The position numbers and the translations under genes were made by a program. DNA of 64,000 nt, from assembly GCF_900115225.1 (NCBI RefSeq), contig NZ_FOVR01000001.1:533727-597726 (forward strand). The letters run 5' to 3'. The notes under the pieces are model-generated. The model was not told the DNA's origin. It searched no databases and worked only from the letters and a program-made list of their open reading frames with translations. Positions 1 to 64,000 of the stretch are shown piece by piece; positions within the stretch are counted from its first letter, which is position 1; the number at the start of each line of letters is the position of its first letter. The stretch is from Cohaesibacter marisflavi (lineage in GTDB: Bacteria > Pseudomonadota > Alphaproteobacteria > Rhizobiales > Cohaesibacteraceae).

Positions 1-30
1 ATCAAGCGGGCACTGGAAGCTGCTGAATAG
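1..30 (+). CDS. C-terminal end of an upstream gene (partial)
   Basis: Frame 1 is open from the window edge and encodes IKRALEAAE before a TAG stop at 28-30. A strong intrinsic terminator follows 16 bases later, which supports this as a real gene end. Nine residues are too few to identify a family. Confidence 0.5.
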   Translation: MKRALEAAE

Positions 31-46
31 AGTGGTATGACAATTG

Positions 47-80
47 ATCCGGCTTTCAGCACTCGAAAGCCGGATTTTTC
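47..80 (+). terminator. Intrinsic terminator
   Basis: An 11-bp perfect stem (ATCCGGCTTTC at 47-57 with its complement at 65-75) has a 7-base loop and is followed by a T run at 75-79. The T run is on the plus-strand side only, so it ends the upstream plus-strand gene rather than gph. Confidence 0.85.
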
Positions 81-94
81 TATTGGTGGCCCGC

Positions 95-751
95 TTAGAG
101 CTTGCTTTCGACATAAGCCAGAAGCTGGGAAAAGTCCGTAAAGCTAAAGGCATGGGGGAGCTCATCCAGAGGTGTCTGGCGATAGCCATCAGCGTAAAGC
201 GCGCAGTCAACACCGGCGGCTGCGGCCGTAGCGGCATCCACTTCGCTGTCACCGACAAACAGGCAGTCTTTCAGATCAAAGCCTTCATAGCTGACCCAGA
301 GAGGTTCGGGGGACGGTTTGCGCTGAGGTAGCGTGTCGCCGCCAATGACCTTTGTAAAGAATGCCTCAAACCCGAGATCCATTAAAATGATGCGGGTTGG
401 CGCTTCGGGTTTGTTGGTGCAAAGCCCAAGCACCAGGCCCTTGGCCTTGAGGCTCTCAAGGCAAGAGGTGACTCCCGGAAAAGGCTGGGTATTTTTGTCT
501 TCGAGCACCAGATCATAGGTGGAAAGATATTCGCCAATGATGGCCTCACGATTGCTTTCGTTAAAGGTAAGGTCGGCAGCTCTGCAGATTTTCTCCACCA
601 ATACCGGAATGCCGTTGCCAACAAATGAGCGCACTTGTGTCAACTCCAGAGGCGCGCAGTCATGCGCTGCCAGCAGTCTGTTGGCTGTGTCATGCAGATC
701 TGGCACACTATCGACCAGAGTGCCGTCCAAATCGAATACAATCGCTTTCAT
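95..751 (-). CDS. gph: Phosphoglycolate phosphatase, HAD family
   Basis: This 218-residue cytoplasmic HAD-superfamily hydrolase has all four HAD motifs: DLDGT at residues 7-11 (nucleophile Asp7), the CTNKPE segment (motif II), the RKPSP lysine (motif III) and FVGDSEVD (motif IV, Mg2+ binding). Length and motif spacing match Gph, which removes 2-phosphoglycolate formed in DNA repair or Rubisco oxygenation. The ATG is preceded by AAGGA. It stands alone, convergent with the upstream gene. Related HAD phosphatases (pyrophosphatase, beta-phosphoglucomutase) have similar motifs, so the substrate is likely but not proven. Confidence 0.82.
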   Translation of the reverse strand: MKAIVFDLDGTLVDSVPDLHDTANRLLAAHDCAPLELTQVRSFVGNGIPVLVEKICRAADLTFNESNREAIIGEYLSTYDLVLEDKNTQPFPGVTSCLESLKAKGLVLGLCTNKPEAPTRIILMDLGFEAFFTKVIGGDTLPQRKPSPEPLWVSYEGFDLKDCLFVGDSEVDAATAAAAGVDCALYADGYRQTPLDELPHAFSFTDFSQLLAYVESKL

Positions 752-994
752 ACTGGTTTATTCCTTATTTTCGGGTTGGCTCCCCGGCTCGTTTGGCAAG
801 CCCTGTTATGGGATAAAGAGACTTTCCCCCTGTTGCAATGCCAAGGTGTAAATCATACGCGAATGAGCCCATCAAATGGTGCATAGGAGCCATTTTGCTC
901 TTCCTTTTCTGGAGGATGGAGCGATTCCCGGCTGAAGGGCTGACTATCTGTGCAATTTGTTATCATAGTGACATCAAATCGGTTGCTTGTAGGT

Positions 995-1012
995 GCATCG
1001 GCATCGGCATCG
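995..1012. repeat. Three tandem GCATCG hexamers
   Basis: GCATCG is repeated three times in a row, ending 14 bases before the chosen PhnM-like ATG. A short in-leader tandem repeat of this sort can vary in copy number by slippage. No function is known here. Confidence 0.7.
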
Positions 1013-1026
1013 GCAAGGAAATTCCC

Positions 1027-2241
1027 ATGCGTGACTTTACAATCATCGGGGCTCAGGTTTATCTGCCAGACCAGATCGTGGAGACCTCGCTCACTGTTGC
1101 AGATGGGGTCATCTCCGAGATTGGAGGCCCTGTAAAGGGAGAAGAGATCGACGGCACAGGACGTATTCTTGCTCCCGCATTGATTGATGTGCATGGCGAT
1201 GCCTTTGAGCGACAATTGATGCCGCGCCCCAATGTCTTTTTCCCCATGGAAGCTGCCATCTTGGAAACCGACAGACAACTGGCTGCGAATGGCATCGCGA
1301 CCGCCTATCACGCCCTTTCTATCAGTTGGGAGCCGGGGTTACGCAGTGTTGACCGTGCCCGGGAAATGATCGCGGCGCTCCATCTCTGGGCGAACAGGCT
1401 TACGGTTGAAAACCGGGTTCAATTGCGTTGGGAAACCTTCTGCCTTGAAGGCATGGATTTGCTCAAGGACGCTCTGGAAGGGCCTCTCACGCCGTCTCTG
1501 GCTTTCAATGACCATACGTCTATGGCGATGCTCCACCCCGATGTTCCCCAACAACACCGCCCATTTGAGCATTCCTTGCAGTTCCGCGTTGCGGATGCAT
1601 CAAGTCCGCTATTTCTTGCCAAAATGGCTACCCGCGCCGAGCGGTCGGGGCTTTCTGCTGAAGAGTATGTGGATTTGATCAAGGATCGTTGGCAGATGCG
1701 CCCGAGGGTAAAAGAGGCCATCGCGGAAGTCGGGCAATTGGGGCGCGAGAAAAATGTCCCGATGCTCAGCCACGATGATACGCAGGATGAAACGCGAGAT
1801 TTCTATCGCCGTCACGGCGCCACGATTTCCGAATTCCCGATGACCGTAGCTGTTGCCGCTGTCGCTCAGGAACGCAGCGATATGGTCATTTTCGGTGCGC
1901 CAAATGTTGTGCGCGGTGGCAGCCATCTGGGGGATTCCCCCAATGCGGCAGATATGGTGAAAGCCGGTTTATGCGATATTCTGGCTTCTGACTATTATTA
2001 TCCGGCGATGCTCGCGGCTATCGCGCGCATGGATGCGGATAATCTCGCTGATCGCCAGACTCTTTGGAAGCTGGTTTCAACCAACCCTGCCAAGGCCATG
2101 AAACTGGACGACCGGGGTGAAATCAAGGTCGGCAAGCGCGCTGATCTTGTGCTGGTGGGGTGGCCAAAAGGCCATATGCCGGCCATTCGTCACACCTGGG
2201 TTGCCGGTCGCACGGCTTATTGCGCCCTGCCTAGAGGCTAA
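1027..2241 (+). CDS. phnM: PhnM-like alpha-D-ribose 1-methylphosphonate 5-triphosphate diphosphatase
   Basis: This is a 404-residue amidohydrolase-superfamily protein. The early DVHGDAFERQ...MPRPNV segment corresponds to the PhnM metal-binding region (PhnM itself has HTD). The SHDDTQDET segment and the ASDYYYPAML segment near the C-terminus are also PhnM-type. PhnM removes diphosphate from the phosphonate triphosphate intermediate of the C-P lyase pathway. No other phn gene is in the window, so this is a stand-alone copy and its true substrate may differ. I chose the ATG at 1027, where homology begins and where AAGGAA lies just upstream. An in-frame extension back to 838 has no family resemblance. 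Confidence 0.75.
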   Translation: MRDFTIIGAQVYLPDQIVETSLTVADGVISEIGGPVKGEEIDGTGRILAPALIDVHGDAFERQLMPRPNVFFPMEAAILETDRQLAANGIATAYHALSISWEPGLRSVDRAREMIAALHLWANRLTVENRVQLRWETFCLEGMDLLKDALEGPLTPSLAFNDHTSMAMLHPDVPQQHRPFEHSLQFRVADASSPLFLAKMATRAERSGLSAEEYVDLIKDRWQMRPRVKEAIAEVGQLGREKNVPMLSHDDTQDETRDFYRRHGATISEFPMTVAVAAVAQERSDMVIFGAPNVVRGGSHLGDSPNAADMVKAGLCDILASDYYYPAMLAAIARMDADNLADRQTLWKLVSTNPAKAMKLDDRGEIKVGKRADLVLVGWPKGHMPAIRHTWVAGRTAYCALPRG

Positions 2242-2243
2242 AG

Positions 2244-2280
2244 CGAAGAGGCGAGAGGGAGGAGACCTCTTCGGCTCTTT
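2244..2280 (+). terminator. Probable terminator after phnM
   Basis: An 8-bp stem (CGAAGAGG at 2244-2251 with CCTCTTCG at 2266-2273) lies just after the PhnM-like stop and is followed by GCTCTTT. The T run is short, so strength is uncertain. Confidence 0.45.
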
Positions 2281-2398
2281 GGACCACATTCAGGGCCCGA
2301 GAGGGAAGGGCAACCTGATGTACAGCGCTTCAGCGCGAGCGACCGACCTCTTGGTTTCCTTTTGGTAAATTCGGCGGGATGACAATTCGGGTGTGGTG

Positions 2399-2659
2399 TT
2401 ATTGATCGCGCCGTTCAACGAGATCGGGGTCCGCAGTAATAGGGCGGTAGATTTCCACCCGGTCTCCATCCTCGAGCACTTTTCCGAGCTTGGCTATGCG
2501 TCCGAAAATCCCAACTTTCTGTGTTTCTAGGTCAATATCGGGAAACTGGTCCAGAAGCCCGGACCTGTGAATGGCTTCCTCTATGGTGCAGCCGTCGGGC
2601 ATTTCCATCTTCAGCCAAACCTTATGGGTCGGAGTGACATAGGCAACGCCGATATTCAT
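2399..2659 (-). CDS. rnfH: RnfH family protein
   Basis: This 86-residue protein has the ubiquitin-like/ThiS-like beta-grasp pattern of RnfH: an N-terminal strand NIGVAYVTP, a central KVGIFGR segment, and LEDGDRVEIYRPITADP, the hallmark C-terminal stretch of the family. RnfH accompanies nif-linked rnf operons, but its role is unproven. It is the last gene of the rnf operon, 11 bases after rnfE, and shares the NifA/sigma-54 control inferred for the operon promoter. Confidence 0.88.
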   Translation of the reverse strand: MNIGVAYVTPTHKVWLKMEMPDGCTIEEAIHRSGLLDQFPDIDLETQKVGIFGRIAKLGKVLEDGDRVEIYRPITADPDLVERRDQ

Positions 2660-2670
2660 GATGCAGTCTC

Positions 2671-3366
2671 CTATATCGTGATCTGTTTGCCCACGGGCTC
2701 GATCGGGTCGTCATCCATTTGTCGTGCTTTTTCAAACTGATTATCGATCATCCGCTTGCCGACAATAATGAGGCTGAGCATGATGAACCCCCCCGGTGGT
2801 AGAATGAGAATGAGAAATCCAGAATAGTCTGGGATGACAGTCATCTCCAAAAAGCTGAAACTTGGCCCCAGTAACAGGGATGCTCCAGCAAAGAGGGTGC
2901 CTGAGCCTAGAATTTCGCGCACGGCACCAAGTAGGATGAGTGCAAAGGTGAAGCCGACTCCCATCATCAATCCATCGAGCACTGACGGTAAGACGCGAGC
3001 CTTGGAGGCAAAGCTTTCCGCCCGCCCCAGAATGGCGCAGTTGGTCACGATCAGCGGAATGAACAGGCCGAGAATCTTGTAGAGATTATGTAGATAGGCA
3101 TTCATGAACAGATCAACGATGGTCACCAGACCGGCGATGATGAGCACATAGGCGGGAATGCGGATCTCGGGCTCGATGAAATTGCGCAGCAGCGAAATCA
3201 AGAAGCCTGAGGCTACGAGGACCGCCGTTGTGGCCAGACCAAGGCCCAGTCCGTTGGTAGCTGTTCCGGTGACCGCCAGTAGCGGACACAGCGCCAGCGT
3301 TTGCGAAAAGAGGATCGTGTTGGTCCAGAGGCCCTCAAGGGTAATTTCGCGATAGCTTTTTGTCAT
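2671..3366 (-). CDS. rnfE: Rnf complex subunit E, membrane protein
   Basis: This 231-residue polytopic inner-membrane subunit belongs to the RnfE/NqrD family. It pairs with RnfA to form the membrane core that carries the intramembrane iron-sulfur centre. About six hydrophobic helices are visible, with TNCAILGRAESFAS and the conserved ...GVTF-type helix (here MGVGFTFALILLGAVREILG). I chose the ATG at 3366 because it overlaps the rnfG stop as ATGA. The 55-residue in-frame extension upstream reads through rnfG and lacks homology. Confidence 0.92.
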   Translation of the reverse strand: MTKSYREITLEGLWTNTILFSQTLALCPLLAVTGTATNGLGLGLATTAVLVASGFLISLLRNFIEPEIRIPAYVLIIAGLVTIVDLFMNAYLHNLYKILGLFIPLIVTNCAILGRAESFASKARVLPSVLDGLMMGVGFTFALILLGAVREILGSGTLFAGASLLLGPSFSFLEMTVIPDYSGFLILILPPGGFIMLSLIIVGKRMIDNQFEKARQMDDDPIEPVGKQITI

Positions 3367-4094
3367 GATCCGCTTCCTTCTTCGCAAATGCCTTTCGGGC
3401 AGTGGACGATTTGCTCTTGATGAGCCTTGAAAAATTGCAGACCATTGCGCACTGACAACACCACTGCGCGCGGGGTGATTGTGGCGCCGGAAAGCTGGTC
3501 GAAGTAGCCGCCGTCTTTCTTTACCTTCCACTTTTCAGGTTCAGGATCACCAAGCGAACGGCCAGTAAATTGCTTGATCCAGTCTCCGCGAGAGGACTCT
3601 ATCCGATCTCCCAGCCCCGGTGTTTCCGTATGCATCAAGACCTCAGTGCCGAGCAGAGAGCCTTCCTTGTCCACGCCGATCAGCGATAGGATCGGACCTC
3701 CATAGCCTACTGCACTCACCTGATAGGCGACCGCTGCAAAAGCACCGTTTCTATAGGCCGGATAGAGCATGGTCTCGGTGCCGTCAGCGGCTTTGAGGGC
3801 GTAGGCATCCTTGACCAGATCATTGTCATGCAAGGCCGCCGGAATGACCTTGGCGAGTGATGATTGCAGGTCTTCCTTTTGTCTAAGGGCGATTGGCTCC
3901 AGTGTTGCCAAATGGCTGGACGCGAGAATAAGCGCGCAGATCAGGCAGAACCCACCCAACAGCACTGACAAATAGATCGGGTTATCGCGATGGCGCTCAT
4001 AGAAAGCTGCAAGTCTTTCACGGCTCTTTTGCCAGGCCGAAGGAGAGGAGTCCGGCGTCTGCAAATTGTTTGCATCGATGTCCGCGTCGCTCAT
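3363..4094 (-). CDS. rnfG: Rnf complex subunit G, covalent FMN protein
   Basis: This 243-residue protein has one N-terminal membrane helix (about residues 41-60) and a periplasmic FMN-binding domain. The flavinylation motif DQLSGAT spans residues 199-205, with Thr205 the expected FMN attachment site of the ApbE-type D-x-x-(S/T)-G-A-(T/S) signature. It relays electrons within the Rnf ion-translocating ferredoxin:NAD oxidoreductase. In nif contexts the complex is thought to run in reverse to make reduced ferredoxin for nitrogenase. It overlaps both rnfD and rnfE by four bases (ATGA), showing tight translational coupling. Confidence 0.93.
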   Translation of the reverse strand: MSDADIDANNLQTPDSSPSAWQKSRERLAAFYERHRDNPIYLSVLLGGFCLICALILASSHLATLEPIALRQKEDLQSSLAKVIPAALHDNDLVKDAYALKAADGTETMLYPAYRNGAFAAVAYQVSAVGYGGPILSLIGVDKEGSLLGTEVLMHTETPGLGDRIESSRGDWIKQFTGRSLGDPEPEKWKVKKDGGYFDQLSGATITPRAVVLSVRNGLQFFKAHQEQIVHCPKGICEEGSGS

Positions 4095-5182
4095 CTTGCC
4101 TCTCCCTTCTTGGCTTCTTTCAGCTTGATCGGGTCGCCTTTTCGGGTGCGGCCATAGATGCGCGGCTTGATATAGGTATCAATCAGAGGCACGGTTGAAT
4201 TCATCAAAAGGATCGCGAAGGCAACGCCTTCAGGATATGCAGCCCAGGTGCGAATGATGAAAGTCAGCGTGCCGACCCCAACCCCGAAAATGATCTTGCC
4301 CAGGGGCGAGCCGGGGGCGGTGACATAATCCGTGGCGATGAAGAAGACCGCAAAGGCAAAGGTGCCCGAAACCAGATGCACGAGCGGGCTTGGGAAATGG
4401 CTTGGATCGAGCAGATGGGCAAGGCCGGAAAGGGCGCACATAGCTCCGATCATGGCCACCGGTATGTGCCAGCTGATGACGCGGGTAGCGAGCAGAAAAA
4501 GGCCGCCGATGAGGGCCAGAATTGCAGAAGTCTCTCCCATTGAGCCGGGTGCAAAGCCGATCACCATATTTCTGAGGTCAAAGGACTGGGCAAGGATCTG
4601 CTGAAGCACTTCGCCGCGGCCCAGTTCGGTCTTGATCGTGCCCAAAAGGGACGCGCTGGTAATCGCATCAATCTCAGGATGCCCGCCGAAGGTAATGGCC
4701 AAACCGCCAAGAAAGTCCGGGGCAGATTCTGCAAAAATCGGCTGTGGGCCTAGAAACTGGGTCATCTGGATGGGGCAAGAGATCAACAGAACCGTGCGCG
4801 CCACCATGGCTGGATTGAAGACATTCTGTCCGAGACCTCCAAAGGCCTGCTTGGCCAGCGTGATCGCGATGATCGAGCCGACAGCCCCGATCCACCATGG
4901 CGCCCATGGCGGCAGGGTCATGGCGAGAAGCCAGCCCGTGAGGATGCCCGAGCCGTCCATGATATGCAGCATGACCGGTTTCTTCGCCACTTTCAGGCAG
5001 AGGGCTTCGGCGAGAATAGCCGTAAGGACTGTCACTAGAAACAGATAGATGGATGGCCAGCCAAACTGGATAAAGCCGAAGGCGGTGGAGGGCACCAGCG
5101 CCAGTAGGACGAGCCCCATGGTGCGCGATACGCTCGCTCCAGAATGGGAATAGGGACCAGCCAGAATTTGGACGTCACTCAT
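4091..5182 (-). CDS. rnfD: Rnf complex subunit D, membrane FMN protein
   Basis: This 363-residue polytopic membrane protein belongs to the RnfD/NqrB family and has 9-10 hydrophobic segments. The likely flavinylation site is DAITSAS at residues 172-178. It fits the relaxed ApbE signature but has Ser178 where Thr is usual. The GQNVFNPAMVART segment (119-130) and the DYVTAPGSPLGKIIFG segment are family hallmarks. It overlaps rnfC and rnfG by four bases each. Confidence 0.93.
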   Translation of the reverse strand: MSDVQILAGPYSHSGASVSRTMGLVLLALVPSTAFGFIQFGWPSIYLFLVTVLTAILAEALCLKVAKKPVMLHIMDGSGILTGWLLAMTLPPWAPWWIGAVGSIIAITLAKQAFGGLGQNVFNPAMVARTVLLISCPIQMTQFLGPQPIFAESAPDFLGGLAITFGGHPEIDAITSASLLGTIKTELGRGEVLQQILAQSFDLRNMVIGFAPGSMGETSAILALIGGLFLLATRVISWHIPVAMIGAMCALSGLAHLLDPSHFPSPLVHLVSGTFAFAVFFIATDYVTAPGSPLGKIIFGVGVGTLTFIIRTWAAYPEGVAFAILLMNSTVPLIDTYIKPRIYGRTRKGDPIKLKEAKKGEAR

Positions 5183-6723
5183 GCTTCCGCTCTTACTTTC
5201 TCACTTTTGGGTGCTGAAGAGGCCTCCTCCGGGGTGGCTGTCTTGGCTTTGGCAGCTTCCTCGTGTTCTTTCAGCCGTTTCTTGGCAGCTCGTTCGGCCT
5301 TCATGCGTGCCATGGCGGCCTGTTTTTCTTTCTTGATCTTTTCCATACGTTCATCATGGAATTGAACCAAACGCTTTGTTTCTTCCTGCTTGTGGGCGGC
5401 GCGCTGCTTGGCGGTAAGGCTGCCCTTGGCATAGTTGAAATATTGCACCAGCGGGATGTTGGCTGGGCAGACAAAGGAGCATGAGCCACAGGCGATGCAG
5501 TCTCGAAGCCCAATATCGACGGCGCTTTCCAGCTCGTCAGCCTTGATGCGGGCTGCCATCTCATAAGGCATCAACCCGCACGGGCAGGCAGCTACGCAAG
5601 AGGTGCAGCGAATGCAGGGCATGATCGGTTTTTGTGATGTTTCCTTGCGTCCCAGCGCCAGAATGCCGTTTGACCCCTTGATGATCGGGGCGCGCGTGCT
5701 GGAAACCGGATCGCCCATCATCGAGCCACCAAGCAGCAGCTTTTCAGGTTCATCGATAAAGCCGCCGCAATGCTCGATGATATGAGAGATGGGCGTGCCG
5801 ATAGGCACTTCGAAATTGCCCTTGCGGGTGATCATTTCGCCGCTCACCGTCACGATGCGCGATATCAACGGGCGACCAAAGCGCACGGCTTGCTGAATGG
5901 CAAAAGTGGTGGCCACATTATGAACGATGACACCGACTTCGGCTGTAAGCGCCCGGGCAGGGACTTCCAGCCCGGTTAGAATTTGTACCAGATGCTTGGC
6001 AAAGCCGGTCGGGTAGCGCGTGGGTACCTCGATGACCTTGATGTCATAGCGATCCTGTTTGGCGACTTGCTTTTTGAGTGCCTTGATGGCTTCCGGTTTG
6101 TTTTTTTCAACGCCGATCAGGGCCTTTTTGACGCCAATCGTGTGGCAGATGATGGCAACGCCGTCGATAATTTCCTCTGCGCGCTCGCGCATCAGTCGGT
6201 CATCGCAGGTGATGTAGGGCTCACATTCGGCCGCATTGATGATCAGTGTGTGCAGTTCGGTCCGGTTGCGCAAATTCAGCTTCACGGCAGCGGGGAAGGC
6301 GGCGCCTCCCAAGCCGACAACCCCGGCTTCAGCAATGCGGTTGGCAAGGGTATCGGGATCTGTTTCAAAGGGATCAAGCGGCGGAGGAAGTGTATCCCAT
6401 TCGTCCTCACCGTCTGGCCTTAGTGTGATGGTGGGTTCTGGCAAGCCGGAGGCATGTGGCGCCACAAACCGTCCGATCGCTATGATCCGGCCGGAGGTCG
6501 GCGCATGGATGGTTGCCGACACAGCGCCGCGCGAGAGCGCCATTACCTGTCCCTTTTTGACCATATCGCCCTTTGCAACAATCGGGTTCGCCGGCGCACC
6601 GGTATGCTGTTTGAGCGGAATGCGCATAAGGGTGGGCAAGGGCATCTGCTCGATCTTTTCATTCTCGGCCAGTTCCTTGCGCCCGTCGGGGTGAATGCCC
6701 CCTTTGATCTTGAATAGTCTCAT
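5179..6723 (-). CDS. rnfC: Rnf complex subunit C, NADH/ferredoxin-interacting
   Basis: This 514-residue peripheral subunit has an N-terminal barrel, the glycine-rich GVVGLGGAAFPAAVK segment (134-148; NADH/FMN-binding region of the Nuo51-like domain), and two [4Fe-4S] motifs: Cys370/373/376/380 and Cys409/412/415/419. After residue about 430 the chain becomes a Lys/Glu/Ala-rich coiled coil, a common RnfC tail. RnfC is the cytoplasmic entry for NADH electrons. It lies 12 bases after rnfB and overlaps rnfD. Confidence 0.94.
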   Translation of the reverse strand: MRLFKIKGGIHPDGRKELAENEKIEQMPLPTLMRIPLKQHTGAPANPIVAKGDMVKKGQVMALSRGAVSATIHAPTSGRIIAIGRFVAPHASGLPEPTITLRPDGEDEWDTLPPPLDPFETDPDTLANRIAEAGVVGLGGAAFPAAVKLNLRNRTELHTLIINAAECEPYITCDDRLMRERAEEIIDGVAIICHTIGVKKALIGVEKNKPEAIKALKKQVAKQDRYDIKVIEVPTRYPTGFAKHLVQILTGLEVPARALTAEVGVIVHNVATTFAIQQAVRFGRPLISRIVTVSGEMITRKGNFEVPIGTPISHIIEHCGGFIDEPEKLLLGGSMMGDPVSSTRAPIIKGSNGILALGRKETSQKPIMPCIRCTSCVAACPCGLMPYEMAARIKADELESAVDIGLRDCIACGSCSFVCPANIPLVQYFNYAKGSLTAKQRAAHKQEETKRLVQFHDERMEKIKKEKQAAMARMKAERAAKKRLKEHEEAAKAKTATPEEASSAPKSEKVRAEA

Positions 6724-6735
6724 TGGGTCAATCCA

Positions 6736-7278
6736 TTAACTCGCCAGAGCAAGCTCTGGTTTGGGCCAGTGCCAGGTTTGAATGGTGGTGCTTTCCTTGC
6801 GCATTGCAATCGCTCCGGTGGGGCAGACATCTGCGCATTTCTCGCAACCGGTGCAGGCATCATCGACGACGCCGTGAATCTGCTTGGAGGCTCCCACGAT
6901 GGCATCGGTCGGGCAGCGCTTGGAGCATTTGGTGCATCCGATGCAGAGATCTTCAAAGACAAAGGCGATCATTGGGCCGGTGTCTTTCATACTGGAAAGA
7001 TCAGCCTCAACGCCCAGTTTATCTGCTAAAGCCGTGGCCAGATCCCTGCCGCCGGGTGGGCAGAGGGTCACCTCGGCTTTGTGGTCGGCCAGTGCGTTGG
7101 CGGCGTCAGCACAACCAAGAAATCCGCATTGGCCGCAATTGGATCCTGGCAGCATATCTTCGATCTCTCCGGCGATCGGATTGCCTTCCACGCGTAAATA
7201 ATACGCAGCCAATCCCAGACCGCCGCCAATAAGCAAACCCAAAGCCAAAAGAGCGCCTATCGCTGCCAACATCGTCAA
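6736..7278 (-). CDS. rnfB: Rnf complex subunit B, polyferredoxin
   Basis: This 180-residue protein starts with a membrane anchor (about residues 4-28). A [4Fe-4S] domain follows (Cys48/51/56/73), then two ferredoxin-type clusters (Cys112/115/118/122 and Cys142/145/148/152, each CxxCxxCxxxCP). RnfB exchanges electrons with soluble ferredoxin. Several low-potential ferredoxins are encoded in the neighbouring nifB operon and are plausible partners. Confidence 0.94.
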   Translation of the reverse strand: MTMLAAIGALLALGLLIGGGLGLAAYYLRVEGNPIAGEIEDMLPGSNCGQCGFLGCADAANALADHKAEVTLCPPGGRDLATALADKLGVEADLSSMKDTGPMIAFVFEDLCIGCTKCSKRCPTDAIVGASKQIHGVVDDACTGCEKCADVCPTGAIAMRKESTTIQTWHWPKPELALAS

Positions 7279-7321
7279 ATCCTCTTAAGTGCTACATTCT
7301 GTGCGCATGAATGATCGGTTG

Positions 7322-7903
7322 CTAGTGAGATACCAGTCCCGCAAAGCCCATGAAGGACAAGGAAAGAAAGCCTGCGGTTAGAAAGGCAATCGGGGTGCCC
7401 TTGAACAGGGTTGGAACATCGGCCAGCTTGATGCGTTCCCGCAGTCCGGAAAACAGGATGAGAACCAGAGAAAAACCGAGAGCCGATCCCAACCCAAACA
7501 GAACGCTCTCAAAGAAGGTATGGTCTTCCTGAATATTGAGCAGCGCCACGCCAAGCACCGCGCAGTTGGTGGTAATCAACGGCAAGAAGATACCAAGCCG
7601 TTGATGCAAGACCGGTGAGAATTTGTGAATGGCCATTTCCGTAAATTGCACGATGGCCGCGATCAGTAAAATCAGGGTCAATATGCGAAGATATTGAAGC
7701 CCCAGAGGCTCGAGGATCAGCGTTTCGACAACCCACGCAGCCGTTGCGGCCAGCGTCAGCACAAACGTTGTGGCAAAGCCCATGCCGAGTGCCGCGGACA
7801 ATTTGTTCGACACGCCCATGAAGGGGCACAGGCCCAGAAACTTGACCAGCACTACATTGTTGACCAGCGCCGTTTCCAGAAGGATCAGCAGTGTATGTTC
7901 CAT
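7322..7903 (-). CDS. rnfA: Rnf complex subunit A, membrane protein
   Basis: This 193-residue protein has six predicted helices and is the paralogue of RnfE (RnfA/NqrE family). The [16 protein letters not shown] segment and [14 protein letters not shown] are diagnostic; the paired TNCA motifs of RnfA and RnfE hold the intramembrane Fe-S centre. It is the first gene of rnfABCDGEH and is read from a sigma-54 promoter about 50 bases upstream, divergent from the nifL-like/nifA operon. Confidence 0.94.
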
Positions 7904-7950
7904 GCGGTCAATCCATTCGCCTTGGTTGAAAAAGGGTTTGATGGAGAGAT

Positions 7951-7967
7951 TGCATCAACCATGCCAA
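7951..7967 (-). promoter_or_regulatory. Sigma-54 promoter of the rnf operon
   Basis: On the minus strand the sequence reads TTGGCATGGTTGATGCA, matching the -24/-12 consensus TGGCACG-N4-TTGCA with the GG and GC doublets at the correct 12-base offset. It lies 48 bases before the rnfA ATG. A NifA site at 8090-8105 lies upstream. Confidence 0.8.
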
Positions 7968-8089
7968 ACCGGCAGGTTGGCCCCTCCAATGGTGCAAAAC
8001 GGGCTGATTTCTGCCGGTGCCAGCTGCGGGGGGCAGCCCGGTCAATTCTGATGCATTTGCTACAAAATTGCGCGAGTGACGCGCTGTAT

Positions 8090-8105
8090 TGTCGCAAAGA
8101 CGACA
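8090..8105. promoter_or_regulatory. NifA upstream activator site between rnfA and nifL-like gene
   Basis: TGTCGCAAAGACGACA fits TGT-N10-ACA and has the extended TGTCG...CGACA symmetry shared by most NifA sites here. It sits 123 bases from the rnf -24 element and 41 bases from the nifL-like -24 element, so it may serve both directions. Confidence 0.85.
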
Positions 8106-8146
8106 ACCAAGCCGCGCAAAACGGCTCTAACCCGCCAAATTACATT

Positions 8147-8162
8147 CGGCACGCTTGTTGCA
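8147..8162 (+). promoter_or_regulatory. Sigma-54 promoter of the nifL-like/nifA operon
   Basis: CGGCACGCTTGTTGCA matches the -24/-12 consensus except for the first base, with correct GG-GC spacing. The predicted transcript start is near 8172. With the adjacent NifA site this implies that nifA activates its own operon. Confidence 0.78.
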
Positions 8163-8204
8163 TCATTCTTTTGTATGGATTTGATACGGAAGCGACAGGC
8201 CGCC

Positions 8205-9035
8205 ATGACAGAACAACTCGCAAATCGTGCTCACGCACCTTTCTACACCGTTGAATGCGCCGCGCGCTGCCAGTTGGTGGAGTTCCAGAAACAGGAATAT
8301 GAGAAAGCCCGTTTGAATGCGGTGCGGGCCAGAATGGCTGAAACAGAGATGGAGTATCGCACCCGCGAGGTGATCGACGGGGCACTCTATTTGCTGCAAA
8401 AGCCGCTCAATGTCATGACGGCCCTTTCCAACAACTTGCAACGTACGGGATGCAGCACAAAAGCGCCTGGCTGCATGCCTATGGGCTGCGCTCTGGATGA
8501 GGCTCTTGATTCCGGTCAAGAAGCTGCGCGGACCTTAAGGCTTTCACTACCCAACGATAAAAATGTCCCGCATACGCCAGTCAATATGAACGAAGCGATA
8601 AGGGATTGCCTCATTATTTCAGCCGACCGGATCGATGCCAGCGGCATTGAGGTCGACTGGCGAGCCAGTCCGGAACTGCCGATGATCTATAGTGATGAAG
8701 TCATCATTCGCGTTCTGCTCCGGATGTTGCTCGACAATGCCATCAACGCCATAGGGGAGAATGGCGCGACCGCCCGCTCGGTTAGCGTCATATCGCGCGT
8801 TGGTGCCGATAGAATGGTTGAAGTCAGTATTCAGGATTCCGGCCCCGGTATCGACCGGGCCGCCAGAACAAAGGTCTTCGAGCCATTTTATACCGCTTGG
8901 CAGTCAGGCCCTCACCATGCCGGTTTGGGCTTGGCTATTGCCAGACAGATCGTGGCAGACCTGCATGGTGACATCGAGATCCGGGAGAGCAACGTGCGCG
9001 GCTCCACCCTCTGTGTCAGCCTGCCTGCCTGTTAG
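8205..9035 (+). CDS. NifL-like sensor lacking PAS domains (GHKL ATPase domain protein)
   Basis: This protein of about 276 residues has a central segment, REVIDGALYLLQKPLNVMTA (about 54-73), resembling the region of NifL before its nucleotide-binding domain. A complete GHKL ATP-binding domain follows: N-box LLDNAINA (175-182), DSGPGID (211-217) and GLGLA (240-244). No phospho-acceptor histidine is evident in the dimerisation region. Unlike Azotobacter NifL (about 520 residues), both N-terminal PAS domains, including the FAD redox sensor, are missing. Instead there are cysteines at 18 and 22 and a Cys83/90/95 cluster. It directly precedes nifA. I chose ATG 8205 because the sigma-54 start near 8172 leaves no leader for ATG 8175. 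Confidence 0.72.
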   Translation: MTEQLANRAHAPFYTVECAARCQLVEFQKQEYEKARLNAVRARMAETEMEYRTREVIDGALYLLQKPLNVMTALSNNLQRTGCSTKAPGCMPMGCALDEALDSGQEAARTLRLSLPNDKNVPHTPVNMNEAIRDCLIISADRIDASGIEVDWRASPELPMIYSDEVIIRVLLRMLLDNAINAIGENGATARSVSVISRVGADRMVEVSIQDSGPGIDRAARTKVFEPFYTAWQSGPHHAGLGLAIARQIVADLHGDIEIRESNVRGSTLCVSLPAC

Positions 9036-9060
9036 TCCTCCCTAGAAGATTGCGAGCATC

Positions 9061-10698
9061 ATGAGCATTCAGTGTCCAACGACGTCGGATGAAGTCATCA
9101 ATCACGAAGATGGTTTATGCCCAAAGCCCGTCTTTTGTGCTTTCTATCGAAGAGAACTGGAAACCCTATACAAAGTAAGCCAACTGCTGGGCCGTTCCCT
9201 CAATTTGCATGATACGGCACGAGAAGTGCTGCGACTGCTGCATGAAGAAGGGCGATTGCATTATGGCATGATCTGTCTGCTCGACAAGGAGAGCGGACTG
9301 CTACGGATCATCGATATTCATCAGGACGAAGCCACCTTTACCAAGAATGTCAGCTACTTGCCCGGCGAGGGCATTGTCGGCTCCATCTTGAGCGAAAAGA
9401 AACTGATCGTTGTGCCACGCATCGCCGAAGAACCGCGCTTTCTGGATCGTCTCGGTGTCTATGATCCGCGCCGGCCCTTTATCGGTGCGCCCATCTTTCT
9501 GGGCTCGAATGATCCCGTCGGCGTGTTCGCTGCGCAACCGAACTATGCGGACAAGTTTCTCGAAGACAATGCCAAACTTATGCAGATGATTGCTTCGCTC
9601 ATCGGGCAGGCAATCTTGCTGTCCAGCTCGGTGCAGGAAGAGCAGGAAAAACTGCGCGAAGAACGCGACAGCCTGCGTCGGCGAGTGAAGCGCCAGCATG
9701 GATTTGAAAATATCATCGGCGAAACCGAGGCCATGCGGCTGGTGTTCGATCAGGTGCGCATGGTCGCCAAATGGAACACCACTGTGTTGATCCGAGGCGA
9801 GAGTGGCACCGGCAAGGAATTGATTGCCAACGCCATCCATTACAATTCGCCGCGCGCCAATGAACCCTATCTCAAGCTCAATTGCGCCGCATTGCCGGAC
9901 AATCTGCTGGAGTCGGAATTATTCGGTCACGAGAAGGGCGCCTTTACCGGCGCGACCTCCATGCGCAAGGGGCGCTTTGAACAGGCCGACGGCGGAACGC
10001 TGTTTCTTGACGAAATCGGCGAAATCACGCCCGCCTTCCAATCCAAGCTTCTGCGTGTATTGCAGGAGGGCGAATTCGAGCGCGTCGGTGGCAATAAAAC
10101 CCACAAGGTGGATGTGCGCATCATCGCGGCCACCAACAAGGATCTGGAAGCTGCCGTGGAAGCGGGAGACTTCCGCGAAGACCTTTATTATCGCCTCAAT
10201 GTGATGGCCATTCAGATGCCATCTCTCAAGGATCGTATGGATGACATTCCAGAACTGGCGCGATTCCTGATTGGCAAGATCAGCCAGCAGCAAGGTCGGC
10301 CACTTTCGCTCAAGGATAGTGCTGTGCGTCTTCTCATGCGACACAGTTGGCCCGGCAATGTGCGTGAGCTGGAAAACTGCCTGGAACGTGCCTCGGTGAT
10401 GAGCCCAAATGGAATCATTGATCGCGATGTGGTTTCTCTCTCCGGCCTGCCGGAAAAGACACTTGTCGGTGTACCGGCCCAACCTTTGCCGCCGGTCTTG
10501 AAAACTCCTGCCGCCGAAGAAACGACATCGGCGGAGAAGGCTTGGCAGAATGAAGAGCTGGATGAACGCGAGCGGGTGATCGCTGCTCTGGAAGAGGTTG
10601 GCTGGGTGCAGGCCAAGGCCGCTCGCCTGCTGGACATGACACCGCGCCAGATTGCTTACCGCATCAAGATACTCGGAATCTCGGTCAGACGCATCTGA
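9061..10698 (+). CDS. nifA: Nif-specific sigma-54 activator NifA
   Basis: This 545-residue regulator has an N-terminal GAF domain (about 35-190), an AAA+ domain with Walker A GESGTGKE (246-253), the sigma-54 contact loop GAFTGA (293-298) and Walker B FLDE (315-318), and a C-terminal Fis-type helix-turn-helix (about 505-541). The linker between AAA+ and HTH (about 461-500) contains no cysteine, so the Cys-X4-Cys motif of oxygen-sensitive rhizobial/Rhodobacter NifA is absent. That matches the NifL-controlled NifA type and the NifL-like gene 25 bases upstream. It should drive all -24/-12 promoters listed here. Confidence 0.95.
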
Positions 10699-10818
10699 CC
10701 GGGATACCTTCTCCTGCTTTCTGCTTTCATAGTGAGCCTTCGGGCTTTCTCCTACAGGCAGATAGAGTAAGGCATTGGTCGGTATGCCACAAAACCCGCC
10801 CCACGCTTGACGCGTGAT

Positions 10819-10834
10819 TGTCGGAACTGCGACA
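10819..10834. promoter_or_regulatory. NifA upstream activator site of nifB
   Basis: TGTCGGAACTGCGACA fits TGT-N10-ACA, with its end 66 bases before the nifB -24 element. It is the only such site in the nifA-nifB gap. Confidence 0.88.
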
Positions 10835-10900
10835 AAACAAAATATCCTATTCCTTCCTGAAAAATTATATATTTCAATGATATAGTAAAAATTCTGCGTC

Positions 10901-10916
10901 TGGCACAGCCTTTGCA
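10901..10916 (+). promoter_or_regulatory. Sigma-54 promoter of the nifB operon
   Basis: TGGCACAGCCTTTGCA is a near-perfect -24/-12 promoter; transcription is predicted to start near 10926. The operon likely runs nifB to nifQ. Confidence 0.92.
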
Positions 10917-10963
10917 AATCTTTCTTCAACTATGGACCAATGCTGAAGAAAGGATCGGGACCC

Positions 10964-12547
10964 ATGCTGGATGGAATGACGCAGGCGGACAAACAAACCG
11001 GATGCACACAAACTTCCTGTGGCAGCTCCAACGACCATTTGGATCAGATGCCCGACGCCATTCGAGAGCGCGTCAAGAACCATCCCTGCTATTCCGAAGA
11101 GGCGCACCATCACTATGCGCGCATGCATGTGGCTGTTGCTCCCGCCTGTAACATTCAATGCAACTATTGCAATCGTAAATATGACTGCGCCAATGAAAGC
11201 CGCCCCGGTGTCGTCTCAGAGCTTTTGACGCCGGAACAGGCCGTCCGGAAAACCTTGGCGGTGGCGGCCTCCATCCCGCAGATGACGGTTTTGGGCGTTG
11301 CTGGTCCCGGCGACCCGCTCGCCAATCCGGCGCGCACCTTTGAGACTTTCCGCATGCTGAGTGAACAGGCGCCGGACATAAAGCTTTGTGTCTCGACCAA
11401 TGGCCTGTCGCTGCCGGACTGCGTGGATGAATTGCTGCAATATAATGTTGATCATGTGACCATAACCATCAATGCGGTCGACCCTGAAATCGGGGCCCAG
11501 ATCTATCCTTGGATCTATTGGAACAACCGCCGTATGCGCGGGGTTAAAGCTGCCAAGATCCTGATCGAGCGCCAGCAGAAGGGCCTTGAGATGCTCATTG
11601 AGCGCGGGGTGCTGGTCAAGGTCAATTCGGTGCTCATTCCCGGCGTCAATGATGCGCATCTCAAAGAGGTCAGTCGCGTCATCAAGGCCAAAGGTGCCTT
11701 CCTGCATAACGTCATGCCGCTCATCACTGAACCCGAGCATGGCACCTATTATGGTGTTATGGGCCAACGTGCCCCAACCCAGCGGGAGTTGACCGAACTG
11801 CAAGATGCGTGCGGTGACATGAACATGATGCGTCACTGTCGTCAATGTCGCGCCGATGCTGTCGGTCTGCTTGGTGAGGATCGTGGCGAGGAATTCACAC
11901 TCGACAAGATTGACGCGCTTGATGTCGATTATGCTGCGGCAATGGCAAAGCGGGCTAAGGTGCAGGCTGATATAGAGGCTGAGCGGCAGCGCCAGAAGGC
12001 GCGGCAATCCAGCCTAAAGGAACAGCTCAAAGCAGCCAATGGCAAAACACTCTTCACCGTCAATGGCCTGACGATGGAGCAACAGGCCCCACTGGCGTCG
12101 GTTGCCTCTGGTGCCGTTGTCGATCGTGCCGAACAAGGCACCTTGCCGAGCGACTTAAGGTCCGTGCAAATGGCGGTGGCCAGCAGTGGGCAGGGGCTGA
12201 TCAATCAGCATTTCGGCTCGGCTAGAGAATTCATGATCTATGAAGTTTCGCCAAAAGGCGCTCGTCTGATAGGTCATCGCAAGACGGCGCAATATTGCTC
12301 CGGTCCCGTCAATTGCGGAGAGGGCGACGCGGCCTTGCCTGAAACCATCGAGATGCTCAAGGGCTGTGAAGTGGTGCTCTGTTCCAAAGTTGGCTTCAAG
12401 CCATGGGACCAGCTGGAAAGCGCAGGGATCATCCCCAATGGCGAACATGCCGATGAACCGATCGTTCCCGCTTTGATGGCCGTTTACAAAGAGATGCACA
12501 CTTCCGGTGCCCTCGGGCCAGATTGTTCAAAAACCATCAGCGCATAG
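10964..12547 (+). CDS. nifB: Nitrogenase cofactor biosynthesis radical SAM protein NifB
   Basis: This protein of about 527 residues makes NifB-co, the [8Fe-9S-C] core of FeMo-cofactor. The radical-SAM motif CNIQCNYC is close to the N-terminus and is followed by the GPGDPLANP SAM-binding segment. The C-terminal 130 residues form a NifX-like domain (VQMAVASSGQGLINQHFG...), as in most proteobacterial NifB. I chose ATG 10964 because AAAGGA precedes it at good spacing; an ATG at 10940 lies only about 14 bases from the predicted transcript start. It is the first gene of a NifA-controlled operon. Confidence 0.96.
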   Translation: MLDGMTQADKQTGCTQTSCGSSNDHLDQMPDAIRERVKNHPCYSEEAHHHYARMHVAVAPACNIQCNYCNRKYDCANESRPGVVSELLTPEQAVRKTLAVAASIPQMTVLGVAGPGDPLANPARTFETFRMLSEQAPDIKLCVSTNGLSLPDCVDELLQYNVDHVTITINAVDPEIGAQIYPWIYWNNRRMRGVKAAKILIERQQKGLEMLIERGVLVKVNSVLIPGVNDAHLKEVSRVIKAKGAFLHNVMPLITEPEHGTYYGVMGQRAPTQRELTELQDACGDMNMMRHCRQCRADAVGLLGEDRGEEFTLDKIDALDVDYAAAMAKRAKVQADIEAERQRQKARQSSLKEQLKAANGKTLFTVNGLTMEQQAPLASVASGAVVDRAEQGTLPSDLRSVQMAVASSGQGLINQHFGSAREFMIYEVSPKGARLIGHRKTAQYCSGPVNCGEGDAALPETIEMLKGCEVVLCSKVGFKPWDQLESAGIIPNGEHADEPIVPALMAVYKEMHTSGALGPDCSKTISA

Positions 12548-12556
12548 GGGTATATC

Positions 12557-12832
12557 ATGTCATATGAGATCACGAACCTTTGCGTCAATTGCCATGCCTG
12601 CATGGATGTTTGTCCCTCAGAGGCGATCAGCGTTGGGCTCAGTCAGTTTGTCATCAACCCCAAGGCTTGCAACCATTGTGAAGGTGACTATGCCCACGCC
12701 CAGTGCGGCAGCATTTGTCCGGTTGAGGGGGCGATCCTTGATGAATTCGGCGAGGCCGTGAACCCGGCTGGCAGCCTGACAGGCATCCCGCCGGAGCGTG
12801 TCGCGCAACTCGTGGCCGAAGGGATTCTGTAA
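12557..12832 (+). CDS. fdxN: 2[4Fe-4S] ferredoxin, FdxN type
   Basis: This 91-residue ferredoxin has a first cluster motif CVNCHACMDVCP and a second, expanded motif CNHCEGDYAHAQCGSICP. The insert between the second and third Cys is typical of nif-associated FdxN next to nifB, where it supplies electrons to NifB or nitrogenase. It starts nine bases after nifB and is likely a partner of the Rnf complex. Confidence 0.88.
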   Translation: MSYEITNLCVNCHACMDVCPSEAISVGLSQFVINPKACNHCEGDYAHAQCGSICPVEGAILDEFGEAVNPAGSLTGIPPERVAQLVAEGIL

Positions 12833-12836
12833 GCCC

Positions 12837-14105
12837 ATGTCCTCCACCTTCGCAAGCAAGCCACCAGAAGAAATCGCACCAGGGGTGAACTGGATCGGGG
12901 CGTTCGATCCTGATCTGCGCACCTTCGATCTGATCCTCAAGACTGCCAATGGCACCACTTACAACGCCTATGCCATTCAAGGGGCTGAAGGGGTGGCCAT
13001 CATCGATACGGTGAAGGAGGCGTTCGCCGAGCAATTCTTCGCGCGCCTTGAAGCCGTAACGACCTATGATGCGATCACCGCAGTGGTGCTCAATCATCTC
13101 GAGCTTGATCACGCAGGCGCGTTGCCCGAGTTGATGCGTCGTGCGCCGCAAGCTCATATCTATGTCTCGCAACGCGGGCTCAAGTTGCTACAGGCAACGC
13201 TGAAGGATGAGCTGGCCAACTATCACTATACGCTCACCGACGACGGTGACACGCTGGATCTTGGCGGACGCACCGTAAAATTTGTGCTGACACCTTATCT
13301 GCATTGGCCTGAAACCAAATGCAGCTTTCTGGTCGAGGACAGAATTCTTTTCTCATGTGATGTGTTCGGCGCGCATTTCTGTGATGAGCGGCTCTATAAC
13401 GATCTGGTCGGGGATTTCCGCTTTTCCTTTGAATATTACTTCAAGCATATCATGCGACCCTTCAAAAAATGGGTGTTGCAGGCCATGGACAAGATCGAGC
13501 CATTGGCCCCATTGATGATTGCTCCTTCACATGGGCCGATCTTGCGAGAGCGCCCGATGGACTATGTCAAAAGCTATAGAACGCTTTCCGGTTCCCATTT
13601 GCCTAACGAGCTGTCCGCCAGAGAGAAGAGCCTGCTGATCTTCTATATGAGCGCCTATGGCGCCACGGCCGATATGGCGCGCTCGGTTTATGAAGGTGCC
13701 AGCAGCATCGAAGGCGTGCGGGTCTCTCTTTATGATTTGCAAGGCGGAGAGGTCGAACCCTTTGTCGATCTGATCGAGGGTGCCGATGGCATGATCTTTG
13801 GCTCGCCAACCATTAATGGTGATGCGGTCAAGCCCATCTGGGATCTGCTGGCTTCGCTCGTTGCGATTGACACACGGGGCAAGATCGGGGCGGCTTTTGG
13901 CTCGTTTGGCTGGTCGGGCGAAGCCGTTCCTATGATCGAAGATCGCCTGCGAGGCCTCAAGATGCGCGTTCCGGAAAAGGGCAAGCGCATCAAGTTTCAC
14001 CCAACAGAACAGGAGCTGGACGATTGTCGCCAATATGGACAGGCAATCGCCGAGCTTCTGGCTGGTAAGGCAAGGCCCAAAGTCATCGACTTTGCCGAAC
14101 TCTGA
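12837..14105 (+). CDS. fprA: Flavodiiron protein (FprA/ROO type, O2 or NO reductase)
   Basis: This 422-residue protein has an N-terminal metallo-beta-lactamase fold with all diiron ligands visible (HLELDH, LHWPE, CDVFGAHF, SHGP) and a C-terminal flavodoxin domain (FYMSAYGATADMA phosphate loop and SFGWSGEA). Flavodiiron proteins reduce O2 to water or NO to N2O in the cytoplasm. It begins four bases after fdxN within the nifB operon, so it is made with nitrogenase and probably scavenges O2 using ferredoxin- or rubredoxin-derived electrons. I chose ATG 12837 over the out-of-context extension that overlaps fdxN. Confidence 0.93.
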   Translation: MSSTFASKPPEEIAPGVNWIGAFDPDLRTFDLILKTANGTTYNAYAIQGAEGVAIIDTVKEAFAEQFFARLEAVTTYDAITAVVLNHLELDHAGALPELMRRAPQAHIYVSQRGLKLLQATLKDELANYHYTLTDDGDTLDLGGRTVKFVLTPYLHWPETKCSFLVEDRILFSCDVFGAHFCDERLYNDLVGDFRFSFEYYFKHIMRPFKKWVLQAMDKIEPLAPLMIAPSHGPILRERPMDYVKSYRTLSGSHLPNELSAREKSLLIFYMSAYGATADMARSVYEGASSIEGVRVSLYDLQGGEVEPFVDLIEGADGMIFGSPTINGDAVKPIWDLLASLVAIDTRGKIGAAFGSFGWSGEAVPMIEDRLRGLKMRVPEKGKRIKFHPTEQELDDCRQYGQAIAELLAGKARPKVIDFAEL

Positions 14106-14112
14106 CTAGTAA

Positions 14113-14421
<309 letters not shown>

Positions 14422-14511
14422 GCCGAACGGATCAAGGCAGACTGCAAGCTGCATGATAACCATATCAAAAACAGCTTGCCTTTTTACTCGACCAAGGAAG
14501 GACCAAGTAGA

Positions 14512-14871
14512 ATGCCAAAGATCATATTTCAGCATCCAGAATTTGATGAAATGGAAATTTACGCGCCTGCTGGCAGTCATAAGAAGACCGTGTTGGAGTT
14601 GGCCAAAGAATTCAAGGTTCCCATCCATTTCGATTGCGGCGACGGGGAGTGCGGCTCCTGTGTCATCAAGGTCAGCGATATCGATGGCGGCCCGACCCAT
14701 ATGGGCGTTCATATGACGGACAAGGAGAAGAATGTCCTGCAGGAGCAGGGCAAACTGAGCAGAGACGAGCTTGAAAAAGTCATTGTCAACGATATGCCAA
14801 GCGACTGGCGTCTGGCTTGCCAGATGATTGTGCGTGATGAAGATATCCGCATCACTTACGAGAGCGCATGA
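14512..14871 (+). CDS. FeSII (Shethna protein II)-like [2Fe-2S] nitrogenase-protective ferredoxin
   Basis: This 119-residue [2Fe-2S] protein has Cys42/47/50 (CGDGECGSC) and Cys103 (LACQ). Beyond the cluster it carries segments that, from memory, match Azotobacter FeSII: the insertion ending in MTDKEKNVLQEQGKL and the C-terminal DWRLACQMIVRDEDI. FeSII binds oxidised nitrogenase components and holds them in an O2-stable inactive complex. I chose ATG 14512, preceded by AAGGAAGGACC. The neighbouring flavodiiron gene supports an O2-protection role. A plain electron-transfer role remains possible. Confidence 0.75.
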   Translation: MPKIIFQHPEFDEMEIYAPAGSHKKTVLELAKEFKVPIHFDCGDGECGSCVIKVSDIDGGPTHMGVHMTDKEKNVLQEQGKLSRDELEKVIVNDMPSDWRLACQMIVRDEDIRITYESA

Positions 14872-15476
14872 TGTATATCGCAAGAGATGACGGGCTGAAT
14901 ATCATCGAGACAACCAAAGCCAGTCTCGATCATCAGGCGCTCTACGAGCGCTTGATGTCTTGCGCCAGCGGGAAGGGCAATGATCCCTTCCTTGCGCAAA
15001 TGCTCGCCAGTTGGATGAGCGGCAAGGGCGCACTACCGCGTTTCATGGGACTAAATGAAGAGACATTCAAGGCCATGATCAGTGGCTCATTTGCCCAGTT
15101 CAAAAATGCTGGACTGCAAACCCGCTGCGACATTGAACCGGACCGCGCAAGTGAACTGGAGGACGTCAAAACTCTGTTGCTCGACCATCGCAGCCATCGG
15201 AGCGATGAGGAACTATGGATTGCCCAGATCGTTGCGACCGGCTGCATGGGCTCGGACCATCTCTGGTCTGATCTGGGATTGTTTACGCGCAAGAGCCTTG
15301 GCGAGATGCTACTGTATAATTTTCGTCCGCTCGCCGAGCAAAACATCAACAATATGCGCTGGAAAAAATTCTTCTATCGTCAGCTTTGCGCCAAAGAGGG
15401 CTTTATTCTCTGTCGGTCTCCCAGTTGCGAAACATGCAGTGAATATGATGTCTGTTTTGCTCCAGAGGGCGCCTGA
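14868..15476 (+). CDS. nifQ: NifQ, molybdenum delivery for FeMo-cofactor
   Basis: This 202-residue protein ends with the NifQ metal motif C-X4-C-X2-C-X5-C (CRSPSCETCSEYDVC), which holds the Mo-Fe-S cluster that donates molybdenum to NifEN. The start overlaps the stop of the preceding ferredoxin (ATGATG), so translation is coupled. It is the last gene of the nifB operon and is convergent with the hemerythrin gene 23 bases on. Confidence 0.93.
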   Translation: MMYIARDDGLNIIETTKASLDHQALYERLMSCASGKGNDPFLAQMLASWMSGKGALPRFMGLNEETFKAMISGSFAQFKNAGLQTRCDIEPDRASELEDVKTLLLDHRSHRSDEELWIAQIVATGCMGSDHLWSDLGLFTRKSLGEMLLYNFRPLAEQNINNMRWKKFFYRQLCAKEGFILCRSPSCETCSEYDVCFAPEGA

Positions 15477-15499
15477 ACATAGGCTTGCTAGGCATTCTG

Positions 15500-15913
15500 T
15501 TAGACCGCGAAACTGTCCGCTTCTGGAGCTGCCTTCAAATGGACAGCCAGGGCATTGTCCATCGTGTCGGCATGCAGATCGAACCAGCGTGGCAGATCCT
15601 CGACAAAGGCCCGACCGAAGTCGAGATTGCCGGCTTGTACCTTTTCATTGATATAGTTCATCTGCTTGAGAACACGCTCATGCTCTTCGCGATGGTCTTC
15701 AAACCCTCTGAAGCCTGTTTCTTCCATGAGTTGGTCTTCAAGGGCGAAATGCTCTTGCGTATGTTCCAGAAGCTGTATGAACAAGGACTTGAATATGGAT
15801 GGGTCTTGCGTTTCACCCAGCCTGTTTACAATCAGAGTAAATTCCTGATGGACAGAGTCCATTTCGTCAACACCAACTAGATGCCGACCTTCTTCCCACT
15901 CGATTAATGTCAT
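15500..15913 (-). CDS. Bacteriohemerythrin
   Basis: This 137-residue single-domain hemerythrin has the expected diiron ligands in order: HQEF, HTQEHFALED, HREEH and HADTMD. Such proteins bind O2 reversibly. The start at 15913 gives the usual MTLIEWEEG opening; an ATG six codons upstream lacks family similarity. It lies 32 bases after the SIR2-like gene on the same strand, so both likely share the sigma-54 promoter at 16857-16872. It may deliver or buffer O2 during nitrogen fixation. Confidence 0.92.
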   Translation of the reverse strand: MTLIEWEEGRHLVGVDEMDSVHQEFTLIVNRLGETQDPSIFKSLFIQLLEHTQEHFALEDQLMEETGFRGFEDHREEHERVLKQMNYINEKVQAGNLDFGRAFVEDLPRWFDLHADTMDNALAVHLKAAPEADSFAV

Positions 15914-15945
15914 CCTTGTGCCCCCACACATTAGAATTTCTACAG

Positions 15946-16809
15946 TTATAGCATAGCGTGCGACGAAACGGGAATAGCTGTTTTCTCCAGAAAGTCAGAA
16001 ACATCCATTTCGATAATCTCTATGTTTTTCTTGTTGCAATAGCGGATTTCCTTGGGAGTCGGTTGTTTTATAAGTGCCCAACCAGCTGGAGATGCTGCAT
16101 CATAGGTGATGTCTGACATGACCATGCGCTCCGTATCGCGCACAAACCGCATGCCCAGAAACAGATATTGCTTTTCTTTGCGATAGCTCTTCAGGAATGA
16201 TGGCACACCGAACCCGCCCATCAGCTCTGTCAGATAGTCGACAAAATCAGCGTCAGAAGCGATAAAGCTGGCGGTCGGCTCAGGCGAACCGAGTGGCTTG
16301 AAAAGGATCGGTAGATCGTCCTTTAGCTCTTCAGGGCCAATGGGAACATAGCGCTCGCCATCATAACGGTTGATCGTGAACCTGTAATCTGTTCCTCCGA
16401 TACGGGCTAGCCCACGCACGAGATAGTGCGGCGTGCCAGAATAGCTCTGTTGGAGCTGCAAGTCGCGGTTGATGTCGATAACATAAGGTGGGGCCACAGA
16501 CTTGATCCAGTCATGCAGCGCCGCACGGCTCCAGTCCTCTGCCTTATATAGACGTGTGAGAAACTGCTCGATGAAGCGACGCCCGCGTTTGAGTTCGAGA
16601 TTCATTGCAGCGCGCGGGAACTCATACATCAGTTTGGGCGCCATCGGGCGTCCCTTGTTCATGGCAAGGATAAGGCTGTCGCTATCGGCGGGCATTGGTT
16701 CACCGCTCGATCGATTGCACGCATCAAACAGCACGCCCGGTCCGAGATAGGGGACGACCTCACCACTGCGGATCTTGTCCATAATTTGCTCGATGCTTGC
16801 CTGTGTCAT
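15946..16809 (-). CDS. SIR2-like domain protein in the nif island
   Basis: This protein of about 287 residues has an N-terminal PYLGPGVL segment, a central ILFKPLGSPEPTASFIASDADFVDYL-like stretch (glycine/proline-rich, then acidic) and YLFLGMRFVRD, the pattern of SIR2-like (SIR2_2-type) nucleotide-binding domains. Members can be NADases or ADP-ribosyl-handling proteins; the activity here is unknown. I recall similar genes next to nif in other proteobacteria but could not verify this. I chose ATG 16809 because a candidate sigma-54 promoter would start transcription near 16846, leaving out the ATG at 16857. It diverges from nifH. Confidence 0.6.
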   Translation of the reverse strand: MTQASIEQIMDKIRSGEVVPYLGPGVLFDACNRSSGEPMPADSDSLILAMNKGRPMAPKLMYEFPRAAMNLELKRGRRFIEQFLTRLYKAEDWSRAALHDWIKSVAPPYVIDINRDLQLQQSYSGTPHYLVRGLARIGGTDYRFTINRYDGERYVPIGPEELKDDLPILFKPLGSPEPTASFIASDADFVDYLTELMGGFGVPSFLKSYRKEKQYLFLGMRFVRDTERMVMSDITYDAASPAGWALIKQPTPKEIRYCNKKNIEIIEMDVSDFLEKTAIPVSSHAML

Positions 16810-16856
16810 CTCATGCCTGCCAATCGTTGGTGCCAATTTGTCTTGATGGATAGGCA

Positions 16857-16872
16857 AGCAAAAAACGAACCA
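16857..16872 (-). promoter_or_regulatory. Candidate sigma-54 promoter of the SIR2-like/hemerythrin genes
   Basis: On the minus strand the bases read TGGTTCGTTTTTTGCT, with the essential GG and GC doublets at the exact 12-base offset but TT instead of CA after GG. A NifA site at 16929-16944 sits 56 bases upstream. It is weaker than the other promoters here. Confidence 0.5.
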
Positions 16873-16928
16873 TATTATAAATTATAGATAAGATATTGAA
16901 TTATCGTGATAATCCAGTTTTGGGATTT

Positions 16929-16944
16929 TGTCGTATTTGCGACA
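16929..16944. promoter_or_regulatory. NifA upstream activator site 1 in the nifH intergenic region
   Basis: TGTCGTATTTGCGACA fits TGT-N10-ACA. It is 211 bases from the nifH -24 element but only 56 bases from the minus-strand candidate promoter, so it may mainly serve the SIR2-like gene. Confidence 0.82.
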
Positions 16945-17041
16945 GACAATAGGAGAGACTGGTCCAATTGTCGCCTGATTAGGCAGCGGCTGTAGCAGTG
17001 ACGGCTTTGTCGCGCAGATCTGACAAAGACACACGACATCA

Positions 17042-17057
17042 TGTCGCCATTGCGACA
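17042..17057. promoter_or_regulatory. NifA upstream activator site 2, nifH
   Basis: TGTCGCCATTGCGACA fits TGT-N10-ACA, with its end 98 bases upstream of the nifH -24 element, the classic placement. The intervening stretch is AT-rich, suited to DNA bending. Apart from these sites and promoters I see no gene between 16810 and 17252. Confidence 0.9.
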
Positions 17058-17117
17058 ATTCCCCTTTTTCAATGTCACTCTTCCAACGCTCGAATTTTGC
17101 TGAATTATAAAATATAA

Positions 17118-18131
<1,014 letters not shown>

Positions 18132-18163
18132 GCCTTGTAAGCATTCACTTTGAACTGTTGATC

Positions 18164-18192
18164 AAGGTGTGGGGCGCATGAGCTCCCACCTT
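18164..18192 (+). promoter_or_regulatory. Intercistronic hairpin between nifH and nifD
   Basis: AAGGTG then GGG pair with CCCACCTT around a one-base bulge; no T run follows. Its position just before nifD suggests an mRNA-processing or stabilising structure that could raise nifH message over nifDK, not a terminator. Confidence 0.5.
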
Positions 18193-18203
18193 AGAACGGG
18201 AAA

Positions 18204-19682
18204 ATGAATATGTCTGAAATGACAAGAGAACAGACCGAAGCCCTCATTCAAGAGGTGCTCGAAGTCTACCCCGAGAAAGCGCAAAAGGACCGCGCCAAGC
18301 ATTTGACGATCAACGATCAGGAGATCGAGAAGTCGAGCAAATGCATTACCTCCAACCGTAAATCCCTTCCCGGTGTCATGACCATCCGTGGCTGTGCCTA
18401 TGCTGGGTCCAAGGGCGTGGTTTGGGGGCCGGTCAAGGACATGATCCATCTGTCTCATGGCCCTGTTGGCTGCGGCCAATATTCCCGCGCTGGGCGCCGT
18501 AACTATTATGTCGGCAACACTGGCGTCGATACGTTCGGAACAATTAATTTCACCTCCGACTTTCAGGAGAAGGATATTGTTTTCGGCGGCGACAAAAAGC
18601 TGAACAAGATCGTTGATGAAATCAACATGCTGTTCCCGCTGGCCAAAGGTCTGTCCATTCAGTCCGAATGCCCAATTGGCTTGATCGGTGATGACATTGA
18701 AGCCGTCGCCAAACAGAAGGGTAAGGAACTGAACAAGACAATCGTGCCGGTACGGTGCGAAGGCTTCCGTGGTGTTTCACAGTCCCTCGGGCACCATATC
18801 GCCAACGATGCTATCCGTGACTGGGTCATCGATCCGGCAACCGGCAAGGAATTTGAATCCACCGATTACGACGTTACCATCATCGGCGACTACAATATTG
18901 GTGGCGACGCATGGGCTTCGCGTATTCTGCTTGAGGAAATGGGCCTGCGCGTGATTGCTCAATGGTCGGGCGATGGCACATTGGCGGAAATGGAAAATAC
19001 GCCAAAGGCCAAGCTGAACCTGCTGCACTGCTACCGCTCCATGAACTACATCTCCCGTTATATGGAAGAGAAGTTTGGCGTGCCCTGGATGGAATATAAC
19101 TTCTTTGGCCCAACTAAAATCGAAGAATCCCTGCGCGCGATTGCCGCCCAGTTCGATGACAAGATCAAGGAAGGTGCAGAGAAGGTCATCGAGAAATACA
19201 AGCCGCAATGGCAGGCCGTGGTCGACAAATATCGTCCGCGTCTGGAAGGCAAGCGCGTCATGCTCTATGTCGGCGGTTTGCGTCCGCGCCATATCATCGG
19301 TGCTTACGAAGATCTGGGCATGGAAGTCGTCGGCACGGGCTACGAATTTGCTCATAATGACGATTATGACCGCACCATCGCCGAAGTGGGCAACGCAACT
19401 CTCATCTATGATGACGTAACGGGCTATGAATTCGAAGAATTCGTCAAGCGCGTCAAGCCGGATCTCATCGGCTCGGGCATCAAGGAAAAATACATCTTCC
19501 AGAAGATGGGCATCCCATTCCGCCAGATGCATTCATGGGACTATTCCGGCCCATATCATGGCTATGACGGCTTTGCGATCTTTGCTCGCGACATGGACAT
19601 GACGCTCAACAATCCTTGCTGGGACAGCATGACCCCACCATGGAAGCGCATGGGCGATGAAACCGCGATTGCTGCGGAATGA
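18204..19682 (+). CDS. nifD: Nitrogenase MoFe protein alpha chain NifD
   Basis: This 492-residue subunit has the P-cluster ligands Cys64, Cys90 and Cys156. The FeMo-cofactor ligands Cys276 ([10 protein letters not shown]) and His443 ([11 protein letters not shown]) are also present. These match the Mo-type enzyme and lie within two residues of Azotobacter numbering. A second in-frame ATG two codons later is an equally good start. It follows nifH by 72 bases. Confidence 0.98.
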
Positions 19683-19754
19683 TCCGGCACCAGAGACATC
19701 ACTTCTCTCCAACACTTCGTGAGTTCACAGATTGGTGGCGCGAAGGAGGACCAA

Positions 19755-21326
19755 ATGAACCAAGTCGTTGATAATATCAAACCCAGCTATCCTCTCTTCA
19801 AGGAAGAGGAGTATGAGAAATCTCTGGGTGACAAACGGGCTCTGTTCGAAGAGAAACATGAGCCGTCCAAAGTTGACGAAATCTTCGAATGGACCACGTC
19901 CGAAGAATATAAAGAGCTGAACTTTTCCCGAGAAGCTCTCACCATCAACCCGGCCAAAGCCTGTCAGCCACTTGGCGCTGTGCTTTGTTCGCTCGGCTTC
20001 GAAAATACCTTGCCTTATGTGCATGGGTCTCAGGGCTGTGTGGCTTACTTCCGCACCTATTTCAACCGCCATTTTAAGGAGCCGGTCGCCTGTGTTTCCG
20101 ACTCCATGATCGAAGATGCGGCGGTGTTTGGTGGCCAGAAAAATATGTTCGACGGGCTCGAGAACGCCCGTGCCCTTTATAAGCCGGACATGATCATGGT
20201 CTCCACAACCTGCATGGCCGAGGTGATCGGTGATGACCTCAACGCCTTCATCGGCAACTCCCGCAAGGAAGGGCATATTCCGGAAGACTTCCCGGTTCCG
20301 TTCGCCCATACGCCAAGCTTTGTTGGCTCCCACACCACTGGTTGGGACAATATGTTCGAAGGCACCATCCGCTATTTCACGCTTAATAGCATGGAAGACA
20401 AGGAAGTTGGCTCGAACGGCAAAATCAACATTGTGCCGGGCTTTGAAACCTATCTTGGCAACTACCGTGTGCTGCATCGCTACATGAAGGAAATGGGCGT
20501 CGACTATTCGCTGCTCTGTGATCCTTCCGAAGTGCTGGATACGCCTGCTGATGGCAAATACCGCATGTATTCAGGCGGCACCACGCAGGATGAGGTGAAA
20601 GACGCGCCAAATGCCAAGGATACGCTGCTGTTGCAGCCATGGCAGCTGGTCAAGACTCGCAAATACACCAAGAACACATGGAAGCATGAAACCCCTGTCA
20701 TCAACATTCCGATGGGGCTTAAGGGAACCGATGACTTCCTGATGAAGGTCGCCGAGATTTCCGGCAAGGACATCCCTGCTTCTCTGGAAATCGAACGCGG
20801 TCGCCTTGTCGACATGATGACCGACAGTCACGCCTGGCTCCATGGCAAGAAATACGCCATCTGGGGCGATGCAGACTTTGTCATGGGCCTGACGGCCTTC
20901 TTGCTCGAGCTGGGTGCCGAGCCGACGCACATCCTTTGCAACCACGCCAACAAGCGCTGGAAGAAAGCCATGGACAAGATGTTGGCCGACAGCCCTTACG
21001 GCAAGGATTGTGAAGTGCATAACGGCAAGGATCTGTGGCACCTGCGGTCCCTGATCTTCACCAATCGGCCAGACTTCATGATTGGCAACTCCTACGGCAA
21101 GTTCATTGAACGCGACACCCTGAAGAAAGGGCCGGAGTTCCAGGTGCCTCTGGTGCGTATCGGCTTCCCGATCTTTGACCGTCATCACCTGCATCGCTCC
21201 ACCACTCTGGGCTATGAGGGCGCAATGACCATCCTGACGACGCTGACCAACGCCGTTCTGGAAAAGTTGGACAAGGACACCATGGAAATGGGCGTTACCG
21301 ACTTCAACTACGATCTGGTGCGCTAA
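19755..21326 (+). CDS. nifK: Nitrogenase MoFe protein beta chain NifK
   Basis: This 523-residue subunit has P-cluster ligands Cys70, Cys95 and Cys153, at the same numbers as Azotobacter vinelandii NifK. The protein has the long N-terminal extension of group I Mo-nitrogenases (beta chain about 523 residues). ATG 19755 is preceded by AAGGAGG. Confidence 0.98.
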   Translation: MNQVVDNIKPSYPLFKEEEYEKSLGDKRALFEEKHEPSKVDEIFEWTTSEEYKELNFSREALTINPAKACQPLGAVLCSLGFENTLPYVHGSQGCVAYFRTYFNRHFKEPVACVSDSMIEDAAVFGGQKNMFDGLENARALYKPDMIMVSTTCMAEVIGDDLNAFIGNSRKEGHIPEDFPVPFAHTPSFVGSHTTGWDNMFEGTIRYFTLNSMEDKEVGSNGKINIVPGFETYLGNYRVLHRYMKEMGVDYSLLCDPSEVLDTPADGKYRMYSGGTTQDEVKDAPNAKDTLLLQPWQLVKTRKYTKNTWKHETPVINIPMGLKGTDDFLMKVAEISGKDIPASLEIERGRLVDMMTDSHAWLHGKKYAIWGDADFVMGLTAFLLELGAEPTHILCNHANKRWKKAMDKMLADSPYGKDCEVHNGKDLWHLRSLIFTNRPDFMIGNSYGKFIERDTLKKGPEFQVPLVRIGFPIFDRHHLHRSTTLGYEGAMTILTTLTNAVLEKLDKDTMEMGVTDFNYDLVR

Positions 21327-21353
21327 GCATCGGCCACATATCGCATCCTTGTT

Positions 21354-21382
21354 CCCTCCGTCACCTTAGGCGTGGCGGAGGG
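21354..21382 (+). promoter_or_regulatory. Strong intercistronic hairpin between nifK and nifT
   Basis: CCCTCCGTCAC (21354-21364) pairs with GTGGCGGAGGG (21372-21382), 11 pairs with one G-T wobble and a 7-base loop. No U-run follows, so it is more likely a 3' stabiliser or processing element for the nifHDK message than a terminator. Confidence 0.65.
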
Positions 21383-21407
21383 CGCACAGGGTGAAAAGGA
21401 GACCGAA

Positions 21408-21620
21408 ATGCCAAACGTAATGCTCAGATACAACGACAAGGGTGATCTGCTGTTCTATGTGGCCAAGAAGGACCTTGAGGAAGTGATTGCTTCCGTTGAG
21501 ACCAACACGGATGAAGCATGGGGCGGCACGGTGGAGCTTTCCAATGGAGACAAGTTCTTCATTGATCCGATTTCCCCGCCACCCGAATTCCCGACCACAC
21601 TGCGCTTCAAGCGCGGTTAG
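21408..21620 (+). CDS. nifT: Nitrogen fixation protein NifT (FixT family)
   Basis: This 70-residue protein has the NifT pattern: MPNVMLRYNDKGDLLFYVAKKD, then a WGGTVELSNGDKFFIDP core and a short basic C-terminus. Its exact role in MoFe protein maturation is unknown. The start at 21408 follows AAAAGGAG. Confidence 0.92.
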   Translation: MPNVMLRYNDKGDLLFYVAKKDLEEVIASVETNTDEAWGGTVELSNGDKFFIDPISPPPEFPTTLRFKRG

Positions 21621-21662
21621 CCATTCCTACCGGACTTTGTCTCGCCTGAAAGGAGATAGACC

Positions 21663-21860
21663 ATGGCAATGATGATCAATGCAGATGTTTGCACCGCTTG
21701 CGGCGACTGTGAATCAACCTGTCCGTCTAATGCAATTTCCCCCCGTAAAGGTGTCTATTACATCGATCCCGCCCTCTGCAATGAATGCGAAGGCATTCAT
21801 GACAGCCCCCAGTGCATGGAAGGCTGTTTTGAGGAAGACTGCATAGTTCCTGCTGAGTAG
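21663..21860 (+). CDS. 2[4Fe-4S] ferredoxin, nif-associated
   Basis: This 65-residue ferredoxin has the first motif CTACGDCESTCP and a second, expanded motif CNECEGIHDSPQCMEGC of the FdxN type. It lies between nifT and nifY, 42 bases after nifT. A strong terminator follows, so it closes the nifHDKT-fdx unit. It probably carries electrons to the Fe protein. Confidence 0.88.
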   Translation: MAMMINADVCTACGDCESTCPSNAISPRKGVYYIDPALCNECEGIHDSPQCMEGCFEEDCIVPAE

Positions 21861-21872
21861 TCGTCGAGGGGA

Positions 21873-21929
21873 GGGACGCGAACATCACCTGCAGCCTGTT
21901 GTTCCTCACTGAGTTCGCGTCCCTTTTTT
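21873..21929 (+). terminator. Intrinsic terminator after nifHDKT-fdx
   Basis: An 11-bp perfect stem (GGGACGCGAAC at 21873-21883 with GTTCGCGTCCC at 21913-21923) has a 29-base loop and is followed by TTTTTT. No new sigma-54 promoter is visible before nifY, so it probably works as a partial terminator that lowers nifY and downstream expression. Confidence 0.8.
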
Positions 21930-21964
21930 GTGTAACACATTTGAATTTGGATCGGAGGTCCAAC

Positions 21965-22666
21965 ATGACCGCCCCGTTATCGCGCGAGATCGCCTTGCGC
22001 ATTGGCCTTGCGGCAAATGACTTGCCCGGCATTGACGCCGGTGCCCTGATTTCCATTCTTGGTGCAGCGGTCGGCTTGCCGATGACTGAGGAGAAATTTG
22101 CCAATCTCGGAATGAAGCATTTTCGTCAGGCCGGTGGGGAAGCCTTCATCAAGATACCTGGAGATCAGCTCAAGGCGGCACTGCGCATCCTCAAGGGAGA
22201 TGGCGTGGAGGAGACGCCCGAGGATGTGTCTGTCGATCCTTACCAAGATGGTGATATGCCCGGTTCCATTCGCGTTGCCTGCGCGTCCAATTCCGCTGAA
22301 GAAATGGACGGACATTTTGGTTCCTGTCGCCGTTTTCTAGTCTATCAGGTCTCGGGCCGGGAAGCCCGTTTGATTGATATCCGTTCTACACGTGATGGAG
22401 AGGATGCCGAGGACAAGAACAAATGGCGCGCCTCTCTGATTGCCGATTGCGAAGTTCTCTATGTGATTTCCATCGGTGGCCCTGCGGCTGCCAAGGTGGT
22501 GCGTGCCGGTATCCATCCTATCAAATTGCTAGCCAGCAGGCAGGCGCGGGATATTCTGGCTGATCTGCAGCATGTTTTGGCCGAAAACCCGCCACCATGG
22601 CTGGCACGTGTCATGGGACAAGAGGCCAAAAGCCTTACGCCTTTTCTGGAGGAAATGGAAGAATGA
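21965..22666 (+). CDS. nifY: NifY/NafY-type nitrogenase cofactor-binding protein
   Basis: This 233-residue protein has an N-terminal helical domain (about 1-90) as in NafY/NifY. The C-terminal NifX/NifB-like cofactor-binding domain begins at about residue 98 (IRVACASNSAEEMDGHFGSC...). Such proteins bind apo-MoFe protein and FeMo-cofactor during insertion. The position after nifHDKT matches nifHDKTY of Azotobacter and Pseudomonas. The start at 21965 has GGAGG upstream. Confidence 0.85.
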   Translation: MTAPLSREIALRIGLAANDLPGIDAGALISILGAAVGLPMTEEKFANLGMKHFRQAGGEAFIKIPGDQLKAALRILKGDGVEETPEDVSVDPYQDGDMPGSIRVACASNSAEEMDGHFGSCRRFLVYQVSGREARLIDIRSTRDGEDAEDKNKWRASLIADCEVLYVISIGGPAAAKVVRAGIHPIKLLASRQARDILADLQHVLAENPPPWLARVMGQEAKSLTPFLEEMEE

Positions 22667-22935
22667 TCGACGCTGCGCTACTTGATGATGTCGCGGGGGA
22701 AGTCTCTGCACAGGGGCCTGGCGAGGAAATCTCCGCCTATCTGCGGAGCAAATGGCCCAAGGTTCATTTCACCTATTGTCAGGATGACGACATCACAACA
22801 GCGCAGCCGATCAGAGAACACAAGACATTCAATCTCTATCTGGTCGTGGGCGGAGAGGGCTGCATCAGCTTCACTTCATCCGAGCAGACTGCGACGGGCA
22901 TCGTTGTGGCAGAAGTTGAAGAGTGGGAGGAATGA
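22663..22935 (+). CDS. Small nif-associated protein of unknown function
   Basis: This 90-residue protein overlaps the nifY stop as ATGA and the next gene by four bases, so it is translationally coupled to both. It is acidic, ends in a Glu-rich tail, and has a central YLVVGGEGCISFTS beta-rich segment. It resembles the short DUF6129-type proteins I recall from nif clusters; this is from memory. I can assign no function beyond nif association. Confidence 0.6.
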   Translation: MIDAALLDDVAGEVSAQGPGEEISAYLRSKWPKVHFTYCQDDDITTAQPIREHKTFNLYLVVGGEGCISFTSSEQTATGIVVAEVEEWEE

Positions 22936-23948
22936 TGGAAGACCTTTTGGAAAAGACCATGACAGAGCCAGTCAAGGAATTCGAACCGCGGATTGCGCAG
23001 CTCAAGGAGATCTGCAGCAAGATCAAACCCGGAACCCATCATGTTTCACTGGTCGAGGCCATCAGTACCATTTTGCCTGATCTTTCCTTTCGCTATCGCA
23101 CAACGCTTAGTGGCTGGTATCGTTTGGGCGGGCTGGTCGACGATGAGGACAACCGCATTGCTACCAATCTGAGGCAATGGGCCGAGGCGGAATCTGACCA
23201 CGACATGTTTGCCCTTTATGAGCAATATGGCGGAGCGGACTACTACACCACGCGTCTTGATGGCAAATGCCACTATTTTGTGGCACCAACAGGCAAGGGA
23301 GCAGCCGACTTTGTCCAGCTCAAGGTTGAAGAAATGACGGAGGTGATCGATCGTCCCCTGTTCGTCAATGATCTGGTGCCAGATGATCTGGAAGACCTGC
23401 TCGATCCGCAAGGGGCTTTTGCTGCCCGTGTCGACCCTACCGAGATTGCTCCACCGCGCTATGTCTTCCATTCCATAACCGATATCAGCGCGCTTGTGAG
23501 CAACCAGCTTTCTTCGGAAGGGTCTGATCTGCGCTATATCCGCTTTCTGGAAGAGTGGGGCAAAACCACAGCCTCCAGCAAGCAGCGTTTTTCCGATCAC
23601 TTTGTCCTCAAGCTCTTGCCTTTTCTGGATCGCTTTGGCGAGCGCAAAACGGAAGCAACGCCCGTTCCCGTTAAAAAACTGCCGTTGCCGAGCGACAATG
23701 TCGCCAACATGAGCGGGACCAGCCTGTCGCATTTCCTCAAGGAATATGACAAGAATGCCGGTTTCCCCATGGCCTGGTATTTCAACATGCTGGTCGAACA
23801 GAAGATCTGGCCGCAGATCGCTACAGCCGTCTATATGGACCATCAGCGCAATTACCGTTATCTGGCGGACAAAGACCTTGAAGTGCTCGAGAACTGGATT
23901 CGGTTTCCTTACGTTTTCGGGGCGGGCGCTTTGCCGACATTGTTGTAA
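22932..23948 (+). CDS. Conserved nif-cluster protein of unknown function
   Basis: This 338-residue soluble protein has no signal peptide, membrane segment or Cys cluster; I recognise no catalytic motif. A segment rich in aromatic residues near the C-terminus (FPMAWYFNMLVEQKIW) and a Pro/Leu linker at about 244-256 stand out. Its start overlaps the preceding small gene (ATGATG), making a nifY-small ORF-this gene unit. Unknown genes occupy the same slot between nifY and nifE in Azotobacter-like clusters. Confidence 0.55.
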   Translation: MMEDLLEKTMTEPVKEFEPRIAQLKEICSKIKPGTHHVSLVEAISTILPDLSFRYRTTLSGWYRLGGLVDDEDNRIATNLRQWAEAESDHDMFALYEQYGGADYYTTRLDGKCHYFVAPTGKGAADFVQLKVEEMTEVIDRPLFVNDLVPDDLEDLLDPQGAFAARVDPTEIAPPRYVFHSITDISALVSNQLSSEGSDLRYIRFLEEWGKTTASSKQRFSDHFVLKLLPFLDRFGERKTEATPVPVKKLPLPSDNVANMSGTSLSHFLKEYDKNAGFPMAWYFNMLVEQKIWPQIATAVYMDHQRNYRYLADKDLEVLENWIRFPYVFGAGALPTLL

Positions 23949-23961
23949 CACCTGCCAAATT

Positions 23962-23977
23962 GTCGCTTTTGCTACAT
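23962..23977. promoter_or_regulatory. NifA upstream activator site of nifE
   Basis: TGTCGCTTTTGCTACA fits TGT-N10-ACA. It lies 43 bases upstream of the nifE -24 element, closer than usual, right after the preceding stop codon. Confidence 0.82.
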
Positions 23978-24020
23978 TGTGTAATTCTATATTTTATAAT
24001 TATTTCAATATATTAGGGTG

Positions 24021-24036
24021 TGGCACAGACCTTGCT
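24021..24036 (+). promoter_or_regulatory. Sigma-54 promoter of nifENX
   Basis: TGGCACAGACCTTGCT is a -24/-12 promoter with correct spacing, about 42 bases before the nifE ATG. Confidence 0.9.
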
Positions 24037-24078
24037 AGTTAGAAAGGCAGATATTTCTTTTAGTGAGGTTTGTGGCCA

Positions 24079-25482
24079 ATGAAACAAAGTGAAATTGCTC
24101 AACTGCTTGATGAGCCCGCCTGCGAACATAACCACAAATCCAAATCCGGCTGTGCCAGACCAAAGCCGGGCGCTGCTGCTGGTGGCTGTTGTTTTGACGG
24201 CGCCCAGATCGCTCTGCTCCCCATCGCTGATGTTGCTCATATCGTTCATGGCTCCATCGCCTGCGCAGGCAGTGCTTGGGACAATCGGGGCAGCCGATCT
24301 TCCGGTGCCAAGCTCTATAAGCTGGGCCTGACCACAGATCTCACCGAGCAAGATGTGATCATGGGACGCGGCGAGAAGCGCCTGTTCCATTCGATTAAGC
24401 AAGCGATCGACGAGCAGAATCCTGAAGCCGTGTTCGTCTATAATACCTGCGTTCCTGCTCTTGTCGGTGATGATATCAGTGCTGTCTGCAAGGCCGCACA
24501 ACAGCGCTGGGGGGTGCCGGTTGTACCTGTCGATGCTGCCGGTTTCTACGGCACGAAAAACCTTGGCAACCGCATCGCCGGCGAGACAATGGTGCGCCAT
24601 GTGATCGGAACCCGAGAGCCAGATCCTGTGCCCGCTCATCTCGAGCGTGAAGGCATCCCCGTCCACGATATCGCACTGATCGGTGAATATAACATCGCGG
24701 GCGAATTGTGGCATGTGCAGCCACTGTTCGATGAATTGGGGCTGCGCATTCTCGGTTCCCTTTCAGGGGATGCGCGCTTTCGTGAAGTGCAGACCATGCA
24801 TCGCTCCGAAGTCAATATGATGGTCTGCTCCAAGGCCATGATCAACGTCGCCCGCAAGCTCAAGGAAGGCTTTGGCACCCCATGGTTTGAGGGGAGTTTC
24901 TATGGCATTCGCGATATGGGCATCGCGCTGAGAGACTTTGCTCGCCTGATCGATGATCCATCCCTTACAGAGCGCACAGAAGCGCTGATCAAGCGCGAAG
25001 AGGCGAGTGTGTATGCTCGATTGGCCCCCTTTAAGGAGCGTCTCAAGGGCAAGCGTGTGTTGCTCTATACCGGTGGCGTGAAGGCCTGGTCCATTATCTC
25101 GGCCCTTCAGGACCTGGGCATGGATGTGGTTGCTACATCGACCCGCAAGTCCACCGAGCAGGATAAGGCCAAGATTCGCGAACTGATGGGAGACAAGACC
25201 GTCATGCTTGATGAAAGCCAGGGCGCACGGGCGTTGATAGACATGGTCAACGACACCAACACCGACATTCTCATCGCTGGTGGACGCAACATGTATACCG
25301 CCCTCAAGGCTCGGATTCCCTTCCTGCATATCAATCAGGAGCGTGAACTGGCCTATGCGGGCTATGAAGGCATGATCACCTTTGCCGAGCAGATCCTGCA
25401 AGCGGTGGAAAGCCCCATCTGGCAAGCTGTGCGGGCGCCTGCGCCTTGGCAGAAATCTCTCAATGTGGCCGCGGCGGAGTAA
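24079..25482 (+). CDS. nifE: FeMo-cofactor scaffold subunit NifE
   Basis: This 467-residue NifD homologue forms the NifEN scaffold on which NifB-co matures to FeMo-cofactor. Cluster cysteines are in [24 protein letters not shown] and [13 protein letters not shown], and the N-terminal His/Cys-rich stretch [11 protein letters not shown] is present. I chose ATG 24079, which gives the usual N-terminus. It is the first gene of nifENX and the nif-associated genes to 28464. Confidence 0.96.
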
Positions 25483-25487
25483 GCAAC

Positions 25488-26906
25488 ATGGCAGATATCA
25501 TCAAACGCAATAAAGCTCTATCCGTCAGCCCTCTCAAGGCCAGCAGCTCGCTAGGGGCGGCGCTCGCCTTTCTGGGTATTCGAGACAGCATCGCCATGCT
25601 GCATGGCGCTCAAGGCTGTACCGCTTATGGCAAAATCTATCTGATCGGCCATTTTCGCGAACCAGTTGCCTTGCAGACAACGGCGATGGATCAGGTCAGC
25701 ACCATTATGGGGTCTGATGAGAATGTGGTCGAGGGCTTGAAGACCCTCTATGACAAATTTCAGCCAGCTCTTGTCGGCATCCCGACAACCGGCCTCTCGG
25801 AAACACAGGGGGCCGACGTCAACGGGGCCGTGGCGACCTTCCGTAAAGCTCATCCCGAATGCTTCAAAACCGCTGTCGTGCCGGTTGAAACCCCAGATTA
25901 TGTGGGCTCCCTTGAAGCCGGTTTTGCCAAGGCCGTTTATGAAATGATCAATCGCCTTGTGCCTGAGGCGAAGAAAAAGGGCGGTGTTGCCACCAATAGG
26001 CAGGTCAATATTCTAGTCAATGCGTCGCTGACCCCGGCCGATATCGACGAGATCAAGGATATGGTGGAAGCTTTTGGTCTGTTGCCAATTGTTCTGCCTG
26101 ATCTTTCCACCAGCCTTGATGGGCATCTGGATGAGAAGGACTTCAATCCTCTAACCACAGGTGGCACCTGTGTCGGCGATTTTGAAATATTGCACAAGGC
26201 TTCTGCAACGATTGTGATCGGCGCAAGCATGGCGCCCGCTGCTGATTTGCTTTTGGAACGCACGGGTGTACCGGACCATCGCTTTGACCATCTGATGGGG
26301 CTCGAGGCAATGGATCGTTTCATTCTGACACTGCATGACCTGACGGGTCGCCCAGTGCCCAAACGCATAGAACGGCATCGCCAGCAATTGCAGGACGCGA
26401 TGCTGGATACCCATTTCAATCTGGGTATGGGACGGGCAGCTGTGGCTGCCGATCCGGATTTGCTCAAGGCCTTTAGTGATCTTCTGGCGGGTATGGGATG
26501 TGAATTGGTCGCCGCTGTTGCGCCTTCCAATTCCGCTCTGCTCAAGCAAGTCTTCGCCAAAGAGGTCAAAATCGGAGATCTGCAGGAGCTGGAGAAATTT
26601 GCTGAGGCTGGCGGTGCAGATCTGCTGATCGGAAACGCTCATTGTGCCGCCAGTGCCGAACGACTGGGTCTGCCGCTGCTGAGAGCCGGTTTCCCGCAAT
26701 ATGATCGCATGGGCGCGTCGTCGCGTTGCTGGGTCGGTTACAAGGGATCAAAGCAGACCCTGTTTGATTTGGCAAACTTGCTTATCGAAACCGAACAGGG
26801 CGCAGTTGAGCCATACAGATCCATCTATGCACAGGTTCAGGACAGGGAGGGGGAGAGCCATGGCCCAGATCAGCCGCATGCTCACTTTGGTGGATGGCAC
26901 CATTGA
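25488..26906 (+). CDS. nifN: FeMo-cofactor scaffold subunit NifN
   Basis: This 472-residue NifK homologue and partner of NifE starts five bases after nifE. The GAQGCTAYGKIY segment holds the conserved bridging-cluster Cys, and PTTGLSETQGAD follows. The C-terminus extends over the start of nifX by 47 bases in another frame and ends in a His-rich tail (HAHFGGWHH), which could bind metal or be incidental. Confidence 0.95.
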   Translation: MADIIKRNKALSVSPLKASSSLGAALAFLGIRDSIAMLHGAQGCTAYGKIYLIGHFREPVALQTTAMDQVSTIMGSDENVVEGLKTLYDKFQPALVGIPTTGLSETQGADVNGAVATFRKAHPECFKTAVVPVETPDYVGSLEAGFAKAVYEMINRLVPEAKKKGGVATNRQVNILVNASLTPADIDEIKDMVEAFGLLPIVLPDLSTSLDGHLDEKDFNPLTTGGTCVGDFEILHKASATIVIGASMAPAADLLLERTGVPDHRFDHLMGLEAMDRFILTLHDLTGRPVPKRIERHRQQLQDAMLDTHFNLGMGRAAVAADPDLLKAFSDLLAGMGCELVAAVAPSNSALLKQVFAKEVKIGDLQELEKFAEAGGADLLIGNAHCAASAERLGLPLLRAGFPQYDRMGASSRCWVGYKGSKQTLFDLANLLIETEQGAVEPYRSIYAQVQDREGESHGPDQPHAHFGGWHH

Positions 26907-27354
26907 TGACGGATTTGAAGACGGAGCTCTGAAGATCGCCTTCGCCACCAGCGATCAGCACCACGTGGACCAGCATTTCGGAACCTGCGAGAGCTTTGCA
27001 GTCTATTTGGTGACCCGTGATGAGGCGCATTTCCATCAGAGCATCGCGTTTGAGCAAGCCGCAAAGGATGGCAGTGAAGATAAGCTGCAGGCACGTATCG
27101 CGGCGCTCGAAGGAGTGGCCGCGGTTTATTGCCGGGCTGTTGGAGCGTCTGCCATTGCCCAACTTAAGCAATCGGGTGTTCAGCCCATAAAGGTGAAAGA
27201 CGGCACAATGATCAAGCATCAGCTCGGTCTCTTTCAGGAAGAGCTGAAGGGAGACCCGGCATTCTGGGTGCTGCGTGCGTTGGAAAGCGTAAAGGGCCTG
27301 CGCGATGATCCGCGCCGGTTTGATGACATGGAAACCGAAGGTTGGAGCGAGTGA
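26860..27354 (+). CDS. nifX: NifX, cofactor carrier
   Basis: This 164-residue protein has the NifX/NifB C-terminal fold (KIAFATSDQHHVDQHFGTCESFAVYLV). NifX shuttles NifB-co or precursors to NifEN. ATG 26860 has GGGAGG upstream and lies inside nifN, so nifX ribosomes start within the nifN message. Confidence 0.93.
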   Translation: MAQISRMLTLVDGTIDDGFEDGALKIAFATSDQHHVDQHFGTCESFAVYLVTRDEAHFHQSIAFEQAAKDGSEDKLQARIAALEGVAAVYCRAVGASAIAQLKQSGVQPIKVKDGTMIKHQLGLFQEELKGDPAFWVLRALESVKGLRDDPRRFDDMETEGWSE

Positions 27355-27361
27355 GGACGAT

Positions 27362-27838
27362 ATGAGCGATTGGGACCACATGGTAGTCGAACAGGATGAT
27401 CCGGCACTGGTATCTCCTTTCATTTTGGAGATGGTGCGCCAGATTAGGGCCGTGGATTCCTACGGTATATGGGACAAATCGGGTGCGCATGAAATCATCG
27501 ACCCCTACATTCTGACCAAAGAGCGCAAGCGGCAGGTGCCCGTGATCGGGGACCCTGACGAAGACATCATTGTCAGGATCAAGGCTTGGTATAACGCGCT
27601 TTCGACCAGCATCGAAGCCAAAACGGGCCTGATGGCCGTTCCCCTCATTCATCTGACCTATGAAGGGTTCGGACGGGTGATTATCGCGGTGGGCAAGCTG
27701 ATCGTCTTTGACAAGAATTTGCGCGATGTCCACCGCTTCGGCTTCAAGTCGCTCGAGCATATGCAGCAAGAGGCCGAAAAGATTATCACGAAGGCGTCGG
27801 CGCTTATCGAAGACCATCGCGATGTTGCCAAGCTTTAA
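27362..27838 (+). CDS. NifX-associated nitrogen fixation protein (DUF269)
   Basis: This 158-residue protein of the family always found behind nifX has segments FILEMVRQIRAVDSYG and KAWYNALSTSIEAKTG. The latter and the RVIIAVGKLIVFDKNLRDVHRFGF segment are typical. Biochemical function is unproven. The start is seven bases after nifX. Confidence 0.88.
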   Translation: MSDWDHMVVEQDDPALVSPFILEMVRQIRAVDSYGIWDKSGAHEIIDPYILTKERKRQVPVIGDPDEDIIVRIKAWYNALSTSIEAKTGLMAVPLIHLTYEGFGRVIIAVGKLIVFDKNLRDVHRFGFKSLEHMQQEAEKIITKASALIEDHRDVAKL

Positions 27839-27892
27839 CGTCCAGACCGTCAGAAATCGCTGGGCGTTCAGAAGCAAATAGGGGATCAGACC

Positions 27893-28105
27893 ATGGATGA
27901 AACAGAGCTGAAAGCACTGACCAAAGCAGCCAGAAGAGCCAAACGCATCGCTTCGGAGAAAGCGATGGCGTTGCATGATCTGGTTGAAGATCGACTACCC
28001 GCCGCATTCGAAGAATTACCGCAGTTGGCAGAAGAAACATATGCCGCCTGTAAGGCGTGGGAAGAAGCCGAAGCTGCCAGCAAGGCCGTGCAGGCGACAG
28101 TTTGA
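27893..28105 (+). CDS. Nif-associated CCE_0567-type (DUF683) helical protein
   Basis: This 70-residue, wholly helical protein (ELKALTKAARRAKRIASEKAMALHDL... LPQLAEETYAACKAWEEA) fits the CCE_0567/DUF683 family found between nifX-associated genes and fdxB. A His and acidic residues could bind metal as reported for the cyanobacterial member. GGGGAT precedes the ATG. Confidence 0.85.
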   Translation: MDETELKALTKAARRAKRIASEKAMALHDLVEDRLPAAFEELPQLAEETYAACKAWEEAEAASKAVQATV

Positions 28106-28119
28106 GAGGAAAGCAAGAA

Positions 28120-28464
28120 ATGACTGCAATTGTCGGATTGACGCTGGACGGCACCGAATGGACTCCCCAGTTCGTCAAGGCTCTCGATGCAAAGAAATGC
28201 ATCGGGTGTGGCCGCTGCTACAGAGTGTGCGCCAGAGATGTGTTCGAACTGGTGGAGCGGGAAAGTCTCGATCTGGATGATGAAGACGAGGATCTCGATG
28301 ATGATGATCCGTTCGGCGATGATGATGACGATGATGATGGATTTTCCGATGATACCAGCATGGTCATGTCGTTGAAGAATAATGGGGATTGCATAGGCTG
28401 CGAAGCATGTTCGAAAATCTGTCCGAAAGGATGCTTTTCCCATACGACAAAAGAAGCCGCCTGA
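28120..28464 (+). CDS. fdxB: Nif-specific ferredoxin III (FdxB) with acidic insert
   Basis: This 114-residue 2[4Fe-4S] protein has CIGCGRCYRVCARDVF near residues 27-42 and CIGCEACSKICPKGCF near the end. Between them lies an unusually acidic run of about 27 residues made mostly of Asp. FdxB is a nif electron carrier. The last gene of the nifE operon, followed by a strong terminator. Confidence 0.9.
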   Translation: MTAIVGLTLDGTEWTPQFVKALDAKKCIGCGRCYRVCARDVFELVERESLDLDDEDEDLDDDDPFGDDDDDDDGFSDDTSMVMSLKNNGDCIGCEACSKICPKGCFSHTTKEAA

Positions 28465-28492
28465 TAGATTCATCGATAGATCAATAGGTACA

Positions 28493-28525
28493 ACAATGCC
28501 GCCGTCATGGCGGCATTGTCATTTT
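28493..28525 (+). terminator. Intrinsic terminator after fdxB
   Basis: An 11-bp perfect stem (ACAATGCCGCC with its complement at 28509-28519) has a 5-base loop and is followed by CATTTT. It separates the nifE operon from the iscA-nifV operon. Confidence 0.85.
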
Positions 28526-28548
28526 AATACTGTGTGTCAGGTGTGGTT

Positions 28549-28564
28549 TGTCAGTTTTGTGACA
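28549..28564. promoter_or_regulatory. NifA upstream activator site of iscA-nifV
   Basis: TGTCAGTTTTGTGACA fits TGT-N10-ACA, 67 bases upstream of the -24 element. It lacks the inner CG pairs of the other sites. Confidence 0.8.
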
Positions 28565-28631
28565 ATGTATGTAGGTCATTGTGTTGTGTAAAAGTTAAAT
28601 AATTCAATAAGATAGGCGAGTGAATGGCTGC

Positions 28632-28647
28632 TGGCACGGCTCTTGCA
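28632..28647 (+). promoter_or_regulatory. Sigma-54 promoter of iscA-nifVWZM
   Basis: TGGCACGGCTCTTGCA is a perfect -24/-12 consensus, 43 bases before the iscA-like ATG. Confidence 0.93.
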
Positions 28648-28690
28648 ATTTCATTGATAAGAAATGGAACCCGAGCTGAGAGGCACTATC

Positions 28691-29014
28691 ATGTTGACAC
28701 TCACCGACAAAGCACAAGAAACCCTGCAAGGCCTCATCGAAAAATCCGGCAAGCCGCTGACAGGCCTGCGCATCGCAGCCGATATGGCTGGCTGTGCCGG
28801 TGTGAAATACCGTCTGGCGCTGGTCTCAAATCCTGAGCCGGATGACCACATTGTCGATTGTGGTCTGCTCAAGCTTTATGTCGTACCGCAGAATGCAGAA
28901 ATTCTTATCGGGACCACAATCGACTTCGCCGAAACTGAAAAAGGCGGAGGCTTCACTTTCGATAATCCGAATACGGCCGGCATGTGTGCCTGCGGCAAGA
29001 GTTTCGCCGCCTGA
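28691..29014 (+). CDS. Nif-associated IscA/HesB-type Fe-S carrier
   Basis: This 107-residue A-type carrier has the three conserved cysteines: Cys35 (GCAGVKY), Cys99 and Cys101 (CACGKSF). The position after a NifA promoter and before nifV fits NifIscA, which hands Fe-S clusters to nitrogenase proteins. nifU and nifS, its usual neighbours, are missing here. Confidence 0.88.
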   Translation: MLTLTDKAQETLQGLIEKSGKPLTGLRIAADMAGCAGVKYRLALVSNPEPDDHIVDCGLLKLYVVPQNAEILIGTTIDFAETEKGGGFTFDNPNTAGMCACGKSFAA

Positions 29015-29091
29015 TGCCTGTTTGGTGCTGGCGTCGCGCACCGATCATGAAAGCTTGGATCAATCTCGTTTGACTGGAAGGGTGGTTCGGG

Positions 29092-30246
29092 ATGAATTTG
29101 CTGAGGCAAGTGACAATTGATGACACGACCCTGCGTGATGGGGAACAGAGCGCTGGCGTTGCCTTCACACGCGCCGAGAAATGCGCCATTGCGCGGGAGC
29201 TTGTAGCTGCCGGGGTACCCGAACTGGAAGTGGGTATTCCAGCCATGGGCGACGACGAGCAGGAAACCATCCGCGCTATCGCCGGGCAGATCAAAGGGCA
29301 GGGGCTTAATGCACGATTGATCGTCTGGTGTCGTATGTGCGACTTTGATCTGGATGCGTCCCGCGATCTTGGTGTGGACATGATTGATCTGTCCATTCCC
29401 ATGTCCGATGGGCAGATTTTTCACAAGCTTGGCCAATCGCGAGACTATGTGCTCAGGCAGATCGCCACCATGGTCCCCAAGGCGCTTGATGCTGGCTTCG
29501 AGGTCATGGTTGGAGGAGAGGATTCCTCACGGGCAGATCTGGATTTTGTCTTGGAGGCCATGGAAACGGCTGCCAGAGCTGGCGCCTGTCGCTTCCGATT
29601 TGCAGATACCGTCGGCATCATGGAGCCTTTCGGCACGGCCGAAATCTTTCGTCAGTTGCGGTCTAACTCCGACCTTGAATTGGAAATGCATGCCCATGAT
29701 GACTATGGTCTGGCGACAGCGAACTCTCTGGCCGCAGTTGTTGGGGGTGCAACCCATGTGAACACCACGGTCAATGGCTTGGGAGAGCGGGCGGGCAATG
29801 CCTCGCTTGAGGAATTCGCAGCCGCGGTTGATCGGCTTTACCACGTACAGACCGGTGTGGATCAGCGCCAGTTTAGTGCCTTGTCGCAGATGGTGGCGCG
29901 GGCATCTGGTCGCCCTGTCCCTCATCAGAAAAGCCTTGTGGGGGCCAGTGTCTTCACTCACGAAAGTGGCATTCATGTCGATGGGCTGGTGAAGAACAAG
30001 GAAACCTATCAGGGGCTTGATCCTGAATGGTTGGGACGCCAGCATGAACTGGTCTTGGGTAAGCATTCCGGCACCAAGGCAGTGCTGCATATCTATGGCA
30101 CAATGGGCATAGCGCTCACCGCTGGTCAGGCTAAGAGCATTTTGGAGAAGGTCCGCTCCTTTGCCGAAACCTATAAGCGCACCCCGGCCCGTCAGGACCT
30201 CATGACTTTTCATCAACAGATTATGGCAAGTGAAATCGCCCATTGA
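29092..30246 (+). CDS. nifV: Homocitrate synthase NifV
   Basis: This 384-residue DRE-TIM enzyme condenses acetyl-CoA with 2-oxoglutarate to homocitrate, the organic part of FeMo-cofactor. Motifs: DTTLRDGEQSAG (metal and substrate binding), HAHDDYGLATANS (metal-binding His pair) and GLGERAGNA. The chain is about 380 residues, so it is NifV type without a regulatory domain. Confidence 0.94.
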   Translation: MNLLRQVTIDDTTLRDGEQSAGVAFTRAEKCAIARELVAAGVPELEVGIPAMGDDEQETIRAIAGQIKGQGLNARLIVWCRMCDFDLDASRDLGVDMIDLSIPMSDGQIFHKLGQSRDYVLRQIATMVPKALDAGFEVMVGGEDSSRADLDFVLEAMETAARAGACRFRFADTVGIMEPFGTAEIFRQLRSNSDLELEMHAHDDYGLATANSLAAVVGGATHVNTTVNGLGERAGNASLEEFAAAVDRLYHVQTGVDQRQFSALSQMVARASGRPVPHQKSLVGASVFTHESGIHVDGLVKNKETYQGLDPEWLGRQHELVLGKHSGTKAVLHIYGTMGIALTAGQAKSILEKVRSFAETYKRTPARQDLMTFHQQIMASEIAH

Positions 30247-30279
30247 TCAGGCATAGCGGTACAGGAAAGGAAACGGACG

Positions 30280-30594
30280 ATGCGAAACGAAGAGCTGGAC
30301 GCAGAACTCTCTGACTTGGGAAGCGCAGAGGAATTTCTCGACTATTTCGAGATTGATTATGATCCCAAAGTGGTCATGGTCAATCGCTTGCACATCTTGC
30401 AGCGCTTTCACGATTATCTGGAAATGAAAAGTCGCATGCCTGTAGCCGGACAGTCTTGGTGGGATTTCTACACCGGTGAACTGAAAAAAGCCTACATGGA
30501 TTTCGTTCAGTCGGACGCGCTGACCGAGAAGGTTTTTAAGGTTTTTAAAACCAACCAGCCGACTTTCGTTCCACTCGAAGACGTGTTGAGCTGA
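30280..30594 (+). CDS. nifW: Nitrogenase-stabilising protein NifW
   Basis: This 104-residue protein has the NifW pattern (SAEEFLDYFEIDYDP, then LQRFHDYLE and WWDFYTGELKKAYMDFV). NifW helps maturation and O2 tolerance of the MoFe protein. It lies 33 bases after nifV and two bases before nifZ. Confidence 0.93.
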   Translation: MRNEELDAELSDLGSAEEFLDYFEIDYDPKVVMVNRLHILQRFHDYLEMKSRMPVAGQSWWDFYTGELKKAYMDFVQSDALTEKVFKVFKTNQPTFVPLEDVLS

Positions 30595-30595
30595 C

Positions 30596-31123
30596 ATGCT
30601 GGAAACACTCCCACCACCACGTTTTGATTATGGCGCAGAAGTGCGCGTTATTCGCAACCTGCGCAATGATGGCACTCATCCTGGCTCGGATAAGGGTACG
30701 CTTCTGGTTCGTCGCGGGGCGACCGGCATCGTGCGGGATGTGGGCACCTTTCTACAGGATCAGGTGATTTATACGGTGCACTTTACGATGGAAGATCTGA
30801 TCGTAGGCTGCCGTGACAAAGAGTTAATCCCTGCGGACGCTCCATGGGTGCCGAACCGGTTTGAATTTGGTGACAAGGTCAAGGCAAAGGTTTTGCTTGG
30901 TATTGCAGGCGAAGTGGTGGCCTCTGTTGGCGACGGAGGAGAGATCATCAAAGTCATTCGGGATGACGCCATCATCGAAACTTTTGGCACCGTTGCCTAT
31001 CATGTGCGTTTCCCCGGCCGCACGCTGCAAGTGCCGGAGATGGCGCTGGATAGGGCTATGGCAAAAGAACTGGAGCCAACCGCACGAGCGAAAAAGCAAT
31101 GCTTCTGGCCTATCACCGCATGA
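30596..31123 (+). CDS. nifZ: NifZ, P-cluster maturation protein
   Basis: This 175-residue protein has two SH3-like NifZ units: FDYGAEVRVIRNLRNDGT... (about 8-75) and FEFGDKVKAKVLLGIAGEV... (about 83-150). This is the long, Azotobacter-like form rather than the single-unit rhizobial form. NifZ assists the second P-cluster of NifDK. Its end overlaps nifM by 25 bases. Confidence 0.93.
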   Translation: MLETLPPPRFDYGAEVRVIRNLRNDGTHPGSDKGTLLVRRGATGIVRDVGTFLQDQVIYTVHFTMEDLIVGCRDKELIPADAPWVPNRFEFGDKVKAKVLLGIAGEVVASVGDGGEIIKVIRDDAIIETFGTVAYHVRFPGRTLQVPEMALDRAMAKELEPTARAKKQCFWPITA

Positions 31124-31950
31124 CGGCATCGTTGGCGGCCCATCAATGCCGCTTTGACGAGCTGCCCCAAACCGCACAAGACCGCATTCAGCAACAGGTG
31201 GAGCGGGCCCTTCAGATGGAGCAACTGGTGCTATCCAGTCCACTCGCTGCCGATGTCGTCATTCCGGATTCCTTGTTGCAAAAATCCATGGCCAGCATCA
31301 AGGGGCGTTATGAGGCTGAGACAGACTTCATCGCAGACCTTACCCTCAATGGTTTAACTCAATCTGGCCTAGAGCAGGCTTTGGCCCGCGAATTAAAAGC
31401 CGATGCAACGCTTGAAAGAGTGGCCTGGCAAGTGCCGCATGCCACAGAAGCCGAAGTGCGAGCATGGTATGACGCTCATCCAGAACGGTTCTCAATCGGT
31501 AAGACACGTGACGCCCGTCATATCCTCATCACCATCAATGAAGATATCGAGGAGAATCGGCGTGAAGCTTCCCTTGAGCGCATCAATGGCGTGCTCAAGG
31601 AACTGGATGGAACCCAAGAGCGGTTTGCCGAAGCTGCCTTGCGCTATTCCGAATGTCCCAGCGCTCTGAATGGCGGCACTCTGGGGCGTGTGGCTAAAGA
31701 CACGCTCTATGCTGAACTGGACCAAACTCTGTTTGCAATGGATGCAGACACAACGAGTGGCATTCTGGAAAGCGAAGCCGGGTTCCATATCCTCTATTGT
31801 GAAGCCATCTATCCAGCCCAAAAAGCGAGCTACGAGGAAGCCGCTCCCAAAATTAAAGCCGCGATAGACAAGAAGCGTCAAACTCAGGCGCAGAAGGCCT
31901 TTGTTGCCTCCTTGCTCAAGGATAATAACGTCGAGCGTAAGGTCGGCTAG
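31099..31950 (+). CDS. nifM: NifM, NifH-maturing peptidyl-prolyl isomerase
   Basis: This protein of about 283 residues has a C-terminal parvulin domain (DARHILITINEDIEENRREA, FAEAALRYSECPSALNGGTLG, GFHILYCE). NifM folds the Fe protein in Azotobacter and Klebsiella and is unusual in Alphaproteobacteria. The ATG at 31120 (ATGA overlap with nifZ) is an alternative start; I kept 31099 because similarity to NifM begins just before it. Last gene of the island. Confidence 0.88.
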   Translation: MLLAYHRMTASLAAHQCRFDELPQTAQDRIQQQVERALQMEQLVLSSPLAADVVIPDSLLQKSMASIKGRYEAETDFIADLTLNGLTQSGLEQALARELKADATLERVAWQVPHATEAEVRAWYDAHPERFSIGKTRDARHILITINEDIEENRREASLERINGVLKELDGTQERFAEAALRYSECPSALNGGTLGRVAKDTLYAELDQTLFAMDADTTSGILESEAGFHILYCEAIYPAQKASYEEAAPKIKAAIDKKRQTQAQKAFVASLLKDNNVERKVG

Positions 31951-32046
31951 CGGCGACATCTGTAAAAACAGAAAGAGATTATTTCCTTTGCTGTAACGAC
32001 TATGTGGCTTTATTGTCGCCATGTTGTTCTTAAAGGAGAGTGTCTC

Positions 32047-32943
32047 ATGGATCTTGTCGATGGTCTCAAGGCCTTTGTTGCCACTGCGCAAACCGGTTCC
32101 TTCACCGATGCTGCCGAGCGCATGGGCATATCCAACCGCTTGACGTCAAAATATGTCGCCGAACTGGAGGCGCGGATCGGTGCGCGTCTCTTGCAAAGGA
32201 CCACGCGGAAGGTGGGCCTCACACCCGTGGGGGAAGATCTGTTGGCGAGAGCACCGGCCTTGCTGGATGAACTGGACGATCTGATTGGTTCAGTGCGTGA
32301 GGAATCCAAAGGTCTCTCTGGCCTCGTGCGCATTTCCGCTCCTGTTTCCTTTGGCGAAATCTATGTGGGCGATATGCTGCGCCGCTTCGTCGGCAATCAT
32401 CCGCAGATGAATATCGATCTGCGCCTCAGCGACGCTTATGTGGATCTTGCTCGCGATGGCATTGATTTGGCCTTTCGCATCGGCACGCCCAGTGTCTCCT
32501 CACTTAAAATGCGCAAACTGGGAGATATGGGCTCAGCCATTGTGGCCTCTCCTGACTATTTGGAAACGCATGGCGAACCATCCACACCGCAAGACCTACT
32601 CGACCATATCTGTATGGTGGACGCCAACCGGCGCGATCCGACCCGATGGGTTTTTGTGAAGGAGGGAGAAAATATTGACGTTGTCATCAAGCGCCGTTTT
32701 GTCGTCAACAGCGCCAAAGTCGCTCGGGATTGGGCCGTGGCAGGGGACGCCATTGCCTATTGCCCGCGCTTTATCGTTGCGGATGATCTGGCTGAAGGGC
32801 GGCTGGTGCCTTTGCTGAGTGATTATCAGGGGCTCTCGACCCCATTGAGCGCCGTTTATCTGGATGGAACGGTGTTGCCGCGCAAGGTCAGGGCGATCAT
32901 CGATTTCGCCTTGGAAGACATCAAGATCAACAGCCCGTTCTAA
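32047..32943 (+). CDS. LysR family transcriptional regulator
   Basis: This 298-residue regulator has an N-terminal winged HTH (residues about 1-60; GSFTDAAERMGISNRLTSKYVAELEA) and a substrate-binding domain of the CrgA/DmlR-like subgroup. An AAAGGAG lies upstream of ATG 32047. It is co-oriented with, and 148 bases before, a redox/quinone-detoxification set, which it probably controls; such regulators often sense aromatics or quinones. Confidence 0.85.
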   Translation: MDLVDGLKAFVATAQTGSFTDAAERMGISNRLTSKYVAELEARIGARLLQRTTRKVGLTPVGEDLLARAPALLDELDDLIGSVREESKGLSGLVRISAPVSFGEIYVGDMLRRFVGNHPQMNIDLRLSDAYVDLARDGIDLAFRIGTPSVSSLKMRKLGDMGSAIVASPDYLETHGEPSTPQDLLDHICMVDANRRDPTRWVFVKEGENIDVVIKRRFVVNSAKVARDWAVAGDAIAYCPRFIVADDLAEGRLVPLLSDYQGLSTPLSAVYLDGTVLPRKVRAIIDFALEDIKINSPF

Positions 32944-33091
32944 AAACATTTATTAGGAACAAAGTCAAGATAGTCATTCAATATAATTACCATTTCATTC
33001 TTAGATAGAAATGAGCATATTCACTTCAGACGAAACAAGCCGCCTAACAAAATAAGAAAACAGACGGCAGCGAAAACAAGGAGTGAGTAAA

Positions 33092-33721
33092 ATGAATATT
33101 GCAATCGTAGGTGCAGGGAGTATCGGTTCAGGTCTGGCAAGCGTACTGGCAAAAACCAGCCACAGCATTACGGTCGTTGACTCCGACAATGGCGTTGCAG
33201 CGGCGGCCAAGCTCAAGGAACAGGGCGTTGAAGTCAATGCCGGTGCATTGAAGCCATCTGTTGTTGCTGCCGATGTGGTGATCCTGGCAACCCCGTTCGC
33301 TGCTTCCAAGGCAATCGTTGCCGAAGCAGACTTTTCCGGCAAGGTCCTGATCGACGTATCCAACCCGATCACCGACGACTTCTCTGGCCTTCAGGTTGGC
33401 TTTACCAGCTCTGCTGCTGAAGAATTGTCCGCTCTTGCCCCCACAGCCAAAGTGGTCAAGGCCTTCAACACCGTGTTTGCCCAGCATTACGCATCTGGCC
33501 TCCAACTGAATGGCGAAGCGCTTCAGACATTCATTGCTTCCGATGATGACGCAGCCAAGGCTGTTGTTACGGGCCTCGCCGTTGAAATCGGTCTGGAACC
33601 GAAAGATGCTGGTCCGCTTTCTAACGCCCGCTATCTTGAGCCGCTTGGGTTCCTCAACATCAACTTCGGTTATGTTCTTGGCTACGGCACCCAGATCGCG
33701 CCAAAGTGGCTCTCTGAATAA
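33092..33721 (+). CDS. COG2085 NADP-dependent oxidoreductase, F420-reductase-like fold
   Basis: This 209-residue Rossmann protein has GAGSIGSG at residues 7-14 and the LIDVSNPI motif typical of the COG2085/F420:NADP oxidoreductase family. The family includes true F420 reductases and F420-independent members. The genome makes F420 (genes at 47-53 kb), yet this copy sits with glutathione and dioxygenase genes, so its partner is open. ATG 33092 follows AAGGAG. Confidence 0.75.
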   Translation: MNIAIVGAGSIGSGLASVLAKTSHSITVVDSDNGVAAAAKLKEQGVEVNAGALKPSVVAADVVILATPFAASKAIVAEADFSGKVLIDVSNPITDDFSGLQVGFTSSAAEELSALAPTAKVVKAFNTVFAQHYASGLQLNGEALQTFIASDDDAAKAVVTGLAVEIGLEPKDAGPLSNARYLEPLGFLNINFGYVLGYGTQIAPKWLSE

Positions 33722-33794
33722 ATAAATCGCCCAGCAAAACACACTGATCTAAAAACAAATAGAATAATAAAAACAATAAGAAAAACCAGCAAAT

Positions 33795-33820
33795 GGGGAG
33801 CCGCAAAACGGCTCCCCCTT
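33795..33820 (+). promoter_or_regulatory. Intercistronic hairpin or weak terminator
   Basis: GGGGAGCCG (33795-33803) pairs perfectly with CGGCTCCCC (33809-33817) around a 5-base loop, with only CTT after it. It lies 35 bases before the dioxygenase gene. Confidence 0.55.
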
Positions 33821-33852
33821 GAAAGAGAAATCCGCATCAAAGGAGAAAGACA

Positions 33853-34677
33853 ATGAGCGTGACCCATTCCCTTCAAAGCCTTCGTGATAGTCTTAAGGCG
33901 TCTGACCGCATGCCGTTGGTCTTTCTTGGCCATGGCAACCCGATGAACGCTATCGAGGATAACATCTACAGCAAAAGCTGGAATCAGCTTGGCGAAACCT
34001 TGCCACGCCCCCAGGCCATTCTGGTGGTTTCTGCTCACTGGATGACCCAGGGCTCGACGCTCGTTGATGTGTCCAATCTGCCCAAAACCATTCATGACTT
34101 TTATGGTTTCCCCGATGAACTGTTCGCCCAGCAATATCCGGCTCAGGGTGATCCGAAACTGGCGCGTGATGTGGTTGCGCTACTGGCTAGCCACCATGCG
34201 CAGGAAGATGATACTTGGGGGCTTGATCATGGAGCCTGGACTGTTCTGAAGCATCTCTATCCAGAAGCCGATGTACCCGTGTTCCAGCTTTCCATAGACA
34301 TGACCAAACCTCTGTCATGGCATCTGGAAATCGGCAAGACTCTTGCCCAGTTACGCAACCGTGGCGTCTTGATCCTCGGCTCAGGCAACGTGGTGCATAA
34401 TCTGCGGGCTATGCGTTTTGGTGGCAAGGCACAGGACTTTGCATTGGAATTTGATACGCTGTTTACAGACAAGCTTTCGAACGGCGACTTCAAGGCGCTT
34501 GCGGACCCTAAAGAGCTGGGAACCCTGCTGCGGCTCGCCCATCCGACCGTAGACCACTATCTGCCTGCGCTCACCATCGCTGGGGCATCAGATAAAAAAG
34601 ACGATCTGACCTTCATGACCGAGAGCATTGATCTTGGCTCCGTCTCAATGCGGTCTTTCATCTTCCACGGTGCCTGA
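33853..34677 (+). CDS. DODA-type extradiol dioxygenase (4,5-DOPA dioxygenase family)
   Basis: This 274-residue class III ring-cleavage dioxygenase-like protein has metal-binding histidines in FLGHGNPMNAI, VSAHWMT and LDHGAW, with a conserved C-terminal VDHYLPAL. The family (YgiD) opens catechol rings. Substrate unknown; placement beside glutathionyl-hydroquinone reductase suggests aromatic or quinone handling. AAAGGAG precedes the ATG. Confidence 0.83.
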   Translation: MSVTHSLQSLRDSLKASDRMPLVFLGHGNPMNAIEDNIYSKSWNQLGETLPRPQAILVVSAHWMTQGSTLVDVSNLPKTIHDFYGFPDELFAQQYPAQGDPKLARDVVALLASHHAQEDDTWGLDHGAWTVLKHLYPEADVPVFQLSIDMTKPLSWHLEIGKTLAQLRNRGVLILGSGNVVHNLRAMRFGGKAQDFALEFDTLFTDKLSNGDFKALADPKELGTLLRLAHPTVDHYLPALTIAGASDKKDDLTFMTESIDLGSVSMRSFIFHGA

Positions 34678-34786
34678 GCCACCCTCTGGGCAAAAACACA
34701 CAAACACTCAAACACCAGATAAAAAGAACAACAGTCGCGAAAAGAAGTAACAAGAACAAAGCGAACAGAAAGAACAGGAGACACTC

Positions 34787-35752
34787 ATGCTGATCGACGG
34801 AAAATGGACAAAAGACTGGCAGCCAGTACAGAAATCCGATAAGGACGGGCGCTTTGTTCGCCAGACCTCAAGCTTCCGCAACTGGATCACGCCCGATGGC
34901 GCTCCTGGCCCGACCGGGGAAGGGGGCTTTGAAGCGGAAGCCGGACGCTATCGCCTCTATGTGGCGCTGATCTGCCCATGGGCCTCTCGCACCCTGATTG
35001 CACGCAAGCTCAAGGGGCTGGAAGAGCTTATCCCGATTACTGTGGTCAACCCGACCATGACGGATCAGGGGTGGTCTTTCGGCGGCTATCCTGGAGCTGA
35101 TGAAGATCCGCTCTTCGGCTCCACCTACATCCACGAGCTCTACACCCGCGCTGATCCGCATTTCTCCGGTCGTGCAACAGTGCCTGCTCTGTGGGACATG
35201 AAGCGTAACGTCATGGTCAACAACGAAAGCGCGGACATCGTGAGAATGTTCGATACGGCCTTCGAGCATATGGTGCCTTCTGACCTGCGCCTTTATCCTG
35301 AAGATCTGCACGAAGAGATCGATGCGCTCAATCCGGTGATCTACGACACGCTCAACAACGGGGTTTATAAAGCTGGCTTTGCAACAACCCAAGAAGCTTA
35401 TGATGAGGCCGTTGATGGCGTGTTTGAAACGCTGGACAATCTGGAAGCCCGCCTTGAAGGAGATTACCTCTTTGGCGATCGCTTCACCGAGACGGATATC
35501 CGCACTTTTGTGACCCTGATCCGCTTTGATGCCGCCTATCATGGCATCTTTAAAACCAATCGCAAACAGATCAAGGACTATCCAAGGCTCTCGGCCTATA
35601 TGGAACGGATCTTGCGGCTGCCGGGCGTCATCGACACTGTCAATATGGACCATATCACCCGTGGCTACTATTCCATCAAGGCCCTGAATCCGAACGGAAT
35701 TCGTCCAACCGGTCCGGCCCATGTGGGCGCCCTGCTGAAGGCCGTTTCCTAA
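34787..35752 (+). CDS. Glutathionyl-hydroquinone reductase (Xi-class GST)
   Basis: This 321-residue protein has the nucleophile Cys63 in the CPWA motif and a GST-type C-terminal helical domain (FTETDIRTFVTLIRFDAAYHG). It reduces glutathionyl-hydroquinones to hydroquinones with glutathione. Probably the last gene of the LysR-linked set. ACAGGAG precedes the ATG. Confidence 0.9.
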   Translation: MLIDGKWTKDWQPVQKSDKDGRFVRQTSSFRNWITPDGAPGPTGEGGFEAEAGRYRLYVALICPWASRTLIARKLKGLEELIPITVVNPTMTDQGWSFGGYPGADEDPLFGSTYIHELYTRADPHFSGRATVPALWDMKRNVMVNNESADIVRMFDTAFEHMVPSDLRLYPEDLHEEIDALNPVIYDTLNNGVYKAGFATTQEAYDEAVDGVFETLDNLEARLEGDYLFGDRFTETDIRTFVTLIRFDAAYHGIFKTNRKQIKDYPRLSAYMERILRLPGVIDTVNMDHITRGYYSIKALNPNGIRPTGPAHVGALLKAVS

Positions 35753-35778
35753 AACGCACGGGCGATGCTAAACAAAGC

Positions 35779-35837
35779 GCTGAAGCGATCGATTGCTTCT
35801 GGACAATGCTGCCTCCAGTGAGCATGATCGCTTCAGC
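35779..35837. repeat. Inverted repeat upstream of the decarboxylase gene
   Basis: GCTGAAGCGATC (35779-35790) is the exact complement of 35826-35837, with a 35-base gap. It lies 58 bases before the next start codon. It could end the preceding transcript or act as an operator; no T run favours termination. Confidence 0.55.
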
Positions 35838-35894
35838 CGTTCTGGCTAGAGAATTCTATGAGATATTTGAACAGAACAAGTTTAGAGGCCGCAA

Positions 35895-37577
35895 GTGACT
35901 AAGAAGACGAGCATTGGCAATTATCTATTCACGCGTTTGCAGGAAATGGGCATAGGACATATTTTCGGTGTGCCCGGCGACTTCACCTTGCAAATGCTTG
36001 ATCAGATCGACGAAGTGGATGGGCTGAACTTTGTTGGCAATTGCAACGAACTCAATTCCGCCTACGCGGCTGACGGCTATGCGCGCCTGAACCGGATATC
36101 GGCCATGATCACCACCTATGGGGTGGGCGATCTTTCCGCTCTTTGTGGGGTGGCTGGTGCCTGCGCCGAGAATGTGCCGATGGTTTTCATTTCCGGTGCC
36201 CCTCCGCTTTACGCGATGGAAGGCCGCCTGCGCATTCACCACTCACTGGCCGAAGGCAACTTTGACAATGTCATGAACAGCGTACGCGAATTTACTGTGG
36301 CGCAAACACGTCTTACACCCGCCAACGCTGCCTTTGAAATTGATCGTATTCTCAAAATTTGCTGGATTGAACGTCAGCCTGTCTTCATCCAGATCCCATC
36401 CAACATTTCCCATCTGTTGATCGATGCGCCACAAGGTCCGTTGGATCTGTCCATTCCTCAGAGTGACAGCGAGAGCCTTGAAAGTGCGCTGGCACTGGTG
36501 CTCAAGCATTTGCAGCTGGCCGAGCGCCCGGCTGTTCTGATCGACATGGATGTGGATCGCACCGGCTACACCGATGCGCTTGTTCGTCTGGTGGAAAAAT
36601 ACAAAATCCCTTATGCGTCTTTCCGCTCGGGCAAAGCTATCTTAAGCGAAGCCTCTCCTTTGTTTGCTGGCATTTACAATGGCGCCGCCTCTGAGCCTCA
36701 GGTGCGCGAAATCATTGAGCAATCGGATTGCCTGTTCGTGACCGCACCAAGTTTCGTGGAAGCCAGCACCCTGCAATTTATCGATCAGATGCCTGCCGAA
36801 ACGGTCGTCTCCATCAGAGGCCACAGCTCGACGATTGGCGGTGAGGTGTTTGAAGGCGTCATGGCGGGTGAACTGATCTCCCGTCTTGCCGATAGCATTG
36901 AAGAGCGGCCCGAGCCCTCGGTCGCCGTGCAAGACCAGACGGTGCAGCCCGTCGGGGTAGAAGCGAGCAGGTCGCTGACGCAAAGCCGTTTCTGGCCCAT
37001 CATGGGGAATTTCTTTGAAGAGGGCGATGTCATTCTGGCAGAAAACGGCACCTCTAACATCGCCCTAACCGGGGTCAAATTGCCCGAAGGCGTAAGCTAT
37101 CTATCGCAAATGGTCTGGGGGGCGATTGGCTACACGTTGCCGGCTTTGCTCGGCACGATAATGGCAAGACCAGAGCGTCGGCAGATCCTGTTTATTGGCG
37201 ATGGTTCTTTCCAGCTCACCGCACAGGAGCTTTCAACCATTCTGCGCGAAGGGTTGAAGCCGATCATTTTCCTCATCAACAATCGTGGCTACACCATCGA
37301 GCGCTATATTCAGGGTATGAAGGCTACTTACAATGATGTGGCCAACTGGGATTATACGGCGTTGATGAAGGTTTTCGCACCCGAAATGGAAGCCTTTACA
37401 GCATCGGTGAAAACAGAAGGCGAGCTGGCCTCAGTGCTTGAACAATGCGTCAAGCAGGACTGTGCTTCTTTCATTGAGGTCCATCTCGACCCGTTTGATG
37501 CGCCTGAACCGCTCAAGATTTTTGGCCCCAAAACGGCAGAACTGGACTATGGCTCCCGTCGCGGACCGCGGAAGTAA
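35895..37577 (+). CDS. Thiamine-diphosphate 2-oxo acid decarboxylase (pyruvate/indolepyruvate decarboxylase family)
   Basis: This 560-residue three-domain TPP enzyme has the catalytic Glu52 in CNELNSAYAADGYAR, the paired histidines in RIHHSLAEG (PDC has HH at this place) and the TPP/Mg motif GDGSFQLTAQELSTILREG...NN. It turns a 2-oxo acid into an aldehyde and CO2; pyruvate, indolepyruvate and phenylpyruvate are all possible substrates. It starts with GTG. It is not obviously part of either flanking operon. Confidence 0.85.
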   Translation: MTKKTSIGNYLFTRLQEMGIGHIFGVPGDFTLQMLDQIDEVDGLNFVGNCNELNSAYAADGYARLNRISAMITTYGVGDLSALCGVAGACAENVPMVFISGAPPLYAMEGRLRIHHSLAEGNFDNVMNSVREFTVAQTRLTPANAAFEIDRILKICWIERQPVFIQIPSNISHLLIDAPQGPLDLSIPQSDSESLESALALVLKHLQLAERPAVLIDMDVDRTGYTDALVRLVEKYKIPYASFRSGKAILSEASPLFAGIYNGAASEPQVREIIEQSDCLFVTAPSFVEASTLQFIDQMPAETVVSIRGHSSTIGGEVFEGVMAGELISRLADSIEERPEPSVAVQDQTVQPVGVEASRSLTQSRFWPIMGNFFEEGDVILAENGTSNIALTGVKLPEGVSYLSQMVWGAIGYTLPALLGTIMARPERRQILFIGDGSFQLTAQELSTILREGLKPIIFLINNRGYTIERYIQGMKATYNDVANWDYTALMKVFAPEMEAFTASVKTEGELASVLEQCVKQDCASFIEVHLDPFDAPEPLKIFGPKTAELDYGSRRGPRK

Positions 37578-37595
37578 GTCCGAACCATCACGCTT

Positions 37596-37623
37596 GCGTG
37601 GGAGGCTCTCCCACGCCCTTTCT
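37596..37623. terminator. Convergent terminator
   Basis: GCGTGGGAG (37596-37604) pairs with CTCCCACGC (37608-37616) and is followed by CCTTTCT. It lies between the stops of the convergent decarboxylase and TetR genes and could serve the plus strand. Confidence 0.7.
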
Positions 37624-37626
37624 GTC

Positions 37627-38253
37627 TTAGTGGCAGATGCCGAACAAAAGCAGCTCTTTGACGGCCTGCTTGGTTTCTTCCCATTGTGCATCATTAAGAT
37701 CACTGCCCTCATTGAGGGTGGAGATCTGGTGCTTGAAATCTGCATAATGCTGGGTGGTCGCCCAGATGGTGAAAAGCAGATGCTTTGGGCTGATCGGGCG
37801 AATCTTTCCCGCCGCGATCCATTTGTGAATGACGTTGACGCGCTCTTCCGTCCAGGAGCGTAGCTCTGTTTCCAGATAGTCCTGCACGATGGGGGCACCC
37901 TGAATGATCTCATTGGCCCAGACCATGGAGCCATAGGGACGCGTTCTGGCCAACTCCATCTTGGTGTCGATATAGCTGCCCAAAGCTTCTCTCGGATCGG
38001 CATCTTCCACGATCTCATCAGCTGCAGCACGCCACACATTGAAGATGTCCTCTACCACTGTTCGGTACAGTAACTCTTTGGTAGAAAAGTAATAAACGAC
38101 ATTCGACTTGGGGAGTCCGGCTTCTTCTGCTATACGACTTATGGATGCCCCGTTATATCCGAACTGCGCAAAAATTATTTCTGCAGCAGTCAATATATTT
38201 TCGATATTCTGCGCCCTGTTTTTTTTCTGCTTCGTGTATTGTTGGGGTCTCAT
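37627..38253 (-). CDS. TetR family regulator, RutR-like
   Basis: This 208-residue regulator has an N-terminal HTH (ILTAAEIIFAQFGYNGASISRIAEEAG, then NVVYYFSTKELL) and a C-terminal domain like RutR, the pyrimidine-sensing regulator. It diverges from a pyrimidine catabolism operon, which it likely represses until uracil or thymine (or a degradation product) is present. Confidence 0.82.
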   Translation of the reverse strand: MRPQQYTKQKKNRAQNIENILTAAEIIFAQFGYNGASISRIAEEAGLPKSNVVYYFSTKELLYRTVVEDIFNVWRAAADEIVEDADPREALGSYIDTKMELARTRPYGSMVWANEIIQGAPIVQDYLETELRSWTEERVNVIHKWIAAGKIRPISPKHLLFTIWATTQHYADFKHQISTLNEGSDLNDAQWEETKQAVKELLLFGICH

Positions 38254-38430
38254 GAACTTGCCTGTTTTGTTAGTCTGTGCGGGCGCTGTAGTTATTTGAA
38301 AAATTCAGAAGTATTTTTGATTGTCCTGTAGATAAAACTAAAAGTATCCAAAAATACCTGCTGCAATTTTTGACTTTTCTTGTTCGTTTTTTGAGCATTT
38401 GCATGAATGTTTGGCAAACACTCAAAAACC

Positions 38431-38467
38431 TGACCGATCGTGCAGGAAAAATATTGACCGATCGTGC
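38431..38467. repeat. Direct repeat, candidate TetR operator
   Basis: TGACCGATCGTGC occurs at 38431-38443 and again at 38455-38467, 24 bases apart on the same face of the helix. It lies in the 339-base gap between the TetR gene and mmsA, which contains no other gene. I propose it as the regulator binding site. Confidence 0.6.
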
Positions 38468-38592
38468 GGATAATGCAAGCGTTCTTACCACGAAAGAGGC
38501 GTTTGGCAAAAAAAATCGCAAAACAAAATGCAATCAGCCAAAAACGTTTCAAGGGGAATAGTGGGCTCAAACAGAGTTGAGGGGGGCGCGTG

Positions 38593-40083
<1,491 letters not shown>

Positions 40084-40216
40084 GGAGAGCGGCGGGGCCA
40101 TACGCTCCTGGTGTAAAGAAAAGACTATAAGCGCCTGAAATATAACCGGATAACCGGAAAGGGCGCGCTTCCAGAATTGCCCGTTGGGCGCAGTGAATTG
40201 ACAGGGGAACCAGATC

Positions 40217-41458
40217 ATGAAGAAGAATCTGCGAGTGGATGGAGACCGTCTTTGGCAGTCTCTGATGGATATGGCAAAAATCGGTCCTGGCGTTGCCGGT
40301 GGCAACAATCGCCAGACCCTGACCGATGAGGATGCCGAAGGACGCGCGCTGTTCAAACAGTGGTGCGATGATGCGGGCCTTACCATGGGCGTCGACAAGA
40401 TGGGCTCCATGTTCATGACCCGTCCGGGCACCGATCCGGATGCCTTGCCGGTCTATGTTGGCTCCCACCTTGATACCCAGCCGACGGGTGGCAAATATGA
40501 TGGCGTTCTTGGTGTGCTCTCCGCTCTGGAATTGGTGCGCATGCTCAATGACGCAGACATCAAGACCAAACATCCGATTTGTGTGGTCAACTGGGCCAAC
40601 GAAGAGGGCGGGCGCTTCTCCCCGCCGATGTTGGCCTCTGGTGTTTTTGCTGGTGTTCATTCGCTGGATTATGCCTATGGCCGCAAGGATCTGGAAGGCA
40701 AGACCTATGGCGAAGAATTGAAGCGCATCGATTGGGTCGGCGAAGAAGAAGTGGGCGCCCGCAAGATGCATGCCTATTTCGAATATCACATCGAGCAGGG
40801 GCCGATCCTCGAAGCCGAGGAAAAGGAAATCGGCGTTGTGACCCATTGTCAGGGGCTGTGGTGGCTTGAATTCACCTTGACTGGCAAGGAAGCGCACACA
40901 GGGTCCACCCCGATGGCCATGCGCGTCAATGCGGGCCTTGCCATGGCACGCATCTTCGAGATGGTGCAAGAGGTGACCATGGCCGCTCAGCCGAACGCTG
41001 TAGGTGGTGTGGGGCAGGTAACCTTCTCGCCAAACTCGCGCAACGTTTTGCCGGGCACCGTTACCTTTACGGTCGATATTCGCACGGTTGATATCGAAAA
41101 GCTCAATGGTATGCGTGATGCCATTAAGGAGAAGGCCGCTGTTATCTGCGAAGAGCTGGGCGTTGGCTGCTCGGTGGAACAGGTTGGCCAGTTCGATCCG
41201 GTGACCTTCGATCCAACCTTGGTGGATCGCGTACGCAACGCAGCCATCGATTTGGGCTATTCCCACATGGATATCGTCTCTGGGGCCGGTCATGACGCAT
41301 GCTGGGCTGCCAAAGTTGCGCCAGCTACCATGATTATGTGTCCTTGCGTCGATGGTCTTTCGCACAACGAAGCCGAAGATATCTCCAAGGAATGGGCCAC
41401 CGCCGGGGCCGATGTGCTTTTGCAGGCGGTTCTGGAAACAGCTGAGATCTCGGAATAA
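40217..41458 (+). CDS. Zn-dependent beta-ureidopropionase/N-carbamoylase family amidase
   Basis: This 413-residue M20-fold metal hydrolase has the ligands in VGSHLDTQPTGGKYDGVLG, NEEGGRFSP, EYHIEQGPILE and SGAGHD. In this context it most likely cleaves N-carbamoyl-beta-alanine or N-carbamoyl-beta-aminoisobutyrate, the product of dihydropyrimidinase. 133 bases after mmsA. Confidence 0.87.
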   Translation: MKKNLRVDGDRLWQSLMDMAKIGPGVAGGNNRQTLTDEDAEGRALFKQWCDDAGLTMGVDKMGSMFMTRPGTDPDALPVYVGSHLDTQPTGGKYDGVLGVLSALELVRMLNDADIKTKHPICVVNWANEEGGRFSPPMLASGVFAGVHSLDYAYGRKDLEGKTYGEELKRIDWVGEEEVGARKMHAYFEYHIEQGPILEAEEKEIGVVTHCQGLWWLEFTLTGKEAHTGSTPMAMRVNAGLAMARIFEMVQEVTMAAQPNAVGGVGQVTFSPNSRNVLPGTVTFTVDIRTVDIEKLNGMRDAIKEKAAVICEELGVGCSVEQVGQFDPVTFDPTLVDRVRNAAIDLGYSHMDIVSGAGHDACWAAKVAPATMIMCPCVDGLSHNEAEDISKEWATAGADVLLQAVLETAEISE

Positions 41459-41469
41459 GGAAGATGACC

Positions 41470-41724
41470 TTATCTACCAGACAGATCATACCGGTAGATA
41501 TTTGTGGTGCTGTCCTTCTGAACTGTTGGGCGAAGGATCTCTTGGTCTTTATCAGTCATGATGCTTCGCATCGCATTGCAGCATGCTGGTATTCGGTATT
41601 TCTTTCCCGCTCGCTCTGCCAAGTCGCTAGCGCGAATTTCGACAACGGAAATGCCTGCATTTTTGGCTTCTTTAAATATTTTACGAAGCTCCCGAAGGAA
41701 CAAGTACTTAATAGGTTCGCGCAT
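41470..41724 (-). CDS. Small unknown protein, antisense within the pyrimidine operon
   Basis: This 84-residue ORF starts with ATG at 41724. Its sequence looks like a genuine small protein family I recall seeing as hypothetical proteins: an amphipathic helix (LFLRELRKIFKEAKNAG), a VVEIRASDLAERAG strand-turn, a RIPACCNAMRSIM Cys-Cys helix and a C-terminal IYRYDL strand. It fills most of the 325-base gap between the amidase and dihydropyrimidinase genes, on the opposite strand. The overlapping plus-strand ORF (41464-41787) lacks these features. Function unknown. Confidence 0.5.
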   Translation of the reverse strand: MREPIKYLFLRELRKIFKEAKNAGISVVEIRASDLAERAGKKYRIPACCNAMRSIMTDKDQEILRPTVQKDSTTNIYRYDLSGR

Positions 41725-41783
41725 AGATCAATCCTCACAACACTAGGTTGTCTAAGGGTTGCATATCTAAAAGGGGAAAATCA

Positions 41784-43238
41784 ATGAGCAAAGTGATTAA
41801 AGGCGGCACGGTCGTTACCGCCGATCTGACTTATGAAGCCGATGTGAAAATCGAGGGCGGTGTCATCACCGAAATCGGTCCTGATCTTTCCGGCGATGAA
41901 ATTCTGGATGCGTCTGGTTGTTATGTGATGCCGGGCGGCATTGATCCGCATGTGCATTTGGAAATGCCTTTCATGGGCACCTATTCCGCCGATGACTTCG
42001 CCTCGGGCACGCGTGCTGCCGTTTCCGGCGGAACGACCATGGTGGTAGACTTCTGCTTGCCTGATCCGGGACAGAGCCTGATGGACGCCCTGATGCGCTG
42101 GGATAACAAATCCACCCTTGCTACATGCGATTATTCCTTCCACATGGCCATCACATGGTGGGGCGAGCAGGTCTTCAATGAAATGGAGACCGTCGTGCGT
42201 GAGAAGGGCATCAACACCTTCAAGCATTTCCTTGCCTATAAAGGCTCGTTGATGGTCAATGATGACGAGTTGTTCGCTTCGTTCCAGCGATGTGCCGAAC
42301 TGGGGGCTATGCCGCTGGTTCACGCTGAAAATGGAGATGTGGTTGCCTCCATGTCTGCCAAGCTGCTGGAAGAGGGCAATGTCGGACCAGAAGCCCATGC
42401 TTATTCCCGTCCGCCGGAAGTGGAAGGGGAAGCCACCAACCGCGCCATCATGCTGGCCGATATGGCAGGCGTCCCGCTCTATGTGGTGCATACCTCCTGC
42501 GAGCAGAGCCACGAAGCCATCCGCCGTGCCCGACAGAAAGGCATGCGCGTCTATGGTGAGCCGCTCATTCAGCATCTGACGCTTGATGAGAGCGAATATT
42601 TCGACAAGGACTGGGATCACGCCGCCCGTCGTGTGATGAGCCCGCCATTCCGCAACAAGATGCATCAGGATAGCCTCTGGGCAGGCTTGCAGGCCGGTTC
42701 TCTTTCCTGTGTGGCAACAGACCACTGCGCCTTTACAACCGATCAGAAGCGCTACGGCGTGGGTGATTTCACCAAGATCCCGAACGGCACCGGCGGCCTT
42801 GAAGATCGCCTGCCGATGCTTTGGACCTATGGTGTCGGCACCGGTCGTCTGACGATGAATGAGTTTGTTGCTGTCACCTCAACCAACATCGCCAAGATCC
42901 TCAATATGTACCCGAAGAAGGGCGCTATCCTTGTTGGGGCTGATGCCGATATCGTGGTTTGGGATCCCAAGCGCTCCAAAACCATCACCGCGGCCAATCA
43001 GGTATCCACCATCGATTACAGCGTCTTCGAAGGCAAGGAAGTCACTGGCCTGCCACGCTTCACCTTGTCGCGAGGCAAGGTGATGGTCGAGGAAAGCACA
43101 TTGAAGACTGAAGAGGGTCACGGCGAATTCGTAGCGCGCCAGCCTTACACGGCAGTCAACAAGGCGCTTTCCACCTGGAAGGAACTGGTTTCGCCGCGTC
43201 CGATCGCCCGCTCAGGCATTCCGCCAAGTGGCGTCTAA
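41784..43238 (+). CDS. Dihydropyrimidinase (D-hydantoinase)
   Basis: This 484-residue cyclic amidohydrolase has the HxH pair His56/His58, the lysine to be carboxylated (Lys153, FLAYKGS), His in VHAENGD, and ATDHCAF aspartate. It opens dihydrouracil or dihydrothymine to the N-carbamoyl-beta-amino acid, feeding the upstream amidase. ATG 41784 has AAGGGGAAAA upstream. Confidence 0.92.
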   Translation: MSKVIKGGTVVTADLTYEADVKIEGGVITEIGPDLSGDEILDASGCYVMPGGIDPHVHLEMPFMGTYSADDFASGTRAAVSGGTTMVVDFCLPDPGQSLMDALMRWDNKSTLATCDYSFHMAITWWGEQVFNEMETVVREKGINTFKHFLAYKGSLMVNDDELFASFQRCAELGAMPLVHAENGDVVASMSAKLLEEGNVGPEAHAYSRPPEVEGEATNRAIMLADMAGVPLYVVHTSCEQSHEAIRRARQKGMRVYGEPLIQHLTLDESEYFDKDWDHAARRVMSPPFRNKMHQDSLWAGLQAGSLSCVATDHCAFTTDQKRYGVGDFTKIPNGTGGLEDRLPMLWTYGVGTGRLTMNEFVAVTSTNIAKILNMYPKKGAILVGADADIVVWDPKRSKTITAANQVSTIDYSVFEGKEVTGLPRFTLSRGKVMVEESTLKTEEGHGEFVARQPYTAVNKALSTWKELVSPRPIARSGIPPSGV

Positions 43239-43272
43239 GCGTAGCTCTGACGCACGCTGAGTCAACAAATAG

Positions 43273-43299
43273 CCTGCGGGTGCCTTATGCGTCCGCAGG
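43273..43299 (+). promoter_or_regulatory. Intercistronic hairpin
   Basis: CCTGCGG pairs with CCGCAGG around a 13-base loop, between the dihydropyrimidinase stop and the ABC transporter. No T run; it may tune downstream expression. Confidence 0.5.
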
Positions 43300-43351
43300 A
43301 TAGATTGAAGAATGACGATAACAAGCATACTCCGAACGGGAACAAGCAACG

Positions 43352-44152
43352 ATGATGCACTCCGACTTCCATGTGGTCTCAGCCAAAGACCTCTGTCTGA
43401 CCTTTCAGACCAATGATGGGCCGGTCCATGCGCTCAAGGATGTCAATTTACAAATAGACAAGGGCGATTTTGTCAGTTTCATTGGCCCGTCCGGCTGTGG
43501 CAAGACAACCTTTTTGCGTGCCATCGCTGCTTTGGAAAATCCCACCTCCGGCGAGCTGACGGTGAATGGTACGACGCCCGAACTGGCGCGAAAAGACCGC
43601 GCCTACGGCTATGTGTTTCAGGCCGCTGGCCTCTACCCATGGCGCACGATTGCGCGCAACATCAAATTGCCCCTTGAGATCATGGGCTTCACCAGAGCCG
43701 AGCAGAATGAGCGGGTCGAAAGGGTGCTCAAGCTGGTGGATCTGGAAGGCTTTGGCAACAAGTTCCCATGGCAGCTTTCCGGCGGCATGCAGCAGCGCGC
43801 CTCCATTGCGCGCGCACTGTCATTCGATGCTGATATCCTGCTGATGGATGAACCCTTCGGGGCATTGGACGAGATCGTACGAGACCATCTCAACGAACAG
43901 CTTCTCAAGCTCTGGTCGAGCACGGGCAAGACCATCGGCTTTGTGACCCATTCCATTCCAGAGGCTGTTTATCTTTCTACCAAGATTGTTGTCATGAGCC
44001 CACGTCCGGGCCGTATCACGGATGTCATCGAGAGCACGCTTCCCAAGGACCGCCCGCTTTCCATCCGTGACAGTCAGGAATTCATCGACATTGCCCATCG
44101 CGTGCGCGAGGGCCTGAGAGCCGGTCATGGCGATGGAGCGAATGATGCGTAA
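43352..44152 (+). CDS. ABC importer ATPase, NitT/TauT/THI5 type
   Basis: This 266-residue ATPase has Walker A GPSGCGKTT, signature LSGGMQQRASIARAL and Walker B ILLMDEPFGALDE. Family NitT/TauT, with two permease genes directly after it. Likely imports a pyrimidine or related heterocycle given the operon. Its end overlaps the first permease gene. Confidence 0.88.
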   Translation: MMHSDFHVVSAKDLCLTFQTNDGPVHALKDVNLQIDKGDFVSFIGPSGCGKTTFLRAIAALENPTSGELTVNGTTPELARKDRAYGYVFQAAGLYPWRTIARNIKLPLEIMGFTRAEQNERVERVLKLVDLEGFGNKFPWQLSGGMQQRASIARALSFDADILLMDEPFGALDEIVRDHLNEQLLKLWSSTGKTIGFVTHSIPEAVYLSTKIVVMSPRPGRITDVIESTLPKDRPLSIRDSQEFIDIAHRVREGLRAGHGDGANDA

Positions 44153-45008
44153 GCTGTTTGCTGTTTTCACTGTCGTTCTGGTCATCGTAGCGATCTGGTA
44201 TGCCGCCGCAGTGAAGATGAACGCCAAATGGGCCTATGATCAGGCCGCCCGCGCAAAGGTCGAGATCTCTTTCTCGGAGCTGGTCAAAGACACCTGGGCG
44301 CAGGAGCGTCCGGTTCTGCCAGCGCCGCATCAGGTGATGACCGAGCTCTGGAAAACCACGGTTGGCAAGAAGATCACCTCCAAGCGGTCTCTTATTTTTC
44401 ATGGCTGGATCACGCTCGAGGCAACCCTGCTGGGCTTTATCACTGGCACGTTGCTGGGCATCGCGCTTTCGGTTGGCATCATCTATATCCGCGCCATGGA
44501 TATGAGCGTCATGCCATGGGCCATTGCCTCCCAGACCGTGCCCATTCTGGCCATCGCACCGATGATCATCGTCGTGCTCAACTCGGTCGGCATTCAGGGC
44601 TTGATCCCCAAGGCGATTATCTCGGCCTATTTGAGCTTCTTCCCCGTGCTGGTGGGCATGGTGAAAGGCTTGCGCGCGCCCGATCATATGCAGATGGATT
44701 TGCTCAAGACTTACAATGCCTCCAAGAGCGACGCCTTCTACAAGCTGCGCCTGCCGTCTTCAGTGCCTTATCTTTTCACCTCCATGAAGGTGGGTATAGC
44801 GGCCTCGCTGGTCGGTACCATCGTGGGTGAATTGCCAACCGGTGCGATCCGCGGACTGGGTGCACGTCTTTTGACAGGGTCCTATTATGGCCAGACCATC
44901 CAGATGTGGGCAGCACTGTTCGCCGCAGCTCTGCTGGCAGCCGGCCTTGTGGCGCTCGTCGGATTGGCTGAGAAATCTGTTCTGAAGAAAATGGGGATGG
45001 TGCGATGA
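44142..45008 (+). CDS. ABC importer permease 1
   Basis: This 288-residue polytopic permease has the EAA-type cytoplasmic loop (YNASKSDAFYKLRLPSSVPYLFTSMKVGI). Start at 44142 (ATGATG, GGAG upstream) overlaps the ATPase stop. One of two unlike permeases forming a heterodimer. Confidence 0.86.
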   Translation: MMRKLFAVFTVVLVIVAIWYAAAVKMNAKWAYDQAARAKVEISFSELVKDTWAQERPVLPAPHQVMTELWKTTVGKKITSKRSLIFHGWITLEATLLGFITGTLLGIALSVGIIYIRAMDMSVMPWAIASQTVPILAIAPMIIVVLNSVGIQGLIPKAIISAYLSFFPVLVGMVKGLRAPDHMQMDLLKTYNASKSDAFYKLRLPSSVPYLFTSMKVGIAASLVGTIVGELPTGAIRGLGARLLTGSYYGQTIQMWAALFAAALLAAGLVALVGLAEKSVLKKMGMVR

Positions 45009-45850
45009 CCCTGGTGTTCGCTGCAATTGTCATCTGGATCGTGGCTTCCTGGATCAATGTGAAGCTGTCCCGATCCTCGGCCCATAACACGCTTCTGGTG
45101 CGGTTTCTGGTGCCCTTTATTTTCGGCGTCACTATCATCGTGGCGTGGGAACTGCTGGCTCGTGGACTAGACATCCCGTCGGTCATCCTGCCGCCGCCAT
45201 CGGCCATCGCCACGCGCTTTGCCGCATCCACCGACATTCTTTGGCTGGATTTCGTGCAGACCTTCGTCAAGGGTGCGCTGACCGGTTATATCATGGGCTG
45301 CGGAGCGGCCTTCCTGACAGCGATCCTGATCGACCGTGTGCCTTTCTTGCAGCTTGGCCTGCTGCCGGTTGGCAACTTCGTGGCCGCGTTGCCCATTGTT
45401 GGTATTGCGCCAATCCTTGTCATGTGGTTCGGCTTTGACTGGCATTCCAAGGCAGCCGTGGTCGTGGTGATGGTCTTCTTCCCCATGCTGGTCAACTGCG
45501 TGCAGGGGCTCTCGGATACAGACAGCATGCAGCGCGACCTCATGAAGACCTATGCGGCGAGTTACGCCGATACATTGCTCAAACTGCGCCTGCCAGCGGC
45601 GATGCCATTCATTTTCAATGGTCTGAAAATTTCGACGACCTCGGCGCTCATCGGCGCGATTGTGGCTGAATTCTTTGGCTCTCCGATTGTCGGTATGGGA
45701 TTTCGTATCTCAACCGAAGTCGGCAAGCTCGGGCTCGATATGGTCTGGGCAGAAATTACGGTTGCGGCCATCGCTGGCTCTCTTTTCTACGGAGCTGTGG
45801 CCGCAATCGAAAAAGGGGTGACCTTCTGGCATCCCTCTCAAAGGGGCTAA
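45005..45850 (+). CDS. ABC importer permease 2
   Basis: This 281-residue polytopic permease is paralogous to permease 1, with the loop YAASYADTLLKLRLPAAMPFIFNGLKIS. It overlaps permease 1 by four bases (ATGA). Confidence 0.87.
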   Translation: MTLVFAAIVIWIVASWINVKLSRSSAHNTLLVRFLVPFIFGVTIIVAWELLARGLDIPSVILPPPSAIATRFAASTDILWLDFVQTFVKGALTGYIMGCGAAFLTAILIDRVPFLQLGLLPVGNFVAALPIVGIAPILVMWFGFDWHSKAAVVVVMVFFPMLVNCVQGLSDTDSMQRDLMKTYAASYADTLLKLRLPAAMPFIFNGLKISTTSALIGAIVAEFFGSPIVGMGFRISTEVGKLGLDMVWAEITVAAIAGSLFYGAVAAIEKGVTFWHPSQRG

Positions 45851-45925
45851 AAGACCCCATTTAATAACCTAAGAAAAGCAACACCTTAACCAAAATCCTT
45901 AATGGAACACCAAAGGGAATAGAAG

Positions 45926-46927
45926 ATGAGAGACACTTTCAAGACTTTTGCGATTGGCGCATGTGCAGCTGCCTCGATCTTTGCAGCCACCGGAGCCAAC
46001 GCGGCAGATGACTTTACCCTTCAGCTCAAATGGGTGACCCAGGCCCAGTTTGCCGGCTATTATGTTGCGCTGGAAAAGGGCTTCTATGAAGAAGAAGACC
46101 TCAATGTCACCATCAAGCCGGGCGGTCCGGATATTGCTCCCACGCAGATCCTTGCTGGTGGCGGTGCTGATGTCGTGGTTGACTGGATGCCATCCGCTCT
46201 GGCTGCTCGCGAAAAGGGCCTGCCGCTGGTGAACATCGCTCAGCCTTACAAATCCTCCGGCATGATGCTGACTTGCCTTAAGGAAAGCGGCGTTAAAACC
46301 CCTGAAGACTTCCCGGGCAAAACCCTTGGTGTCTGGTTCTTCGGCAACGAATATCCATTCCTCAGCTGGATGAGTATTCTGGGCATTCCCACCGAAGGCG
46401 GTGATGATGGCGTAACCGTCCTCAAGCAGGGCTTCAACGTCGATCCTCTGCTCCAGAAACAGGCTTCCTGTATCTCCACCATGACCTACAACGAATATTG
46501 GCAGGTGATTGATGCTGGCATCTCTGAAGATGAACTGATCACTTTCAAGTATGAAGATCAGGGCGTTGCAACGCTGGAAGACGGTCTCTATGTGCTCGAA
46601 GATAAGCTGGCTGACGATGCCGAAGTCGACAAACTGGCCCGCTTCGTGAAAGCCTCCATGAAAGGCTGGAAATGGGCAGAATCCAATCCCGATGAAGCGG
46701 CCGATATCGTTCTGGAATATGACGAAACAGGTGCCCAGACCGAAAAGCACCAGAAGCGTATGATGGCCGAAGTTGCCAAGCTGACCGCAGGCTCCAACGG
46801 CGCTCTTGATCCGGCCGACTATGAGCGCACCGTCAAGACCCTGATGAGCGGTGGTTCTGCTCCGGTTATCTCCAAGGCACCAGAAGGCGCCTGGACCCAC
46901 AAGATTACTGATCTGGCTCTGAAGTAA
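45926..46927 (+). CDS. ABC importer periplasmic binding protein, NMT1/THI5-like
   Basis: This 333-residue protein has a signal peptide (about 1-26, ending GANA) and an NMT1/THI5-like fold (LQLKWVTQAQFAGYYVALEKGFY). This family includes proteins that bind thiamine-pyrimidine precursors and riboflavin. In a pyrimidine-catabolism operon the ligand may be a pyrimidine; a flavin or thiazole precursor cannot be excluded. Confidence 0.85.
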   Translation: MRDTFKTFAIGACAAASIFAATGANAADDFTLQLKWVTQAQFAGYYVALEKGFYEEEDLNVTIKPGGPDIAPTQILAGGGADVVVDWMPSALAAREKGLPLVNIAQPYKSSGMMLTCLKESGVKTPEDFPGKTLGVWFFGNEYPFLSWMSILGIPTEGGDDGVTVLKQGFNVDPLLQKQASCISTMTYNEYWQVIDAGISEDELITFKYEDQGVATLEDGLYVLEDKLADDAEVDKLARFVKASMKGWKWAESNPDEAADIVLEYDETGAQTEKHQKRMMAEVAKLTAGSNGALDPADYERTVKTLMSGGSAPVISKAPEGAWTHKITDLALK

Positions 46928-46958
46928 GCCAGCTCAGCAATAAAGTGGTCTGACTTGA

Positions 46959-46987
46959 TCCGCATCCGGGTTTGTCTCGGATGCGGA
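46959..46987 (+). promoter_or_regulatory. Hairpin between the transporter and F420 genes
   Basis: TCCGCATCCG pairs perfectly with CGGATGCGGA around a 9-base loop. No T run. It lies in a 226-base gap before cofG that contains no gene; a small CAGGG/CCCTG hairpin also lies at 47096-47112. These are the only visible structures. Confidence 0.55.
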
Positions 46988-47153
46988 GAGAGTGAGCCCC
47001 AAAGGCACCGAACAATAAAAGACATCTGATACCGCGCAGGCTTTCCGGGGCATCTGGACCGGATTTGTGCGAACAGGACCGCTTTGTCTCAATTTCAGGG
47101 CTGGTAACCCTGTCAGGAGATTGTTCGAAACAGTTTGATTTTTCAAAAAGGGC

Positions 47154-48365
47154 ATGTGCGACAAGATGCTGGTACAGAGTGAACGCAACAGTCGATCTCA
47201 TGAGGTTTATGGGGCCCTCTCAACGGGAACCCGTGAGCTTTATGATGAAGCGCGATATCTGCAAAAGGCCGATCTGGAAAGCCTGATGGCGCGAGCCTGT
47301 GTCATTCGTGAGGCGCGTTGGGGCCGCACCGTGACCTATTCGCGCAAGGCTTTTGTTCCGCTCACCAACATGTGCCGGGATACCTGCGCCTACTGCACCT
47401 TTGTCAAGCATCCCGACCATCCCGACGCCAATATCATGTCGCCCGAACAGGTGCTGGCAACGGCACGCAAAGGTGAGGCGCAAGGCTGCAAGGAATTGCT
47501 CTTCAGCTTGGGAGAAAAGCCCGAATTGCGCTATGAGCGCGCAAGGGCTGCACTCTCTCTGCTGGGCTATGACAGCATGACCGACTATCTGGCGGACATG
47601 TGCGCGCTGGTGCTGGAAGAAACCACCATGCTGCCCCACGTCAATGCGGGCACGCTCAGCGATGAAGAATTGGAAAAGCTGCGCCCGGTTTCCGCTTCCA
47701 TGGGCATGATGCTCGAAACCATCTCCCGCCGTCTGACGCAAAAGGGCGAGGCGCATTATGCCTGTCCGGACAAAGTGCCCTTGCAGCGTCTGCGTACGCT
47801 GGAGAGGGCAGGGGAACGCAAGGTGCCCTTTACCACCGGCTTGCTCATCGGTATCGGCGAAACATGGGAAGAGCGCATAGAGGCACTCCACGCCATCAAT
47901 GAGAGTCACAAGCGCCACGGTCACATTCAGGAAGTCATTATCCAGAATTTCCAGACCAAACCAGATATCGCCATGGCGCACCATAAGGAACCCAGCCTTG
48001 AGGATATGCTCAGAACCATCGCTGCCGCTCGGCTCATTCTGTCGCCCGATATCAGCTTGCAGGCGCCACCAAATCTTAGCGCCCGCCACATCGCCTATCT
48101 CGATGCAGGTATCAACGACTGGGGTGGCATCTCACCCGTGACGATCGATTTCATCAATCCCCAGCATGTCTGGCCGCAAATCGATGTCTTGGCCGAGAGC
48201 TGCAAAAGCGCTGGCTTTGCGCTCAAGGAACGCCTTCCCATTTATCCCGACTATTTGAAACGGGGCTCCGCATTTTTAAGCCCTCAACTGCAAGACCGCG
48301 TCGCTGCAATGGCTGCACGCGACGGTCTGGCTCAAGAACAACGACACCTGATGCAGGGAGAATAA
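47154..48365 (+). CDS. cofG: F420 biosynthesis: FO synthase subunit CofG
   Basis: This 403-residue radical SAM enzyme has CRDTCAYC (Cys74/78/81). With CofH it makes FO (7,8-didemethyl-8-hydroxy-5-deazariboflavin) from a riboflavin precursor and tyrosine. AAAAAGGG precedes the ATG. First gene of the cofGHDCE-npdG set. Confidence 0.9.
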   Translation: MCDKMLVQSERNSRSHEVYGALSTGTRELYDEARYLQKADLESLMARACVIREARWGRTVTYSRKAFVPLTNMCRDTCAYCTFVKHPDHPDANIMSPEQVLATARKGEAQGCKELLFSLGEKPELRYERARAALSLLGYDSMTDYLADMCALVLEETTMLPHVNAGTLSDEELEKLRPVSASMGMMLETISRRLTQKGEAHYACPDKVPLQRLRTLERAGERKVPFTTGLLIGIGETWEERIEALHAINESHKRHGHIQEVIIQNFQTKPDIAMAHHKEPSLEDMLRTIAAARLILSPDISLQAPPNLSARHIAYLDAGINDWGGISPVTIDFINPQHVWPQIDVLAESCKSAGFALKERLPIYPDYLKRGSAFLSPQLQDRVAAMAARDGLAQEQRHLMQGE

Positions 48366-48369
48366 GATC

Positions 48370-49647
48370 ATGACCAATGAAATAGTAAATTATATTGAGA
48401 ATGATATTGAGATTGATGCGTCTGCTATCTCCCATCCCGTCAGAGATGTTCTTGATAAGGCATTGGAAGGGCGTGAGATTACGCAAATGGAGGCTGTCAC
48501 GCTGTTCAAGGCAAATGGGCATGCCGACAAGCAGGCGATCTATCACACCGCGGATCTGTTGCGCCAAAAAGCCAATGGTGATCTGGTGACCTTTGCCGTC
48601 AACCGGAACATCAATTTCACCAATGTCTGCTACATGGGGTGCAAGTTCTGCAACTTTGCCAAACGCGCCGACGAAGAAGATGCCCAATGGCACTCGGTGG
48701 AAGAGGTGCTACGCCGCTGCCATGAGGCCTGGGACCGTGGCGCGACCGAAGTCTGCATTCAGGGTGGGCTCCACCCCAAGCTTCCCGGCACCTATTATGA
48801 AGAGCTCTGCCGCGCCATCAAGGCCGAGCTCCCGGATATGCATCTTCATGCTTTCTCGCCCTTTGAAGTCTGGTATGGCGCATCGAAAAGCCGCAAGCCT
48901 TACCGAGAGTTTCTGCAAGGGCTTAAAGATGCCGGTCTGGGCACCATGCCGGGCACGGCCGCTGAAATTCTTGATACCGAGATCCGCAAACAGCTGACCA
49001 AGGACAAGCTCAGCACGGAGAAATGGGTCGAGATCATCCGCACCGCTCATGAGGTTGGCATCAAGACAACTGCCACCATCATGTATGGCCATATCGACGC
49101 GCCGGAGCATTGGGCTGCACATATCGATCTGCTGCGATCCATCCAGAAAGATACCGGCGGCTTTACCGAATTTGTGCCGCTGTCCTATCAGCATGTGGGC
49201 ACCGCTCTCTATTCCGAAAATCCGGGCAAGGTGCGCATGGGGCCGAGCACGGACGAAATCGACAAGATGCATGCGGTTTCCCGCATCATGCTGCATGGGT
49301 TCATTGACAATATTCAGGTGTCCTGGACCAAATTGGGACCAGACCATGCCATGGCCATGCTCAACCGCGGCGCCAATGACATGGGCGGCACCTTGATGGA
49401 AGAGAGCATCTCACGCGCCGCAGGCGCTGATCATGGGCAAGAGATCACCGCCTATGAGCTGACGCAGATCGTACGAGCGTCGGGGCGCACGCCAGCGCGC
49501 CGCTCAAGCGATTATCGTATTCTGGATATTTACGACGATCATGACCCGCAACCGCTCGCACCGCTGATCGAGCGGGGTGACAAAGATCCTCTCGACTTCC
49601 TCAAGATGTTCCCAGATGCCTCTTCGGGTCTGGAGGCGGCCGAATGA
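48370..49647 (+). CDS. cofH: F420 biosynthesis: FO synthase subunit CofH
   Basis: This 425-residue radical SAM enzyme has CYMGCKFC (Cys87/91/94). It starts four bases after cofG and overlaps cofD by four. The two subunits are separate genes here rather than the fused FbiC of actinobacteria. Confidence 0.92.
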   Translation: MTNEIVNYIENDIEIDASAISHPVRDVLDKALEGREITQMEAVTLFKANGHADKQAIYHTADLLRQKANGDLVTFAVNRNINFTNVCYMGCKFCNFAKRADEEDAQWHSVEEVLRRCHEAWDRGATEVCIQGGLHPKLPGTYYEELCRAIKAELPDMHLHAFSPFEVWYGASKSRKPYREFLQGLKDAGLGTMPGTAAEILDTEIRKQLTKDKLSTEKWVEIIRTAHEVGIKTTATIMYGHIDAPEHWAAHIDLLRSIQKDTGGFTEFVPLSYQHVGTALYSENPGKVRMGPSTDEIDKMHAVSRIMLHGFIDNIQVSWTKLGPDHAMAMLNRGANDMGGTLMEESISRAAGADHGQEITAYELTQIVRASGRTPARRSSDYRILDIYDDHDPQPLAPLIERGDKDPLDFLKMFPDASSGLEAAE

Positions 49648-50612
49648 GCGAGAAACAGAAGCTAAAGGTTACCCTGCTGGCCGGCGGGGTCGGCGGGGCG
49701 AAGATGGCCGAAGGCTTTGCTTCGCTGGAGGACGTCGATCTCACTATCATCGGCAACGTGGCTGATGATGAGGCGTTTCACGGTCTGTGGGTATCACCGG
49801 ATATCGACACCATGACCTATACCCTCTCGGGCAGGATCAACCGTCAGCAGGGCTGGGGGCTGGCGGACGAAGGCACACGCGCGCTAGAGACTCTGACAAG
49901 CTTGGGCGAAGATACATGGATGATGTTGGGGGACAGGGATTTCGGCCTGCATATCTACCGCACCATGCGCAGAATGAAGGGGGATAGGCCGAGCGATATC
50001 GCCGCCGATGTGGCCAAGGCCTTCGGCGTCAAATCCAAAATCCTGCTGCCAACCAACGATGTGGTTCAAACGCGGGTCAAGACGGAACAGGGTTGGCTCA
50101 GTTTCCAGGAATATTTCGTCAAGGAAAAATGCGCCCCCGCTGTCAAGGCGCTGGAATTTGCTGGTATCGAAGAGGCGAGCGCAACACTTGAAGCTCTGGA
50201 AGCCATTGCGAGCGCAGAACTGCTGGTCATTGCACCCTCAAACCCGCTGGTCAGCATCGAACCGATCCTTGCCATCAAGGGCATTCGCGAGGCCTTGAAA
50301 AAGCGTGCAGTGCCGTCCATCGCTGTCAGTCCGCTAATTGCCGGAAAGGTGGTCAAGGGACCTGCTGACAGAATGATGAGCGCTCTGGGGATGCGCGCAG
50401 ACGCTGTTGGTGTGGCCACCCGCTATCAGGGGCTTGCCGATATCTTGCTGATTGATCATCAGGATGTGGCTCTGTCCGCAGAGATCTTGGACCTTTCCAT
50501 CGCGCCTCACTGCTCGGACATCATGATGAAGGATATGTCTGACAAGATGCGGCTCGCCTCGGAGATTGTCGACCTCGCCAGAGCTCAAGGGCAGAATGGA
50601 GCGGCGGCATGA
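49644..50612 (+). CDS. cofD: 2-phospho-L-lactate transferase CofD
   Basis: This 322-residue transferase has the N-terminal LAGGVGGAKMAEG loop and a DDEAFHGLWVSPDIDT segment. It attaches the phospholactyl (or phosphoenolpyruvyl/3-phosphoglyceryl) group to FO, giving F420-0 or dehydro-F420-0. Overlaps cofC by four bases. Confidence 0.93.
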   Translation: MSEKQKLKVTLLAGGVGGAKMAEGFASLEDVDLTIIGNVADDEAFHGLWVSPDIDTMTYTLSGRINRQQGWGLADEGTRALETLTSLGEDTWMMLGDRDFGLHIYRTMRRMKGDRPSDIAADVAKAFGVKSKILLPTNDVVQTRVKTEQGWLSFQEYFVKEKCAPAVKALEFAGIEEASATLEALEAIASAELLVIAPSNPLVSIEPILAIKGIREALKKRAVPSIAVSPLIAGKVVKGPADRMMSALGMRADAVGVATRYQGLADILLIDHQDVALSAEILDLSIAPHCSDIMMKDMSDKMRLASEIVDLARAQGQNGAAA

Positions 50613-51268
50613 GCGAAAGAACGCTGGTTCTCATTCCCATGAAGGCACCCACGCAAGCCAAGTCACGCCTCAAAACTGTGTTGAGCGATAGGGAGCGCTC
50701 GGCTTTGGCTCTGGCTTTGTTCAAGGGTGTTGTGGCGCAAGTCATGGGGGCCGTCCAAAGCATCAAAAAGGCTGGCAATCCTCACAAGGTCATTGACATC
50801 GCGGTCGTCTCGAGCAGCAAGACTATCGAAGACATCGCCGCTGACCTCGGGATCATCTATCTGGCGGAAGAGGCTGGAGCCGGTCTGGTCGCTGCGGTGG
50901 AAGAAGCTGCGGCAAAGGCCAGTTGGCGCGGCTATAAGCGCCTGTGCATTCTTCCCGGTGATCTAGCCGACCCATCGGCTTCAGACATTATGCGGCTGCT
51001 TTCATATCCGGTAGACGAGGGGACGATAGCCCTCTGTCCGTCGCAGGATTTGGGGACAAATGCGTTGGTCGTAACCCTGCCAAGCCCCATGCCTTTTGCC
51101 TTCGGACCAGAGTCATTCACACGACATTTCAGTCTGGCTGCGGACCGTGGGCTTATGCCTGTCATATTACCGCTCAAGAGCCTGCGGCGGGATATCGATA
51201 CGCTGGCCGATCTGGATTATCTCGATGACAACCGGACGATAGGTATCATGAACAGGGAGGAAGCATGA
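50609..51268 (+). CDS. cofC: 2-phospho-L-lactate (or PEP) guanylyltransferase CofC
   Basis: This 219-residue nucleotidyltransferase opens with LVLIPMKAPTQAKSRLKTVLSD, the guanylyltransferase signature, and has a CILPGDLADPSASDI metal-binding stretch. Makes the GDP-activated three-carbon unit for CofD. Overlaps cofD and cofE. Confidence 0.91.
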   Translation: MSERTLVLIPMKAPTQAKSRLKTVLSDRERSALALALFKGVVAQVMGAVQSIKKAGNPHKVIDIAVVSSSKTIEDIAADLGIIYLAEEAGAGLVAAVEEAAAKASWRGYKRLCILPGDLADPSASDIMRLLSYPVDEGTIALCPSQDLGTNALVVTLPSPMPFAFGPESFTRHFSLAADRGLMPVILPLKSLRRDIDTLADLDYLDDNRTIGIMNREEA

Positions 51269-52050
51269 GCGATAGCATGGCGTCTTCTCTTTGCATCACT
51301 GCCATCCCCAATGTGCCCGATATTGTCGAGGGCGACGATCTGGCGGCGATTGTCGGCGATTGCCTTGTGGCAAGCGGACATATGCCCGTTGAAGGAGACA
51401 TTCTTTGCGTAGCGCAAAAGATCTTTTCCAAAGCTGAAGGCTGTATCTATCCGCTTTCGACCATTACGCCATCGCCCGAAGCATTGCGTTACGCCGAAGA
51501 GCTGGGCAAGGACCCGCGCAAGGTGGAAATCGTGCTGCGGGAAAGCGCCGAAGTTGTGCGTGCCTTCCGCCACCCCGGTCAGAGTGAAGGCACCATGATT
51601 TGCCGCCACAGGCTGGGCTTCATTTCCGCTAATGCTGCCGTCGATGAATCCAACATTGCCGAAACGGATGCCGCCATGACGCTGCCGCCGGACCCCGACG
51701 CGAGCGTGGTTGCCATGCGGGACGCGCTGGAAGCTCGCTTCGGCTGTCGCATTGGTGTGGTGATGACAGACACCTTTGGTAGGCCTTGGCGCATCGCGCA
51801 GGTCAATGTGGCCATAGGGCTGGCTGGTGTGCCTGCCACCTTGCGTGAGCAGGGCAACGAAGATGCATGGGGCCGCACAATGAAAGTGACTGAGGCGGCC
51901 TTTGCTGATGAGCTGGCAGCTGCCTCCGGTCTCGTGGTCAAGAAGGCTGCAAAAACACCCCTCGTTTTGTTCCGTGGGCTCGACTGGAGCCCGTCCCGGA
52001 GCAAGGCCGAGGATCTGTTGAGAGGAAAACAAGAGGATATGTTCAGATGA
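51265..52050 (+). CDS. cofE: Coenzyme F420-0:L-glutamate ligase CofE
   Basis: This 261-residue GTP-dependent ligase has the opening [20 protein letters not shown] and the [20 protein letters not shown] core. It adds the glutamates. It is a stand-alone CofE, not fused to the reductase domain of FbiB, which is not seen in the window. Confidence 0.92.
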
Positions 52051-52715
52051 CGATCGCAATCATTGGCGGCACAGGGCCGCAAGGGCAGGGGCTTGCCTTG
52101 AGATTTGCGCGCGCCGGTGTGCCAGTGGCTCTGGGCTCGCGTGATGCCACGCGTGCCGCGGAAATCGGCGTTGCCCTGCGCGCGCAGTTGGACGCCGCCG
52201 CCGCTCCAATTACGGGTGTTGCGAACGAGGAAGCCGTTATGATGGCTGATGAGTTGGTCATTCTCGCGGTGCCCTTTGCTGGCCACAACGCCACGCTGGC
52301 AGCGCTCAAGCCGCATCTGGAAGGCAAGATCCTTGTCGATATCGTCGTGCCTCTGAAAGAGGGCGACCCGAAAAAGGTCGAGATGCCGCCCGAAGGCTCG
52401 GCGACAGAAGCAGCCCAAGCGCTGCTTGGCCCGGATATTCCCGTCGTCGGGGCCTTGCACAATGTGTCCGCAACCACGCTGAAGACCCTCGAATGGGATA
52501 TCAACTGCGATATTCTTGTGTGTGGCAATTCGCTTCCCGCCCGCAAGAAGGTCATGGCGCTGGTCGAGACGCTCGGTGTCGTCGCTTACAATGCTGGCGA
52601 CGCTGAAGCTGCTCGCTGCATCGAGGCGATCACGCCCATTCTCATTCGCATCAATATTTCCAAGCAGGTGCCCTTCACCCATGCCGGTGTGAAGATTCAG
52701 GCCCCGGCTCACTGA
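52047..52715 (+). CDS. npdG: F420H2:NADP oxidoreductase NpdG
   Basis: This 222-residue Rossmann protein opens with [21 protein letters not shown] (binding NADP) and has the NPDG/Fno pattern. It reduces F420 with NADPH. It overlaps cofE by four bases, so cofactor production and reduction are co-made. Confidence 0.92.
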
Positions 52716-52778
52716 TAAACAGAACAATCACCAAACCGACCTTTGAAAAGACTTGAAGAACAAGGACAGGAGAGAGAG

Positions 52779-53783
52779 ATGGAATTCGGTATTTGCTTTA
52801 AAGGCTTCGTCGAGCCCAAGCGTGCCCGCGCCCTTGTGCGACAGGCCGAGAACGCCGGCTTTACCTATTGCTGGTTTTACGATAGCCACATCCTTTGGCG
52901 CGAAAGCTACATGGCGATGGCCATGTGCATGGAGCACACGACCAAAATGCGCTTCGGTCCATGCGTGACCAATCCGAACACCCGTGACTGGTCGCTTGCT
53001 GCTTCGATGTTTGGCTCTCTTGCCAAGCAGTCGGAAGGCCGGTTCGACATTGGCCTTGGCCGAGGCGATAGCGCAGTGCGTGTCATGGGGCTCAAGCCCG
53101 CACCGCTGAAGCGTCTGGAAGAATTCACCCATGTGGTCAAGGCCTTGGTGCGCGGTGACGAAGCGCAATATGGCGAATGCCCCGAGCCGGTCAAATTTCC
53201 TTGGGCTGAGGGTTATGAACTGCCAATCTGGGTGGCTGCCTATGGTCCAAAAGCGTTAAGCTCCGCCGGACGGGTTGGGGATGGTCTCATCCTGCAGATC
53301 GCCGAGCCAAGCATTGTCAAATGGCTGGCAAGCACGGCCATCGCAGAGGGCGAAAAAGCTGGCCGCGACATGTCCAACTTCAAGGTCATGTCCGCCGCGC
53401 CAGCCTATTTCGGCACGAAGGAAGAATGCATCGCCGCAACCCGCTGGTTCCCTGCCATGGTGGGCAACCATGTGGCTGACATCGTTGAGAAATACGGCAC
53501 AGAGCGGGACGATATCCCCGAAGCGCTCACCGCCTATATCAAGGACCGAAAGGGCTATGACTATTCTAAGCATGGCCAGAGCGATAATCCGTATCTTGAT
53601 TTCATTACTGATGAAATTATTGAGGGCTTCAGTGTTCTGGGCGCTGCCGAGCAACATATCGCCAAGCTTGGTGTTTTGAAGGACGCGGGCGTCACCCAGT
53701 TCAATATCTACCTGGACAACGGTAAGGAAGAACAGATCATCGCTGAATATGGCGAGAAGATCATCCCAGCTTTTGAGGCCTGA
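52779..53783 (+). CDS. F420-dependent luciferase-like oxidoreductase (Mer-like)
   Basis: This 334-residue (alpha/beta)8-barrel protein of the luciferase-like monooxygenase superfamily resembles methylenetetrahydromethanopterin reductase and belongs to the proteobacterial F420-dependent group I recall as the CPS_4043 type. Cues: GICFKGFVEPKRARALVRQAENAGF, FGPCVTNPNTRDWSLAASMFGSLA and FDIGLGRGDSAVRVMGLKP. Substrate unknown. Its place at the end of the F420 genes and the pyrimidine set suggests it reduces or oxidises a pyrimidine-pathway compound. AGGAGAG precedes the ATG. Confidence 0.85.
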   Translation: MEFGICFKGFVEPKRARALVRQAENAGFTYCWFYDSHILWRESYMAMAMCMEHTTKMRFGPCVTNPNTRDWSLAASMFGSLAKQSEGRFDIGLGRGDSAVRVMGLKPAPLKRLEEFTHVVKALVRGDEAQYGECPEPVKFPWAEGYELPIWVAAYGPKALSSAGRVGDGLILQIAEPSIVKWLASTAIAEGEKAGRDMSNFKVMSAAPAYFGTKEECIAATRWFPAMVGNHVADIVEKYGTERDDIPEALTAYIKDRKGYDYSKHGQSDNPYLDFITDEIIEGFSVLGAAEQHIAKLGVLKDAGVTQFNIYLDNGKEEQIIAEYGEKIIPAFEA

Positions 53784-53829
53784 TAGAATAGAAAAACACG
53801 GACTGGTTCGATAAGGGCTGGTTAAACTC

Positions 53830-53863
53830 GGGGCGGGTCTTTGCAGATCCTGCCCCTCTTTTT
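53830..53863 (+). terminator. Intrinsic terminator after the F420 operon
   Basis: A stem of GGGGC...GCCCC (53830-53834 with 53852-53856), extended with one bulge, is followed by TCTTTTT. It ends the pyrimidine/F420 transcript before the convergent MarR gene. Confidence 0.75.
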
Positions 53864-53913
53864 ATGACCACATATGAGAGCCTTCTTTTGGGCTCTGTAG
53901 GCGAGATGGGCTC

Positions 53914-54408
53914 TCAGGCGTGCAGATTCTCATGCCCTTTGGTGGTATCGACCAGCTTGGCTTTCTGCTCGAACCCATCGTCTTTGGTCAGTTCGGCGAC
54001 ATGCAGCAGGGTCGTCATGATCCGTTCGCGCTCAGTGTCGGGTAGATCGAAATAATGCCTTGCAAATGTGTCCCCCAGCGGCGAAGGCGCCTGCTCCAGA
54101 AGGGCTTTTCCTGCATCGGTTAGGGTTGAGATCACCACGCGGCGATTGTTTGCGGGCCGAATACGCTCGATAAGCCCTTTTGCGGCCAGTTTGTCAAGAA
54201 TACCCAGTACGGTCGGCGGTGACAGATCGACCTGTTTCGATATGGCACTCCCTGTGGGGTCTCCCAAATCGCGCACACAGCGCAGAATGATGAGTTGGGG
54301 CAGGGTCAGCCCGCTTTTCTTGTTCAAGAAGCGGGAATGGATATCAAGGGCTCTGGCGATCGTGCGGATGGATTGGAGCACGACACGCATTTCTTCATTC
54401 GGCGTCAT
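53914..54408 (-). CDS. MarR family transcriptional regulator
   Basis: This 164-residue regulator has the winged HTH (TGSAISKQVDLSPPTVLGILDKLAAKGLIERIRPANNRRVVISTLTD). It diverges from the NAGGN operon and is convergent with the F420 operon. It probably controls the osmolyte operon from the 111-base intergenic region. Confidence 0.85.
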   Translation of the reverse strand: MTPNEEMRVVLQSIRTIARALDIHSRFLNKKSGLTLPQLIILRCVRDLGDPTGSAISKQVDLSPPTVLGILDKLAAKGLIERIRPANNRRVVISTLTDAGKALLEQAPSPLGDTFARHYFDLPDTERERIMTTLLHVAELTKDDGFEQKAKLVDTTKGHENLHA

Positions 54409-54519
54409 TTTTACTATCTATTTTTTGATGGAACCAAATTTTGTCCAAACTGTTGTATATTAAAGATTAGTGTACTAATAATTACTAGTCAAACAATCAG
54501 AAGGAGAATGATAGAGCTT

Positions 54520-56295
54520 ATGTGTGGTATTTGCGGCGAAGTCAGATTCGATGGATCCAGTCCTAATGTTGAAAAAATCGAGTCGATGACAGACCGCCTG
54601 GCCTCAAGAGGGCCAGACGCATCAGGGACTTTTTTCAGAAACAACATGGGCATGGGCCATCGACGATTGAAAATCATCGACCTGTCCGATGCATCGGCGC
54701 AGCCGTTTGTTGATCAGTCAACCGGCCTTGCGATGGTCTTCAATGGCTGTATCTATAATTACCCAGAGTTGCGGTCCGAGCTGGAAGGCAAGGGGCACAC
54801 ATTCAAATCCTCTGGCGATACCGAGGTCATTCTCAAGGCATGGGCCGAGTGGGGCGAGGACGCTATTCCGCGCCTTCAGGGCATGTTTGCCTTTGTAATC
54901 CATGAAGAGCTGAGCGGGCGAACCATTCTGGTGCGCGACCGCTTTGGCATCAAACCGCTCTATCTAAACGAAAGCGACAGGCATCTGCGCTTTGCCTCTT
55001 CGCTGCAGTCTATTCTGGCTGGTGGCGATGTGGACCGTTCGATCGACCGAGTGGCGCTTCACCACTATATGACATGGCATGCTGTCGTGCCGGCGCCGCG
55101 CACCATTCTGGAAGGTGTGCGTAAGCTGCCCGCTGCAACCATTCGCATTGTCGAGGCTGATGGCACTTCCTGTGAGAAACAATATTGGGTGCCTACCTTT
55201 GAACGCTCTCAGGAAGATGAAGAGCGCAGCGAAGAAGAATGGTGTGACCTGTTGCTCGATGGCCTGCGCACCTCGGTTCAGCGTCGCATGGTATGTGACG
55301 TGCCGGTTGGTGTGCTGCTTTCGGGTGGCGTGGACAGCTCCATGATCGTTGGCCTGTTGGCCGAACAGGGGCAGACGGGCCTTTCCACCTATTCGATTGG
55401 CTTTGAAGATGCCAATAACGAAAAGGGCAACGAATTTGAATATTCGGACCTGATCGCCAAGCATTATGGTACCAACCACCACAAGATCCACATCCCCTCC
55501 AGCGAGATGATGGAAAATCTGCCTGGCGCCATCAAGGCGATGTCCGAACCGATGGTTTCCTATGACAATATCGGCTTCTATCTGTTGAGCCGCGAAGTCG
55601 CCAAATCGATCAAGGTCGTGCAGTCCGGGCAGGGGGCAGACGAAGTCTTTGGCGGCTATCACTGGTATCCACCGCTGCAGGCGACCTCCAGTCCGGTAGA
55701 AAGCTATGCACTTTCCTTCTTTGACCGGAACCAGAAAGCCATGGCGAGCCATCTCAATCCGGACTATCTGGCCGATCACAATGCCAGCCTGGCCTTTGTC
55801 GCCGAGCATTTCTCTCGTCCGGGCGCGCCTGATCCGGTCGACAAGGCCCTGCGCCTTGATACCAACGTGATGCTGGTGGACGATCCGGTCAAGCGCGTGG
55901 ACAACATGACCATGGCCTGGGGGCTTGAGGCGCGTGTGCCTTTCCTTGATCATGAAGTGGTCGAGCTGGCTGGCCGCATGCCAAGCCGTCACAAGCTTGC
56001 CCATGGTGGCAAGGGCGTACTCAAGGAAGCCGCGCGAAAAGTCATTCCTTCAGCGGTGATTGACCGGCCCAAGGGCTATTTCCCTGTTCCGGCGCTCAAA
56101 TATATCGAAGGGCCGTATCTGGAAATGGTCAAAGATGCTCTGACTTCGCAGGCGGCTAAGGATCGTGGCATCTTCCAGCAGTCTTATCTGGATACATTGT
56201 TCGCCGCACCATCGGATCATATCACACCGCTGCGTGGGTCCGAGCTGTGGCAGGTTGCGCTTCTGGAAATGTGGTTGCAGGCACTGGAGGATTAG
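54520..56295 (+). CDS. N-acetylglutaminylglutamine amidotransferase (AsnB-like)
   Basis: This 591-residue class II amidotransferase has the N-terminal nucleophile Cys2 (MCGICGEV) and the PP-loop SGGVDSS at residues 268-274. Next to the GNAT/ATP-grasp gene it fits the NAGGN amide-forming enzyme, not general asparagine synthetase. The ATG at 54520 gives Cys as residue 2. First gene of the osmolyte operon. Confidence 0.9.
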   Translation: MCGICGEVRFDGSSPNVEKIESMTDRLASRGPDASGTFFRNNMGMGHRRLKIIDLSDASAQPFVDQSTGLAMVFNGCIYNYPELRSELEGKGHTFKSSGDTEVILKAWAEWGEDAIPRLQGMFAFVIHEELSGRTILVRDRFGIKPLYLNESDRHLRFASSLQSILAGGDVDRSIDRVALHHYMTWHAVVPAPRTILEGVRKLPAATIRIVEADGTSCEKQYWVPTFERSQEDEERSEEEWCDLLLDGLRTSVQRRMVCDVPVGVLLSGGVDSSMIVGLLAEQGQTGLSTYSIGFEDANNEKGNEFEYSDLIAKHYGTNHHKIHIPSSEMMENLPGAIKAMSEPMVSYDNIGFYLLSREVAKSIKVVQSGQGADEVFGGYHWYPPLQATSSPVESYALSFFDRNQKAMASHLNPDYLADHNASLAFVAEHFSRPGAPDPVDKALRLDTNVMLVDDPVKRVDNMTMAWGLEARVPFLDHEVVELAGRMPSRHKLAHGGKGVLKEAARKVIPSAVIDRPKGYFPVPALKYIEGPYLEMVKDALTSQAAKDRGIFQQSYLDTLFAAPSDHITPLRGSELWQVALLEMWLQALED

Positions 56296-56299
56296 GGCC

Positions 56300-58084
56300 A
56301 TGTCTACTGATCGTGAAAAGTCCAAACCATTGGGGCAGCACCGACTGCGCCGTATCAGGCAGGAAGGGATGAGTACACTCTACTCATCCCACAAGCTCAC
56401 GCATCAGAATGTCGCTCTGGATTGCGGCTGGGGGCGTCTGATCTTCGGCAACACGTTTGAAACCCCTGAGGATCTGATAAACGAGATGCGTAAGGAGCGG
56501 CCGGATCAGCGCGATATCGCATTTTACGTTCGCGATCCGCATGTGGTACTGGCGCAGGCTCCGCAGGAATATTTCCTCGACCCATCCCACACCTATCGGC
56601 TGGATCTTTCTGTGTATCGGCCAGCACGGCAACGCAAAACGACGTTTCATATTCGTCGCCTCTCCACGCAAGCCGATGCTGATGCGATCAATACCATTCT
56701 TGCCGAGCGTGGAATGGTTACGGTGCCTCCAGAATTCTTTTGGTCCCACAGGGATGCCGGAACGGTAACTATGTTGGTGGCTGAAGATGCACAAACGGGC
56801 GAAATACTGGGGTCTGTCATGGGCGTTGATCACGCCAAGGCCTTCGATGATCCCGATAAAGGGTCATCGCTCTGGTGTCTGGCTGTCTCGCCGAGTGCTC
56901 CGCATTCCGGATTGGGTGAATCTCTCGTGCGTCGCCTGGCCGAACAATTCAAGGCACGCGGTGCTTCCTATATGGATCTCTCGGTGCTCCACAATAATGA
57001 GCAGGCGATTGCCCTATATGAGAAATTGGGGTTTCGCAGGGTCAATGTCTTTGCGGTCAAGCGCAAGAACGAGATCAACGAAAAGCTGTTCGTTGGCGAA
57101 CAGACGGAAACCGAGCTCAACCCTTATGCGAAGATCATCGTCAATGAGGCGCTGCGCCGTGGAATCCATGTGGAAGTCAACGACGCTGCCAATGGTTTTT
57201 TCCGTCTCAGCCACGGCGGGCGCTCTGTCCGCTGTCGCGAATCCCTGACCGATTTGACCAGCGCTGTGGCGATGTCCATTTGTGACGACAAGCGCATGAC
57301 ACGCAATGTGGTGGAAGCCGCTGGTGTGCGCGTGCCCGAACAGCTTGAATATAGTGATGATGAAGCTCTAAAGGCCTTTTTGGAAAAGCATGAGCAGCTG
57401 GTGGTCAAACCGGCAAGAGGCGAGCAGGGCAAAGGCATTTCCGTCGGCCTGACCAAGCCTGCAGAAGTGCGCGAAGCCATAGAGAGAGCCGCTCAGGTCT
57501 GTGAGGATGTTCTTCTGGAAGAATGCTATCAGGGCCATGATCTGCGACTGGTCATTATCAACGACAAGCTCGTTGCCGCAGCCTTGCGTCTGCCCGCTCG
57601 CGTGATCGGCGATGGACGCAGCACCGTTGAACAGCTGATTGAAAAGCAAAGCCGTAGACGCTCTGCTGCCACCGGTGGAGAGAGCGTTATTCCCAAGGAT
57701 GCGGAAACGGAACGCTGCGTCGCTTTGGCAGGCTACGAAATGGATGCCATTCCCGAGGCTGGTGTGGAGCTAATGGTGCGTAAAACCGCCAATTTGCACA
57801 CCGGCGGCACGATTGTCGATGTGACCGAAGAAGTGCATCCGCAGCTCGTCTATGCTGCCATTCAGGCGGCCAAAGCCATTGATATCCCCGTAACGGGTAT
57901 TGACTTTATGGTCAAAGATCACAGACAACCGGATTATGTATTCATCGAAGCCAATGAGCGGCCAGGCCTTGCCAACCATGAGCCTCAGCCCACGGCAGAG
58001 CGGTTTGTCGATCTTCTTTTCCCAAGGTCCATGCCTGCATCTGCGCGACAGGAGCTTCAGAATCGAGAAACAAACTCAACCTGA
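56300..58084 (+). CDS. ngg: N-acetylglutaminylglutamine synthetase (GNAT + ATP-grasp)
   Basis: This 594-residue fusion has an N-terminal region, a GNAT acetyltransferase domain (about 114-270) and an ATP-grasp domain (about 325-590, with DDKRMTRNVVEAAGVRVP and PARGEQGKGISVG). It makes N-acetylglutaminylglutamine. Starts five bases after the amidotransferase. Confidence 0.9.
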   Translation: MSTDREKSKPLGQHRLRRIRQEGMSTLYSSHKLTHQNVALDCGWGRLIFGNTFETPEDLINEMRKERPDQRDIAFYVRDPHVVLAQAPQEYFLDPSHTYRLDLSVYRPARQRKTTFHIRRLSTQADADAINTILAERGMVTVPPEFFWSHRDAGTVTMLVAEDAQTGEILGSVMGVDHAKAFDDPDKGSSLWCLAVSPSAPHSGLGESLVRRLAEQFKARGASYMDLSVLHNNEQAIALYEKLGFRRVNVFAVKRKNEINEKLFVGEQTETELNPYAKIIVNEALRRGIHVEVNDAANGFFRLSHGGRSVRCRESLTDLTSAVAMSICDDKRMTRNVVEAAGVRVPEQLEYSDDEALKAFLEKHEQLVVKPARGEQGKGISVGLTKPAEVREAIERAAQVCEDVLLEECYQGHDLRLVIINDKLVAAALRLPARVIGDGRSTVEQLIEKQSRRRSAATGGESVIPKDAETERCVALAGYEMDAIPEAGVELMVRKTANLHTGGTIVDVTEEVHPQLVYAAIQAAKAIDIPVTGIDFMVKDHRQPDYVFIEANERPGLANHEPQPTAERFVDLLFPRSMPASARQELQNRETNST

Positions 58085-58117
58085 CCGAAGGTTTGAGCAA
58101 TGGAAAGAGCGTGAGTG

Positions 58118-59290
58118 ATGACAATGCTGGCGATAGACACGGAATATCTGCAGAAAACCCTTGATAAGCTTCTGTCCATCCCCAGCCCTACTGGCTACAC
58201 CGACTCGATTGTCCGCTTTGTGACGAGCGAGTTGAAGGAACTGGGGCTTGAGGCCTCTCTTACCCGACGCGGTGCGATTTGTGCCATAAGGCAGGGATCA
58301 CGCCGCAAGGGGGCCCGGGCCATCGTCACGCATCTGGACACATTGGGAGCACAGGTCAAGGCTCTCAAGGAAAATGGCCGACTGGCGCTTGTGCCGGTTG
58401 GTCACTGGTCGGCGCGGTTTGCCGAAGGGGCTCGGGCGACCATTTTCTCCGAAGAAGGGGCCTATCGCGGCACAATCTTGCCACTCAAGGCTTCGGGGCA
58501 CACTTTCAATGAAGAAGTCGACACGGCTCCAATCGGCTGGGATTATGTGGAGCTGCGTGTCGATGCTTTGGCGCGCAATTTCGAGGATTTCGAGCGCCTC
58601 GGTATCGAGGTTGGCGATATCGTCGCCATTGATCCGCAGACCGAATTCATCGACAACGGTTTCATCGTATCGCGACATCTGGACAACAAGGCCGGTGTGG
58701 CTGTGGCGCTCACTGCGCTCAAGGCCATGCAGGAGGCCCATCAGGTGACACCGGTCGATATCCATTTCCTTTTCACCATCGCCGAGGAAGTCGGGGTGGG
58801 GGCATCGTCGGTTCTGACGCCGGAAGTCGCTTCCATGATCTCTGTAGACAATGGCACCTCTGCGCCGGGGCAGAACTCTTCCGAATTTGGCGTGACTATC
58901 GCCATGGCAGATCAGACCGGCCCGTTTGATTATCATCTCAATCGCAAGCTGGTCAGCCTCTGCAAGGAAAATGATATTCGCTACCAGAAGGATATCTTCA
59001 AATATTACCGTTCGGATTCGGCCAGTGCCATAGAGGCGGGGGCAGATGTGCGCACTGCGCTGATTACCTTTGGTGTCGATGCGTCCCACGGCTATGAGCG
59101 CATCCATATGCATGCCTTGCGTTCGCTTTCAGAGCTGATCACCGCCTATGTTGGCAGTCACGTTGAGATACAGCGCGACTTCGAGCCAACAACCGAGGGG
59201 ATCGTAGGCTTTACCAAGCAGCCGGTTGATGAGGCCGAACAATATCTGACCAAGGATGCGGACAACGATGATCTCGGCCCGCAAGCCTGA
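58118..59290 (+). CDS. NAGGN-associated M42 family metallopeptidase
   Basis: This 390-residue dinuclear aminopeptidase-like protein has VTHLDTLGA, SRHLDNKAG, IAEEVG and DASHGYERIH metal and active-site motifs. Third gene of the osmoprotectant set, likely recycling or degrading the peptide. A GTG one codon upstream is an alternative start. Confidence 0.88.
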   Translation: MTMLAIDTEYLQKTLDKLLSIPSPTGYTDSIVRFVTSELKELGLEASLTRRGAICAIRQGSRRKGARAIVTHLDTLGAQVKALKENGRLALVPVGHWSARFAEGARATIFSEEGAYRGTILPLKASGHTFNEEVDTAPIGWDYVELRVDALARNFEDFERLGIEVGDIVAIDPQTEFIDNGFIVSRHLDNKAGVAVALTALKAMQEAHQVTPVDIHFLFTIAEEVGVGASSVLTPEVASMISVDNGTSAPGQNSSEFGVTIAMADQTGPFDYHLNRKLVSLCKENDIRYQKDIFKYYRSDSASAIEAGADVRTALITFGVDASHGYERIHMHALRSLSELITAYVGSHVEIQRDFEPTTEGIVGFTKQPVDEAEQYLTKDADNDDLGPQA

Positions 59291-59299
59291 TCGTCCGTG

Positions 59300-60244
59300 T
59301 CAGTCAAAAACCACGCGCGGGAAGTAGAAGGATACCACCCAGTTGGGGGCGTCCACCACTTCGCTGACGCGCAGATCGCCACAAACCGAGCATAGCATAT
59401 AAGCGTCCACCGCAGACATGCCATGCTCGGCTGTAATCAGATCGATCATACCAGCAACAGCATCTCTGGCGCCACTCATCAGGTCAGGGCCAACCCCGGT
59501 GGTGACTTCATAGCCTTTGCTGTCGAGGTGATTGCTCACAGGACCCGGAGTGGTGAAACGTGGCATCTTGAGTGGTGACTGCTTTATGAGGTCGAAGGTC
59601 AGAACGATATTCATCGGGCTTTCAATGGCTGTGCCACACACTTCACCATCGCCTTGTGCAGCATGCGTATCACCAACCGAGAAGAGCGCACCTTTCACTT
59701 CGACCGGCAGATACAACACGCTGCCTGCACTCAGATCCTTGATGTCCAGATTGCCGCCAACCCGACGCGGCGGGATGATGTCGTGGCGGCCGCTGGCCGC
59801 TGGCGCATTGCCCATGGTGCCTGCGAAAGGCTTGAGCGGAACGCGTGCATTGGGCGCATAAAGGGCAGGGGTCAGACCTTCGGCGTCATAGTTCCAGATA
59901 TGCAGGGCTGGTTCGGTGAACTGATCCGCCAATAGACCAAAACCGGGGATGTTGGCCGTCCAACCAAAGCCTGAAGGGACGAACTGTTCGATCTTTACCT
60001 TCAGTATGTCGCCAGCTTCTGCGCCTTCAATATAGACCGGTCCCGTCACCGGATTGACCTTGGAGGCATCGCGTGCCATCAGATCATCAACCGTGCTGGA
60101 GCGGATGATCTGTCCGGCCGATGCGTCAATGCAGGTGAATTCAGCCGTCTGACCCGGCATGATACGCGCTACCGGCTCAATGGAATTATCCCAGCCAAAA
60201 TGATGATGTGCCGCGTGGATGGTATAGTCGCAGAATTGGCACAT
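59300..60244 (-). CDS. Acetamidase/formamidase family protein
   Basis: This 314-residue protein has FmdA/AmdA features: HHHFGWDN near the N-terminus, GPVYIEGAEAGDILKVKIE, GDTHAAQGDGEVCGTAIES. It hydrolyses short amides to the acid and ammonia. Starts three bases after the preceding gene's stop, with AAGGA at good spacing. Confidence 0.87.
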   Translation of the reverse strand: MCQFCDYTIHAAHHHFGWDNSIEPVARIMPGQTAEFTCIDASAGQIIRSSTVDDLMARDASKVNPVTGPVYIEGAEAGDILKVKIEQFVPSGFGWTANIPGFGLLADQFTEPALHIWNYDAEGLTPALYAPNARVPLKPFAGTMGNAPAASGRHDIIPPRRVGGNLDIKDLSAGSVLYLPVEVKGALFSVGDTHAAQGDGEVCGTAIESPMNIVLTFDLIKQSPLKMPRFTTPGPVSNHLDSKGYEVTTGVGPDLMSGARDAVAGMIDLITAEHGMSAVDAYMLCSVCGDLRVSEVVDAPNWVVSFYFPRVVFD

Positions 60245-60247
60245 ATG

Positions 60248-61498
60248 CTAATCCTTCTTGGTTATGAGGCGGACGATCATGTCGAGCATCAATTGTGCAC
60301 CATTTTCAATATCCGCCCATTCTGTCCATTCTTGCGGCGCGTGGCTGATGCCATTGCGACTGGGTACGAAAATCAAGCCGGAAGGACAAAATGCCTGCAT
60401 GGTCTGCGCATCATGGCCCGCGCCAGACGGCATGACAGTATAGGAAAGTGTCCGTTTTTTGGCCTCTGCCACAAAAGCCTCGCGGATGTTCTCATTCAGC
60501 TCTTGCGGCGGTAGATAGCTGCGTTCCTTGATGGTGAAGGAAAGGTGGTTGCGCTCTGCGACAGTTTCCACGACCGTTTCAATGGCCTTGCGCAAGTTTG
60601 CCATAATGTCTGCAGAGGTATCGCGAATGATAATCGTGAAATCTGCCTCACCGGGAATCGTATGAGGAAAGTTCGGTTTGATGTCGACCTTGCCGATGGT
60701 GATCCGCGACTGCTCCCCTCCCAATCGATCAATCACTCCGGGGATGGCCGCTCCAATGGTTGCTAGGCCGGTGAAGGCATCGGCGCGCAAATGCATCGGC
60801 GTTGTGCCGGAGTGATTGGCTTCGCCCTTCAGATTGACGCCAAGCACCAGAACGCCAGAGATGCCTTCTACGATGCCGACTGAAAGATTTTCGCTTTCAA
60901 GCACGGGGCCTTGCTCGATATGCAGCTCCAGAAAGGCGCGAATGCTGTCTTTGTTCCAAGCCGCTTCTTCGAGAGCTTCGGGGGCATAGCCCTGAACCGT
61001 CATCGCTTCAGTGAGCTTGACCCCTTCGGCATCGGTTGCTGCCTCGACCCAACCGGCGGGCAGCTGTCCGCTGATCGTCTGAGACCCGAGCATGCCGCCG
61101 AACCGGCCTTCTTCTTCTGAAGTGGCCACCACGACAAGCGGCACCGTCGGCTCTATTCCGGCATCCTTGATGCTGCGGGCGCATTCGAGCGCCACAGCTA
61201 CGCCTAGCGCGCCGTCAAAGGCACCGCCTTCAGGCACTGTGTCCAGATGAGAGCCCGCCATGACGCAGGGCTTGTCCGCATCCCCCAATCGACCAAACAG
61301 ATTACCCGCAGCATCGCTATGGACCGCAAGGCCATCACCTTTCATCTGTTCGGTAAACCACTTGCGCACGGACAGATCCGCGTCCGAAAAGCCGATGCGA
61401 TTATAGCCGCCGGTTTCAACATTGAGTCCGAATTTGTTGATGCTGTCGAAGAGGCGTTTCAGGCGCTCGGAGTTGATCTTGGGGGAGATATCAGACAT
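60248..61498 (-). CDS. Zn-dependent carbamoylase/allantoate amidohydrolase family
   Basis: This 416-residue M20-fold hydrolase has the ligands in MAGSHLDTVPEGGAFDG, TSEEEGRFGG, LHIEQGPVLE and PSGAGHDAQT. Substrate may be an N-carbamoyl amino acid, allantoate or ureidoglycolate. It is upstream of the amidase in one operon, so the pair may release ammonia from an amide. A second member of the family seen at 40217. Confidence 0.85.
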   Translation of the reverse strand: MSDISPKINSERLKRLFDSINKFGLNVETGGYNRIGFSDADLSVRKWFTEQMKGDGLAVHSDAAGNLFGRLGDADKPCVMAGSHLDTVPEGGAFDGALGVAVALECARSIKDAGIEPTVPLVVVATSEEEGRFGGMLGSQTISGQLPAGWVEAATDAEGVKLTEAMTVQGYAPEALEEAAWNKDSIRAFLELHIEQGPVLESENLSVGIVEGISGVLVLGVNLKGEANHSGTTPMHLRADAFTGLATIGAAIPGVIDRLGGEQSRITIGKVDIKPNFPHTIPGEADFTIIIRDTSADIMANLRKAIETVVETVAERNHLSFTIKERSYLPPQELNENIREAFVAEAKKRTLSYTVMPSGAGHDAQTMQAFCPSGLIFVPSRNGISHAPQEWTEWADIENGAQLMLDMIVRLITKKD

Positions 61499-61574
61499 GC
61501 CAGCCTCTTTTCTGTTTGCGGACTGTTCAAATTGAAAGTTGGGACTGCTCAATTTAAACGAGTTTGCATAAATT

Positions 61575-61615
61575 ATAATCAATTATCCGATTGGTCCTAA
61601 TTTATCATAATCAAT
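61575..61615. repeat. Direct repeat in the divergent promoter region
   Basis: ATAATCAAT occurs at 61575-61583 and 61607-61615, 32 bases apart (about three turns), in the AT-rich 178-base gap between the amidase operon and the ABC transporter. Possibly an operator for both. Confidence 0.4.
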
Positions 61616-61676
61616 GCTTGAAAAATAAACAATTCTGCGCCCTAATTGTTCCTGATAATAATTGAGGGAGAACGTC

Positions 61677-63233
61677 ATGAAACGATTTCTAGCCGCAGCA
61701 CTTGCCGCGGCCTCATTGCTGTTTGCCTCTCCGGGCTATACACAAACCCCACCCAATGTTTTGATTGTTGGACAAATTGCAGAACCGAAATCCCTTGATC
61801 CGGCCGCCGATACGGCAGTCAATGATTTCCGTATTCTGGTCAATATGTATGACGGTCTGGTGCGCTATAAGGATGGCACGCTCGAAGTGGAGCCTTCTCT
61901 GGCCAAAAGCTGGACCATTTCCGACGATGGAATGACCTACATCTTCAAATTGCGTGAAGGGGTTAAATTTCACGACGGAACGGACTTCAACGCAGAAGCC
62001 GTGAAATTCAATTTCGATCGCATGCTAAAGGACGATCACCCTTATCATGACACGGGGCCGTTCCCGCTTGCTTTCTTCTTCTCTTCGGTCAAGGAAGTGA
62101 CCGCAGTTGATCCTCTGACCGTCAAGTTCGAACTGAACGCGCCTTATGCGCCCTTCCTTTCCAACCTTGCATACCCGACAGGCCTGATGATTTCTCCGGC
62201 CGCCGTTGAGGAATATGGCAAGGAAGTGGGCCGTCATCCGGCAGGCACAGGCGCCTACAAGTTCGCCGAATGGGAATCCAACGCCAAGGTCGTTCTGGAA
62301 AAGAATGCCGACTATTGGGATGGTGCTCCTGCGCTTGAAGCCGTCATCTACCGCCCGATCACGGATGCCAACACCCGCGTCGCCGAAATGCTCGCCGGTG
62401 GTCTGGATGTGATGGTTGAGGTGCCACCTGATAACCTTGCCCAGTTCCGTGACAATGATGCCTTCGCCGTGCATGAGCAGGCTGGCCCACATCTGTGGTT
62501 CTTGATTCTCAATGCCAAGGAAGGTCCTTTTGCGAAAAAGGAAATCCGTCAGGCAGCCAACTATGCCATCAACAAGACCGCGCTGGTCGACAATATCTTG
62601 CAGGGCACGGCTGAAGTGGCCGCAGGTCCGACGCCTCCGGCCTTTGCATGGGCTTATGACGAGACTCTTGAGCCTTACCCTTACGATCCGGAAAAAGCCA
62701 AATCCATGCTGAAAGAGGCTGGCTATGATGGCTCCGAAGTGACCTTCTATGTCACCGAAGGTGGATCCGGCATGCTCGACCCGACTGCCATGGGCACCGC
62801 CATTCAGGCCGATCTTGAAGCCGTTGGCATGAAGGTTAAAATCGAGACCTACGAATGGAACACCTTCCTTGGTAAGGTCAATCCGGGTCTTGAAGGCAAA
62901 GCCGACATGGCTGAAATGGCTTGGATGACCAATGACCCGGATACCCTGCCGTTCCTTGCCCTGCGCACGGAAGCCTTCCCGGATAAGGGCGGATTCAACT
63001 CGGGTTATTATTCCAACCCGAAAGTGGACGAACTGCTAGAAAGTGCACGGACCTCCACGTCGCAGGAAGAGCGCGCCAAGCTCTATAAGGAAATGCAACA
63101 GATCGTTCATGAAGATGCCCCTTGGGTCTTCGTGGCCAACTGGAAACAGAATGCTGTAACCAGCGCTGCTGTCGAGAACTTCAAGCTGCAGCCATCCTTC
63201 TTCCTGATGCTGCAGGATGTTGCCAAACCGTGA
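61677..63233 (+). CDS. ABC dipeptide/amide-type substrate-binding protein
   Basis: This 518-residue periplasmic protein has a signal peptide (about 1-22, MKRFLAAALAAASLLFASPG) and the family 5 pattern (SLDPAADTAVNDF, KSWTISDDGMTYIFKLREGVKFHDG). First gene of a Dpp/Opp-type importer diverging from the amidase operon; the ligand may be a peptide or amide. Confidence 0.9.
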   Translation: MKRFLAAALAAASLLFASPGYTQTPPNVLIVGQIAEPKSLDPAADTAVNDFRILVNMYDGLVRYKDGTLEVEPSLAKSWTISDDGMTYIFKLREGVKFHDGTDFNAEAVKFNFDRMLKDDHPYHDTGPFPLAFFFSSVKEVTAVDPLTVKFELNAPYAPFLSNLAYPTGLMISPAAVEEYGKEVGRHPAGTGAYKFAEWESNAKVVLEKNADYWDGAPALEAVIYRPITDANTRVAEMLAGGLDVMVEVPPDNLAQFRDNDAFAVHEQAGPHLWFLILNAKEGPFAKKEIRQAANYAINKTALVDNILQGTAEVAAGPTPPAFAWAYDETLEPYPYDPEKAKSMLKEAGYDGSEVTFYVTEGGSGMLDPTAMGTAIQADLEAVGMKVKIETYEWNTFLGKVNPGLEGKADMAEMAWMTNDPDTLPFLALRTEAFPDKGGFNSGYYSNPKVDELLESARTSTSQEERAKLYKEMQQIVHEDAPWVFVANWKQNAVTSAAVENFKLQPSFFLMLQDVAKP

Positions 63234-63379
63234 GAGCTCCGGTTCCCCCGTCTCCAACATATGGCGAAGGGGGAGCCATAATCTGACCAACGCCGATCCG
63301 CTGTCCCGCATTTCGACCCCTGTTTGTCATATTTGACAGCAGGGCGGGGCGGCCATTTTCAAAAACTCGGAGTAGGGCC

Positions 63380-64000
63380 ATGGGTGCCTATGTCGCAAAG
63401 AGGCTGCTTGCTGCGATTCCGGTTCTGTTCGGACTATCCATCATTGTTTTCGTCATCATGGCTCTGATTCCGGGCGATCCGGCTCTGGCGATCCTTGGCT
63501 CTTTTGCCACGCCTGAGAATGTTGCCAAACTCAATCAGGATCTCGGCCTCGACAAGCCGATGGTGCAGCAATATTTCATCTGGCTGGGCAACATGCTGCA
63601 GGGCGACTTCGGCCGTTCCTACACGCTCAACCGACCTGTGATCGATGAAGTGCTGGAGCGCTTCTCCGCCACTCTTATTCTGGCCGGGCCTGCGCTGGTG
63701 CTGTGTTCCATTTTCGGGCTGTTGGCCGGGGTTATCTCGGCGGTGAAACAATATAGCTGGGCTGACAAGGGCTTAACCTTCACGGTGCTCATTGGTATTT
63801 CCATGCCATCTTTCTGGCTTGGCCTGCTCCTGATCTTTTCCTTTGCCGTTAAATGGCGTTTGTTCCCGCCAAGCGGCATGTATGCGATCTATGGCGGCGG
63901 CGATCTGCCTGATCTCATCCATCATCTCACACTGCCAGCCATTACATTGGCTGTTGTCGCCACGGGCGTTATTGCGCGCCTCACGCGCACCTCCATGCTT
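63380..64000 (+). CDS. ABC importer permease, DppB type (partial)
   Basis: The frame is open from ATG 63380 to the window edge (207 codons). It starts MGAYVAKRLLAAIPVLFGLS, a DppB-type first helix, and has GDFGRSYTLNRPV and SMPSFWLGLLLIF. The gene continues beyond the window. Confidence 0.9.
   Translation, partial: MGAYVAKRLLAAIPVLFGLSIIVFVIMALIPGDPALAILGSFATPENVAKLNQDLGLDKPMVQQYFIWLGNMLQGDFGRSYTLNRPVIDEVLERFSATLILAGPALVLCSIFGLLAGVISAVKQYSWADKGLTFTVLIGISMPSFWLGLLLIFSFAVKWRLFPPSGMYAIYGGGDLPDLIHHLTLPAITLAVVATGVIARLTRTSML

What the first reader, a model, noticed from the sequence alone, without database searches (positions are those of the whole stretch)
37627..53783. F420 biosynthesis fused to reductive pyrimidine catabolism: possible F420-dependent dihydropyrimidine step
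A RutR-like regulator, semialdehyde dehydrogenase, ureidopropionase-type amidase, dihydropyrimidinase and pyrimidine-type ABC importer are followed on the same strand by cofGHDCE, npdG and an F420-dependent luciferase-like oxidoreductase. The first step of the pathway, reduction of uracil or thymine, has no PreT/PreA gene in the window. NADPH, NpdG and the oxidoreductase could provide it through F420H2. I know of no described pyrimidine pathway of this form.
Basis: inference. Interest (0 to 1): 0.85.

Follow-up and report, generated by a model that had tools for sequence, protein, structure and literature searches.

The report
F420-dependent route for pyrimidine breakdown
Some bacteria appear to have replaced the usual iron-sulphur flavin enzyme that starts uracil and thymine breakdown with a small enzyme that uses the rare cofactor F420, and they make that cofactor from genes beside, or apparently co-regulated with, the breakdown genes, which would explain why these bacteria make F420.

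Summary
In detail: a RutR-like repressor, semialdehyde dehydrogenase, carbamoyl-amide hydrolase (M20), dihydropyrimidinase and importer adjoin CofG-H-D-C-E, NpdG and an F420-type luciferase-like protein (LLM, TIGR03842). The own genome has no dihydropyrimidine dehydrogenase (PreA) or RutA over cut-off. In 248 genomes of one family, LLM and CofD occur in the same 12; PreA is in 3 of those 12 but 203 of 236 others. Homologous M20-dihydropyrimidinase-importer operons carry PreT-PreA in some relatives and LLM in others. On a dihydropyrimidinase tree the linked reductase changes at least 7 times. A RutR-type operator precedes cofG in 13 of 46 loci, against 14 of 989 other frames. A genome of another class has nearly the same set. 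No assay was possible; substrate and F420 use are inferred. Against: the tree-paired test is not significant, some operons have neither reductase, one LLM genome lacks dihydropyrimidinase, 17 of 55 LLM genomes also hold PreA, and the window itself lacks the operator. Best reading: a new variant of the reductive pyrimidine pathway.

The parts
37627..38253 (-). RutR-like TetR-family regulator, divergent from the catabolic genes
   Evidence: Pfam TetR_C_3 164.8 bits; TIGR03613 RutR 193 bits, below cut-off 368
38590..40083 (+). CoA-acylating methylmalonate/malonate-semialdehyde dehydrogenase
   Evidence: TIGR01722 705 bits, cut-off 448.5
40217..41458 (+). M20-family amidohydrolase, proposed beta-ureidopropionase
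   Evidence: NF006769 over cut-off; solved relatives 8apz and 8aq0 (N-carbamoyl-L-amino-acid hydrolase, 756 and 748 bits) and 8c46 (N-carbamoyl-beta-alanine amidohydrolase, 733 bits)
41787..43238 (+). dihydropyrimidinase (longest frame starts 41748)
   Evidence: TIGR02033 595 bits, cut-off 393; closest solved chain 3dc8 dihydropyrimidinase, 944 bits
43352..44152 (+). ABC importer ATPase
   Evidence: Pfam ABC_tran
44127..45008 (+). ABC importer permease 1
   Evidence: Pfam BPD_transp_1
45005..45850 (+). ABC importer permease 2
   Evidence: Pfam BPD_transp_1
45926..46927 (+). NMT1/THI5-type substrate-binding protein; 80% identical to the one in a PreT-PreA operon (L162)
   Evidence: Pfam NMT1; comparison
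47154..48365 (+). CofG (FO synthase subunit)
   Evidence: TIGR03550 468 bits, cut-off 213
48370..49647 (+). CofH (FO synthase subunit)
   Evidence: TIGR03551 488 bits, cut-off 374
49644..50612 (+). CofD
   Evidence: TIGR01819 277.9 bits, cut-off 257.45
50609..51268 (+). CofC
   Evidence: TIGR03552 131.7 bits, cut-off 105
51265..52050 (+). CofE
   Evidence: TIGR01916 223.2 bits, cut-off 180.65
52047..52715 (+). NpdG, NADPH-dependent F420 reductase
   Evidence: TIGR01915 181.5 bits, cut-off 149.8
52779..53783 (+). LLM-class F420-type oxidoreductase, proposed F420H2:uracil/thymine reductase (longest frame starts 52743)
   Evidence: TIGR03842 501 bits, cut-off 295; nearest solved chains are Mer

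Best explanation
The block is a reductive pyrimidine-catabolism module in which the NAD(P)H-dependent PreT-PreA enzyme is replaced by a two-protein deazaflavin relay. The importer brings in a pyrimidine base. NpdG passes hydride from NADPH to F420. The LLM passes it from F420H2 to the ring of uracil/thymine (probably at C6), giving dihydrouracil/dihydrothymine. Dihydropyrimidinase and the M20 hydrolase then give beta-alanine/beta-aminoisobutyrate, and after a transamination (no aminotransferase was identified in the block) MMSDH gives acetyl-/propionyl-CoA. CofG-H-D-C-E make F420 for this step. Shown: gene identities, linkage, co-occurrence, PreA depletion, interchange and, in part of the loci, the shared operator. 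Inferred: the reaction, the substrate, F420 as the carrier, and the hydride position.
For: No PreA or RutA over cut-off in the genome. In 248 genomes of one family, LLM and CofD are in the same 12. PreA is in 3 of 12 LLM+ and 203 of 236 LLM- genomes (Fisher p 8e-6). Among genomes with dihydropyrimidinase: PreA in 3 of 11 LLM+ against 195 of 209 LLM- (p 4e-7). In 55 LLM genomes CofD is in 55 (52 over cut-off) and dihydropyrimidinase in 54. Of 80 LLM loci: NpdG in 72, CofD 68, dihydropyrimidinase 36, M20 32, PreA 0. PreT-PreA-RutR-M20-dihydropyrimidinase-ABC-SBP in PreA genomes; in the 7 fetched LLM+PreA- genomes where the operon was sought apart from LLM, it is there with M20, dihydropyrimidinase, ABC ATPase and SBP in 7 of 7. 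LLM/PreTA linkage changes at least 7 times on the dihydropyrimidinase tree. RutR-type box before cofG in 13 of 46 loci against 14 of 989 other frames. Nearly the same set with an NCS1-type permease in another class. NCS1 permease over cut-off beside the Paracoccus denitrificans set.
Against: No biochemistry and no structure. Independent-pairs test on the dihydropyrimidinase tree: of 9 pairs, 4.9 go the expected way and 1.2 the other on average, median p 0.22; with the traits exchanged, 8 pairs, 4.4 and 1.0, median p 0.38. 17 of 55 LLM genomes keep PreA. Of 14 LLM-PreA- genomes with dihydropyrimidinase, 7 were fetched and all 7 have the M20-dihydropyrimidinase-ABC operon with neither reductase, 3 of them on contigs under 12 kb. 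G258 has LLM and F420 genes but no dihydropyrimidinase over the limit. 29 of 60 long LLM loci show no dihydropyrimidinase. The window has no RutR-type box near the regulator or cofG, and 33 of 46 cofG loci do not reach 12 matches. Fisher counts ignore relatedness.
Confidence: 0.77

Rival explanations
1. The LLM is an F420H2-dependent reductase of a related but different ring (5-substituted pyrimidine, hydantoin-like or purine-derived ring) that feeds the same two hydrolases, working beside rather than instead of uracil reduction.
For: 17 of 55 LLM genomes also hold PreA, and 16 of these 17 have two or more dihydropyrimidinase-model hits, so two parallel routes may exist. The NCS1 proteins also score against allantoin-permease models, below cut-off. 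A published proposal puts an F420-type luciferase-family protein in a Chloroflexota purine pathway (PMC12507026, passages).
Against: PreA is depleted in LLM genomes, a homologous operon with an 80%-identical binding protein carries PreT-PreA, linkage switches at least 7 times on the tree, and MMSDH or an omega-aminotransferase sits in some of these operons, as expected for beta-alanine/aminoisobutyrate.
Confidence: 0.13
2. The class 1B-type dihydroorotate dehydrogenase/PyrK-like pair on contig C19 does the uracil reduction in this genome and the LLM does something else.
For: It is the best PreA-model hit (141.7 bits) and lies beside an M20 hydrolase, a phosphopentomutase and a uridine-phosphorylase-like gene.
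Against: It is over cut-off for dihydroorotate dehydrogenase and far below the PreA cut-off, matches only positions 1-318 of the 422-position PreA model, and in Pseudovibrio exalbescens sits with PyrC and PyrE over their cut-offs. Only 3 of 55 LLM genomes have such a hit (E 3.5e-41 to 6.3e-36).
Confidence: 0.04
3. The LLM acts at another step of the same pathway (for example on the semialdehyde), or in a general F420 role, and the pyrimidine operon has no first enzyme here because it takes up dihydropyrimidines.
For: LLM-PreA- genomes with complete-looking M20-dihydropyrimidinase operons exist; one LLM genome lacks dihydropyrimidinase.
Against: Does not explain PreA depletion or the LLM/PreTA interchange.
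Confidence: 0.05
4. Neighbourhood without functional link.
For: In 29 of 60 long loci no dihydropyrimidinase lies in the locus with LLM.
Against: Recurrent linkage in several genera and in a second class, and a shared operator at some loci where the catabolic genes are not in the locus.
Confidence: 0.01

Closest known systems
Reductive pyrimidine (Pyd/PreTA) pathway, as in the PreT-PreA-RutR-M20-dihydropyrimidinase-ABC-SBP operon of Thalassovita autumnalis (L162)
   Same: M20 69%, dihydropyrimidinase 64%, importer parts 67-81% identical to the window's, RutR-like regulator 41%; same proposed reaction order
   Different: No PreA over cut-off in the window's genome; an LLM-fold F420-type protein plus NpdG and F420 synthesis instead
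Ferredoxin-dependent PydAc of Clostridium chromiireducens (PMC7332683; first of four text parts seen)
   Same: A known case of another electron source for the first step of the Pyd pathway
   Different: PydAc is still a PydA homologue; the LLM belongs to another family
Putative F420-dependent luciferase-family yanthine reductase in Chloroflexota uric-acid clusters (PMC12507026; passages)
   Same: Proposed use of a PF00296 protein where other phyla have YgfK or UacX, in clusters that often hold the hydantoinase HyuA
   Different: Purine pathway, other phylum, inferred there from neighbourhood; sequence kinship with the window's LLM not tested here
Mer, methylene-tetrahydromethanopterin reductase (8qq8, 8qpl, 1z69)
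   Same: Closest solved relatives by sequence, with near full-length alignment; F420H2-dependent hydride transfer (family knowledge)
   Different: Far below the Mer equivalog cut-offs (124.5 of 348.7; 127 of 276)
RutA of the Rut pathway
   Same: Also a luciferase-family enzyme acting on uracil (family knowledge)
   Different: Oxidative FMN monooxygenase (family knowledge); no RutA over cut-off in the genome

Membership tests
TIGR03842 (F420_CPS_4043) LLM oxidoreductases | score over curated cut-off | tested here: met
   501 against 295 bits
TIGR03842 (F420_CPS_4043) LLM oxidoreductases | binds and uses F420 | not testable with these tools
Mer (methylene-H4MPT reductase) | equivalog cut-off | tested here: not met
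   124.5 of 348.7 and 127 of 276 bits
Canonical Pyd/PreTA pathway | dihydropyrimidine dehydrogenase PreA/PydA | tested here: not met
   best own-genome hit 141.7 bits, cut-off 335
Canonical Pyd/PreTA pathway | dihydropyrimidinase | tested here: met
   TIGR02033 595 of 393 bits; 3dc8 944 bits
Canonical Pyd/PreTA pathway | beta-ureidopropionase | tested here: inconclusive
   M20 type; 8c46 N-carbamoyl-beta-alanine amidohydrolase 733 bits, but two chains named N-carbamoyl-L-amino-acid hydrolase score higher and NCBIfam names it allantoate amidohydrolase
Rut pathway | RutA | tested here: not met
   best hit 25.2 bits, cut-off 498.3
Bacterial F420 biosynthesis | CofG, CofH, CofD, CofC, CofE over cut-offs | tested here: met
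NADPH:F420 oxidoreductase (NpdG) | equivalog cut-off | tested here: met
   181.5 of 149.8 bits
RutR | equivalog cut-off | tested here: not met
   193 of 368 bits; the regulator is RutR-like, not RutR by the model

The most novel reading that the evidence does not exclude
In a set of Alphaproteobacteria (Cohaesibacter, Pseudovibrio, SAR116, several Rhodobacteraceae, Paracoccus denitrificans) and at least one genome of another proteobacterial class, F420 is made mainly for nucleobase breakdown. Its synthesis genes belong to the pyrimidine (RutR-type) regulon in part of these genomes, and the LLM is the first F420H2-dependent nucleobase reductase, interchangeable in evolution with the iron-sulphur flavoprotein PreTA.
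Probability: 0.6. Interest if true: 0.87.

Novelty: new variant of a known kind. Interest (0 to 1): 0.78.

Why it matters
[quoted passage not shown] This reading gives that role a concrete, testable form in a cultured species: Paracoccus denitrificans DSM 413 carries the LLM-cof set beside dihydropyrimidinase, M20 and an NCS1 permease and has no PreA over cut-off. Low F420 without inducing pyrimidine would fit (inference). It would also show a large iron-sulphur flavoprotein exchanged repeatedly with a small deazaflavin enzyme.

Tried and rejected
Rejected: RutA-type oxidation. Considered and set aside: the class 1B-type dihydroorotate dehydrogenase on C19 as the uracil reductase. Not resolved: which reductase serves the M20-dihydropyrimidinase operons of the seven fetched genomes with neither PreA nor LLM; I read the frames beside five of these operons by eye and saw no evident replacement, though L212 has a frame that looks like a flavin/NAD oxidoreductase next to its RutR-like gene. 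Not resolved: what LLM does in G258. Not reached: kinship with the Chloroflexota proteins of PMC12507026; my genome searches stayed in the window's phylum, and the one scan of named genomes kept only the best 80 of 461 relatives. Other F420-dependent families were not searched in the own genome, so LLM as the only F420 user is untested. Regulator site in the window: no palindrome of the RutR type was found near 38.3-38.6 kb or 47.1 kb; two copies of a 13-base direct repeat lie at 38431 and 38455. The motif TTGACCAnnTGGTCAA is recalled as the E. coli RutR consensus; one search confirms in print only that RutR binds a palindrome of about 16 bp, not its letters.
Full report
What is there. The window's block from 37.6 to 53.8 kb holds fifteen genes, fourteen on the plus strand and a divergent RutR-like regulator. 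NCBIfam places MMSDH, an M20 amidohydrolase, dihydropyrimidinase, CofG, CofH, CofD, CofC, CofE, NpdG and a TIGR03842 LLM protein over their curated cut-offs. The closest solved chains are N-carbamoyl-L-amino-acid and N-carbamoyl-beta-alanine amidohydrolases for M20, a dihydropyrimidinase for dihydropyrimidinase, and Mer for the LLM. CofH, CofD, CofC, CofE and NpdG overlap their neighbours by 4 bases each (coordinates), as in a transcription unit. The next genes downstream are an osmoprotectant (NAGGN) set.

The missing step. In the own genome (98.47% complete) the PreA model finds nothing over cut-off and the RutA model nothing over cut-off. The best PreA-model hit is a 314-aa protein over cut-off as dihydroorotate dehydrogenase, with a PyrK-like partner below its cut-offs. 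In Pseudovibrio exalbescens a 74%-identical protein and its partner sit with PyrC and PyrE over their cut-offs and with frames that look like a TRAP transporter (read by eye), so an orotate role is the simpler reading.

Comparison set. An alignment of seven LLMs brought 80 named loci, the best of 461 relatives found; distant members are therefore not represented. All but one bear titles of groups that I know as alphaproteobacterial (not looked up). L080 is labelled Nocardioides marinus, but its genome G397 was drawn as a member of the family of Thalassovita, so the label looks wrong. Compared by BLAST with the window's fifteen proteins plus PreT, PreA and three others, at identity limits that I set, the 80 loci hold NpdG in 72, CofE in 70, CofD in 68, dihydropyrimidinase in 36, M20 in 32, a RutR-like gene in 31 and PreA in 0; of 60 loci of at least 16.5 kb, 31 hold dihydropyrimidinase and 54 NpdG. 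Six of the 80 have no CofD, CofE or NpdG in the locus; four of their genomes were searched (L067, L078, L082, L108) and have CofD elsewhere.

Co-occurrence. In 385 genomes of the window's class, 6 have LLM over cut-off, own included. In 248 genomes of one family (that of Thalassovita autumnalis, L100/G410, itself chosen as an LLM genome), LLM is over cut-off in 12, CofD in the same 12 (10 over cut-off, 2 just under), PreA in 206 and dihydropyrimidinase in 220. PreA is in 3 of 12 LLM+ and 203 of 236 LLM- genomes (Fisher p 7.8e-6). Dihydropyrimidinase is in 198 of 206 PreA+, 8 of 9 LLM+PreA- and 14 of 33 LLM-PreA- genomes (p 0.022 for the last two). In 55 LLM genomes (50 of the 80 loci, chosen for isolates and long contigs, plus 5 genomes of the class sample, own included), PreA is over cut-off in 17, dihydropyrimidinase in 54 and CofD found in 55, 52 over cut-off. 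Two or more dihydropyrimidinase-model hits are in 16 of 17 LLM+PreA+ and 12 of 38 LLM+PreA- genomes; some of these hits may be other hydantoinases.

Interchange. In 20 fetched PreA+LLM- genomes and 11 PreA loci of LLM+PreA+ genomes, M20 lies in the PreA locus in 16 and 11, dihydropyrimidinase in 17 and 11, typically as PreT-PreA-RutR-M20-dihydropyrimidinase-ABC-SBP. In seven LLM+PreA- genomes I fetched the surroundings of a dihydropyrimidinase lying apart from LLM: M20, ABC ATPase and SBP are beside it in 7 of 7 and a RutR-like gene in 6; that PreTA is missing there follows, the finding is that the rest of the operon remains. In others LLM stands directly before M20 (L063; L042). On a tree of 80 dihydropyrimidinases, LLM-linked (32) and PreTA-linked (28) rows need at least 7 changes of label. 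The tree is a quick one with SH-aLRT support only, and 26 of its 76 inner branches are starred.

Test against relatedness. On that tree, with 55 rows bearing both traits, 9 independent pairs differ in LLM; PreA goes the opposite way in 4.9 and the same way in 1.2 on average, median p 0.22; with the traits exchanged it is 8 pairs, 4.4 against 1.0, median p 0.38. The rows were chosen partly by PreA status. The direction agrees but the test does not reach significance, so the Fisher values above are uncorrected.

Neither reductase. Of the 14 LLM-PreA- genomes with dihydropyrimidinase, the 7 whose places I saw in the capped list were fetched; all 7 have M20, dihydropyrimidinase and ABC ATPase together without PreTA or LLM. 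Three (L208, L210, L211) are on contigs under 12 kb. These are unexplained and show that loss of PreTA is not always matched by LLM.

Shared operator. I scored one recalled consensus (RutR, TTGACCAnnTGGTCAA) in the stretch from -300 to +30 of gene starts. Matches of 12 or more of 14 stand before cofG in 13 of 46 loci, before M20 in 25 of 74, before other frames in 14 of 989; before CofH, CofD, CofE, dihydropyrimidinase and PreA in 0 of 48, 64, 63, 81 and 31; before NpdG in 1 of 68, LLM 2 of 82, SBP 2 of 57 and PreT 1 of 29; in 0 of 920 shuffles of the cofG stretches. The control frames are stop-to-stop frames of 150 aa or more, not curated genes. Fisher p for cofG is 6e-12 at 12 and 2e-8 at 13 matches; loci are related and one record is in the set twice (L090/L198, both under 12), so these values overstate the case. 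Nine of the 13 cofG loci show no dihydropyrimidinase or M20, one of them (L077) on a short contig, so in most of these the site is not a by-product of a neighbouring catabolic operon. In one genome, G430, sites stand both before cofG (L101, 14 matches) and before M20 of the separate operon (L199, 12 matches). 27 of 29 PreT genes carry a site with 10 or 11 matches, but no background was counted at that level. The window lacks a site of this type at these places.

Another class. Of 398 genomes of the phylum, one besides the own has LLM at E 1e-80 or better. Around it: dihydropyrimidinase (52% identical), an NCS1-like permease (330.7 bits, cut-off 353.1), M20 (44%), a RutR-like gene, CofG-H-D-C-E, NpdG and LLM (73%), with MMSDH about 1.2 kb further on the other strand.

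Literature. Nine searches in the held open-access library (no preprints held; several listings were capped at 10 to 20 papers) listed no paper that I recognised, by title or opening lines, as joining F420 to pyrimidine catabolism in this form. The nearest is PMC12507026 (passages), which proposes a luciferase-family F420 protein as yanthine reductase in Chloroflexota. PMC8498797 (passages and section 23) leaves the role of F420 in Alphaproteobacteria open; it also says that predicted alphaproteobacterial producers encode Fgd besides Fno, which would allow further F420 roles. PMC7332683 (first of four parts) describes a ferredoxin-dependent variant of PydA, so a swap of electron donor at this step is known in another form. 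The 2017 survey cited by the review was not held.

Verdict. The reaction itself is unproven.

Noticed in passing
L039 (own genome C19:694500-714400) and L163: Dihydroorotate-dehydrogenase, PyrK-like and M20 genes together; in Pseudovibrio beside PyrC, PyrE and TRAP-like frames, in the own genome beside an ABC importer, phosphopentomutase and a uridine-phosphorylase-like gene. Possibly an orotate-use cluster with a ureidosuccinase.
   Followed up: partly
L206, L207, L209, L210, L212: M20-dihydropyrimidinase-ABC-SBP operons in genomes with neither PreA nor LLM over the limits; first enzyme unknown.
   Followed up: partly
L043 (G258): Full F420 set plus LLM (75% identical) in a 2.2 Mb, 98% complete genome without dihydropyrimidinase over the limit.
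   Followed up: partly
L080: Record labelled Nocardioides marinus carries an LLM locus like those of Rhodobacteraceae, and its genome was drawn with the family of Thalassovita; the label looks wrong.
   Followed up: no
L125 and L105: Roseibium aggregatum and a Rhodobacteraceae-labelled MAG carry a different-looking cof set (in L125 an 832-aa CofG-like frame) with a second, distant LLM, opposite the window-type LLM.
   Followed up: no
window 38431 and 38455: Two copies of TGACCGATCGTGC between the RutR-like gene and MMSDH, a possible operator.
   Followed up: no
window 54295-59290: Osmoprotectant NAGGN genes (amidotransferase, synthetase, M42 peptidase), all over cut-off.
   Followed up: no
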